From Vicinamibacteria bacterium (GTDB lineage: Bacteria; Acidobacteriota; Vicinamibacteria; Fen-336; JAGNNV01), in NCBI GenBank assembly GCA_017990495.1, contig JAGNNV010000003.1:1-38292 (forward strand): DNA of 38,292 nucleotides, in the 5' to 3' direction. A program made the translations under genes and the position numbers. The notes beneath the pieces are model-generated. The model searched no databases, was not told the DNA's origin, and saw only the letters and a list, made by a program, of their open reading frames with translations. This document shows positions 1 to 38,292 of the stretch, piece after piece. Within the stretch, counting starts at the first letter, position 1, and the number at the start of each line of letters is the position of its first letter.

Positions 1-302
1 ATTCTGCGTGGCATGGGCTCGGAAACACTATACGGGCGGCCTGCTGGAAAGGCCCGGTTGCCATCTTTTCGCCACAATGTTCCCGAGGAAGGCCATCAAC
101 GCGGCCGACCCACGCCCGATCCGCTCGATCAAATCCTCTTCGACAAAGAGCCGTCGCGACGCAATCCCGCATCGCCCGGACGGCTCATCGGAGACCCGAG
201 ATGACTTACGGACGACGGCACTACATCACGCAGCAGATCCTGGTCCGGCTGGCCTATGCCGGACCTACCAGCGCGGAGACTCGCGAGTTCCTCAAGGCCA
301 CG
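1..302. other. Window-edge region, no confident gene
   Basis: I see no convincing gene here. On the + strand, frame 1 is open from the window edge to a TGA at 202-204 and could be the last ~67 codons of an upstream gene, but its third-codon-position GC content is mixed and the peptide is not recognisable. The frame of the downstream VIT/VWA gene is also open back to the edge, but the peptide it would add is arginine-rich and not protein-like. No hairpin with a T-run or clear promoter was found. Confidence 0.3.
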
Positions 303-2276
303 ATGCGTTTCCTCGTGGCGTTGACCCTCGGCTTCCTGACCCTGGCCGCGGTGGCGAGCGGAGCCGAGTTGCAGGAGGAGGCGAGCACGGGTGAGTTCCG
401 GTACCGCCGTGGCCCGGCCCAGCCTTTCGAGGTCGCGCCCATGGTCGAAACGCGGGTTCGGTTCGACGTTACCGGCGTGATCGCCCGCGCCACCGTGGTG
501 CAGCGCTTCAAGAATCCGCTCGATGGCTGGATCGAAGGGGTATACGTGTTTCCCCTTCCTGAGGACGCGGCGGTCGACCATCTGAGCATGCGCGTGGGCG
601 AGAGGGTGATCGAGGGACAGATCCGCGAGAAACAGCAGGCGCGCGAGGAGTTTCGCCGGGCCGCGGCGGAGGGGAAGCGTGCGAGCCTGATTGAACAGGA
701 GCGCGCGAACCTCTTCACCGCCGCGGTGGCGAACCTCGGACCCAACGAGGAACTGGAGGTGGAGATCGAGTATCAGGAGACCCTCGACCTCGACGAGGGG
801 CGGGTCGGCCTCACCTTTCCCTTGGCCATCACGCCTCGCTACACACCCGGAATCTGCAACCTGAGTGGCACGGGCGGCCCGTCTTCGGGAACGGGGGGCG
901 TCGTGGCGACGAATCCGGTGTCCATCGAGCTGCGTCTCAACGCGGGCTTCGAGGTCGCCTCGTTGACCAGCTCCACCCATCCCATTGATGTGGAGTCGTC
1001 GTCGGGGCAGACTTTCAAGGCGCGGCTGCGCGGAGGGCAGGTTCCCGCCGACCGCGACTTCGAGATCTCGTGGACCCCGTCTCCCGGGGTGATGCCCCAG
1101 AGCAGCATCACCACGCAGAAGGGGCCGGACGGGACGTATGCCCTCGTCACTCTGTTCCCGCCGACGGGCCACGCCGCGCGGTCGGCGCGTTTGCCACGCG
1201 AGGTCACCTTCGTAATCGACACTTCGGGTTCGATGGCGGGGGCTTCGATGGAGCAGGCGAAGAAGGCGCTGGTGATGGCGATCAAGCGCCTCGAGGAGGC
1301 GGATTCGTTCAACGTCATCGAGTTCAACTCGGAGACTTCGGTGCTTTTCTCCGGGCCGGTCCCGGCTTCGCCCGCGAACGAGGATCGCGCCATCACCTGG
1401 GTCGAGTCCCTGGGCGCGGGGGGCGGGACGGAGATGTTGCCCGCGCTGATCGCCGCGCTGGCCGACCCGCCGCAGGGCGTCTCGGAGCAACGTGCCGGAG
1501 TGCGCCAGGTGATCTTCCTGACCGACGGGGCGGTGGGCAACGAGGATGAGCTGTTCTCGATCATCAAGGACCGGCTGGGGCGCGCCCGTCTCTTCACCGT
1601 GGGCATCGGCTCCGCGCCCAACCGCCACTTCATGACGAAGGCCGCCCAGTTCGGCCGCGGGACTTTCACGTTCATCGCCGACGTGTTGACGGTGGAAAAG
1701 TCGATGGCCGAGCTTTACACGAAGATCGAGAGTCCGGTTCTCTCCGATATCCGCCTGTCGTTCGACGGGGGCGCGGCCGAGCAGGCCGAAGTGTGGCCGG
1801 ATCGCATACCCGATCTCTACCTCGGCGAGCCGTTGGTGGTGGGAGTGCGCTTCGAGCAGTCACCAACCGCGATCCGGGTGAGCGGCGAGCGCGACGGTCA
1901 GCCGTTTTCGACCGTGGTTCCCCTCGACGAGGCGCGGAGCGGAGTCGGGATCAACGTGTTGTGGGCGCGTCGGAAGATCCAGTCCCTGCTCGACGGGATC
2001 AATGAAGGTGACGATCCGGAGGCAGTGCGCGCTCAGGTGGTGTCGCTTGGCCTTGCCCATCATCTCGTGACCGACCACACCAGCCTGGTCGCCGTCGACG
2101 TCACGCCATCGCGGCCGGTCGATGCGGGTCTCGAGCGAGTGGATATCCCCCTCACTCCGCCGCACGGCGCCCCTGGTTCGTTGCCGCAGACCGCGACGCC
2201 CGCCGCGCTCTTCCTGCTCCAGGGTCTTTCCGCCATCCTCGCCGCATTCATTGTCCTGGCCGCGACAAGGCGATGA
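303..2276 (+). CDS. VIT and VWA domain surface protein with C-terminal sortase signal
   Basis: A 657-residue exported protein. Residues 1-21 form a Sec signal peptide. A VIT (inter-alpha-trypsin-inhibitor-like) domain spans about residues 30-165, and a von Willebrand A domain about 300-470 carries the MIDAS motif DTSGS (306-310) and a later LTDG. The C-terminus is a classic sorting signal: LPQTA at 627-631, then a hydrophobic helix and a Thr-Arg-Arg tail. The architecture matches the family known as marine proteobacterial sortase target proteins. The ATG at 303 was chosen because it begins the signal peptide directly; an in-frame ATG at 201 would bury it behind 34 odd residues. The stop overlaps the start of the sortase gene by 4 nt (ATGA), so the substrate and its enzyme are co-translated. 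VIT-VWA proteins are generally adhesive or metal-ion-dependent binding proteins; the ligand is unknown. Confidence 0.88.
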   Translation: MRFLVALTLGFLTLAAVASGAELQEEASTGEFRYRRGPAQPFEVAPMVETRVRFDVTGVIARATVVQRFKNPLDGWIEGVYVFPLPEDAAVDHLSMRVGERVIEGQIREKQQAREEFRRAAAEGKRASLIEQERANLFTAAVANLGPNEELEVEIEYQETLDLDEGRVGLTFPLAITPRYTPGICNLSGTGGPSSGTGGVVATNPVSIELRLNAGFEVASLTSSTHPIDVESSSGQTFKARLRGGQVPADRDFEISWTPSPGVMPQSSITTQKGPDGTYALVTLFPPTGHAARSARLPREVTFVIDTSGSMAGASMEQAKKALVMAIKRLEEADSFNVIEFNSETSVLFSGPVPASPANEDRAITWVESLGAGGGTEMLPALIAALADPPQGVSEQRAGVRQVIFLTDGAVGNEDELFSIIKDRLGRARLFTVGIGSAPNRHFMTKAAQFGRGTFTFIADVLTVEKSMAELYTKIESPVLSDIRLSFDGGAAEQAEVWPDRIPDLYLGEPLVVGVRFEQSPTAIRVSGERDGQPFSTVVPLDEARSGVGINVLWARRKIQSLLDGINEGDDPEAVRAQVVSLGLAHHLVTDHTSLVAVDVTPSRPVDAGLERVDIPLTPPHGAPGSLPQTATPAALFLLQGLSAILAAFIVLAATRR

Positions 2277-2881
2277 AGCGGCGGGCCCTTCAGGTCGCGG
2301 CCGTGGTGGTGATCGTCTGGGGTGTGAGCCAGATGGCGCGCGGGGCTTACATCCATTCCAAGGCTTCTCTGGCCCAGGCTCTTATCCGATGGGCGTGGGT
2401 CAAAGCATCAACGAAAGGAGGCTCACCGAAGCCGTGGCCATGGGCGGACACCACGCCCGTGGCCCGGCTGGGCGCGCCCATGCATCGCGTGGATTTGATC
2501 GTTCTCGAGGGCGGCAACGGGAGCACACTCGCCTTTGGGCCGGGACACGTCGCCGGCACGCCGCGTCCTGGGGAACGTGGGAACGTGGTGATCGGCGGCC
2601 ATCGCGATACCCATTTCCGCTTTCTCAAGGACCTCAGGCGCGGTGATCAGCTCCTCCTCGAATCGCCGGGGGGTGAGCTGGTCGACTACTTCGTTACCGC
2701 AACGGCGGTGGTGGACTACTCTCACACCGAGGTGATGCGCGACTTCGGCGACGACCGTCTCACCCTGATCACCTGCTACCCGTTCGATGCGATCCGTCCT
2801 GGCGGTCCGGAGCGCTATGTGGTCACCGCGATTCGAGCCCGTGAAAGCGCCTATCTTCCCTCGGTGACGCCGGCGAGTTGA
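2273..2881 (+). CDS. Class D-type sortase (dedicated transpeptidase for the VIT/VWA protein)
   Basis: A 202-residue membrane-anchored sortase. An N-terminal transmembrane helix (about 8-25) is followed by the sortase beta-barrel with His110 in GGHRDTHF, the catalytic Cys168 in the TLITCYP motif and Arg181 in GGPERYVV, so the His-Cys-Arg triad is complete. Sortases cleave LPxT-type signals and join the substrate to an amine acceptor on the cell surface. The immediately upstream, 4-nt-overlapping gene encodes a protein ending in LPQTA plus a hydrophobic segment, so it is the obvious substrate. The gene ends convergently, with a 31-bp tail-to-tail overlap with the M28 peptidase gene. Family assignment is firm. 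The natural acceptor in a probably diderm cell is unknown. Confidence 0.9.
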   Translation: MKRRALQVAAVVVIVWGVSQMARGAYIHSKASLAQALIRWAWVKASTKGGSPKPWPWADTTPVARLGAPMHRVDLIVLEGGNGSTLAFGPGHVAGTPRPGERGNVVIGGHRDTHFRFLKDLRRGDQLLLESPGGELVDYFVTATAVVDYSHTEVMRDFGDDRLTLITCYPFDAIRPGGPERYVVTAIRARESAYLPSVTPAS

Positions 2882-4170
2882 GCGATGGCGGCGAGCGTGG
2901 TCTGGGCCGCGTTCAAGCCGAGCCGGAAGTCTTTGTCGGAATACGTGGCGTACATATCGCTCGGCTGATGCCAGTGCGGATTCCATCCCGCGCCGATCTG
3001 CATCCCGCGCTCGTTCTCTCGCAGGCTGATGGCGGGGATGAGGTCCATGAAGGGCGTGGAGTCGGTGTTGGTCATGTGGAATCCAACCGCGGCCGGATAG
3101 TCGGTTGCGTACTTGTCGTTCGCGGCGCGGAAGAACCAGGCGAGTCTCGCCGCGGCATCCGCCTCCTTGGCCGTCGACTGGAACTCGATGTTGACGTCGG
3201 CCTCGAGCCGCTGTTCTTTCGGCGAGACGAAAATCGCCCGCCCGTTCCCGTCGACTTCCGGCCGGCCCGCCGCGTCCACCTTGGGAACCGGCATGCCGTG
3301 GTCCCACAACATCATGTCGTGCTGGATCATGCCCAGCCACTTCGGTTCGGGATAGCGGCCCGAGCCCTTGGGACTCTCAATGCCCTGCAGGTCCTTGCGC
3401 TGGGCGACGTAGGCGTTCGCACCGTTGAGGCCCGACTCTTCGTTGTTGAACAGGATGAAGCGGATCGAGCGCTCGCTGCTGAGCCCAGGCTGGTGAAGGA
3501 TGCGCGCCAGTTCCATGACGATGGCGGTCCCGGAGCCGTCGTCGTTCGCGGCCTCCCCCCAGCCGATGCCATCCATGTGGGCGCCGACGATGTACATCTC
3601 GTTCGGGAACTTCGCGCCGACCTTCGTGCAGTAGACCTGATCGCGTGGCGTGGTCCCTGGAGGAGTCGGCTCCGAGTTGAGAGCGCGCAGGGCCTCGTCG
3701 GCCTGCAACAGCGGATCGTTGTTCACGCCGGTGCGCGCGCGATTGCCGAACAGGGTACTGCCACCCTGGCCGCGCGCTCCGCCCAGGCCACCGCCGCTCA
3801 TCGCGGCCGCAGGCCGAGCCGGCGGTGCGGCGCCCGGCCCGGGAGTGGGTCTCGGAGTGGGTTGGGTGAACTCGTAGGTCATGCGCTCGGTGTTCGTGCA
3901 GCCGTAGCTCCTGAGCTGAGCCTCGATCCAATCGAGTGCTTTGCGATTGCGTTCGGTGCCCTGTCGCCGATCGCCGAACCGGGTGAGCTCCTTGATCGTG
4001 GCCTTGTAGCGATCGAGATCGAGTTGACGGACGAGCTTGGCCACGGGATCGTCGGGGGCAACGGGCGGTGGCGCCTGTGGGGGCTGGGCCGAGAGCAGTC
4101 GCGCGCCGAGCAGAGTGGCGGCCGCCACGGTCATGGCGCGGCGGGCCGTGAGTTCGTTGAGAAAGCGCAT
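2851..4170 (-). CDS. Exported M28-family zinc metallopeptidase
   Basis: A 439-residue protein with an N-terminal export signal; a twin Arg at residues 10-11 before the hydrophobic stretch makes Sec or Tat export possible. M28 di-zinc ligands are visible: His198 in GAHMDG, Asp in ANDDGSG (209-211), the Glu244-Glu245 pair in FNNEESG, Asp285 in MIQHDM, and a late His in PHWHQPSD. M28 enzymes are aminopeptidases or carboxypeptidases. A Pro/Gly/Ala-rich insertion at about residues 103-140 separates the N-terminal helix region from the catalytic core and looks like a linker or low-complexity insert. The ATG at 4170 was chosen over a longer frame because a clear AAGGAG ribosome-binding site sits 5 nt upstream and the signal peptide begins there. 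Substrate specificity cannot be read from the sequence. Confidence 0.88.
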   Translation of the reverse strand: MRFLNELTARRAMTVAAATLLGARLLSAQPPQAPPPVAPDDPVAKLVRQLDLDRYKATIKELTRFGDRRQGTERNRKALDWIEAQLRSYGCTNTERMTYEFTQPTPRPTPGPGAAPPARPAAAMSGGGLGGARGQGGSTLFGNRARTGVNNDPLLQADEALRALNSEPTPPGTTPRDQVYCTKVGAKFPNEMYIVGAHMDGIGWGEAANDDGSGTAIVMELARILHQPGLSSERSIRFILFNNEESGLNGANAYVAQRKDLQGIESPKGSGRYPEPKWLGMIQHDMMLWDHGMPVPKVDAAGRPEVDGNGRAIFVSPKEQRLEADVNIEFQSTAKEADAAARLAWFFRAANDKYATDYPAAVGFHMTNTDSTPFMDLIPAISLRENERGMQIGAGWNPHWHQPSDMYATYSDKDFRLGLNAAQTTLAAIAQLAGVTEGR

Positions 4171-4175
4171 AGAGA

Positions 4176-4181
4176 CTCCTT
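4176..4181 (-). promoter_or_regulatory. Shine-Dalgarno site fixing the M28 peptidase start
   Basis: On the minus strand AAGGAG lies 5 nt before the ATG at 4170. It is one of the few strong Shine-Dalgarno sites in front of a first gene here and settles the start against an upstream in-frame extension. Confidence 0.7.
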
Positions 4182-4266
4182 CTTGTGCCAACTCGCCCCG
4201 GCCGGGGAAGTGTAGCCCCTCGCAGGCACCCAAAGATGGCGCGACGGATCGGCTCCGCGCCTCCAA

Positions 4267-4272
4267 TAAGAT
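4267..4272 (+). promoter_or_regulatory. Putative -10 box TAAGAT, near-leaderless start
   Basis: TAAGAT ends 9 nt before the ATG at 4282 and there is no Shine-Dalgarno sequence. Transcription would start at or within a few bases of the start codon. No good -35 element was recognised. Confidence 0.4.
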
Positions 4273-4281
4273 CGCCGCGTG

Positions 4282-5793
4282 ATGCTGAATCGTGGCGCCC
4301 TTCTTCTTTCCCTGACCTTCATCGTTGGAACCGCGACCATGGCTTCGCAGACCGCCGTCGCTGCCTCCGAGCCGTCGTTCATCATCGTGGGCGCGCGCGT
4401 TGCCGACGGAACCGGCGCACCGCTGCGCGAGATCAGCGTACGGGTCGCGAAGGGCCGCATTCTCGAGATCGGAGCGCTCACGCCGCGTGTTTCCGAGACG
4501 GTGGTTGCGGGCTCAGGTTTTGTCCTCGCTCCCGGCTTCATCGACATCCACAATCACTCCACCAGTCGGGTGCTGGACGAGCCCGCCGCCACCTCGCAGG
4601 TCTCGCAGGGCATCACCACCATCGTGGTGGGCCAGGACGGTAGTTCCCAGCTGCCGGTGTCTTCCTATTTCAAATCGCTCCGGAAGACGCGCGCCGCGGT
4701 GAACGTGGCCACCTGCGTGGGTCACGCCACCGTGCGTCGGAGCGTCATGGGGGAGGGCTACAAGCGCATCGCTCGTCCCGATGAGGTGGCCCGGATGGCG
4801 GCGATCGTCGATCGCGCCTTCAAGGAAGGTGCGATCTGTCTCTCGAGCGGTCTCGAGTACGAAGTCGGCGGCTACGCCTCCACCGACGAGATCGTGGCGC
4901 TTGCGCGCGTGGCCGGCCGCCACGGCGCGTTCTACATCTCCCATATCCGCGATGAAGCGGACAAGTCCATCGAGGCCATGACTGAGCTGGTGGAGATCGG
5001 CGAACGCGGCAAGGTTGCCGTGCAGAACACCCACATCAAGGTGGGCACGGCCTCAGTGTGGGGCAAGGCAGCCGAAGTGTTGCGGATGTTCGATGCGGCA
5101 AGGCAGCGCGGCGTCGACGTGACCGCCGACTGTTATCCGTGGGAGGCGTGGAGTTCCACCATGCTGGTCCTCGTTCCGAACAAGCGGTACGACGACGCGG
5201 AGAGTGTGGCCCGAGGGCTGGCCGATGTGGGCGGCGCGCACAACGTCCTGGTGACGTCCTACGACAAGGACACCTCGTTTGAGTTCCGGACCCTTGCCGA
5301 AATCGCGGCCACACGCGGACTCACGCCGGTGGCTCTATTCAGCGAGATGGCGCGAAACGGAGGAGCCTCCGTGGTGGTGAAGTCGATGATGGATGAAGAC
5401 ATCCGTGCCTTCTACGCCTGGCCCTGGACCATGGTTTCGAGCGACGGCGGCATCGAGTATCGCCACCCCCGCGGCGCCGGGACCTTCCCGCGCGTTCTCG
5501 GGCGCTTCGTTCGTGAACGGGGCTGGCTCAGCCTCGAAGAGGCCATCCGCAAGATGACGTCCCTGCCGGCGTGGCGACTCGGCCTCAAAGACCGTGGGAG
5601 GGTCGCCGCGGGCTACGTGGCCGATCTCGTTCTCTTCGATCCCGCGACCGTGATCGACAACGCCACCTTCACCGAGCCGTTCCGCCTGTCCACGGGCATC
5701 GTCGGAGTCTGGGTGTCGGGCGAACGGGTTTGGGAAGCGGGACAGTCCACGGTGGCGCGTCCGGGGCGTGTGCTGAGCGCCACCAGGAAGTGA
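4282..5793 (+). CDS. Exported D-aminoacylase / N-acyl-D-amino-acid deacylase family amidohydrolase
   Basis: A 503-residue amidohydrolase-superfamily protein with a signal peptide (about 1-28), a beta-sandwich flank and a TIM barrel. Visible metal-site motifs are DIHNHS (His90, His92), HIRDE (His221), the His251 in QNTHIK and a SSDGG aspartate near the end of the barrel. The SSGLEY motif of the D-aminoacylase group is present. These enzymes hydrolyse N-acyl-D-amino acids or similar D-peptide derivatives, plausibly from peptidoglycan or diet. In classical D-aminoacylases a GNCG motif supplies a metal-binding Cys; the corresponding motif here appears to be GQDG, with Asp119 in its place. A GTG at 4279 is an alternative start, but ATG 4282 fits the -10 box spacing. 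Exact substrate unknown. Confidence 0.85.
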   Translation: MLNRGALLLSLTFIVGTATMASQTAVAASEPSFIIVGARVADGTGAPLREISVRVAKGRILEIGALTPRVSETVVAGSGFVLAPGFIDIHNHSTSRVLDEPAATSQVSQGITTIVVGQDGSSQLPVSSYFKSLRKTRAAVNVATCVGHATVRRSVMGEGYKRIARPDEVARMAAIVDRAFKEGAICLSSGLEYEVGGYASTDEIVALARVAGRHGAFYISHIRDEADKSIEAMTELVEIGERGKVAVQNTHIKVGTASVWGKAAEVLRMFDAARQRGVDVTADCYPWEAWSSTMLVLVPNKRYDDAESVARGLADVGGAHNVLVTSYDKDTSFEFRTLAEIAATRGLTPVALFSEMARNGGASVVVKSMMDEDIRAFYAWPWTMVSSDGGIEYRHPRGAGTFPRVLGRFVRERGWLSLEEAIRKMTSLPAWRLGLKDRGRVAAGYVADLVLFDPATVIDNATFTEPFRLSTGIVGVWVSGERVWEAGQSTVARPGRVLSATRK

Positions 5794-5828
5794 TCGTCGC
5801 GGTCATCGAACGGAGTTTTCACGCTAGG

Positions 5829-5870
5829 CCCCCGGTCTCCGCACGCCAAACGAAGTAGCTTCGCCGGGGG
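5829..5870. other. Structured intergenic inverted repeat
   Basis: A 7-bp outer stem (CCCCCGG at 5829-5835 with CCGGGGG at 5864-5870) encloses an inner 5-bp stem-loop (CGAAG, TAG, CTTCG at 5851-5863) stacked against its 3' side. It lies in the 155-bp gap after the amidohydrolase gene. There is no T-run, so an intrinsic terminator is not proven; it may protect or process the mRNA end. Confidence 0.4.
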
Positions 5871-5935
5871 TGACGAGAGGTCCAATTGGCTTGGCGGTGA
5901 CTGCGACCGCGGATGGATCTCGCGGGGGGTGTCCT

Positions 5936-5941
5936 TATAAT
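5936..5941 (+). promoter_or_regulatory. Putative -10 box TATAAT, leaderless
   Basis: A perfect TATAAT ends 7 nt before the ATG at 5949, so the expected transcription start falls at or within the start codon. A second in-frame ATG follows at 5964. No -35 match is evident. Confidence 0.5.
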
Positions 5942-5948
5942 TCACGGC

Positions 5949-6455
5949 ATGACTGAACGATCCATGAACGCCGTCGTGCGCGCCACCGCGGGCGTGCTTG
6001 TCCTGGCTCTCGCCATTCCGGCCGCCGCGCAGACCGTGGCGCCGAAGCCCGACGCGAAGAAAGCTCCTGCAAAGACCGCGGCACCTGCGGCCGCCGCCGC
6101 CGCCGACCCCGATGTGGCCCTGGCGAAGAAGGCGGCCCTCGATTGGCTCGCCCTCGCCGACGCCGGTAAGTACGAGGCGACCTGGGACGAGGCCGCGACC
6201 TCGTTTCAGAAGGCGCAAAGCAAGGCGGATTGGGCGAAGGGCCTGGGCGCGGCGCGGCAGACCATGGGCAAGCTCACCGCTCGCACTTTCCTGAACCACG
6301 AGGTCCGCGTCAACCTCCCGAACTACCCCCCGGGCAAGTACATCACCGTTCGCTTCTCCTCGGTGTTCGAGAAGCACAAAGACGGAGCGGAGTCGATCAC
6401 CTTCATCAAGGACGGAACCCGCGGGCTCCGCATGATGAGCTACTTCCTCAAATAG
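5949..6455 (+). CDS. Exported DUF4019 domain protein
   Basis: A 168-residue protein with a signal peptide (an in-frame ATG at 5964 begins a tighter signal), an Ala/Lys/Pro-rich linker, and a C-terminal DUF4019 domain. Recognisable features are a WLALADAGKYEATW-type start, a central LGAARQTMGKL helix, a KYITVRF strand and the final GLRMMSYF strand. DUF4019 has a small NTF2-like fold with no established function and is usually exported in diderms. The gene is convergent with the PmtA-like methyltransferase, whose stop codon begins 2 nt after this one ends. The start is supported by a perfect -10 box rather than a ribosome-binding site. Function unknown. Confidence 0.75.
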   Translation: MTERSMNAVVRATAGVLVLALAIPAAAQTVAPKPDAKKAPAKTAAPAAAAAADPDVALAKKAALDWLALADAGKYEATWDEAATSFQKAQSKADWAKGLGAARQTMGKLTARTFLNHEVRVNLPNYPPGKYITVRFSSVFEKHKDGAESITFIKDGTRGLRMMSYFLK

Positions 6456-6456
6456 C

Positions 6457-7035
6457 CTACTTGCGGCAGCGGTAGACAAAGGCGGGCGGCATGTTCCGCC
6501 ACACCACCTTTGAGGTTTCCACGTGCTGGAAGCGCGACCTCAGTAACTCGCGGAACTTCCGCCCCGTCGGCAACCAGGCGGCGTGGGAGTACCCGAAGGT
6601 GGCGAAACGTCCCCCCGGCCGAAGCGCGTCCACCGCGGCGTCGAGCAGGATGCGCTGACGATCGGGAGAGAAGGCTGCCCAGGGCAGGCCGCTGATGGTG
6701 GTATCCACCTCGTGCCTCCCCGCGGCCTTGAGGTGGTGGGCGAGATTCTCGACCGAGTCGTTCACCACCTGAACGCCCGGGAAGCGGGCGGACAGGGTTT
6801 TCGCGAGATCAGGGTTGATCTCGAACGACAGGAAGCGGGCGCCGGGCTTGAGCTGATCCTGGATCACCTTGGTGAAGACGCCGGTCCCCGGTCCCAGTTC
6901 AACCACGGTGTCGGCCTCGGCGATGCCCATCTGGTCCACGATCACCCTGGCGAGATGGGTGGAACTCGGGGTGATGGCGCCGGTATCGAACGGCCGCCGG
7001 ACAAAAGCAGCCAGGAATCTCGCGTGGTCGTGCAT
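6457..7035 (-). CDS. PmtA-like class I SAM methyltransferase (phospholipid N-methyltransferase family)
   Basis: A 192-residue Rossmann methyltransferase. SAM motif I is ELGPGTG (46-52), followed by an acidic SFEIN loop, an ISGLPWAAF motif and a late FGYSHA strand. The N-terminal ARFLAAFVRRP-ITPSS pattern and the SGLP motif are those of the phosphatidylethanolamine N-methyltransferase/COG3963 group, related to the KsgA-like methyltransferases. It may methylate membrane phospholipids, but the substrate is inferred only from family. The ATG at 7035 was chosen because the upstream frame adds a low-complexity Ala/Arg-rich extension and because a GAGAAT box lies 11 nt before it. It is 50 bp downstream of the JAMM-like gene on the same strand. 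Confidence 0.72.
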   Translation of the reverse strand: MHDHARFLAAFVRRPFDTGAITPSSTHLARVIVDQMGIAEADTVVELGPGTGVFTKVIQDQLKPGARFLSFEINPDLAKTLSARFPGVQVVNDSVENLAHHLKAAGRHEVDTTISGLPWAAFSPDRQRILLDAAVDALRPGGRFATFGYSHAAWLPTGRKFRELLRSRFQHVETSKVVWRNMPPAFVYRCRK

Positions 7036-7046
7036 GGGGGGCGAGG

Positions 7047-7052
7047 ATTCTC
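7047..7052 (-). promoter_or_regulatory. Putative extended -10 box GAGAAT
   Basis: On the minus strand TGCGAGAAT (extended -10 form) ends 11 nt before the ATG at 7035. No Shine-Dalgarno sequence is present. It resembles the other near-start boxes in this window but has a weaker hexamer. Confidence 0.3.
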
Positions 7053-7085
7053 GCACGGCAGCCGCTGTGGCCCTCGGACTTGGGT

Positions 7086-8234
7086 TCATCGCGGCCGTGG
7101 TCGCAAACCCTCGAAATGCCTGCGCCACGCGTCCGATCGGTGGCGGATCACCTTGTGCAGCGACAAGTCCACCCGCCCCGAGTCGGCCAAAGGCCCGGCG
7201 TCGTAGAGGTCGAAGCCATCAGGCTGAAATGACAGGGTGAGGAACTGTCCGAAGCGGACGGCATTTTGCATGTCCTCGAAGCTCGGTCCATCGCTTTCCA
7301 CCCATTCCCCGCCCATCTCTTTTGGGGCGTGAGTGTGCCATCCGCCCACGTAGCGGCCGTTCCAGTCCCGGCCGGTGACCAGAGCCAGATGCTCCTCCGG
7401 TCCGAGCGAGTACGTAGGGGCGGTGTTCTTCGCCACCGTGGCCGCCGCGCGTCGCACTTCATCGCCCGAGCCTGGGGCGCCCAGTCGGTAGCGCGCCACC
7501 GCCACTTTGAGCAAGGCGTGATTGTCGACCTGCGCCATCTCCGCCGGACGGCTCTCGAAGAGCGCCGCCAGCGACCGGGCATCGTTCGAGACTCCTGCCA
7601 GTTCCTGAATCGTGCGCCAGCGCGGGTCTAAGACCTCGGCAAGACGTAGTTCCGTGTCGATGGTGGCCTCGCCCCCGGTTTCGGGAGTGAGCCATGGGCC
7701 GCCGATCCGCACGCCCCGCCCGATGGCCTCTTCGAAGAGGGTCTGGATTCTGAGAATCGACGCGGGAGCGAGCGTGGCGGCGCGGAGCTGGTCGTGGCTG
7801 ATCGGGTTGTCCTCGGTGGCGGCGAGCCCGTGCCACTCATTCAGCCGCCGCAGGGTTCGCGCCATCACCGGCGAGAGCACCAACGAGGGGCGGGGCCCCC
7901 CACCCCTGCCCTCGGTTGAGAGATGGGTTGCGTCAAGGACCAGAGGTCCGCGGTTGTTCCGTATCCAGGCGACCAACGTTCCAGCCTCCGCACCGAGACC
8001 GAGGTGGTTGGTGGCGATGAGAAGGGGCAGCCCCTCGCTCTGCACGGCCTGATCGAGCCGCCTTGTGTCTTTCGGCTCCACTTTGGCCTGCCCGAAGGCC
8101 AGTGCCCCGATCAGGGCGAGGGCGGCGAACAGGGCGCGCCGGCCTGCCCGTGGCGCCGGACTGCCCCTATGCGGGGCGGCTGTGCACCCCGGGGGGGCGG
8201 CGGACCGGGTTGGGCCTGCGGGCATAAGTGACAT
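7086..8234 (-). CDS. Exported protein with JAMM/JAB-like C-terminal domain
   Basis: A 382-residue protein not confidently assigned to a named family. A hydrophobic segment at about 32-50, ending in Ala-Phe-Gly-Gln-Ala, looks like a signal peptide or anchor after a long Pro/Arg-rich leader. The middle (60-270) is mostly helical with no motif I recognise. The C-terminal part (about 278-350) reads like a JAMM metalloprotease core: EEHLALVTG, then GGWHTHAP (His300, His302), then GPSFEDM (Ser318, Asp321), then LSFQPDGFDLYD. This follows the order Glu, HxH, SxxD, with about six extra residues between HxH and SxxD. JAMM domains bind zinc and cleave isopeptide or peptide bonds. An exported version would be unusual. 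ATG 8234 fits the upstream TAACCT box; ATG 8225 is an alternative. Confidence 0.55.
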   Translation of the reverse strand: MSLMPAGPTRSAAPPGCTAAPHRGSPAPRAGRRALFAALALIGALAFGQAKVEPKDTRRLDQAVQSEGLPLLIATNHLGLGAEAGTLVAWIRNNRGPLVLDATHLSTEGRGGGPRPSLVLSPVMARTLRRLNEWHGLAATEDNPISHDQLRAATLAPASILRIQTLFEEAIGRGVRIGGPWLTPETGGEATIDTELRLAEVLDPRWRTIQELAGVSNDARSLAALFESRPAEMAQVDNHALLKVAVARYRLGAPGSGDEVRRAAATVAKNTAPTYSLGPEEHLALVTGRDWNGRYVGGWHTHAPKEMGGEWVESDGPSFEDMQNAVRFGQFLTLSFQPDGFDLYDAGPLADSGRVDLSLHKVIRHRSDAWRRHFEGLRPRPR

Positions 8235-8243
8235 GCGGGAAAC

Positions 8244-8249
8244 AGGTTA
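8244..8249 (-). promoter_or_regulatory. Putative -10 box TAACCT
   Basis: On the minus strand TAACCT ends 9 nt before the ATG at 8234, with no Shine-Dalgarno sequence. It fits the TAnnnT near-start pattern seen for other first genes. Confidence 0.35.
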
Positions 8250-8276
8250 CCGGACGAACACGCCTGTTCCGAGTCG

Positions 8277-8292
8277 CGGCACGAACCTTGAA
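8277..8292 (+). promoter_or_regulatory. Sigma-54-like promoter candidate
   Basis: GGCACG at 8278-8283, four bases, then TTGAA at 8288-8292 matches the -24/-12 layout (TGGCACG-N4-TTGCA) with correct spacing and two mismatches: C for the first T, and A for the C of the -12 element. It would start transcription near 8303, about 40 nt before the sugar-transferase ATG, leaving room for its GAGGAA ribosome-binding site. A sigma-54 activator is encoded two genes downstream. Confidence 0.4.
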
Positions 8293-8341
8293 GAAGAGTG
8301 CACCGACATGCGAACACATCTCCAATCTCGAGGAACCGATC

Positions 8342-8842
8342 ATGAGACCGCTTGACTTCATCGCGGGCGTCACCGCCCTTCTGGTTCTGGGTCTGCCCCT
8401 TGCCCTGCTGTGTGCTCTGGGTCTGCGGTTTGACGGGCACAGGACGCTCATGGTGGGTCGTGGGGCAGGACTCTTCTGGCGCCATCGTTTGACCTTCCGG
8501 CCCGGTCGATTCACCGACCTGGCCGGCCGCCTGGGCCTGGAGCGCTTCCCGGACGCCCTCTCCCTCGTGCGTGGCGAGATCGCCCTCGTCGGCCCTCGGC
8601 CGCTCGCGCCTCTCGAACCACACGCCGTGGCCTCGTACCGCATCGCGGTGCGGCCCGGTCTCGCCTCGCCCTACTTGTTCAATCACTGGGACGAGTTTGG
8701 ATTCGATTCCGAAGATGCCGTCGACTACGAGTACGCCCTGAATCGATCCTGGAGGGGCGACCTCGCCATCCTCCGCCACTTCCTGTCGGCCTGGCTCCAC
8801 CAGACTCGGCAGCCTCATCACGCCATGGGAGGCTCCAAGTGA
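8342..8842 (+). CDS. Small bacterial sugar transferase (phosphoglycosyl transferase family), altered active site
   Basis: A 166-residue protein of the monotopic phosphoglycosyl transferase family, which moves a sugar-1-phosphate from a nucleotide sugar to polyprenyl phosphate. Visible are the N-terminal re-entrant hydrophobic helix (about 5-29), the RGEIALVGPRPL motif (78-88), an RPG motif and a C-terminal LNRSWRGDLAIL segment. The catalytic Asp-Glu dyad expected just before that motif (LDEL in PglC) is replaced by Glu67-Arg68, and the usual GLAQVxGR region is diverged. Activity is therefore doubtful; it may bind lipid or regulate. The ATG at 8342 was chosen for its GAGGAA site 6 nt upstream. 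The stop overlaps the next start by 4 nt (GTGA). Confidence 0.72.
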   Translation: MRPLDFIAGVTALLVLGLPLALLCALGLRFDGHRTLMVGRGAGLFWRHRLTFRPGRFTDLAGRLGLERFPDALSLVRGEIALVGPRPLAPLEPHAVASYRIAVRPGLASPYLFNHWDEFGFDSEDAVDYEYALNRSWRGDLAILRHFLSAWLHQTRQPHHAMGGSK

Positions 8843-10176
8843 GCACATTCATCTTCACCGATTCGGCCACGCTGCTCCATCACAACCCGACCTCTCCTTG
8901 CGCCACCGGCGACATCGACTGCGCGCGGCTGCGCGAGCGGATTGGTGGTCGGCTCACGTTGTCCGGGGGCGCTCACGTCGAGAGGGTCCTGCACGATCTC
9001 GTCCGGAAAGCGGCGAAGGCGGTGCTGGCTTCGGTACCGGCCGCCAATCTGAAGACGCTGGTCCTCGCCGGAAGTTGCGGCCGCGGCGAAGGCGGGGTCC
9101 GAGTCGAGCATGTGGTTGAGCACGCCTCGAGCAGCCTCGACTTCGTGCTCTTCACCACCGGGCTCAAGAGCCCGGCAAGGAGTCACCTCGCTTCGAAGAT
9201 CAACGCGGACCTTGAGCGCCTGAGGCGGCGGTCCGGCCTGGTCATCGGCGTGAGAGTGGCCGATGCCCGGAGGGTCGAGCGTGATCGCGTGCGCCTGCTT
9301 TGGTACGAAGTCAGGGACGGACACAAGGTGCTGGCCGGGGACCCCGCTTTCCTCTCCGGCCTCACAAGGTTCACGGTCGAGAATGTGGACGCGCGGGACC
9401 TCGCGGACCTCGTGGTCAATCGCGGCGCCCTTCTGGTCATGAACGATCTCATCACCGCTCAGGGGCCGCTCACACCGGAGCGCCGCGAGGCCGTGGTGGC
9501 CAACAGCGTGAAGGCGGTGATCGGCTACGGCGACGCCTTCCTGTTCAGTCGCGGCCGGTACCACGCGAGTTACGTGGAGCGGCGTCGGCGCATGGCCGAC
9601 CGATCCAATCCCGCCACTCCGGAGTTCAAGGCCCTCTACGAAGCGGCGATGCATCATCGCTTCACCGGTGATCCTAAGGATGCGGCGCGCATTCTCGCCG
9701 CGGTGGAGACCGGCCGCCTTCGCCAGGTTCTGCGCGACCTGCACCTCGAAATCGAGCGCCGACGTCTGGGCGCGCGTCGCCTGACCTTCGACGACTACAT
9801 CCGCCCCGCTCTCGAGCATGAACTGGATGGCCTGAAGTCTTCCTTGCGCAAGCTGGCCAAGGGCGCCCTGATTCTGATCCGCGGCGGCTTCGGCCGCGGT
9901 GGAGGATCCCCCTATTCCCTGCAGGTGGCACTGCACGCGAGCGGCGAGAAGGGGGCGCCCCGTGCCCTTTTCCCTCTCATCGCCTACGGGACCGACGAGA
10001 TCGAATCCGGCGACGCCCTCGTGGCGCGCCGGCTGCTGGGGGTCCGCCGTCTCCGTTCCGCCGCGGCCAAGCTGTTGTGGCTCGAGATGTGGAGCAAGGC
10101 CTTCCGCACGCACTACGTGGCTTCGTTCAAGTCTCTGGGCATCGGCGTCGATCCCCTTGCCCGGGCCGCTGCCTGA
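8839..10176 (+). CDS. Nucleotidyltransferase-like protein coupled to the sugar transferase
   Basis: A 445-residue protein starting at GTG, overlapping the sugar-transferase stop by 4 nt. The region around residues 73-107 looks like a polymerase-beta-type nucleotidyltransferase core: strand LKTLVLAG, then GSCGRGEG (78-85), then a strand SSLDFVLFT with Asp101. In typical relatives this strand begins Asn-Asp-x-Asp; here the first metal-binding Asp is replaced by Ser and only the second remains. The remaining ~330 residues are mainly helical and Arg-rich (for example 232-260 and 300-345), with no motif I recognise. Proteins of this kind occur beside exopolysaccharide sugar transferases, but their role is not established. 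Function uncertain: possibly nucleotidylation, possibly a degenerate regulatory partner. Confidence 0.6.
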   Translation: MSTFIFTDSATLLHHNPTSPCATGDIDCARLRERIGGRLTLSGGAHVERVLHDLVRKAAKAVLASVPAANLKTLVLAGSCGRGEGGVRVEHVVEHASSSLDFVLFTTGLKSPARSHLASKINADLERLRRRSGLVIGVRVADARRVERDRVRLLWYEVRDGHKVLAGDPAFLSGLTRFTVENVDARDLADLVVNRGALLVMNDLITAQGPLTPERREAVVANSVKAVIGYGDAFLFSRGRYHASYVERRRRMADRSNPATPEFKALYEAAMHHRFTGDPKDAARILAAVETGRLRQVLRDLHLEIERRRLGARRLTFDDYIRPALEHELDGLKSSLRKLAKGALILIRGGFGRGGGSPYSLQVALHASGEKGAPRALFPLIAYGTDEIESGDALVARRLLGVRRLRSAAAKLLWLEMWSKAFRTHYVASFKSLGIGVDPLARAAA

Positions 10177-10194
10177 TTCCGGGTCACCCCCTTC

Positions 10195-10209
10195 CCCGGT
10201 CGGACCGGG
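10195..10209. terminator. Short hairpin between nucleotidyltransferase and regulator genes
   Basis: CCCGGT (10195-10200), a 3-nt loop and ACCGGG (10204-10209) form a 6-bp GC-rich hairpin 3 bp before the -10 box of the regulator gene. No T-run follows. It may end the upstream transcript or act as an operator; both are guesses. Confidence 0.3.
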
Positions 10210-10212
10210 ATC

Positions 10213-10218
10213 TAGAAT
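10213..10218 (+). promoter_or_regulatory. Putative -10 box TAGAAT, near-leaderless
   Basis: TAGAAT ends 9 nt before the ATG at 10228 and no Shine-Dalgarno sequence intervenes. Transcription would begin within about 3 nt of the start codon. It lies immediately 3' of a 6-bp palindrome. Confidence 0.45.
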
Positions 10219-10227
10219 GGCGGCCCC

Positions 10228-11598
10228 ATGGAAGCCATCCTCATCGTCGACGATGACGAGTCCGTCTGCGCGATGCTCAAGGAGACCCTGGCCAAACCGG
10301 GGCGCCTCGTGCAATCGACGAACAGTGACGAGGAGGCTCTGGCCCTCGCCGAACATTCGCGTTTCGATGTCGTCGTGTCGGACCTCAATCTTGGGTCGAG
10401 TCGCGACGGAATTGACGTTCTCAAAGCGTTCCGCGCGCGCGCTCCGCTCACTCAGGTCATCCTGATGACGGGTTACGGAACGGTGGAAAGCGCGGTCGAG
10501 GGTGTGCGCGCGGGCGCCTTCGACTACATCAGCAAGCCCTTCGACGTCGGCGATGTGATGACCACGGTCGAGCGCGCTCTGGCGAGCGCCTCTGAGGGCT
10601 CGCCCTCGGCCGCTCCCATCCGGGCGGCCATGCCCGTGGGCCTCGTCGGCCGCTCGGCGTCGATGCTCTCCGTGTACAAACAGGTGGCGCTGGCCGCGGA
10701 TGCGATGACTCCGGTGTTGATCGTCGGGGAGACGGGCACGGGCAAGGAACTGGTGGCGCGCGCCATCCACTCGTTCGGCAAGGTCAAGGCCCGGCCTTTC
10801 GAGGCCCTCAACTGCGCGGTGGTCCCGGAAACCCTCCTTGCTTCGGAGTTGTTCGGACATGTGAAGGGCGCCTTCACCGGCGCGGTCACCGACAAGAAGG
10901 GCCTCTTCGAGGCGGCGAGCGGCGGCACCATTTTCCTGGATGAGATCGGAGAAACCACGCCCGCACTGCAGGTGAGCCTCCTGCGGGTTTTGCAGGAAGG
11001 TGAGGTGCGCCCGGTCGGTGGAACCCGCACCCTCAAGGTGAACGCCCGGGTCCTCGCCGCCACCAATCGGAACCTCGACCTGGAGGTCGCGGAGAAGCGG
11101 TTTCGCCAGGATCTGTTCTACCGATTGAGCGCCTTCATCATCCGCGTGCCGCCGCTGCGCGAACGGCGCGACGACATTCCCCTTCTGGCGAGCGCCTTCC
11201 TGCGGAACGCCTGCGCGCGGGCCGGCCGACAGGTTGAGCTGACGCCCGGCGCCATGGCCGTGCTCTCCGCCCACAGCTTTCCGGGCAACGTCCGGGAACT
11301 CGAGAACACCATCGAACGTCTGGTCCTGACCACACGGAGCGCCCGGGTCCGGGAAGAGGAAGTCGCTGAGCATCTCCACCAGGCCGGCCCCGTGGTCGTG
11401 GAGGCTTTCGCGGACCTGCCCTCGCTCGATGAATTGGAACGGCGCTACCTCATCCATGTTCTCGAAGCGGCCAGGGGCAATCGAACCCGGGCTGCCGAGA
11501 TTCTGAAAATCGACCGACGGACCCTCTACCGGATGGCCGCGCGGTACGGGATCGACCTCGCCTCGGAAGGCGAAGAGACCCCGAAAGGTGGGAGTTAG
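10228..11598 (+). CDS. Sigma-54-dependent response regulator (NtrC family)
   Basis: A 456-residue three-domain activator. The receiver domain (1-118) has the acidic pocket at Asp8-Asp10, phospho-acceptor Asp52, Thr81 and Lys103. The AAA+ domain (about 138-370) has Walker A GETGTGKE (167-174), the sigma-54 contact loop GAFTGA (214-219), Walker B FLDE (236-239) and the RQDLFYRL sensor region. The C-terminal Fis-type helix-turn-helix covers about 405-442. All key residues are present, so it should be a phosphorylation-controlled activator of sigma-54 RNA polymerase. No histidine kinase is in the window. A sigma-54-like promoter lies ahead of the neighbouring sugar-transferase gene and could be a target. 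The HIT gene follows 2 bp after its stop. Confidence 0.93.
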   Translation: MEAILIVDDDESVCAMLKETLAKPGRLVQSTNSDEEALALAEHSRFDVVVSDLNLGSSRDGIDVLKAFRARAPLTQVILMTGYGTVESAVEGVRAGAFDYISKPFDVGDVMTTVERALASASEGSPSAAPIRAAMPVGLVGRSASMLSVYKQVALAADAMTPVLIVGETGTGKELVARAIHSFGKVKARPFEALNCAVVPETLLASELFGHVKGAFTGAVTDKKGLFEAASGGTIFLDEIGETTPALQVSLLRVLQEGEVRPVGGTRTLKVNARVLAATNRNLDLEVAEKRFRQDLFYRLSAFIIRVPPLRERRDDIPLLASAFLRNACARAGRQVELTPGAMAVLSAHSFPGNVRELENTIERLVLTTRSARVREEEVAEHLHQAGPVVVEAFADLPSLDELERRYLIHVLEAARGNRTRAAEILKIDRRTLYRMAARYGIDLASEGEETPKGGS

Positions 11599-11600
11599 AC

Positions 11601-12020
11601 ATGAGCATTTTCGGCAAGATCATCGCGGGGGAGATTCCCTGTCACCGTGTGTATGAGGACGGCCACGTCCTGGCTTTCCTCGACGTGAGCCCGCTGTCTC
11701 CCGGCCACACCCTGGTGATCCCCAAGGAGGCGGTGGCCACGCTCGATCAGCTCTCCGACGACTCGGCGGCGGCGATTGGCCGGGTGCTGCCGCGCATCGC
11801 GCGCGCCGTCCTTGCCGCGACAGGCGCCACCGATTTCAACGTGCTTCAGAACAACGGCGCTTCCGCCCACCAGGCGGTGTTCCACGTGCACTTCCACATC
11901 ATTCCCAAGGTCGCGGGTCAGGGTCTTGGGATCGACTGGCAGCCCATCAAGACCGAGGGCCCGGATCTCAAGGCTCTGAGCGAGCGGATCGTCGCCACGA
12001 TGGCGAGTCCGACCCGCTGA
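11601..12020 (+). CDS. HIT-family (Hint-like) nucleotide hydrolase
   Basis: A 139-residue histidine-triad protein of normal family length. It has the FGKIIAGEIP N-terminus, the PGHTLVIPK strand and the active-site triad His95-x-His97-x-His99 followed by IIPK. Hint proteins hydrolyse purine nucleoside phosphoramidates and AMP conjugates in the cytoplasm. The start ATG lies 2 bp after the stop of the response-regulator gene with a GGGAG site inside that gene, so the two are co-transcribed. It is convergent with the BY-kinase gene, 5 bp apart. Confidence 0.93.
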   Translation: MSIFGKIIAGEIPCHRVYEDGHVLAFLDVSPLSPGHTLVIPKEAVATLDQLSDDSAAAIGRVLPRIARAVLAATGATDFNVLQNNGASAHQAVFHVHFHIIPKVAGQGLGIDWQPIKTEGPDLKALSERIVATMASPTR

Positions 12021-12025
12021 GGAAA

Positions 12026-14221
12026 TCAGGGCTTGGTGGTCGGTCGGTCTGGCGAGGCATCGGTCGCGCCTGCGGCAACCGGAAGTTCGGAGGCTGACGG
12101 CCGAATGACTTCGGGCTGAACGGTGGTCTGCCCCTTCCGTTCCTTCGTGGCTCGCCCCGTGTAGTACTTTTCGTAGGTTGCGTAGTAACGGCCGTAGCGA
12201 TCCGAGATATCTCCGAAGTCGATCTGATTCAAGACGATGCCCAGCACGCGGATCGACTGGCCCTGAAGTTGCTCGACCGTCGCGATCACCGCCCCGCGAT
12301 GGGTTCGGCCCGCTGCGACCACGATGAGGGTTCCGTCGGCTTCGCGGCCAATGGTCAGGGCATCGGCGAGGGCGAGCGCGGGCGGGGTGTCGATGACCAC
12401 AAACCGGTACTCGGCCCGGGCTGCCTTCAGGAGCTTGGCGAGGCCGGCCCGGGCGAGGCGGGAGGCCGCGGCGGGATCGGCCTTGCCGGCGGGGAGGAAG
12501 TCGATGCCCCCGATCGAAACCACGTAGCCATCGAGAGTGCCGTCGCGAAGTGCGTCACCGAAGCCACGTTCGGCCTGCACTCCAAGCACCCCGTCGAGCG
12601 AGGGCCGGCGCAGGTCCCCGTCGATCAGCAGGACCCTTTCGCCGGTTTCGGCGAGGAGCAGGGCGAGAGCCGCCGACGAGGTGGACTTGCCGTCGCCCGG
12701 TCGAGCGCTGGTGACCGCGAACACCGAAACGTCAACGGGCAGATTCGCGCGGATCACCCGGTAGGCCTCGGCGATGGGAATCGAGTGACCCAGCAGGCCG
12801 GTCAGCCCTTCCGACTCGACCCGCTTGTCGATGGGGACGACGCCGAGCAGGGGGAGCCCGAGGCCCAACTGCCGAACGCTGTCGATGGTGCGCAAGGTTT
12901 CATCGACCCCGGCCCGCACGCGCGACAGGATGAACCCGATGATGAGTCCGACGATGAGGGCCCGCTGGTAGTTGAGCGCGGAGCGAGGGAAGGCGGGATC
13001 GGGATTGCGGGCCGCTCGCTGCACCGTGCGCGGCTCGAAGAGAGGGGCGTCCGTCCCCCGCTGGGAACGTTCGATCGCCTCGGTCAGGGCCCGTTCCCCC
13101 GCATCGGCTTCCCGCATCAAGACTGCGGCATCGAAAGAAGAGACCGCCACATCCGATGCCTTGTTGATGCCGCGATCAAGGGCGATGCGAAGCGCGTTCT
13201 GTTGTCGGATCAGGGATTCGAGCTCGATCTCGAGACGGGCCCGCTGGGCCAGCATCTCGCCCTCAAGACTCTGCTCGGCCGACTTGATCTGGGACAGGAG
13301 GGACACCACCTCAGGATGACGTTCGCCGAGGACCTCCTGCTTGGCTGAAAGTTCGGCCTGGAGGCCATCGAGTTTGACGCGCAGGGACTGGGCGCGCGCG
13401 CTTTCGGTTCCCACCACGGAGCGCCCGCTCGACGATGGCGCGAGCTGCGCCTCGAGGGTCAGCCGGCGCGACAGGATGCCGGCGAGCTGGTCCTGAAGCG
13501 CCCCAAGCTCCCTCTGGATCATGGGTCGGCGATAGGCGGGATTGCCTCCTTCAGTCTTCTGCGACTGTTCGCTCAGGGCGCCGAGAATCCCGCCCACGGC
13601 CTCCTTCTGGGTCTCGAGCGTCTGAGTCAGGATTTCCCGATCAGCGTCCAGGCTTTCCTCGTTGAATCGCTTCGAATCCTCCAGATAGCGGTCGAGGAGG
13701 CGGTTCAAGGCTGCGACGCCGGCTTCGGCGTCGTACGACGAGAACTGGACCGTGATCCACGGCGAGGGCGGTGTGCGCACCACCCGAAGGCGTGAACGGA
13801 ACGCGATGATGGACGCCTGCTTGTCGCCTCCGGGGCCGGTCCCCATCAGATCCTGATAGATGCCGGTGACCACGTCCATCCCCGTGCGAATGGGGCCGGT
13901 GGACAATTCGGCCGGCACACCCTCGCCATTGAGGCTGTCCACCGCGCCTTCGATGAGGTTCAGCGATTCGATGAGCGTGGCGTGCCTCGCCATCGCCGCC
14001 TCGACGGTCGGGGCATCGACGACCGGCCTCAAGCCCGGACGGCGGCTCACGGTTTCGATGGAGACCACCGCCTGGGTCATGTACACCGGGCGCGCGACCT
14101 GGTTGTACAACGCGGTCAGGGCAAGGCAGACAGCCAGGGGCGTCGCCATCCAGCGCCAGTGGCGATAGAAGAGCACGGCCTCTTCGTGGAACGATGATCG
14201 GTGGGACGAGTCCTCGTTCAT
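12026..14221 (-). CDS. Wzz-domain polysaccharide co-polymerase fused to BY tyrosine kinase
   Basis: A 731-residue inner-membrane protein. Two transmembrane helices (about 24-42 and near 415-435) bracket a long coiled-coil periplasmic Wzz/GNVR region. The cytoplasmic BY-kinase domain has Walker A SARPGDGKST, Walker A' LLIDGDLRRPSL and Walker B FVVIDTPP. The C-terminus has a tyrosine cluster of six Tyr in 12 residues (encoded at about 12165-12200), the usual autophosphorylation tail. Such proteins control chain length and export of capsule or exopolysaccharide. The ATG at 14221 was chosen because it directly precedes the first helix and has a TAGAAT box 10 nt upstream; longer frames run back into the dehydratase gene. 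It is the last gene of the operon, 13 bp after the dehydratase stop, and may also be transcribed on its own. Confidence 0.92.
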   Translation of the reverse strand: MNEDSSHRSSFHEEAVLFYRHWRWMATPLAVCLALTALYNQVARPVYMTQAVVSIETVSRRPGLRPVVDAPTVEAAMARHATLIESLNLIEGAVDSLNGEGVPAELSTGPIRTGMDVVTGIYQDLMGTGPGGDKQASIIAFRSRLRVVRTPPSPWITVQFSSYDAEAGVAALNRLLDRYLEDSKRFNEESLDADREILTQTLETQKEAVGGILGALSEQSQKTEGGNPAYRRPMIQRELGALQDQLAGILSRRLTLEAQLAPSSSGRSVVGTESARAQSLRVKLDGLQAELSAKQEVLGERHPEVVSLLSQIKSAEQSLEGEMLAQRARLEIELESLIRQQNALRIALDRGINKASDVAVSSFDAAVLMREADAGERALTEAIERSQRGTDAPLFEPRTVQRAARNPDPAFPRSALNYQRALIVGLIIGFILSRVRAGVDETLRTIDSVRQLGLGLPLLGVVPIDKRVESEGLTGLLGHSIPIAEAYRVIRANLPVDVSVFAVTSARPGDGKSTSSAALALLLAETGERVLLIDGDLRRPSLDGVLGVQAERGFGDALRDGTLDGYVVSIGGIDFLPAGKADPAAASRLARAGLAKLLKAARAEYRFVVIDTPPALALADALTIGREADGTLIVVAAGRTHRGAVIATVEQLQGQSIRVLGIVLNQIDFGDISDRYGRYYATYEKYYTGRATKERKGQTTVQPEVIRPSASELPVAAGATDASPDRPTTKP

Positions 14222-14231
14222 GCAGCACTCG

Positions 14232-14237
14232 ATTCTA
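14232..14237 (-). promoter_or_regulatory. Putative internal -10 box TAGAAT for the BY-kinase gene
   Basis: On the minus strand TAGAAT ends 10 nt before the ATG at 14221, overlapping the stop codon of the dehydratase gene. It would give a leaderless BY-kinase mRNA separate from the long operon transcript. Confidence 0.45.
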
Positions 14238-15728
14238 TGGGCACGAGGCATCCTTGGTTGAGGGGACCACGGGGCCTTCGGTTTCGTCCGCTCTGCCCAG
14301 GCCGGGAAAGAATTCGCGCAGGCGCTCGCGCACCGCGGAGTTGGCTCCGGACAGGGCCAGGGCCTCGAGCCCATCGAGCCACTCGGAGGCGAGCGGGGGG
14401 ACACTCACCGTCGAGCGTGCCGACCAGATGCGCGGGTGACGGGTCTGCTCGGCGGTCTCGCTCTCCAGGAAAAGGCTCTCCCGGATCTTCTCGCCGGGCC
14501 GAAGGCCGGTGAAGGTGATCTCGATGTCGAGCCCGGGCTCACGGCCCGAGAGGCGTATCAGGTCCTGGGCCAGGCTCAGGACCTTCACCGGCGCACCCAT
14601 GTCGAGCACGAAAGTCTCGCCACCCTCGCCCAGGGCCGCGGCCGAGACCACCAGGCTCGAAGCCTCCTGGAGGGTCATGAAGTAACGCTCCACCTCCTTG
14701 TGCCGCACCGTCACCGGTCCACCGGCCGCGATCTGCTCCCGGAAAAGGGGTACCACGCTCCCGCTGCTCGCGAGGACATTGCCGAACCGCACCGCCACTA
14801 CGCAGCCTTGTTTGCGCCGAGCAGCCTCTACGGCAAGCAACTCGGCCACACGTTTGCAGGCGCCCATGATTCCGGCCGGATGAACCGCTTTGTCGGTAGA
14901 GATGAGGACGAAGCGCTGCACCGAAGCCGCGGCGGCCGCTTCCAGCAGGTTGCGGGTGCCGAAGATGATGTTCAGGACCGCCTCGTCCTCGTTCACCTCG
15001 GTGAGCGGGATGTGCTTGTACGCGGCCGCATGGAACACGACCTTCGGGGCCAGCCCCTTGAGCACCCGGTGCATCTTCGCGCGATCGCGGATGTTTCCGA
15101 TCAGAGGCACGATCTCTGGAGAACGGTTGAGTCCGCGCAGTTGCCGGTCGATTTCGTAGAGGGCGTTTTCCGACAGGTCGAGAAGGGTGAGGCGGGAGGG
15201 GTCGTGGCGCAGCACCTGGCGGCAGATCTCGGATCCGATGCTGCCGCCCGCACCGGTAACCAGCACGCTTGCGCCCCTCAGATACTCCCCGGCCTGGGCG
15301 TCGATGGGGATGGGGCTGCGGCGAAGCAGGTCGGAGACGTCGAGGTCGCGCACCGCGCTCACCTCGAGCGTTCCGCTGAGGATTTCGGCGAGGCTCGGTA
15401 TGGTGCGCAGGCGGAATCCGAGGGCGGCGCAGAGGGACGAAATCTCGCGAACCACCCTTCCGTTGGCGCTGGGCATGGCCAGCACGCCGAGCTCGGCCTC
15501 CGTTTCCGCCACGACGCGTCCCAGTTCCCGGCAGGGGCCGAGCACGTTCAGTCCCTCGATGCGCGCTCCCACCTTTGACGGGTCGTCATCGACAAAACCG
15601 ACGGCGACGAGTCCGAGCCGGGCGCGTTGCGCGATCTCTCTCGCCACAAGACGCCCCGCCGAACCGGCGCCGACGATGATCACGCGCTGAGCCGCGACCG
15701 GCGGCTCACCAGGAGCAGGAGGCCTCAA
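14235..15728 (-). CDS. CapD/PglF-type UDP-sugar 4,6-dehydratase (soluble form)
   Basis: A 497-residue extended-SDR protein with two nucleotide-binding units. A CoA-binding-like Rossmann domain has GAGSAGR at 20-26. The dehydratase domain (about 150-440) has TGAGGSIG at 158-165, the HAAAYKHIPL motif and the catalytic Thr278-Asp-Lys plus Met288/Lys292 that replace the classical SDR Tyr. Members convert UDP-GlcNAc-type sugars to 4-keto-6-deoxy intermediates. The four N-terminal transmembrane helices of most WbpM/PglF homologs are absent, so this form is probably cytosolic. The start is TTG at 15728, overlapping the GNAT stop (TTGA) and backed by a GGAGGAG site 7 nt upstream. With the DegT and PglD-like genes of the operon it forms a bacillosamine-type set. 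Confidence 0.88.
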   Translation of the reverse strand: MRPPAPGEPPVAAQRVIIVGAGSAGRLVAREIAQRARLGLVAVGFVDDDPSKVGARIEGLNVLGPCRELGRVVAETEAELGVLAMPSANGRVVREISSLCAALGFRLRTIPSLAEILSGTLEVSAVRDLDVSDLLRRSPIPIDAQAGEYLRGASVLVTGAGGSIGSEICRQVLRHDPSRLTLLDLSENALYEIDRQLRGLNRSPEIVPLIGNIRDRAKMHRVLKGLAPKVVFHAAAYKHIPLTEVNEDEAVLNIIFGTRNLLEAAAAASVQRFVLISTDKAVHPAGIMGACKRVAELLAVEAARRKQGCVVAVRFGNVLASSGSVVPLFREQIAAGGPVTVRHKEVERYFMTLQEASSLVVSAAALGEGGETFVLDMGAPVKVLSLAQDLIRLSGREPGLDIEITFTGLRPGEKIRESLFLESETAEQTRHPRIWSARSTVSVPPLASEWLDGLEALALSGANSAVRERLREFFPGLGRADETEGPVVPSTKDASCP

Positions 15729-16621
15729 GCGCGGTCTCCTCCGGAGACGGTCCAGGTCCCATCGATCCAGGGGCGATCGGTGAGGACGGCGAGCGACCCT
15801 GGAGTCTCGGCCAGCCCAGCCGAGCTTCCCGCAGCGCGCCAGTTCTCTTCGGTGGTGAACAGCATCAGGGTTCGTCCCTGTTGCAGAGCGTATCCTTGCA
15901 GAGCGTTCAGAAGTGAAACCGCGGCAGCCGGATCCTCGTCGCCGGCGTCGACAAAGAGCAGGTGTGTCTGAAGCCCTTCGTTTTGCACGATGGCCAGGCC
16001 TCCCCGGTCGTCCGAAAGCTCCACCGTCTCCGAGTGCCGCGCAAAGAACTGCGCGCCGAAGGAAGAGGCGTCGTTATAGGCGAATCGGAATGAGTTCGCG
16101 CCCCGTTTCCTGAAGCGAGACCAGGCAGTGGCGAACGATTTCGGAGGCAAGGCGGCGGAGAGAAGGGGGCCGTCTTTGCCCGCTCCCTGCGAGCCGCCAC
16201 GCAGGTAGAAGGCGGGGATGAGCCGCGCGCCGGCCCGCAGCAGGCCTTTCATCGATGGATTCTCGTTTCTCACGAACGCGAGAAGGTGGTCGTAGCCGAG
16301 GGTTCGAGCGTGGTCTCGAGATTCCTCCACCAGGCGGGTGAACAGCCCCTGTCCTCGAAACGCCGGGTCGGTCCACGAACCGGTCAGGATGGCGGCCAAC
16401 CGCGTGTCGTCGTCCGGTCCGCGCAGCGTGCGGTAGGTGAGACCGGTTCCGGCCGCCAGTTGGGCGCCCTTCCAGACCACCAGAAGATCAGGCGGCGGCG
16501 CGTCGGCCCGAGGCTCGAAGTACCACGCGTACTTGTTCTCGTCGCCCCAGCCCGGGAAACACTGGTTGAGCGAGCGCAGGTAGGCCTCGCGTACCCCCGC
16601 TGGATTGATTTCACTCCGCAC
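15725..16621 (-). CDS. GNAT-family N-acyltransferase in polysaccharide operon
   Basis: A 298-residue protein whose N-terminal half is a GNAT domain. It has a WKGAQLAAGTGL strand, the acetyl-CoA loop in DPAFRGQGLFTRLVEE (about 96-111) and a LAFVRNENPSMKGLLRAGA helix. The C-terminal half may be a second, degenerate acyltransferase domain. Such proteins acylate sugars in surface polysaccharide loci; donor and acceptor are unknown. The GTG at 16621 was chosen because an AGGGAG-like site precedes it and the longer frame is an arginine-rich shadow. The gene overlaps the upstream deacetylase gene by 11 nt and the downstream dehydratase gene by 4 nt. Confidence 0.72.
   Translation of the reverse strand: MRSEINPAGVREAYLRSLNQCFPGWGDENKYAWYFEPRADAPPPDLLVVWKGAQLAAGTGLTYRTLRGPDDDTRLAAILTGSWTDPAFRGQGLFTRLVEESRDHARTLGYDHLLAFVRNENPSMKGLLRAGARLIPAFYLRGGSQGAGKDGPLLSAALPPKSFATAWSRFRKRGANSFRFAYNDASSFGAQFFARHSETVELSDDRGGLAIVQNEGLQTHLLFVDAGDEDPAAAVSLLNALQGYALQQGRTLMLFTTEENWRAAGSSAGLAETPGSLAVLTDRPWIDGTWTVSGGDRA
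15736..15742 (-). promoter_or_regulatory. Strong Shine-Dalgarno fixing a TTG start
   Basis: GGAGGAG on the minus strand lies 7 nt before the TTG at 15728. It supports initiation at this rare codon within the 4-nt TTGA overlap. Confidence 0.7.
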
Positions 16622-17558
16622 GCGGCCACTCCCTCGTGATCTCGGCCGGGGAGGTCCACCACAACGAGTCGCCGTACTGGTCCTCCAATTGGCCGAAGAG
16701 GCGGTGGAGCGAGTCGCGGTAGGCGAGGTTGAGCGCGTCAAGCGCCCGATAGCCGAACGCCTCCTCGACGACATGGGCCTTGATGTGGAGCAATCCGCCC
16801 AGATCCAGGATCTCCCGCGCCCGACCCGGCTCGTTTGTGGCCTGATAGTTGACGGGAAAGTGAAGCAGTCGCCCTTCCGCGATGGGTTGGGGGAAAAGAA
16901 GGCTGCAACCCTGAAGGCCGCTCATGCGCCCCACCGCGTCCGCCTGAATCGGCGAGCGAATGTCTCGAGCCGATGCCAGGAAATGAAGCCCTGCCTCGGG
17001 CATGGCCTCGAGGAGCGCCGGGGGAGCGGCCCACCCGGGGGGGCATAAGCCTGGCTCGGCGGGAAGGCCCGCTGCGGCGAAGATTCGTTGACTTTCCCGA
17101 AGGCGCCGCGCGCACGCGGCCCGACTGAGCGCGCCGAACTCAGCGGACATCTTCGGACCACGGGCGACGTGAGACAAGCCGTGAAACGCAAGATCCGTCC
17201 GCGGAAGTCCACGCAGGTAGTCGGCAAACTGCCGATGCCGGTCGAGTTGCATGTCCCTCCGGCGCCGGACCGGGGCCAGGTAGAAGCGGTCGCGGAGCCA
17301 TGGGATCGAAGCGAGCAGACGGCGGGTCGGAAGAGGCGAGCGACAGCGCCAGTCGGCGGTGATGAACAAGGTGGGCTTGAGTCGCGGATGCCTTTGGCAC
17401 AACCACTCCAGATTTCCCAGCGACCCCTGGCCCAGGTCGCCTCCGGCCTCGTAGTCGTCCCGGCTCGTCGAGGGGTGAACGTCGTCGATGCTGAAACAGA
17501 TGGCCGCCTTCTTGCCGAGCCTCGGCCAGACGGTGCCGCCCAGAAAGCGGTTCTTCAT
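16611..17558 (-). CDS. NodB-like polysaccharide deacetylase family protein
   Basis: A 315-residue protein with the core motifs of NodB/DUF2334-type carbohydrate esterases: CFSIDDVHP with Asp25-Asp26 and FHGLSH with the metal-binding His126 and His130. A later GLCPPGW segment resembles the RxPxG motif region. These zinc enzymes remove N- or O-acetyl groups from glycans. No signal peptide is obvious, so the protein may act on cytoplasmic lipid-linked intermediates before export. The ATG at 17558 overlaps the ABC-ATPase stop (ATGA). Family membership is moderately firm; substrate is inferred only from the operon. Confidence 0.7.
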   Translation of the reverse strand: MKNRFLGGTVWPRLGKKAAICFSIDDVHPSTSRDDYEAGGDLGQGSLGNLEWLCQRHPRLKPTLFITADWRCRSPLPTRRLLASIPWLRDRFYLAPVRRRRDMQLDRHRQFADYLRGLPRTDLAFHGLSHVARGPKMSAEFGALSRAACARRLRESQRIFAAAGLPAEPGLCPPGWAAPPALLEAMPEAGLHFLASARDIRSPIQADAVGRMSGLQGCSLLFPQPIAEGRLLHFPVNYQATNEPGRAREILDLGGLLHIKAHVVEEAFGYRALDALNLAYRDSLHRLFGQLEDQYGDSLWWTSPAEITREWPRAE

Positions 17559-18343
17559 CGAGGAGCGGCCTCGCCATCGGCCCCCAGGGCCAGGTACCGC
17601 GCGATCACCGCCTCGGGCTCTCCATCCATCGCCAGTTTCCCTCGCTCGAGGAGGAGGAGACGATCGCAAAGCGCACGGAGGGTGCCAAGGTCATGCCCGA
17701 CGATCAGCACGGTGCGGCCCGAACGGCAAGCCTGTTCGACCCGGGCCGCGCACTTGCGCGCGAACCACTCGTCGCCGACGGACAGCACCTCATCGAGCAG
17801 GAGCAGTTCCGCGTCAAGGTGAATGGCAACCGAGAAGGCGAGGCGCAGATACATCCCGGAGGAAAAGTGCTTGAGCGGCGCGTTCATGAAGTCGCCCACG
17901 TCCGCGAACTCCGCGATGGCGCCGAGCTTGGCGTCGATCTCCTCCCTCGGCATGCCGAGCAGAGCGCCGTTCAGATAAACGTTCTCCCGGCCGGAGAGGT
18001 CGGGGTGGAAACCCGTTCCGACCTCGAGCAGGCTGCCCACGCGTCCCTGAATGTCGACTTCTCCCGAACTCGGCCGCATCACCCGCGAGAGGATCCTGAG
18101 CAGCGTCGATTTGCCTGCCCCGTTCCTGCCGATGATTCCCACCACCTCGCCCTTGAACAGGGTGAAGCTGACGTCGTCGAGAGCTTTGAAGGGCGGCGCG
18201 GCTGGCGCGACGGGCTCGGTCCCCCGCGGCCTGATCCACGAAGTCAGCCGGTCGGCCAGGGTGGGCGGGGGCACGTAGGGTCCGGGGGCCTTGAACTCAC
18301 GCGACAGGCGGCGGACCTCGACCATGACGTTGTTCTCGCTCAC
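17555..18343 (-). CDS. Polysaccharide ABC exporter ATP-binding protein (Wzt/TagH-like)
   Basis: A 262-residue ATPase with Walker A GRNGAGKST (72-80), signature FSSGMYLRLAFS and Walker B LLLLDEV followed by the LSVGDEWF extension typical of polysaccharide exporters. It lacks the C-terminal carbohydrate-binding domain of some O-antigen Wzt proteins and so resembles the capsule/teichoic-acid type. The start GTG overlaps the permease stop (GTGA), with GGAGG 4 nt upstream. Together with the permease it forms the exporter that moves the lipid-linked glycan across the inner membrane. Confidence 0.92.
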   Translation of the reverse strand: MSENNVMVEVRRLSREFKAPGPYVPPPTLADRLTSWIRPRGTEPVAPAAPPFKALDDVSFTLFKGEVVGIIGRNGAGKSTLLRILSRVMRPSSGEVDIQGRVGSLLEVGTGFHPDLSGRENVYLNGALLGMPREEIDAKLGAIAEFADVGDFMNAPLKHFSSGMYLRLAFSVAIHLDAELLLLDEVLSVGDEWFARKCAARVEQACRSGRTVLIVGHDLGTLRALCDRLLLLERGKLAMDGEPEAVIARYLALGADGEAAPR

Positions 18344-19149
18344 AGGGCCTCCACCGCTCGTTCCTCCTGCCGCGCGAACTCGCGCAGCAGCACGATGGCG
18401 AGGATCATCGTGATGCCCACGGACATCGCCCAGATTGAGGTGGGGAAGGGTCGGCCGAACACGCACGCTCGGAAGGCCTCGATGATCGCGGCCATGGGAT
18501 TCAGAAAGTACGCGAACTTCCAGGCCGGAGGAACCAGCGAGGTCGGGTAGATCACGGGGGAGGCGAACATCGCGGCCTGAAGGGCCACCGGCAACAGCGT
18601 GCCGAAGTCGCGGTAGCGGGAAGTCAGGCAACAGGTCCAGGCCCCCACGGACATAGTCAGCAGGGCCGTCTGGACCATCAGCACGGGCAGGAACAGCAGG
18701 CTCCATGCAGGCTTCAGGCCGAGCAGAAACGCGATGGGCAGGAATACGAGGATGGCGGCGGCGAAGTCGACGAGTCGCACGAGGACCATGGAAAGGGGAA
18801 TGAGCACACGCGGGAAGTAGACCCGGGTCACGAGGTGCGAGTTCATCATCAGGCCGTAGCTCAGGCTCTGAACTCCGTTCGAGAAGAAGAGCCACGGGAT
18901 GAGGCCCGCGTAGGCAAATAGGGCGTAGGGCGGCCCGTCGGACGGGACCCGTGCGAGATAGTGCATGAAGACCGCGAACACCAGGGCCTGCAGGAGGGGC
19001 TGAAGCACCAGCCAGACCGGGCCAAGGAGGGTCTGCTTGTGGCGCACGAGAAGCTCGCGGTCGAAGAATGAGAAGAGAAGCTCCCGAAACGCCCAGACCT
19101 CCCGCCACCGGACCTTGGGGGCGTCACCATCGGCGCGAATGCGGATCAT
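18340..19149 (-). CDS. Polysaccharide ABC exporter permease (Wzm/ABC-2 type)
   Basis: A 269-residue ABC-2 permease with six predicted transmembrane helices. It has the amphipathic N-terminal region leading to FDRELLVRHKQTLLGPVW, a typical Wzm signature, and a FASPVIYPTSLVP loop before the last helices. It pairs with the downstream ATPase by a GTGA overlap. The ATG at 19149 overlaps the stop of the glycosyltransferase gene (ATGA), and the longer upstream frame has no membrane or domain character. Confidence 0.93.
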   Translation of the reverse strand: MIRIRADGDAPKVRWREVWAFRELLFSFFDRELLVRHKQTLLGPVWLVLQPLLQALVFAVFMHYLARVPSDGPPYALFAYAGLIPWLFFSNGVQSLSYGLMMNSHLVTRVYFPRVLIPLSMVLVRLVDFAAAILVFLPIAFLLGLKPAWSLLFLPVLMVQTALLTMSVGAWTCCLTSRYRDFGTLLPVALQAAMFASPVIYPTSLVPPAWKFAYFLNPMAAIIEAFRACVFGRPFPTSIWAMSVGITMILAIVLLREFARQEERAVEAL

Positions 19150-20684
19150 CGAGGGTTCAAGGGCTCGCTGGACCCGGTGCGAAGACGGCGGGCCACCCGC
19201 CTTACGAACCCCGGCGCAAGGCCCAGCCAGAGCCGGTACGCCAACCGTTCGAGGGCAGCCTTCGTCAGGTGGCCATACAGGCGCAGCTTCGGCCACCCAC
19301 TCCTGGCGAGGTTCGTCACGACCCCCCTCAAGCCGATTCCCTTTGCGAAGACCTCCCTGGCGTGACGCTTGCACGACTCGGGTGACACGCTCACTCGCAG
19401 CCAGACGAGGGCGAGCAGCGGGAGAGCGACCATCCCACGGCCGACCACGCCCGGCAACCGCGCCGTCCCGGCAGGCCCGGCTTTCCGGATCTGCTGCTGG
19501 TACAGGAGATCAAGGTCGTCGACCGTGCGGCGGAGCGAGAATCGTTCGCGCACGAGATCGCGACCGCGAAGGCCCATTTCTCTGGCGCCTTGCGGGTCGC
19601 GAAGCATGGCCGAGATCTGGCGCGCCAGGTCCTCAGGGTCGCGTGGTTCGGCCAGTCTGCCGGTGACTTCGTGCCGAACCACGTCAACCATGCCGCCGAC
19701 CCGGGTGGCGACGAGGGGGCAGGCCATGGACAGGGCTTCGAGCGTGCCGCCGAGGTTCTCGCACAAAGCGGCCTGGACCGCGACGGTGCAGTCGCGCAGA
19801 AGGGGAGGTGTTTCGGCTTCGTGTCCGGTGAACACCACGCGACCGTCGAGGCCGAGGCTCGTGACGAGCGCCTTCATCTCCTCCAGGAAGGCGGTATGTC
19901 CTGCAAAGCCCCCGCCGACCAGGGCGAACCGGGCCTGCGGAAACTCCTCGAGAACAAGCGCCGCGGCGCGCGCGAAGACGTCGTGCCCCTTGAAGGCTGC
20001 CCCGTGCAGGCTCGTTGGGGTCCAGTCGTTGTAGCCCAGCCGCGGATAGAAGTAGGCGATGAGCACGATCACCGGCGTGTCCTCGGGCCAGCCGAAGCGG
20101 GCCCGTATTCCCGAGGGCTTCACCTCGTCCTTCCGGAAGCGGTCCTCGTCGGCTGAGTAGTAGATGAGGCGCAGGCGGTCGTCGGGAACGCCAAGGTCTC
20201 GGCAGAGGGTCATCGACTTCTCGCAGGAAGGGATGAGGGTGGTGTCCATCCACGCAGTCATTCGCTCCACGACTCTCGAAGCCTTCGCCTCGAGGTGGAA
20301 GGGGCCGGCGATCATGGCCAGCCGAACCGGCACGCCCGCGATCCAGGCCGCAGGCCGCGCGGCGAGAAGCGATACGAAAACATGCGTCTGAACCACGTCG
20401 TAGCGCCCGGCGCGAAGGATCCGGACCAGGCTGAGCACCGCGCGGAGCAACGACCAGGAGCGCAGCCCGGTTTTGAACCCGAAATCGCCCACGTGAAACC
20501 GGATCCCCGCTCCGTTCAACCAGTCGACGAGGGGGCCCTCGTTCCCGTCGACAATCGCCTCGACTTCGTAACCATGCCGGTCCCGAAGCTCACGAAGCTG
20601 CTCGAACATCCAGCGCGCGCCGAGAGTGGTCGCGACGAGATGGCATACCCTCAGGGGCCGGGCGCCGGGCGAAAGGTCGCTCAC
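19146..20684 (-). CDS. GT4-family glycosyltransferase with C-terminal extension
   Basis: A 512-residue GT-B glycosyltransferase. The N-terminal domain begins LRVCHLVATTLGARWMFEQL. The C-terminal domain carries FALVGGGFAGH, VVFTGHEAETPPLL and the ENLGGTLEALSMACPLVATRVGG nucleotide-sugar motif with the conserved Glu pair spaced by seven. About 110 residues follow the GT-B fold: a hydrophobic segment (ALPLLALVWLRVSV) and a basic helical region, which could tether the enzyme to the membrane. The GTG at 20684 overlaps the restored-frame stop of the DegT gene (GTGA). It adds a sugar to the lipid-linked glycan; donor unknown. Confidence 0.86.
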   Translation of the reverse strand: MSDLSPGARPLRVCHLVATTLGARWMFEQLRELRDRHGYEVEAIVDGNEGPLVDWLNGAGIRFHVGDFGFKTGLRSWSLLRAVLSLVRILRAGRYDVVQTHVFVSLLAARPAAWIAGVPVRLAMIAGPFHLEAKASRVVERMTAWMDTTLIPSCEKSMTLCRDLGVPDDRLRLIYYSADEDRFRKDEVKPSGIRARFGWPEDTPVIVLIAYFYPRLGYNDWTPTSLHGAAFKGHDVFARAAALVLEEFPQARFALVGGGFAGHTAFLEEMKALVTSLGLDGRVVFTGHEAETPPLLRDCTVAVQAALCENLGGTLEALSMACPLVATRVGGMVDVVRHEVTGRLAEPRDPEDLARQISAMLRDPQGAREMGLRGRDLVRERFSLRRTVDDLDLLYQQQIRKAGPAGTARLPGVVGRGMVALPLLALVWLRVSVSPESCKRHAREVFAKGIGLRGVVTNLARSGWPKLRLYGHLTKAALERLAYRLWLGLAPGFVRRVARRLRTGSSEPLNPR

Positions 20685-21819
20685 GAGCGTCGTGACCTCG
20701 GGGTGGAGAGCACCCGGGCGACCACGCGTTCGAGATCCTCCTCGGTGAGCTGCGAGCCGCTGGGCAGACACAACCCGTGCTCGAAGAGATTTTCGCCACC
20801 GCCCCGCCTACCGCTCGCTCGCTCTCGAAGAGAGGTTGGAGGTGCAGGGGCTTCCAGACCGGGCGGGCCTCGATCTCATCATCGGCCAGCCAGAGGCGCA
20901 CATCCTCGCGCGAGGCGCCAAAAAGAGCCGGATCGATCGAGATCACCGACAACCAACGTGTGGAGGCTCCCCAGGGGGGCTCGGGCATGAACGACAGTCC
21001 GGGTTCGCTCGAGAGGCCCGACGCGTAGGCGGCGAAATTCCGTCGGCGAGCCGCGATCCGCTGATCGAGCACCTCCAGTTGGCCCCGGCCAACTCCGGCC
21101 AGGATGTTGCTGAGCCGGTAGTTGTATCCCACCGTCCGGTGTTCGTAGTGGGGCACATCTTCTCGTGCCTGGGCCGCCAGGAAGCGGGCGCGTCGGATCA
21201 GCGAGTCGTCGTGCGAGACGAGCATCCCCCCACCCGACGTGGTGATGATCTTGTTGCCGTTGAAGGAAAAAACGCCGAAAAGGCCGCGGCTTCCCGCAAG
21301 GCTCTCGCCGTACCGCGCGCCCAGGGCTTCGGCCGCATCCTCGATCAAAGGCACCTGATGCCGTCTGCAGGCGGCGACGATCGGATCCAGATCCGCGCAC
21401 TGACCGAAAAGGTGGACCAGGACGACGGCGCCTACCCTTCGGCCCTGCGCTCGGGCGCGATCGAGTTCCTCGGCCAGCAGGACCGGATCCATGTTCCAGC
21501 TACAGGTCTCTGAGTCGATGAAGACGGGCCGCGCGCCCATGTAGAGGATGGGGTTCGCGCTGGCCACGAAAGTGAAAGTGGAGCAAAAGACCTCATCGCC
21601 CCGCTTCACGCCCGCGAGTTCGAGGGCGAGGTGGAGAGCCGCAGTCCCGGACGAGAGGGCCACGGCGCAGGGCACGCCGACCTGCTTCGCGAACTCAGCT
21701 TCGAAGGCGTCGACATTGGGTCCAAGCGGGGCGATCCAGTTCGTGTCGAAGGCTGCCTGAACATAGGCCGCCTCACGCGTGCCGATGTGCGGGGGGGAGA
21801 GGGAGATTGCCCGTCTCAA
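20681..21819 (-). CDS. DegT/DnrJ/EryC1 PLP aminotransferase, frameshifted near its 3' end
   Basis: A sugar-nucleotide aminotransferase of the PglE/ArnB type. It has the ALSSGTAALHLAL motif (55-67), IEDAAEALG with the PLP-ring Asp161, and FSFNGNK with Schiff-base Lys190. It would transaminate the 4-keto product of the dehydratase. The frame that carries these motifs runs out of homology after AVGGAVA at about 20795. One base added near 20791-20799 restores ENLFEHGLCLPSG and an LTEEDLERVV ending that stops at 20681, where it overlaps the GT4 start by GTGA. So a single base is missing here, by mutation or by sequencing or assembly error. As written, translation would run on to 20590. The start is TTG at 21819, overlapping the acetyltransferase stop (TTGA). 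Confidence 0.85.
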
Positions 21820-22466
21820 GGAACCTGGCCCATCACGCGGGCGGGCACGCCGTATGCCACCACGCCGTCCGGCACGTCCCTGGTGACAACCGCGCCGGCG
21901 CCGACCTGACTCCACGCGCCTATAACGACGCCGGGCAGGACGCACGCGCCAATTCCCACGAGCGACCCTTCGCCGACCGAGACTCCGCCCCCCAGAACCA
22001 CGTTCGCGGAGACATGGGCGAAGTCGCCCAGCTGACACTGGTGATCCACCACCGCGGCGGTGTTGACGATGCAATTCCGGCCGACCGAAGCGTTGACGTG
22101 GATCACCGCCAGCGGACCGACGCACGTTCCCTCGCCCACGTTGGTGTGCGCGGCGACCACGGCGCTTGGATGGATCAGTCGGGTGACCGCGCGGCCGAGA
22201 CGCGCGAGTTCGTCCGCCACCCTCCTTCGCTCGCGATTGCTCCCCACCCCGATGGCGAAGAGGCTCCCCACGGGCAGGTCGTTGACCGTGCTCCAATCGC
22301 CCACCACGGTGAGCCCGTTCACCACGTTGCCGCGATGTGAGGGATCCTCGTCGAGGAACCCGGCCAAAGGGATTCCCGCGGCGCGGGCGATCTCCGCGAG
22401 CACCCGCCCATGACCGCCCGCTCCGAAAATGTATACGGGAGACTCGCGGGCGAGGGAGGCGAGCAT
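21816..22466 (-). CDS. PglD/NeuD-family sugar acetyltransferase
   Basis: A 216-residue two-domain protein. An N-terminal Rossmann-like domain has FGAGGHG at 14-20, and a C-terminal left-handed beta-helix of hexapeptide repeats includes the [10 protein letters not shown]-type catalytic His turn and ends GVPARVMG. Family members acetylate the amino group of UDP-4-amino sugars (PglD) or O-acetylate sialic acid (NeuD). The adjacent DegT aminotransferase and the PglF-type dehydratase in the operon favour the amino-sugar role. It is the first gene of the operon, with TATAAT 9 nt before its ATG and no ribosome-binding site. Confidence 0.87.
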
Positions 22467-22475
22467 GGGTAAAGC

Positions 22476-22481
22476 ATTATA
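22476..22481 (-). promoter_or_regulatory. Operon -10 box TATAAT, near-leaderless
   Basis: A perfect TATAAT on the minus strand ends 9 nt before the ATG at 22466. It is the only promoter candidate found upstream of the first gene of the polysaccharide operon. No -35 match is clear at 17-18 bp. Confidence 0.5.
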
Positions 22482-22515
22482 GGAGGCGGATCCAGGCGGG
22501 TCGCGTAGCGGGCCC

Positions 22516-22521
22516 TATAAT
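22516..22521 (+). promoter_or_regulatory. -10 box TATAAT for the B12-binding protein
   Basis: A perfect TATAAT ends 13 nt before the ATG at 22535, giving an untranslated leader of only about 7 nt. The divergent operon box lies 34 bp away, so the two -35 regions must overlap. Confidence 0.5.
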
Positions 22522-22534
22522 CAGCGTCTTCATC

Positions 22535-22948
22535 ATGACCGAGAACCAGCGCACCAAGAAGATCCGCGTCGTCGTCGCCAAACCCGGTCTCGATGGCCAC
22601 GACCGGGGGGCGAAGGTCGTGGCCCGCGCGCTGCGGGACGCGGGAATGGAAGTGGTCTACACCGGACTGCGCCAGACTCCCGAGCAGATCGTGAGCGCGG
22701 CCGCCCAGGAAGATGCCGACATCATCGGCCTCTCCATCCTCTCCGGCGCCCACCTCCCGATCTGCGAAAAGATCGTGGCTCTCCTCAAGCAGAAGGGCAT
22801 GGAAGGCACGCGGTTGTTCGTGGGCGGAATCATCCCCACCCAGGACATCGAACCACTTCGCCAGATGGGAGTCTCCGAGGTGTTCCTGCCCGGCTCCTCC
22901 CTCAAGGACATCGTTGAGCGGGTCGAGCGCACGCTCGCCGCCAACTGA
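22535..22948 (+). CDS. Stand-alone cobalamin-binding domain protein (methylmalonyl-CoA mutase C-terminal type)
   Basis: A 137-residue B12-binding domain. DGHDRG at 20-25 is the DxHxxG motif whose His22 ligates cobalt; GLSILSGAH supplies the SxL element and FVGG the GG element. The sequence is of the small or C-terminal mutase type (McmA2/ScpA-like), used in methylmalonyl-CoA or related acyl-CoA mutases. No large catalytic subunit, MeaB chaperone or epimerase gene is in the window, so it either pairs in trans or has another cobalamin role. The start ATG has no ribosome-binding site but a perfect -10 box. An esterase gene follows after 11 bp. Confidence 0.87.
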
Positions 22949-22959
22949 AGGGGCTCGTC

Positions 22960-24009
22960 ATGCGGTTCTCCATTCTTGCTATCGGCGCTCTTGCTTTCTC
23001 CCTGCTCGCTCCCCAGGGTGCGCTTGCCCAGTGGGAGACCGTGGCTCCCGCGGGCGAAACCGTCTGTTCGGACGGTTCTCCCTATCGTTTTTTCGTGCAT
23101 CGCGGCGACCCCGCGAAGCTCCTCATCGAGTTCGAGGGTGGCGGGGCTTGCTGGAGCGGCAGCACGTGCGAGGCGGAGGTCTACAACAAACGCGTCACCA
23201 GCGACCCTGAGTTGGCGCGCCAGGCCGGGCAGCTTCAGGGGATCTACGATCGGACGAACCCCGCCAATCCGGTACGGGACTTCACCCACGTCTACATTCC
23301 CTATTGCACCGGCGACCTGCATTGGGGCAACACCACCACCACGTACACCGGGTCCAACGGGGCGCCCCTTCCCATTCAGCACAAGGGCGCGGCCAACGCG
23401 TCCACCGCGCTCAACTGGGCGGCCGACAATGTCAGGGCCCCTGAGCAGGTGGTGGTGGCGGGTTGCAGCGCGGGGGGGTATGGCGCCGCCTTGTGGTCTG
23501 CGAAAATCGCCCGGGCCTATCCCGGTGCGCGTCTGGTGCAACTCGCGGACTCCGCGGCGGGGGTTGTTCCCGATGGTTTCTTCGGCTCCACCCTGACGAA
23601 CTGGAACGTTGTCTCGGCCTGGCCCGACTTCATCCCCGAGCTGGCCCTCGACCGGGTCGACCCCATGACCCTGACCCTGCCAAAGCTCTACACGTCGGTG
23701 GCGACGTTTTTCCCGACCGCGTCCTTTTCGCAGTTCAACACCCGCTCCGATCTGGTGCAGACCTTCTTCTACGCCCTGGCCAAGGGCTCGCTCTCGGCCA
23801 CCGATGGGACGGACTGGGCGGCGCGCATGGTTGGGAACGTCGAGGAGATCTCTTCGGCCAATCCGAACTTCCGCGCTTACCTTGCCCCGGGAACGGAGCA
23901 CTGCGTGATCAACCGCGCGTCCTTTTACACTCAGCGCGTGGGGGGCGTGAGCTTCTCCGAATGGGTGAAGAGCCTTCTCTCGGGCGCCGACCCGGGCCAG
24001 GTTCGGTAG
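22960..24009 (+). CDS. Exported pectin-acetylesterase/Notum-like serine hydrolase
   Basis: A 349-residue alpha/beta-hydrolase with a Sec signal peptide (1-23). It has the family's LIEFEGGGACWSG oxyanion segment, the nucleophile Ser in AGCSAGGYG, a downstream Asp in the TRSDLVQTFFY region and the catalytic His in GTEHC. Many Cys residues probably form disulfides, in line with export. Plant and bacterial relatives deacetylate pectin, and animal Notum deacylates Wnt. A polysaccharide O-acetyl ester is the likeliest substrate class here. The start is backed by a GAAGGGG site, and the gene lies 11 bp after the B12-binding gene on the same strand. Confidence 0.84.
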   Translation: MRFSILAIGALAFSLLAPQGALAQWETVAPAGETVCSDGSPYRFFVHRGDPAKLLIEFEGGGACWSGSTCEAEVYNKRVTSDPELARQAGQLQGIYDRTNPANPVRDFTHVYIPYCTGDLHWGNTTTTYTGSNGAPLPIQHKGAANASTALNWAADNVRAPEQVVVAGCSAGGYGAALWSAKIARAYPGARLVQLADSAAGVVPDGFFGSTLTNWNVVSAWPDFIPELALDRVDPMTLTLPKLYTSVATFFPTASFSQFNTRSDLVQTFFYALAKGSLSATDGTDWAARMVGNVEEISSANPNFRAYLAPGTEHCVINRASFYTQRVGGVSFSEWVKSLLSGADPGQVR

Positions 24010-24029
24010 TCGGGCGGCGGTCCTGCCCT

Positions 24030-24035
24030 TAGAAT
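24030..24035 (+). promoter_or_regulatory. Putative -10 box TAGAAT
   Basis: TAGAAT lies 28 nt before the ATG at 24064, and an AAGGGGAG ribosome-binding site intervenes. This gene therefore has a conventional short leader, unlike most first genes here. Confidence 0.4.
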
Positions 24036-24063
24036 CGACAGCAAGTTAAGGGGAGAGTCCGCC

Positions 24064-24384
24064 ATGGCCGTCCACATCTCGTCGAAGCTGTTCATCCTGA
24101 ACCATCGCGAGCTCGCCTTCCTGCAGAAGATTTCCCGCGCGGAGTATCAGTTCATCACCGACGAGGAGCAGACCGCCCGCCAGTCCCTGCGGGACAAGTT
24201 GAACGAAGTGGTCCTGAGCCCGAAGGAGAACCGCATTGCGGTGAACCTCACCACCGACGAGCTTGTGTTCCTCGCCGTCATCGTCAAAGAGAACTTCTCT
24301 TTCGTCACCGCGACCGAAAAGGACGCCCGGACCCAGCTTCACGATCGGCTTGTGTCCGCGGCCGGAGTGGCCGTCGGGGCCTGA
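24064..24384 (+). CDS. Unknown 106-residue protein made of two 50-residue repeats
   Basis: I do not recognise this family. The protein has no signal peptide or membrane segment and is rich in charged residues, probably cytoplasmic and alpha/beta. Residues 14-50 and 64-100 are a gapless internal duplication with offset exactly 50. Matching positions include Glu16/66, Leu17/67, Phe19/69, Leu20/70, Ile23/73, Phe30/80, Thr32/82, Glu35/85, Ala38/88, Arg39/89, Leu42/92, Asp44/94 and Leu46/96. The gene has its own -10 box and a strong AAGGGGAG site about 10 nt before ATG, suggesting good translation. It stands alone between the esterase and, convergently, adenosine deaminase. Function unknown. Confidence 0.75.
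   Translation: MAVHISSKLFILNHRELAFLQKISRAEYQFITDEEQTARQSLRDKLNEVVLSPKENRIAVNLTTDELVFLAVIVKENFSFVTATEKDARTQLHDRLVSAAGVAVGA
24103..24363 (+). repeat. Internal protein-level tandem duplication
   Basis: Codons 14-50 (24103-24213) and 64-100 (24253-24363) encode the same pattern with a constant 150-nt offset and no gaps: 13 identical residues in 37. The DNA copies have diverged, so the duplication is old. Confidence 0.7.
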
Positions 24385-24419
24385 GCGCAGCCCGGCCGCC
24401 GCGCGCAGCCCCTCTTTGA

Positions 24420-25634
24420 TCAGGCGCTTTCGGTCTTGCCCAGGATCTTGTCGACGCAGTCGATGAACTGCCGCACGTACTGCCGCTTCTCGAGGTAACT
24501 GCCGGGGAAGAAACTGCGCTTCACCCCGTAGATCAGCGAATCCCGGACTTCCCGCGCGGTGAGATCGAAGGCCTCCACCGCCCGCCCGATTTCCCGGGTC
24601 ACCGTGGTGTTCGAGACCAGACGGTTGTCGGTGCAGAACGTGGTGGAGAGCTTGCGCTTCCTCATCTCCGCGAAGGGGTGCTTCGAGAGGTCGGCCGCGA
24701 GTTCGGGAACGGTCTGCTGGTTGGAGGTGAGGCAGACCTCGAGAGTGATGCGCTTGTCGGCTACGAACTGCACCAGGGACTCGACGTAGGCCTTCTTGTC
24801 GGCAATGCCGGCGTTGATCCGCTCCTCGCTGAACAGCCACGTCCCGTGGCCGATGCGATCGGCATGCAGGTCGCCGATGGCCTGGAAGATCGACTCCGGG
24901 CCATAGTCCTCGCCCGCGTGCACGGTTTTGCCGAGGAATGATTCGTGGGCGATCTGGTAAGCGTGCTTGTGATCGCCCGCGGGATAACCCTTCTCCTGTC
25001 CGGCGAGATCAATGCCGACGACCAGGCACCCCTCATCCCGCAACCTCGCCGCCGCGCGCGCGACTTCCACGCTGGCCGTTGAATACAACTCGAAGCGGTC
25101 GGCCTCGGGCATGGCCGCGAAGAACCGGCCGAAGCCCGGCGACCACGTCCCCTCGAAATAGCGCATCGCGCAGAGGATCATCCCGGCCACGAATCGAGGT
25201 TCCGATCCGCTCGTCACTTCGGGGCGGGCGTTGAACTCCTTCGCCGCGCGACGCAGACCGCGATCGGCGGCATTGACCACCTCCGACATGGACAGGCCGT
25301 CGCGCACCGAGAGCTGAGGCGCGAACCGGACCTCGACGTAACGCACGCCCTCTTCCTGGTTGTCGATGCAGAACTCGTAGGCGATGCGCTCGATGGCCTC
25401 GACGTCGTTCATCACCGCGGTGGTGTACAAGAAACCCTGCAGGTACTCGGGCAGGTTCTGGTAGCTGTCCTTGAAGACCAGCTCGTGCAGCCCTTCGACG
25501 GTATAGGAGGGCAGCTTGACGTTGCGCTCCTTGGCCAGTTCGATGAGGGTGGGGATACGCAGCGAGCCGTCGAGGTGAACGTGCAGGTCGGTCTTCGGCA
25601 GCCGCTTTATTACGTCGGTAGTCAGTTCGGTCAT
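24420..25634 (-). CDS. add: Adenosine deaminase family protein
   Basis: A 404-residue metal-dependent deaminase of the ADA/AMP-deaminase family. Visible motifs are TDLHVHLDGS (zinc ligands His18 and His20), GIDLAGQE, HAGED with the catalytic Glu, IGHG, and FCTDN, where the zinc Asp is followed by Asn rather than the second Asp of animal ADA. The Asp-Asn form with a nearby LVSNTTVTRE stretch occurs in a bacterial branch of the family. It would deaminate adenosine or a related aminopurine in the cytoplasm; specificity is not certain. The gene is convergent with the repeat protein. A TAGCAA segment lies about 9 nt before its ATG, but no sure promoter can be named. Confidence 0.88.
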   Translation of the reverse strand: MTELTTDVIKRLPKTDLHVHLDGSLRIPTLIELAKERNVKLPSYTVEGLHELVFKDSYQNLPEYLQGFLYTTAVMNDVEAIERIAYEFCIDNQEEGVRYVEVRFAPQLSVRDGLSMSEVVNAADRGLRRAAKEFNARPEVTSGSEPRFVAGMILCAMRYFEGTWSPGFGRFFAAMPEADRFELYSTASVEVARAAARLRDEGCLVVGIDLAGQEKGYPAGDHKHAYQIAHESFLGKTVHAGEDYGPESIFQAIGDLHADRIGHGTWLFSEERINAGIADKKAYVESLVQFVADKRITLEVCLTSNQQTVPELAADLSKHPFAEMRKRKLSTTFCTDNRLVSNTTVTREIGRAVEAFDLTAREVRDSLIYGVKRSFFPGSYLEKRQYVRQFIDCVDKILGKTESA

Positions 25635-25712
25635 GGGTCTTTCTTGCTATCTCCGCAGCGGGCCCTATTGCCGGCTGCCTTGAGCTTCAGCTCTTGTATG
25701 GGTCGCCGAAAG

Positions 25713-25718
25713 TATAGT
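25713..25718 (+). promoter_or_regulatory. Putative -10 box TATAGT, near-leaderless
   Basis: TATAGT ends 10 nt before the ATG at 25729 and there is no Shine-Dalgarno sequence. It argues for ATG 25729 over the in-frame GTG at 25717. Confidence 0.45.
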
Positions 25719-25728
25719 GAAAGCGTCC

Positions 25729-27618
25729 ATGAATCGCCGCCTTGGTCCCGCCCTTCTGGCGCTCGCTCTGGTGGCGGCCGATCTCCTGCGGCCCTCCCTG
25801 CCCGCGGGGATCCCGGTTTTTCAGGTCACCCTGACCGCTCTGGCTCTGGCCCTCGTATGGAGCCGGGTCTTGAGCCCCCTGCGCGCGGGGGGCGAGCGCT
25901 GGGCGCTTCTGACCCTGCTCATCCTGAGCGCCGTGCTCTACCTGCGACACCCGCGCTCCCTCGACGCGGATGGCGTGCACTACTTCACGTTCGCGCGCTC
26001 TCTCGTCGCCGATTTCGATCTCGACCTGCGCAACGACTACGCCCTTCTCGGCCACGAAATGCAGGCGAACGTTCTGCCCATCGGCGCTCCCCTCGTCTGG
26101 GGACTCCTGCTCGTTCCTCTGTATCTGGGCGGTTCCGCGCTCGGGTCGTTGTTCGGCTTCACGGTGACGGGAGCCGAACCCGCCTTCATCGCCGCCGCCT
26201 GCCTGGTTTCCATCGTTCTCGGCTGCGCGGGCCTGTTCTTGCTCTACCGTGAGTTCCGTGATTTCGGGCCGCCTGCGGCTGCGCTGCTCGCCGTCCTGCT
26301 CCTGTGGTTCGGATCGCCGCTGCGCTTCTACATGCGAGTGTTGCCGAGCTTCGCTCACGCCATCGAGTTCTTTGCCGGGGTGTTGGTGGTGGTCGCCTCG
26401 CGACGGCTCCATCAAAGCGGCTCTTCGACCTGGGCCTTCCGGGCCGGCCTCGCCTGCGGTCTGGTCTACCTGGTTCGATCGCAGGACGGCCTTTTGCTGC
26501 TCGCGCCCGCGATCTTCGCCTTCGATGCCTGGCTCCGTCACCGTCGAACCGGCCTCATGGTGAAGCAGGGGCTGCTCACTCTGGGGGGCTTCGTGTGCCT
26601 CGCGTGGATCCAGAGTGCCGTCTGGTGGACGATGTTTGGCACGCCGTTCCTTGTCCCGCACAAGGTCATCCACGGCGAGCAGTTCGCGGCGCCCGCCGCT
26701 CCGAAGATGCTGGAGATGCTGTTCTCCGACCGCGGCGGCCTTTTCTCCACCTACCCCATCACACTGCTGGCGCTCCTCGGGCTGCCCTTCGTCTGGCGCA
26801 AGAGCCGACCGTGGGCCGTGGCGGCGCTGATGGTCCTGATCCTGCAGTGGCGACTGAACTCATCGATCTTCGACTGGTATCAGGTCCGGAGGTTCACCGG
26901 CACCATGCCCCTCCTCGCTCTCGGCTTGATGGCGCTCACTCCCGCGCTCAGCCGGGCCGGCGTTCCCGCCGTCGCGGTCCTGCTGTTGCTCGTGCATCAA
27001 TACGATGTGGCCATCGACGCCCTTCGGCCACTGCCCGGCGTTCCCGTTCCTGTTCATGCGGCGCTTCGGGAAACCGCCGACTCCCTCGCCGCGCCTGTTT
27101 ACGAAGGTCTCGAGGCAGTGTCGCCGAAGGTGGCGGTGGCCTTCATCGAGGGTTACACCGGCTCGTCGCTGCTTCTGGCCGGTCGCTCGGAGATCGACTT
27201 CGCCCGGGAGAACTGGTGGACCCGGCTGCCGCGCTCCTCCCGTCGCTTTTCAGAACTGGAGGCCGAGGATGGTTCCCTGGCCCGGTTCGTCGAGGGGCGT
27301 GAAGGAAGGCTGTGGCTGCCCCTGCGAGGCGAGGGGGAGTTACGCATCTCGTTCGAGATCCGGGCCATGGAGACGCAGACGCCGCAGACCCTGGAGGTTG
27401 AAGTGAACGGCAAGTCAATCGGCCTGAAGGAGATCGCCCCGCGCTGGGAAACCGTGCGTTTCGTCCTTCCCGAGGCGGTGTGGCGCGAGGGGACCAATGA
27501 AATCGCCCTGACGTTCGCTCACGCCCCCCTCTTTTTCCAGGTTCGTGGTTACGGGGCCCGCGCCTATCGCGCGGCGGCGATTCGGAAGATCACCTTCCAC
27601 CGGAGCGAAGGTTCATGA
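25729..27618 (+). CDS. GT-C-type membrane glycosyltransferase (GT39-like) with C-terminal beta domain
   Basis: A 629-residue polytopic membrane protein with about ten to twelve hydrophobic helices across residues 1-440. The first large periplasmic loop has LDADGVHYF, an acidic motif like that of GT-C enzymes using polyprenyl-phosphate sugars. Residues about 500-625 form a soluble beta-rich domain (LEVEVNGKSIG, WETVRFVLPE, NEIALTF) that resembles a carbohydrate-binding or jelly-roll module on the outer face. The likely role is transfer of a sugar to a surface glycan or protein. Neighbours give no pathway. A hairpin with a T-run follows the gene. Confidence 0.68.
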   Translation: MNRRLGPALLALALVAADLLRPSLPAGIPVFQVTLTALALALVWSRVLSPLRAGGERWALLTLLILSAVLYLRHPRSLDADGVHYFTFARSLVADFDLDLRNDYALLGHEMQANVLPIGAPLVWGLLLVPLYLGGSALGSLFGFTVTGAEPAFIAAACLVSIVLGCAGLFLLYREFRDFGPPAAALLAVLLLWFGSPLRFYMRVLPSFAHAIEFFAGVLVVVASRRLHQSGSSTWAFRAGLACGLVYLVRSQDGLLLLAPAIFAFDAWLRHRRTGLMVKQGLLTLGGFVCLAWIQSAVWWTMFGTPFLVPHKVIHGEQFAAPAAPKMLEMLFSDRGGLFSTYPITLLALLGLPFVWRKSRPWAVAALMVLILQWRLNSSIFDWYQVRRFTGTMPLLALGLMALTPALSRAGVPAVAVLLLLVHQYDVAIDALRPLPGVPVPVHAALRETADSLAAPVYEGLEAVSPKVAVAFIEGYTGSSLLLAGRSEIDFARENWWTRLPRSSRRFSELEAEDGSLARFVEGREGRLWLPLRGEGELRISFEIRAMETQTPQTLEVEVNGKSIGLKEIAPRWETVRFVLPEAVWREGTNEIALTFAHAPLFFQVRGYGARAYRAAAIRKITFHRSEGS

Positions 27619-27657
27619 GCCCCCGCCCGATCTTTGGGAACCTTGGGCGCGCGCCAA

Positions 27658-27686
27658 GCGTCTTTCCTGATAGACGCCGTTTTCTC
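27658..27686 (+). terminator. Intrinsic terminator candidate
   Basis: GCGTCT (27658-27663), an 8-nt loop and AGACGC (27672-27677) are followed by CGTTTTCTC. The 6-bp stem plus four T residues suits a weak Rho-independent terminator for the GT39-like gene, in the 79-bp gap before the DUF4097 gene. Confidence 0.45.
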
Positions 27687-27697
27687 TGGAGATTCCC

Positions 27698-28780
27698 ATG
27701 CGAAACGCCCTTGTGGTCCTTGTCCCCCTGCTTCTGGCCGGAAATGTCGCCTCCGCTGAAGCCACCCGCACCCTAAGGGCCGAGTTGTCGGCCGACGCCA
27801 GCCGACCCTTCCGGGTGGAGAACCTCGCGGGCCGGATGGTGGTTCGACAGGGCACCGGCACCCGGGTGGTGGTGACGGCCACGGTTCACGGTGTCGACCA
27901 GAAAACCGCCGACCTCATGACTCTCCAGGAGGTGCGGGACAGCAAGACGGGACATCCCACCCTTCGCATGATCTATCCGCTGAACCAGCACACCACCTAC
28001 CGCTACGGTCGCGAAGGGAATGGCGGCGGGTTCTTTGAGAGCATGTTTGGGGGGAGGACCAGCACCACCTACGCCGGCACACGGGTGACGGTCAGCGGCG
28101 GGCGAGGGCTCGCCCTCTACGCGGATCTCGTGGTGGAGATCCCGCGTGGCGCCTCCGGCACGTTCTGGAACGCGGTGGGCGCCATCGAGGGCGCGGGCGT
28201 CGAGGGCACACTCAAGTTCGACTCCGGCTCCGGGGACATTTCACTCCGCGACTTCAAGGGCGACGTCACTGCCGACACCGGGTCCGGCGACGTCAACGCC
28301 GCGGCCGGTCGCGGATCGTTCAAGTGCGATACGGGAAGCGGCGACTGCGCTCTGAAGTTGTTCACCGGCGACCGCATCGACCTTGACACCGGGTCGGGCG
28401 ACATCAACGTCACCGAGTCGAGCGCGCGCGTGGTGAGCGCGGACACGGGCTCGGGCAGCATCCTCATCGAAGTGGACGACACCGAGGAAGTCGACACCGA
28501 CACCGGCAGCGGCGACGTCACCTTGGAACTGCAGGGATCGAAGCTCTCGAGGGTCAGCGCGGACACGGGGAGCGGGGACGTCTCGGTCAAGCTCGCGCCT
28601 GGCGTGGGTTTCGAGATGCGCACCGATGTGGGCAGCGGTGAGGTCACCAGCAGCTTCGACGACGCCACCGCGATCGTGGAGCGACGCCGGGTGAAGGGCT
28701 ATCGGCGCGGTGATCTCCAGGTGAAGATCGACGTCGACACCGGCAGCGGCGACGTGAGCGTGGGCCCCGCCCGCCGGTAG
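27698..28780 (+). CDS. Exported DUF4097-type beta-repeat protein
   Basis: A 360-residue protein with a signal peptide (1-20), a unique N-terminal region (about 25-150) and a C-terminal beta-helix-like array. The array carries nine copies of Asp-(Thr/Ser/Val)-Gly-Ser-Gly-(Asp/Glu/Ser) at residues 175, 193, 211, 230, 249, 268, 289, 310 and 347, spaced 18-21 residues except the last. This is the pattern of DUF4097 (putative adhesin) proteins, several of which are surface or stress-response proteins. The Asp/Gly-rich turns might bind a divalent cation, but that is a guess. A GGAG site lies 7 nt before the ATG. The gene is convergent with the secreted methyltransferase-like gene, 4 bp apart. Confidence 0.8.
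   Translation: MRNALVVLVPLLLAGNVASAEATRTLRAELSADASRPFRVENLAGRMVVRQGTGTRVVVTATVHGVDQKTADLMTLQEVRDSKTGHPTLRMIYPLNQHTTYRYGREGNGGGFFESMFGGRTSTTYAGTRVTVSGGRGLALYADLVVEIPRGASGTFWNAVGAIEGAGVEGTLKFDSGSGDISLRDFKGDVTADTGSGDVNAAAGRGSFKCDTGSGDCALKLFTGDRIDLDTGSGDINVTESSARVVSADTGSGSILIEVDDTEEVDTDTGSGDVTLELQGSKLSRVSADTGSGDVSVKLAPGVGFEMRTDVGSGEVTSSFDDATAIVERRRVKGYRRGDLQVKIDVDTGSGDVSVGPARR
28220..28753 (+). repeat. Nine-fold D-T-G-S-G-D coding repeat
   Basis: Short coding repeats, typically encoding Asp-Thr-Gly-Ser-Gly-Asp, recur every 54-63 nt with a final 111-nt step. Codon choice varies between copies, so the array is held by protein selection rather than recent DNA duplication. Confidence 0.75.
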
Positions 28781-28784
28781 CGCC

Positions 28785-29420
28785 TTACTTCGGGGCGGCC
28801 GGGTTGCGGGCGACCACCGCGTAGAGGTCGTTGCGCCAGGCGCCGTCCTCGGTGACGATTTCGAAACCCGCGGCCTTCAACTCACTGACCACCACCCCGA
28901 TGGGAATGCCGTGCCCGCGGCGATCGTCGGGCACACCGTCGACCGGCGGCAGGCTGCCGCGCGGTTCGAAGTCGATGATCAGCAGCAGGCCCTGAGGGCG
29001 CAGCACCTTGCGCAGGTCAGCCAGGATCTCGACGGGCGCGGTGAGGTGGTGATAGACATCGCGCATGAACACCGCGTCGCAGCAGGACGCGGCAAGACCG
29101 GTGGTTTTGATCCGAGCCTCCACGACCTCGATGTTCCGAACTTCGGGGTCGGCCTCGGCGTTGCGTTTGAGAGTCTCGCGCTTCGAATCGCCGAGTTCAG
29201 TGGCGAAGACCCGGCCGCCCGGGGCCACGGCTCGCGCCGCCACCAGGGAGAGATGCCCGTCGCCCGCTCCGATCTCGCCCACCACCTTGCCCGGAGCCAG
29301 ACCGAGGACGGAGACGACCTTCGCCTCCTCCTGTGGAGTGGGGCCCCACCCTTGAGACGACGCCTGGGTGGCTACGAACAAGCACGTGACGAGGGCGAAA
29401 AAGGAGGGAGTCTTCTTCAT
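28785..29420 (-). CDS. Class I methyltransferase-like protein with a signal peptide
   Basis: A 211-residue protein. Residues 1-23 (Lys-Lys-Thr, hydrophobic core, Ala-Ser-Ser-Gln) look like a Sec signal peptide. The rest is a complete Rossmann methyltransferase: EIGAGDGH at 49-56 (motif I), FATELGD acidic loop, DAVFMRDVYHHL motif and LLLIIDFEPRG. Because SAM is cytoplasmic, an exported methyltransferase is odd. Either the hydrophobic end is an anchor facing the cytoplasm, or the protein has lost or changed its activity. It follows the GT39 gene on the same strand after a terminator-like hairpin whose T-run ends right at its ATG, and has a TAGGCT box only 6 nt before ATG. Confidence 0.78.
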   Translation of the reverse strand: MKKTPSFFALVTCLFVATQASSQGWGPTPQEEAKVVSVLGLAPGKVVGEIGAGDGHLSLVAARAVAPGGRVFATELGDSKRETLKRNAEADPEVRNIEVVEARIKTTGLAASCCDAVFMRDVYHHLTAPVEILADLRKVLRPQGLLLIIDFEPRGSLPPVDGVPDDRRGHGIPIGVVVSELKAAGFEIVTEDGAWRNDLYAVVARNPAAPK

Positions 29421-29459
29421 CGAAAAAGCCTAACCCCTCACCCCCGTTCAGGAGGGGTT
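29421..29459 (-). terminator. Intrinsic terminator candidate after the GT39 gene
   Basis: Read on the minus strand, AACCCCTC and GAGGGGTT (8-bp stem, 12-nt loop, 29432-29459) are followed by AGGCTTTTTC. It overlaps the GT39 stop codon and abuts the next start codon at 29420. Confidence 0.55.
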
Positions 29460-30751
29460 CAAGAAATCGAACCGGGCGACCGGGCGAGCAGGGGCGCGCG
29501 CAGGCGGTCGATCACGGCCGCCGCGCCGCAGGCGGTGAAGACCAGCAGCAGGGGCTCGATCAGAAAGCGATGCCGCCCCTGCACGTAGAACGCGGACTGC
29601 AGGAGGCTGATGCCGACCATGAGGGCGAGAACCAGGCCGAGCGCAGCGCGGGGTGACCCGGCGGATTCCGGGGCGCGGCGCAACAGTGCGATGCCGCCAC
29701 CCAAAGCCAGGACCAGCTCGGTTCGGTAGATCCACTCATACAGGCCGCTCATCCCGCTTGAGTAGTCCCAGCGGTCCGACTCGATCTTCCACCAGAAGAT
29801 CTTCAGCTTCTTGATGAACAGGGATAGAGCGCGGTCGGGGTGGGCGCCGATGAACCGCCACGCCTCGGCGAGGAAGACGCGATGACGGTCGGCCTCGCTG
29901 CCTCCGGCCAGCACCTTGCGGATGGCGGGCGAGAACGGAGAGTAGGGCTCGATGTTCGGGCTCAGAGTGGACAGAGGCCAACCTGCCGTATCCATGACAC
30001 CGCCGGTAGCGAGTTCATTGTTCCCGCGCCAGAAGTTCTCGCTCGACGTCGAGGTGATCACCGGCTCGCCAACCACGATGGCATTGCGTATCAGCCACGG
30101 TGCGAGGCCACATGTCAGCCCCGTCGCCATCAGAGCCGCCGGTACGAGAGATCGGGTTCGAAAGCGTGCGAACAGCAGCAGAGCCACGATGGGGACGGCG
30201 ATCGCCGGAGTGCCGCGGGCAAGAGTGGCAAGGGCCACGAGCAGGCCGAACGCGAAAGAGCCGAGTCCGTGGGGACGCTCCAGAAGGATCGCGCCGGTGA
30301 GCGCGATCAGGCTCAGGAGGAATGCATTGAGCGGCAGGGCGTCGCTCTTCACTACCGAGTAGTAGAGGAGAGACGGCTGCAAGGCGACGAGCGCGCCGGC
30401 CATCCAGGCCGCAAACGCACTGCCGCCCAGGCGGCGGACAAGGGCCACACACGTTGCCGCGGCGCCGAGGCAGAACAGGCCCTGGATCACCTGGATGGAG
30501 GCGCGCGTTTCACCCGGAAGGGCCAGGAGCAGAGCGAGGAGATACGACCATACGGGCGGGGCATAGGCCGCGTAGTGGTACATCTTGCGCTGATAGTTGT
30601 GACCTTCGCCGGCGTGGATGCTGGCCGCGATGACGTCGTATTCCCAGGGTTCGGGTTGGCCCGCCACGCCGAGATACAAGGCGAGGACCAGGCGGGGCAC
30701 GAGGGCGACCACGGCCAGAAGCAGCCAGAGGCGCGCGTGAATCGAGATCAA
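29459..30751 (-). CDS. GT39/ArnT-like membrane glycosyltransferase
   Basis: A 430-residue polytopic membrane protein with roughly ten transmembrane helices. The first periplasmic loop has EPWEYDVIAASI with an acidic pair placed as in GT-C enzymes; later loops hold APWLIRNAIV and a RHRFLIEPLLL motif typical of PMT/ArnT-like proteins. It likely transfers a sugar from polyprenyl phosphate on the periplasmic face; acceptor unknown. The start is TTG at 30751: no ATG or GTG fits, and a TAACAT box lies 10 nt upstream. It is divergent from the cysteine-cluster gene, with only 30 bp between the two start codons. Confidence 0.72.
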   Translation of the reverse strand: MISIHARLWLLLAVVALVPRLVLALYLGVAGQPEPWEYDVIAASIHAGEGHNYQRKMYHYAAYAPPVWSYLLALLLALPGETRASIQVIQGLFCLGAAATCVALVRRLGGSAFAAWMAGALVALQPSLLYYSVVKSDALPLNAFLLSLIALTGAILLERPHGLGSFAFGLLVALATLARGTPAIAVPIVALLLFARFRTRSLVPAALMATGLTCGLAPWLIRNAIVVGEPVITSTSSENFWRGNNELATGGVMDTAGWPLSTLSPNIEPYSPFSPAIRKVLAGGSEADRHRVFLAEAWRFIGAHPDRALSLFIKKLKIFWWKIESDRWDYSSGMSGLYEWIYRTELVLALGGGIALLRRAPESAGSPRAALGLVLALMVGISLLQSAFYVQGRHRFLIEPLLLVFTACGAAAVIDRLRAPLLARSPGSIS

Positions 30752-30761
30752 GACGACGGGG

Positions 30762-30767
30762 ATGTTA
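30762..30767 (-). promoter_or_regulatory. Putative -10 box TAACAT (minus strand)
   Basis: TAACAT ends 10 nt before the TTG at 30751, the spacing seen for other near-leaderless genes. It overlaps by two bases the + strand box for the divergent gene. Confidence 0.4.
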
Positions 30768-30771
30768 CCCT
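30766..30771 (+). promoter_or_regulatory. Putative -10 box TACCCT (plus strand)
   Basis: TACCCT ends 10 nt before the ATG at 30782. The hexamer is weak but fits TAnnnT at the exact spacing; any -35 element would lie inside the divergent coding region. Confidence 0.3.
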
Positions 30772-30781
30772 CCGATCTTCC

Positions 30782-31300
30782 ATGCGCGACAACCTTCCGA
30801 GGCGGCTCGTCAAACGGGTGGCCCTCGCCTTCTTTGAGGTCGATGTCGCCTTTCAGCGGAAGTGGCGTCCCGGCCGCGAGAAGGCCACATTCGACCTCGG
30901 CGGGTCATGCGAGAAGTGCGCGCGCTGCTGCGAAGCTCCGGCCATCTCCGTGTTCTGGCCGTTCCGGCGATTCCGCTCGCTGCGCGCCCTCTTCCTGGCC
31001 TGGGAGAAACACGTGAACGGCTTCCATCTCGTGCGCGAGGACAAGCTGCTCCAGGCCTTCGTCTTCCGGTGCGAACACTTCGACCGGAAGACCCGGAGGT
31101 GCGACAGCTACGACTCCCGCCCCGGGATGTGCCGCGATTACCCCCGACGTCTCATGTATCAGACCCATCCTGAGATGCTTGATGGCTGCGGCTATCGCCC
31201 CGTGACCCTGGGCGCCTCGCGCATGCTGAACGCCTTGCGGAGACAGAAGCTCACCGAGGAACAGCTGGCCAAGCTCAAGAAGGGTCTTTTCCTGGACTAG
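30782..31300 (+). CDS. YkgJ-family cysteine cluster protein
   Basis: A 172-residue protein of the YkgJ/UPF0153 type, which binds zinc or an iron-sulfur cluster through conserved cysteines. Visible are Cys43, Cys46, Cys49 and Cys50 (CxxCxxCC), Cys97, Cys107, the SRPGMCRDYP motif with Cys117, and Cys136. Length and order match the family. Biochemical function in this family is not settled. The kinase gene begins 24 bp downstream on the same strand with its own -10 box. The 5' end is divergent from the GT39 gene. Confidence 0.82.
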   Translation: MRDNLPRRLVKRVALAFFEVDVAFQRKWRPGREKATFDLGGSCEKCARCCEAPAISVFWPFRRFRSLRALFLAWEKHVNGFHLVREDKLLQAFVFRCEHFDRKTRRCDSYDSRPGMCRDYPRRLMYQTHPEMLDGCGYRPVTLGASRMLNALRRQKLTEEQLAKLKKGLFLD

Positions 31301-31308
31301 CAGCCTCG

Positions 31309-31314
31309 TATACT
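31309..31314 (+). promoter_or_regulatory. Putative -10 box TATACT, near-leaderless
   Basis: TATACT ends 10 nt before the GTG at 31325, with no Shine-Dalgarno sequence between. It supports the GTG start. Confidence 0.45.
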
Positions 31315-31324
31315 CCCGCTGCGC

Positions 31325-32260
31325 GTGTTTCTGCTGGGCCAAAATGTCGGGAAATATCAGATCCTCCAGAATCTTGGCTCTGGAGGATTTGGCACGGTTT
31401 TCCTCGTCCGCGACACCTGGATCGACAAAAAGGTGGCGATCAAGGTCCCGCACCGCCAGACCGGCAAGGAAGAAGACCTGCTCCAGGAGTCGCGCCTTCT
31501 CGCCGCCCTGAACCACCCGAACATCGTCTCCATCCTCACCGCGGAGAAGATCGACGGCACGTTCTTCATCGTCATGGAGTACGTGAAGGGGGAGAGCCTG
31601 GAGGCGCTCCTCGACCGCGAGAAGGTCCTCGATCAGTTCCGGGCCGTGGAGATGACGGTGCAGATCCTCAAGGGCGTCGAGCACGCCCACAAGGCCCAGA
31701 TCCTCCACCGCGATCTGCGTCCCGCGAACGTGCTGGTTTCCGAGGGCGGGGCCTTGAAGGTGGCCGACTTCGGCACCTCGCGCATCCTCGATCGAGCCCA
31801 CGCCAACACGGTCATCGGCTCGCCGCCCTACATGGCCCCCGAGCAGTTCGCGGGCAAGGCGCAACTCCCGGCCGACGTCTACTCCGTGGGCGTGATGCTC
31901 TACCAGATGATCACGGGCATGCTGCCGTACTTCAGCCCGAACCCTGCCGAGATCGAGCGCATGGTGTCGCAGGGCCGGTGCACCGCGCCGAGGGTTCGCA
32001 ACTCGCGGATCTCGAAGGAACTCTCCGACATCGTGATGAAGGCCATGGCCCCCGATCTCACGGTGCGATACCTCTCCGCTTCCGAGTTGCTCGAGGACCT
32101 GCAGACCGCGGCCGACATCGACCATCGTCAGACCGAGATGGAGGAGATCCGGAAGCGCCTGCGCGCGCGCGAGGCCCCCAAGCGCGGCCTGTGCTGGAAC
32201 TGCGGCCGTCCCCAGCCCCAGCGTTCGACGAAGTGCCCGTTCTGCGGCGAGACGCTCTAG
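31325..32260 (+). CDS. Soluble Ser/Thr protein kinase with C-terminal zinc ribbon
   Basis: A 311-residue Hanks-type kinase. It has the glycine loop GSGGFG (18-23), Lys40 in VAIK, the helix-C Glu55, HRD at 128-130, the DFG triad 148-150 and APE at 171-173. In the catalytic loop the usual Lys (HRDLKPxN) is Arg132 (HRDLRPAN). There is no transmembrane helix or PASTA domain. After the kinase fold a charged helix (260-285) leads to a zinc ribbon with Cys290-x2-Cys293 and Cys304-x2-Cys307. It starts at GTG 31325, supported by the TATACT box. The substrate is unknown. It ends convergent with rsmE. Confidence 0.88.
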   Translation: MFLLGQNVGKYQILQNLGSGGFGTVFLVRDTWIDKKVAIKVPHRQTGKEEDLLQESRLLAALNHPNIVSILTAEKIDGTFFIVMEYVKGESLEALLDREKVLDQFRAVEMTVQILKGVEHAHKAQILHRDLRPANVLVSEGGALKVADFGTSRILDRAHANTVIGSPPYMAPEQFAGKAQLPADVYSVGVMLYQMITGMLPYFSPNPAEIERMVSQGRCTAPRVRNSRISKELSDIVMKAMAPDLTVRYLSASELLEDLQTAADIDHRQTEMEEIRKRLRAREAPKRGLCWNCGRPQPQRSTKCPFCGETL

Positions 32261-32291
32261 TCGCGCTGGCAGACAGAGCGTTCGCGCCAGG

Positions 32292-32314
32292 CACCGGCGG
32301 CCTCGCGCCCGGTG
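32292..32314. terminator. Hairpin between convergent kinase and rsmE genes
   Basis: CACCGG (32292-32297) and CCGGTG (32309-32314) form a 6-bp stem around an 11-nt loop in the 75-bp convergent gap. No T-run on either side, so termination is only suggested by position. Confidence 0.35.
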
Positions 32315-32335
32315 TGACGAGAGGTGAAGGGAGCC

Positions 32336-33070
32336 TCAGCGGTATCGGTTGCCGAGGATGGCGAGCGCCGCGACGCAGGCGGTCTCGGACCGCAGGGTGT
32401 GAAGGGCGAACCGCTCCGGGGTAAACCCGGCCGCGGTCAGGGTGGCGAGATCTCCGGCTGACAGGCCACCCGCCGGGCCCACCGCCACCACCACCGACCG
32501 CACGCTCGACGGCGCGCTCAGGTCGGCCTCACCCTGGGATAGCGAAGGCTCCGTAGCCACGATGCGTTTCTCGCTCTCGCCGGGTGCGCCCAGCGCTTCA
32601 GCGGCGAGCTTCAAGGCGATCACGTCGTCGAGGCGCGGGACGACCGCCCGCCCCGACTGCTCGGCTGCGCTCGTGGCCACGCGATGCCATCGTTCGCGCC
32701 GACCCTCGCCGGGCTCGCGTCTTGCCACGGTGTCGGTGCGCTCGAAGACCGCGGGGGAAATCCGCGCCACCCCGAGTTCGGTCGCCTTCTGGATCACGAG
32801 TTCCGTGAGGTCGCCCTTGAGCGGACTCATCAGGAGATGAAGAGGCGCGCTTCGTTCAGGCGGGGCCGTGGTGGCTTCGCCCACGTCGATGATGACCCGG
32901 TGTTTCTCGATGACCCTTATGGTCGCGCCGAACTCACGGCCCGCGTCGAAGACTCGCAGAGCATCGCCTTCGGTCAGGCGCAGGACTCGGGTCACATGAT
33001 TGCGGGCGTTCTCGGGCAGATCCATCAACCCGGGAGACGCCGCGGGCACGTGGAACCGGTGCACGGTCAT
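32336..33070 (-). CDS. rsmE: 16S rRNA (uracil-1498 N3)-methyltransferase
   Basis: A 244-residue SPOUT-family methyltransferase. The N-terminal PUA-like domain begins HRFHVP. The SPOUT domain holds LVIQKATELGVARISPAVFERT, the AAEQSGRAVVP motif, the glycine-rich SAM knot VAVGPAGGLS and the C-terminal LRSETACVAALAIL motif, all characteristic of RsmE. It methylates N3 of U1498 in 16S rRNA. The ATG at 33070 overlaps the prmA stop (ATGA); longer upstream frames are shadow sequence of prmA. It is the last gene of the chaperone operon. Confidence 0.92.
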   Translation of the reverse strand: MTVHRFHVPAASPGLMDLPENARNHVTRVLRLTEGDALRVFDAGREFGATIRVIEKHRVIIDVGEATTAPPERSAPLHLLMSPLKGDLTELVIQKATELGVARISPAVFERTDTVARREPGEGRRERWHRVATSAAEQSGRAVVPRLDDVIALKLAAEALGAPGESEKRIVATEPSLSQGEADLSAPSSVRSVVVAVGPAGGLSAGDLATLTAAGFTPERFALHTLRSETACVAALAILGNRYR

Positions 33071-33948
33071 GGCCTCTCGTACAGGAGACTGGCCCACTCG
33101 CCCTGATACGTGCTCGCGACCTTCCAGTCCGAAGGCCAGGCCGCCCTCACCGCGGCTTCTTCGTCGCGCAGCAGGCCGGCGAGGATGAAGCGGCAACCGC
33201 CGGCTCCGAGTGCGGTCACCTCGGCGGCGCGGGCGATGTGAAACGGGGCCATCAGGTTCGCGAACACGAGGTCGAAACGCGCCGGGAGCAGGCCCCGGCC
33301 GCCGTCCATCAGCACCACGCTCATGTTCACGCCGTTCATTTCCGCGTGCTTCCACGCCGAGGACGTGGCCAGAGGATCGAAGTCGGCGGCGATGACCCGG
33401 GCGCCCGCGTGTTTGACTGCGGCGATACCGAGGATGCCGGTGCCACAGCCAAGGTCGAGGGTGCGCGGGGCCGCGGGAAGCGATGGTGCGAGCACTCCCA
33501 GCGTCTGCAGGCACAACTTCGTGGACTCGTGGGTGCCGGTGCCGAACGCGCGGCCAGGATCCATGCGCAGGGGAATGGCGGTGTGGCCGTCGGCGCCGGA
33601 CGCTTCGTCGACCCACTCGGGCACAATCCGGAAAGGGGGGACGTCGAAGGCCACGAACGTCTCCTTGAACCGCTGCACCCAGTCGGGGTTGGGAACTGCG
33701 ACCCGCGACGCGGTGGTGTCGAACTCTTTGGCCAGCGCGCGCATGTCCTCGGCCCGGGCCTCGGGATCAGCGAAGAAACACACCAGCCGCACCTGACCTG
33801 GGCCCCCTTTTTCGATGGTGATTCCCGAACAGTCCTCGGTCCAGGCGCGCCCGGAAGCTTCGTCTTCCTGATCCTCGGGAACGGTCAGAACCCAGGCGTC
33901 AATAGTGGCCTCGGGCGGGGTGGGATCGTGCATGGTGGCGGCCCCCAC
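33067..33948 (-). CDS. prmA: Ribosomal protein L11 methyltransferase
   Basis: A 293-residue class I methyltransferase with an N-terminal L11-recognition domain. Its motifs are MDPGRAFGTGTHEST, LDLGCGTGILGIAAVKHGA-like motif I, an AADFDP acidic loop and NLMAPF in place of the usual NILA motif. It trimethylates ribosomal protein L11. The GTG at 33948 overlaps the last base of the dnaJ stop (TAGTG); an ATG at 33933 would give a 288-residue protein and is an equally reasonable start. It is followed by rsmE with a 4-nt overlap. Confidence 0.92.
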   Translation of the reverse strand: MGAATMHDPTPPEATIDAWVLTVPEDQEDEASGRAWTEDCSGITIEKGGPGQVRLVCFFADPEARAEDMRALAKEFDTTASRVAVPNPDWVQRFKETFVAFDVPPFRIVPEWVDEASGADGHTAIPLRMDPGRAFGTGTHESTKLCLQTLGVLAPSLPAAPRTLDLGCGTGILGIAAVKHAGARVIAADFDPLATSSAWKHAEMNGVNMSVVLMDGGRGLLPARFDLVFANLMAPFHIARAAEVTALGAGGCRFILAGLLRDEEAAVRAAWPSDWKVASTYQGEWASLLYERP

Positions 33949-35066
33949 TAGTCCAGCAAATCACGGACCTTCTCGAAGAACGACTTGCCCTTGGAATTGA
34001 GGTCGACACTCATGGTCTTGCCGAGCTTCTCGAGGAGCTTGCGTTCCTCGCCGCCAATCTTCTTCGGGATGACCACCTTGATCTGGACGTAGAGGTCGCC
34101 GCGTCCCCGGCCGCCGAGTTCGGGCGCGCCTTGTCCGCGCAGACGAAGCACTGAACCCGGCTGCGCGCCTTCCGGCACCGTGACCTTGGCCCTTGTGCCG
34201 TCGGGCATGGGGATCTCGACCTGGTCGCCCAGGATGGCCTGAACGAAACTGATGGGGATCTCGCAGACCAGGGCGGTGCCGTCGCGCTTGAAGAAACCAT
34301 CCTTGTGATCGCGCACGCGCAGGACGACGTAGAGGTCGCCGGGCGGGGCTGAACTCATGCCGGGCTCGCCTTCGCCGGAAACGCGGAGCTGCGACCCGGT
34401 GTCGACACCCGCGGGGATCTTGATCGAGATGTCGCGCTCTTTGGCCACGAGGCCCTCGCCGCGGCAGTCGCGGCAGGGCGAGGCGATGATCTTGCCCGAG
34501 CCGCGGCAGCGTCCGCAGGTTCGCGCCACGGTGAAGAAGCCCTGCTGGAAGGCGATCTGGCCGGTGCCGTTGCACGTGCCGCAGGTGGTGGGCTTGCTGC
34601 CCGCGGCCGCACCCGAGCCTGAGCAGGTCTCGCAGCGCTCGTGCCGGGGCACCCTGATGGTCTTGGTCGCGCCGAAGAGGCCCTCTTCGAAGTCGATCTC
34701 GATGGTGTAGCGCAGGTCGGCCCCGCGCCGCGCTCCACCGCCGCCGCGCCGCCGGTTCGGGTCGCCCAGGCCGAAGAAGTCGCCGAGGATGTCGGAAAAG
34801 TCGGTGAACTGCGACGGATCGAAGCCGCCTCCGCCCGCTGATCCCGAAACCCCGGCGTGGCCATAGGCGTCGTAACGCTTGCGCTTCTCCGCGTCGGAGA
34901 GAACGCTGTAGGCCTCGGCCGCTTCCTTGAACTTGTCCTCGGCCGCCTTGTCCCCCGGGTTGCGGTCGGGATGGAACTTCATCGCGACCTTGCGGTAGGC
35001 GGATTTGATCTCCTGATCGGTGCTCGTTCTCGAGACCTCGAGAATTTCGTAGTAATCGCGAGCCAT
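33948..35066 (-). CDS. dnaJ: Chaperone protein DnaJ
   Basis: A 372-residue full-length type A J-protein. It has a J domain (5-68) with His-Pro-Asp at 32-34, a Gly/Phe-rich linker, a zinc domain with four CxxCxGxG-type repeats (about 145-215), and two beta-sandwich substrate-binding domains including GDLYVVLRVRDHKDGFF. It stimulates the ATPase of the DnaK encoded just upstream. It lies 84 bp after dnaK, with a GC-rich hairpin in the gap. No Shine-Dalgarno is evident before its ATG. Confidence 0.97.
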   Translation of the reverse strand: MARDYYEILEVSRTSTDQEIKSAYRKVAMKFHPDRNPGDKAAEDKFKEAAEAYSVLSDAEKRKRYDAYGHAGVSGSAGGGGFDPSQFTDFSDILGDFFGLGDPNRRRGGGGARRGADLRYTIEIDFEEGLFGATKTIRVPRHERCETCSGSGAAAGSKPTTCGTCNGTGQIAFQQGFFTVARTCGRCRGSGKIIASPCRDCRGEGLVAKERDISIKIPAGVDTGSQLRVSGEGEPGMSSAPPGDLYVVLRVRDHKDGFFKRDGTALVCEIPISFVQAILGDQVEIPMPDGTRAKVTVPEGAQPGSVLRLRGQGAPELGGRGRGDLYVQIKVVIPKKIGGEERKLLEKLGKTMSVDLNSKGKSFFEKVRDLLD

Positions 35067-35112
35067 GGTTTAGGGGATTGGATGGACCTTCGTGGATAAA
35101 GCGGGAGCCGGG

Positions 35113-35136
35113 CCCGCCCCCGGTTGGAGGCGGGGG
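35113..35136. other. GC-rich inverted repeat between dnaK and dnaJ
   Basis: CCCGCC and GGCGGG, with alternative pairings among flanking C and G runs, form a strong hairpin in the 84-bp dnaK-dnaJ spacer. It has no T-run. It may set transcript stability or partial readthrough between the two genes. Confidence 0.4.
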
Positions 35137-35150
35137 AGAACAAGGGCCAG

Positions 35151-36959
35151 CTAGGCGCGGAGCATCGCCGAGGACAGGATCTGTGCGACCTCTTCCATCT
35201 CTCGCAGGCTGCGCTGAAGGATGGAAACGGTGTCGTCGATCTTGAGACGCTGGGTCTCCATGATCGCGGTCTGGATCCGCGTCTTTTCCTCGGCCGAGAG
35301 TTTGCGCTCGAGGAGGGTGAGGGTGCGCTGCGAGTTCGCGACCAGGCCGCTCACCTGCTGGAGAAGTTTCTCCTTCTCCTTCACTTCCTTGTCGTTGACC
35401 TGGCGCATCTTCGTTTCGCCGACCAGCCGCTCGAGATCGCGCTCGTTGATGCCGCTCGCGGGATGGATCACCAGCGACTGCGACCGGCCGGTGGCCTGAT
35501 CGAGAGCGGAGACCGAGACGATGCCGTCGGAGTCGATCTCGAATCCGACTTCGATCTGAGGCAGACCGCGGGGCGAGGGAGGGATGTTGGTGAGGTCGAA
35601 ACGGGCGAGCGACCGGTTGTAGGCCGACATGTCGCTTTCACCCTGCAACACGTGCAGCTCAACGCTCGTCTGGTTGTCGGTGACGGTGGTGAAGATCCGG
35701 CTGCGGCGGGTGGGAATGGCCGAATTGCGGTCGATGATCGGGGTGAAAGTCCCGTTCATGGTCTCGATGCCGAGGGTGTAGGGGGTGACGTCGAGCAGGA
35801 CCAGGCTTTTCACCTCGCCCTCCATGATGCCGGTCTGGATGGCGGCGCCCATGGCCACGCACTCGTCGGGGTTGATCGTGCGGTTCGGTTTGCGGCCGAA
35901 GACGCGCTGGACGATCTCCACAACCTGAGGAGCGCGGGTCTGCCCACCCACGAGCAGGACATCGTCGATCTGCTCGGGCTTGAGGCCCGCGTCGGCCAGG
36001 CAGCGTTTGCAGGGCTCCTCGGTGCGGGAGAGCAGGTCTTGCGTCATCGCCTCGTACTGCTGACGGGTCAGGGTGGTGGAGAGATGTTTGGGACCGGAGG
36101 CGTCGGCGGAGATGAACGGCAGGACGATCTCGGTGGATTCCGCGGTGGAGAGATCGCACTTGGCCTTCTCCGCCGCTTCCTTGAGACGCTGGCGGGCCAT
36201 GCGGTCCTGGCTGAGCTCGATGCCGGTGGATTTGAGGAAGTCCTCGACGAGGAAGTCGATGATTCTCTGGTCGAAATCCTCACCGCCCAGGAAGGTGTCG
36301 CCGCCGGTGGCCCGGACCTGCATCACGCCATCGCTGACTTCGAGGATCGAGATGTCGAAGGTGCCGCCGCCCAAGTCGTAGACCGCGACGTATTGGTTCT
36401 TCTGCCCCTTGCCGCCGAGGCCGTAGGCGAGTGCGGCCGCCGTCGGCTCGTTCAGGATCCGGCCCACTTTGAGGCCCGCGATCATGCCCGCGTCTTTGGT
36501 GGCCTGCCGCTGGGGGTCGTTGAAATAGGCGGGGACGGTGATGATGGCTTCGTCGACCGTCTCGCCCAGATACTCCTCGGCGCCCTGTTTGAGTTTCTGC
36601 AGGACCAGGGCCGAAATCTCGGGCGGGGCGTAGAGCCGGTCGCCGGCGCGGATGTGGGCGTCGCCGTTGGGGGCTTCGGCCACCTCGAAGGGCGCGAACT
36701 TGCGGGCGTGCTCCACCTCGGGCGAGTTGAACTTGCGTCCGATGAGGCGCTTCACCGCATAAAGGGTGTTGGTGGGATTGGTGATGGCCTGACGTTTGGC
36801 GATCTGTCCGACCAGGCGGTCGCCCTTGGCCGTGAAGGCGATGACCGAGGGCGTGGTGCGGGCGCCTTCAGAGTTGGGGATGACGGAGGGCTGGCCGTTC
36901 TCGATAACGGCCACGCAGGAGTTGGTGGTGCCGAGGTCGATGCCGATGATTCGTCCCAT
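35151..36959 (-). CDS. dnaK: Chaperone protein DnaK (Hsp70), short C-terminus
   Basis: A 602-residue Hsp70. Nucleotide-binding motifs are [14 protein letters not shown], the [13 protein letters not shown] phosphate loop and [11 protein letters not shown]; the [13 protein letters not shown] linker leads to the substrate-binding domain and an alpha-helical lid. Usual DnaK proteins have about 630-640 residues; this one ends soon after the lid helices, at ILSSAMLRA, and lacks the disordered acidic tail. The organisation with grpE and dnaJ makes it the main chaperone candidate, though a paralog elsewhere cannot be excluded. AGGAGAG precedes the ATG. The grpE stop lies 8 bp upstream. Confidence 0.96.
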
Positions 36960-36967
36960 GATCTCTC

Positions 36968-37546
36968 CTAGTGGGAAACCGGCACGTTGGTATCGCTTTC
37001 CTCGGTGGCCTGCTGCGCGACCTTGACCAGCGCGGGGCGGACCAGGCGGTCGCCCAGCATGTAGCCCTTGCGGTAGCAGATCGCGACGGTGCCGTCCTCG
37101 GCCCCGGGCACCGGCTCGTAGGACAGGGCCTGGTGGCGAAGCGGATCGAACTTCTCCCCGGTGGGGTCTTCCTGACGGACGCCACGAGCACCCAGAGTGG
37201 TGTTGACGTCCTTCAGAGTGATCTCGACGCCGGCGCGGATCTCATCGAGCGATCCCTGGGCAAGCAGCGCCTTTTCGAGGGCGTCGAGCGAGGGAAGGAG
37301 ATCGGAGAGGAGCGAGATCACCGCGTCGTCGCTGGCCGCACGCTGGTCGCGCTCGACCCGGCGACGGTAGTTGTCGAACTCGGCTCGTCGGCGCAGGAGC
37401 TGGTCTTTGAGGCCGGCAACCTCCTCTTCGAGGATCGTGACGGGATCCTTGGCCGGAGCGGGATTTTCGGACGTGGAGTCGGCGGGAGTCGGAATGACCG
37501 ACTCTGCTTCATCTTGAACCATGGACGGGGATTTCGCTGCTGACAT
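36968..37546 (-). CDS. grpE: Nucleotide exchange factor GrpE
   Basis: A 192-residue GrpE with an acidic, disordered N-terminus, a long coiled-coil (LEEEVAGLKDQLLRRRAEFDNYRRR) and the C-terminal beta-wing with PLRHQALSYEPVPG, GTVAICYRKGYMLGDRLVRPALVKVA. It releases ADP from DnaK. The ATG at 37546 was chosen; a TTG at 37555 is in frame but too close to the TATACT box to be transcribed with a leader. It is the first gene of the chaperone operon. No CIRCE element or hrcA gene was found next to it. Confidence 0.95.
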   Translation of the reverse strand: MSAAKSPSMVQDEAESVIPTPADSTSENPAPAKDPVTILEEEVAGLKDQLLRRRAEFDNYRRRVERDQRAASDDAVISLLSDLLPSLDALEKALLAQGSLDEIRAGVEITLKDVNTTLGARGVRQEDPTGEKFDPLRHQALSYEPVPGAEDGTVAICYRKGYMLGDRLVRPALVKVAQQATEESDTNVPVSH

Positions 37547-37560
37547 TGGGAACAAGCCTC

Positions 37561-37566
37561 AGTATA
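37561..37566 (-). promoter_or_regulatory. Putative -10 box TATACT for the grpE operon
   Basis: On the minus strand TATACT lies 14 nt before the grpE ATG, predicting a leader of about 7-8 nt. It sits between the bactofilin stop and grpE. No heat-shock CIRCE repeat overlaps it. Confidence 0.45.
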
Positions 37567-37591
37567 GCGAGGCTGCGCCCCCGGTCCGCAC

Positions 37592-38017
37592 TCAGGAGCG
37601 GGCGGCCGGGCCCATCTGGCTGGTGCCCTTGAACGCGGCGCCATCGGCGATGGCGATACGGGCGGCCTTGATGCTGCCCGTGAGCGTTCCGGCCGCGCGT
37701 ATTTCCAGGCGATCGGACGCGGTGCAGTCACCCGTCACCCGGCCCGAAATCACGATGGACTTGGCGGAAATGTTGGCTTTGACCACGCCGGTTTCGCCCA
37801 CCTCGACCTCGCTCGAAGACTTGATCTCCCCTTCCACCGGTCCCTGGATCAACAACGGTTCATCGGTGTCGATCTTGCCGACGAAGCGCGTTTTCTCGCC
37901 CATCACCGTGCTCTTCGCGGTGGGCTTGGGCGGGGGAGGAGGAGGTGCGGTTGCCGTGGGCGCCGCGGGCGCGGGCGCAGCTGCAGGTTTGGGATCGGAT
38001 TTGCCAAAAAGGCCCAT
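37592..38017 (-). CDS. Bactofilin family cytoskeletal protein
   Basis: A 141-residue bactofilin (DUF583). A short N-terminal MGLFGK segment is followed by an Ala/Pro-rich linker (about 10-35), then the beta-helix with repeating turns: GPVEGEIKSSSEVEVGETGVVKANISAKSIVISGRVTGDCTASDRLEI and later strands. Bactofilins polymerise into membrane-associated filaments that affect cell shape or polarity. ATG 38017 is backed by GGAGAGAAC just upstream; the longer frame runs into the tRNA gene and is not used. It lies upstream of grpE on the same strand, 45 bp away. Confidence 0.88.
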   Translation of the reverse strand: MGLFGKSDPKPAAAPAPAAPTATAPPPPPPKPTAKSTVMGEKTRFVGKIDTDEPLLIQGPVEGEIKSSSEVEVGETGVVKANISAKSIVISGRVTGDCTASDRLEIRAAGTLTGSIKAARIAIADGAAFKGTSQMGPAARS

Positions 38018-38041
38018 GTTCTCTCCGGGACTGAGGGGTGA

Positions 38042-38117
38042 TGGAGCGGGCGACGGGGTTCGAACCCGCGACACCGAGCTTGGGAAGCTCGTACTCTACC
38101 AACTGAGCTACGCCCGC
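38042..38117 (-). tRNA. tRNA-Gly(CCC)
   Basis: A 76-nt cloverleaf on the minus strand. The acceptor stem GCGGGCG pairs with CGCCCGC; the D arm is GCTC/GAGT; the anticodon stem CGAGC/GCTCG encloses loop TTCCCAA with anticodon CCC (reads GGG, Gly); the T arm has GCGGG, TTCGAAC. Discriminator base T and an encoded 3' CCA (38042-38044) are present. The bactofilin gene follows. Confidence 0.95.
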
Positions 38118-38138
38118 TCGGGCCATGTAGCAGTAAAC

Positions 38139-38168
38139 ATCTTAGGTCGTCGCGCTTGGGTGCGTCAA
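38139..38168 (-). promoter_or_regulatory. Promoter of tRNA-Gly (TTGACG-18-TAAGAT)
   Basis: On the minus strand TTGACG (38163-38168) and TAAGAT (38139-38144) are spaced by 18 bp, ending 21 nt before the tRNA. It is the one place in the window with a clear -35/-10 pair of housekeeping type. Confidence 0.65.
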
Positions 38169-38205
38169 CGGCGGGCACCGGGGGAGGAGGGGTTTCGATT
38201 CACAC

Positions 38206-38222
38206 TTCAGCCTTCGGCTGAA
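38206..38222. other. Perfect 7-bp palindrome with 3-nt loop
   Basis: TTCAGCC, TTC, GGCTGAA forms a tight hairpin in the region between the tRNA promoter and the tRNA-like fragment. It has no T-run. Possible terminator of a transcript entering from the right edge, or a repeat-type palindrome. Confidence 0.35.
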
Positions 38223-38253
38223 CGCTGAATCGGGCGCTTCGCTGCGCTCAGCG

Positions 38254-38292
38254 TCGAACCCGCGACACCGAGCCTCAGGAAGCTCGTACTCT
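38254..38292 (-). repeat. Partial tRNA-Gly-like copy at the window edge
   Basis: This 39-nt stretch repeats tRNA-Gly positions 38060-38097 almost exactly: 20 identical bases, an altered anticodon loop, then 14 identical bases. The loop is one base longer, and the T arm's 3' strand is missing, so as seen it cannot fold into a normal tRNA. The remainder lies beyond the window. It may be a tRNA relic or an assembly artefact at a contig end. Confidence 0.5.

What the first reader, a model, noticed from the sequence alone, without database searches (positions are those of the whole stretch)
7086..8234. Possible exported JAMM-domain protein
GGWHTHAP closely resembles the GWYHTHP core of JAMM/MPN proteases and is followed by PSFED (Ser318, Asp321) and a DGFDLYD strand, with a Glu pair upstream at 280-281. 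JAMM proteases are normally cytoplasmic; here a hydrophobic segment ending in a signal-peptide-like site precedes the domain, and the 60-270 region is of no known family.
Basis: partly seen in the sequence, partly recalled or inferred. Interest (0 to 1): 0.5.

Follow-up and report, generated by a model that had tools for sequence, protein, structure and literature searches.

The report
Exported bacterial JAMM-type metalloenzyme family
This gene belongs to a small family of bacterial proteins that look like zinc enzymes of the kind that cuts ubiquitin off other proteins, but that seem to be sent out of the cytoplasm, where no ubiquitin-like target is known.

Summary
The 382-aa ORF is real but lies on the MINUS strand (8234 to 7086). 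Two AlphaFold models (window protein; a 36%-identical homologue) match solved JAMM/MPN domains best, at modest Z (up to 7.4); Foldseek alone finds nothing significant. JAB/JAMM models are the most frequent weak hits in three family libraries. In 20 members from Vicinamibacteria (8 of 193 genomes) and Elusimicrobiota (11 of 340), E-x-G-G ... W-H-x-H ... P-S-x-x-D is kept in 19; the exception has lost Glu, both His, Ser and Asp together. The likely active-site Glu is Glu185, not Glu280/281 (kept in 7 and 4 of 20). All 18 readable N-termini carry a hydrophobic signal-like segment. A 73-82-residue helical insertion sits where alignment places Ins-1, which holds the ubiquitin tail in Rpn11. No neighbour is shared beyond the genus, where a methyltransferase gene follows in two of three genomes; no toxin module or ubiquitin-like partner was seen among the genes searched. 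Best reading: an exported, stand-alone JAMM-fold zinc hydrolase, probably a peptidase of an unknown envelope substrate. Metal, activity, export and substrate are untested. New variant of a known kind.

The parts
7086..8234 (-). whole gene, 382 aa (ATG at 8234; a second in-frame ATG at 8225)
   Evidence: homologues
8091..8147 (-). residues 30-48: hydrophobic signal-peptide-like helix, AxA-like site near residue 46
   Evidence: similar segment in 18 of 18 members with a readable N-terminus
7815..8072 (-). residues 55-140: N-terminal alpha/beta region, absent from the short Vicinamibacteria members
   Evidence: only weak clamp-like rows (Z about 3-4)
7110..7799 (-). residues 146-375: JAMM/MPN-like domain with one large insertion
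7680..7682 (-). Glu185 in P-E-x-G-G, proposed general base (E-x-x-G as in E-V-C-G of Prok-JAB)
   Evidence: E in 19 of 20, K only in the member that lacks the other site residues
7410..7628 (-). residues 203-275: helical insertion at the inferred place of Ins-1
   Evidence: helices; 73-82 residues in 20 of 20 members; the segment after it aligns with Prok-JAB
7335..7337 (-). His300, proposed zinc ligand
   Evidence: 19 of 20
7329..7331 (-). His302, proposed zinc ligand
   Evidence: 19 of 20
7284..7325 (-). residues 304-317: loop with a beta hairpin between HxH and SxxD, longer than in Prok-JAB
7281..7283 (-). Ser318, proposed oxyanion-stabilising residue
   Evidence: 19 of 20
7272..7274 (-). 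Asp321, proposed zinc ligand
   Evidence: 19 of 20
7113..7139 (-). C-terminal family signature R366-x-x-x-W370-x-x-x-F374
   Evidence: R, W and F invariant in 20 of 20
6457..7128 (-). overlapping downstream methyltransferase gene (RrnaAD / Methyltransf families), possible operon partner within the genus only
   Evidence: homologous ORF directly downstream in G002, L053 6807-7523

Best explanation
A stand-alone metalloenzyme of the JAMM/MPN+ fold that is exported through the inner membrane by an N-terminal signal sequence (or stays anchored by it). His300, His302 and Asp321 bind a zinc ion; Glu185 activates the zinc-bound water; Ser318 steadies the transition state. It most likely hydrolyses a peptide or isopeptide bond of a cell-envelope or secreted substrate that is not ubiquitin: at the inferred place where ubiquitin-specific JAMM enzymes carry the Ins-1 loop, which holds the ubiquitin tail, it carries a helical bundle of 73-82 residues. 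Shown here by computation: the ORF and its conservation, the predicted fold, the conserved motif and the signal-like segment. Inferred: zinc, catalysis, export, peptidase chemistry, the role of the insertion and the place of the substrate.
For: AlphaFold model of the window protein: mean pLDDT 84.5, pTM 0.77; 20 of the 22 listed PDB rows at Z of 5 or more are JAMM/MPN (Rpn11 7.4 over 120 residues at 3.5 A, CSN5 6.8, AMSH 6.2, A. fulgidus JAMM 5.4). Second model, of homologue L013 (pLDDT 87.9, pTM 0.85): 40 of 48 listed rows at Z of 5 or more are JAMM/MPN; the other 8 align only within 68-167, mainly the insertion. Sequence, best weak hits of 20 members: PADLOC JAB models, 11 of the 13 families listed, best 8e-4 (this library holds many JAB models); Pfam Prok-JAB in 4 of 20, best 0.0028; NCBIfam desampylase in 9 of 20, best 0.0024. 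hhalign against seven Prok-JAB sequences puts HxH and SxxD in register, P = 1.8e-4 with 20 rows, 5e-4 with 9 rows. Site residues: 19 of 20, and joint loss in the twentieth, L036. Signal-like segment: 18 of 18 readable N-termini have a charge-free 12-residue window of mean hydropathy 1.75-2.82, 17 of 18 at 1.8 or more, against 7 of 27 window ORFs at 1.8 or more. Ins-1 as the holder of the ubiquitin tail: passages of PMC6043591.
Against: Foldseek alone gave no PDB match at E of 0.001 or less for either model, its best rows being unrelated; the VIA-align rows only re-align Foldseek's candidates, every Z is under 8, a range the tool warns about, and a designed helix bundle ranks third. Both models come from the same nine sequences. 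The window protein itself matches nothing in Pfam, NCBIfam or PADLOC; the library hits come from homologues, are weak (8e-4 or worse) and, where positions were shown, cover mainly the HxH region; hhalign gave a probability of only 31-49% and did not cover Glu185. Signal peptides were judged by a simple hydropathy rule, and for several homologues I chose the start codon. All eight Vicinamibacteria genomes are drafts of 170 to 840 contigs; the quality of the Elusimicrobiota genomes is not stated. No assay.
Confidence: 0.7

Rival explanations
1. An exported JAMM-fold hydrolase that is not a peptidase, for example a nuclease, as proposed for the RadC and Tox-JAB clades.
For: PMC3482391 (section 26 read) suggests nuclease activity for JAB domains that lack the ubiquitin-tail tunnel; here the inferred place of Ins-1 is also changed.
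Against: No RadC or DUF4329 match was listed in Pfam up to E = 10 (the program's filters drop most hits above 0.1). The most frequent weak hits are to peptidase-type JAB families (desampylase, Prok-JAB).
Confidence: 0.12
2. A secreted toxin or effector that acts on neighbouring bacteria or on eukaryotic ubiquitin.
For: Exported JAB domains are known in polymorphic toxins, and secreted forms in large DNA viruses and Xanthomonas phages. Patchy distribution.
Against: No toxin module matched in Pfam in 20 members; no neighbour shared across families that would be an immunity gene, among the ORFs compared. No match in 50,697 phage or 72,556 plasmid records; none of 121 pattern candidates in viral contigs was a relative. 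Some homologues have open frames longer than the start I chose (L033: 1159 codons), so fusions there are not excluded.
Confidence: 0.1
3. A JAMM-fold protein that is cytoplasmic, the hydrophobic segment being an anchor with the domain inside, or read from a wrongly chosen start.
For: For the window gene 33 residues precede the hydrophobic segment, long for a signal peptide; residues 1-29 have confidence under 50 in the model, and the start is not certain.
Against: The hydrophobic segment recurs near the N-terminus in homologues with different sequences around it.
Confidence: 0.1
4. Not a JAMM protein: a different fold with a chance HxH motif.
For: Foldseek finds no significant match; Z under 8.
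Against: Two structure models, and the most frequent weak hits in three profile libraries, are JAMM/JAB; the five JAMM site residues are conserved and lost together.
Confidence: 0.05

Closest known systems
Prok-JAB / archaeal JAMM peptidases (HvJAMM1 desampylase, A. fulgidus JAMM)
   Same: E-x-x-G, H-x-H, S-x-x-D in the same order; predicted fold; weak profile hits
   Different: no signal-like segment or helical insertion is known to me in those (recalled); here WHxHPP or WHTHAP in place of YHSHP, and a longer loop before SxxD
Rpn11 / CSN5 / AMSH (eukaryotic and archaeal deubiquitinases)
   Same: best structural rows (Z 5.5-7.4)
   Different: 6-20% identity in the listed rows; Ins-1, which positions the ubiquitin tail (PMC6043591, passages), has a helical bundle at its inferred place; no ubiquitin-system partner seen among the neighbours searched
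[quoted passage not shown]
   Same: exported JAB domains with E, HxH, S, D
   Different: no toxin architecture or shared immunity-type neighbour seen; no DUF4329 match listed
lambdoid tail protein K, JAB plus NlpC domains (PMC1779556, passages)
   Same: a JAB domain in a tail gene cluster, away from E1/E2 enzymes
   Different: phage tail gene; here a chromosomal gene without a phage match

Membership tests
JAMM/MPN+ metalloenzymes (JAB superfamily) | JAMM/MPN alpha-beta fold | tested here: met
   two predicted models, 20 of 22 and 40 of 48 listed rows at Z of 5 or more; caveat: Z under 8 and no Foldseek hit at E of 0.001 or less
JAMM/MPN+ metalloenzymes (JAB superfamily) | Glu + HxH + SxxD active-site residues conserved | tested here: met
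   E185, H300, H302, S318, D321 in 19 of 20 members; the twentieth lacks all five
JAMM/MPN+ metalloenzymes (JAB superfamily) | significant match to a curated JAB model | tested here: inconclusive
   Prok-JAB in 4 of 20, best 0.0028 (17.9 bits against a cut-off of 25); window protein none; PADLOC JAB best 8e-4
JAMM/MPN+ metalloenzymes (JAB superfamily) | zinc-dependent (iso)peptidase activity | not testable with these tools
   needs purified protein
JAMM deubiquitinases / UBL-processing JAB systems | gene neighbourhood with E1-like, E2-like or ubiquitin-like partner | tested here: inconclusive
   ORF comparison of 18 sequences shows no such shared gene, but only selected neighbours were searched in Pfam
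JAMM deubiquitinases / UBL-processing JAB systems | canonical Ins-1 loop that holds the ubiquitin tail | tested here: inconclusive
   a 73-82-residue helical insertion lies at the inferred place in 20 of 20 members; the place rests on alignment and order of elements, not on superposed coordinates
[quoted passage not shown] RHS) with an adjacent immunity gene | tested here: not met
   window ORF is 382 aa without other Pfam modules; neighbours shared only within the genus or one family and not immunity-like; upstream extension not excluded in some homologues
Tox-JAB-2 | match to Pfam DUF4329 | tested here: inconclusive
   20 members, none listed up to E = 10, but the window protein misses Prok-JAB too, so the test is weak
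RadC | match to the Pfam RadC model | tested here: inconclusive
   20 members, none listed up to E = 10; same weakness
Exported proteins (Sec) | N-terminal signal peptide | tested here: inconclusive
   hydropathy rule: 18 of 18 readable N-termini at 1.75 or more; control 7 of 27 window ORFs at 1.8 or more; no trained predictor available

The most novel reading that the evidence does not exclude
The first family of housekeeping (non-toxin) JAMM isopeptidases that works outside the cytoplasm: an enzyme that cuts amide cross-links in the cell envelope, either the D-Ala to diaminopimelate side-chain link of peptidoglycan or a protein-protein isopeptide link, with the helical bundle at the Ins-1 position reading the substrate in place of a ubiquitin tail. 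This would place JAMM chemistry in envelope remodelling of Acidobacteriota and Elusimicrobiota.
Probability: 0.15. Interest if true: 0.8.

Novelty: new variant of a known kind. Interest (0 to 1): 0.5.

Why it matters
JAMM enzymes are known mainly as cytoplasmic cutters of ubiquitin-like tags. A 2012 survey (PMC3482391, section 26 read) states that all prokaryotic JAB domains identified before it were intracellular, and calls toxin-borne ones unexpected. A family that keeps the full active site, carries an N-terminal signal-like segment and has a helical bundle at the inferred place of the ubiquitin-gripping element raises a concrete question: what does a JAMM enzyme cut in a compartment without known ubiquitin-like conjugation? 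The short homologues of about 280 residues are good targets for expression and crystallisation.

Tried and rejected
Glu280/Glu281 as the active-site Glu: rejected, kept in 7 and 4 of 20. Glu189 (which I favoured first from the 8-sequence alignment and named in my first notebook entry): rejected in favour of Glu185, because three members with an otherwise intact site have Ala at 189.

Conserved operon partner: ORFs of 17 loci and the first 20 kb of the window were compared (which printed the first 60 clusters; one search went through all 110 and listed those that hold the window or join the two phyla). Beyond the gene itself and its shadow frames, the window shares with its genus-mate G002 (L053) the methyltransferase directly downstream and an ORF at 2878-4212 without a Pfam family; the latter is also in G001 on the same contig but more than 20 kb away, and in G034, G040 and G042 on other contigs: 6 of 18 genomes searched. 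The neighbours accA, lpt-type, rapZ and ptsI are shared by the three genomes L039-L041 of one family, rpoN by these and L042: ordinary housekeeping genes. Sigma-54 response regulator, ABC ATPase, rpoN and VIT-VWA clusters are the only ones that join the window or its class with loci of other groups, at varying distances; taken as chance. Histidine kinases recur among Elusimicrobiota loci.

Routes that led nowhere: phmmer against PDB chains, 0 hits at E of 1 or less; profile searches with 8 and 20 sequences, 3 weak unrelated hits each; Foldseek against PDB and viral models, no hit at E of 0.001 or less; PHROGs, weak hits to families without stated function and a 'tail protein' family in 2 of 20 (best 0.13; not checked whether it is a JAB protein); phage and plasmid records and viral contigs, none. 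Clamp-like rows at Z 3-4 for the N-terminal region were taken as noise. Three of the six NCBIfam families and four of the five Pfam families hit by any member look unrelated, one member each.

Rows left out of the 20-member alignment: the 66-residue fragment L037 (G750) and the short N-terminal remnant of the second copy in G001 (L010/L026). L016 is cut by a contig end and the second G001 copy is cut at its N-terminus; both are in the 20 but not among the 18 N-termini. The Prok-JAB comparison set is 7 of the 12 proteins printed, from 20 loci; two RadC-like and three others were not used. The first N-terminus script overwrote rows that had the same name and printed 17 of 20; it was rerun with unique names. 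An AxA-like site was scored in 11 of the 15 readable N-termini, but the loose rule also scored both cut fragments, so I give it little weight.

Papers: PMC3482391 (passages and section 26), PMC1779556 and PMC6043591 (passages). That I found no description of an exported stand-alone bacterial JAMM family rests on paper searches, of an open-licence library only; for all other papers only search listings were seen.

Full report
WHAT IS THERE. The ORF at 7086..8234 is on the minus strand, 382 codons, ATG at 8234. The plus-strand frame from 7086 has several stops.

IT IS A CONSERVED GENE. The protein finds relatives in 8 of 60 near genomes, the window's own included, and, as a profile, in 8 of 193 genomes of the class, 2 of 396 of an even sample of the phylum (both are the window's genus) and 11 of 340 of Elusimicrobiota, one of the 11 as a 66-residue fragment only. 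The larger profile found the same genomes as the smaller one. A pattern scan of the species-genome collection gave 7 loci, one of them from Elusimicrobia; it is a less sensitive search of a different collection, so not a census. No match in 72,556 plasmid or 50,697 phage records. dN/dS in seven pairs is 0.17-0.38; in the three most distant pairs dS exceeds 1.6. A tree of 20 members separates the two phyla by one branch, support 92/89, not a starred one.

THE FOLD. AlphaFold on a 9-row alignment gave a confident model (pLDDT 84.5, pTM 0.77). Foldseek alone found nothing significant. A re-alignment of the 524 chains that Foldseek ranks highest put JAMM/MPN domains in ranks 1-19 and 22: Rpn11 (Z 7.4), archaeal Rpn11 (7.0), CSN5 (6.8), AMSH (6.2), A. 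fulgidus JAMM (5.4), Prp8 Jab1/MPN (5.5, 5.0); 20 of the 22 listed rows with Z of 5 or more. That the listed chains of proteasome, signalosome and spliceosome entries are the MPN subunits is inferred from residue range and chain. A model of the short homologue L013, 36% identical to the window protein (pLDDT 87.9, pTM 0.85), repeats this: 40 of 48 listed rows with Z of 5 or more, including Cap3 (9ild, 6.7) and a bacterial Ubl-deubiquitinase complex (8tyx, 6.2); the other 8, one of them at rank 3, align within 68-167, mainly the helical insertion. The same nine sequences stand behind both models, so they are not independent. No Z reaches 8.

SEQUENCE EVIDENCE. The window protein alone matches no Pfam, NCBIfam or PADLOC family. 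Scanning 20 members, the most frequent weak hits are JAMM families in three of the four libraries: PADLOC JAB models (11 of 13 listed families, best 8e-4; the library holds many such models), NCBIfam desampylase (9 of 20, best 0.0024) and the cap2_3 protein of an anti-phage system (3 of 20), Pfam Prok-JAB (4 of 20, best 0.0028). PHROGs hits were weak and mostly without a stated function. Profile-profile comparison with seven Prok-JAB sequences aligned TYSLGPEE, the WHTH and the PSxxD with their counterparts, P = 1.8e-4, probability 49%; with the 9-row alignment P = 5e-4, probability 31%. These alignments do not reach Glu185.

THE ACTIVE SITE. In 20 members E185, H300, H302, S318 and D321 are each present in 19. 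The exception, L036, has Lys, Tyr and Ser at the first three and a gap at the last two: all five lost together, as expected if they form one site. It may be an inactive paralogue. Glu185 stands in P-E-x-G-G, like E-V-C-G of Prok-JAB. Three-dimensional distances could not be measured.

THE INSERTION. Residues 203-275 (73-82 residues in all 20 members) are helical in both models. They lie between the second strand of the Glu hairpin and the TYSLGPEE segment that aligns with Prok-JAB before HxH. By this order they sit where Ins-1 is found in Rpn11 (place of Ins-1 in the sequence recalled); Ins-1 recognises and positions the ubiquitin C-terminus (PMC6043591, passages). Hence the inference that the substrate is not held like a ubiquitin tail.

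EXPORT. All 18 members with a readable N-terminus have a charge-free 12-residue segment with mean hydropathy of 1.75-2.82, 17 of 18 at 1.8 or more, against 7 of 27 window ORFs at 1.8 or more, some of which may be truly exported. The cysteines in the first 45 residues show no clear lipobox by eye. For several homologues I chose the start codon, which favours the finding. In the window protein 33 residues precede the segment, long for a signal peptide.

NEIGHBOURS. Downstream on the same strand a methyltransferase gene (RrnaAD, Methyltransf families) overlaps by 43 bases if its GTG at 7128 is the start; a homologous ORF lies directly downstream in genus-mate G002, so the two may form an operon within the genus. 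Divergently, a short bacterial sugar transferase begins an apparent polysaccharide region. No neighbour was found that is shared at a fixed place between families or phyla. No ubiquitin-like, E1-like or toxin-immunity partner was seen, though only selected neighbours were searched in Pfam. The window's own genome has no Prok-JAB match (75.8% complete); 11 of the 13 genomes of that search have one.

HOW IT PROBABLY WORKS. Zinc held by His300, His302, Asp321 and a water; Glu185 as base; Ser318 for the oxyanion: the established JAMM mechanism (recalled) mapped onto the conserved residues. The likely compartment and the changed Ins-1 region argue for an envelope or secreted substrate that is not ubiquitin. 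Whether the bond is peptide or isopeptide is open.

COMPARISON AND NOVELTY. It meets the fold and motif criteria of JAMM/MPN+ by prediction; activity is untested. It lacks the architecture of polymorphic toxins; nothing ties it to RadC, DUF4329 or a UBL operon, but those tests were weak. PMC3482391 (section 26) reports secreted JAB domains in toxins and viruses, so export of the fold has precedents; a stand-alone chromosomal family with this insertion was not seen in the ten paper searches listed in Tried and rejected. Verdict: new variant of a known kind, interest 0.5.

Noticed in passing
window 35124-36968 (+) and 35151-36959 (-): The plus-strand ORF matches Pfam PF10712 'NAD-specific glutamate dehydrogenase' at 1.2e-133, but the minus strand encodes Hsp70/DnaK (2.2e-229) beside DnaJ (33948-35066): the PF10712 model seems to describe the antisense of hsp70.
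   Followed up: yes
L052 5661-7478 (G001, also L011 11272-12000): A second copy of the gene in G001 lies about 3 kb from the first; its open frame of 606 codons begins with sequence that looks, by eye, like a transposase/integrase, and its N-terminal remnant is in a separate stretch: probably a copy broken by an insertion sequence.
   Followed up: partly
L046 3004-4353 and 13580-15019 (G730, Elusimicrobiota): Two divergent copies (WHCHPP and WHSHPP types) about 9 kb apart on opposite strands, in separate branches of the tree.
   Followed up: partly
L036 (G725, Elusimicrobiota): A family member that has lost all five predicted site residues but keeps W299, R294, G340, Y344, R366 and W370: a possible inactive paralogue with a binding role.
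   Followed up: partly
window 2878-4212 (+): 445-aa protein without a Pfam family, present in 6 of 18 genomes searched, near the JAMM gene in genus-mate G002.
   Followed up: partly
window 201-2276 (+); L048 4195-6612: VIT-VWA (inter-alpha-trypsin-like) protein gene about 5 kb from the JAMM gene in the window; a similar gene and a subtilase lie near the gene in Elusimicrobiota L048. Could be coincidence.
   Followed up: partly
window 8228-20771: Region with sugar transferase, response regulator with sigma-54 domain, ParA/BcsQ-like ATPase, GNAT, ABC ATPase and glycosyltransferase genes: looks like a polysaccharide cluster.
   Followed up: no
window 38045-38117 (-): tRNA gene, the only Rfam match at the gathering score in the window.
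   Followed up: no
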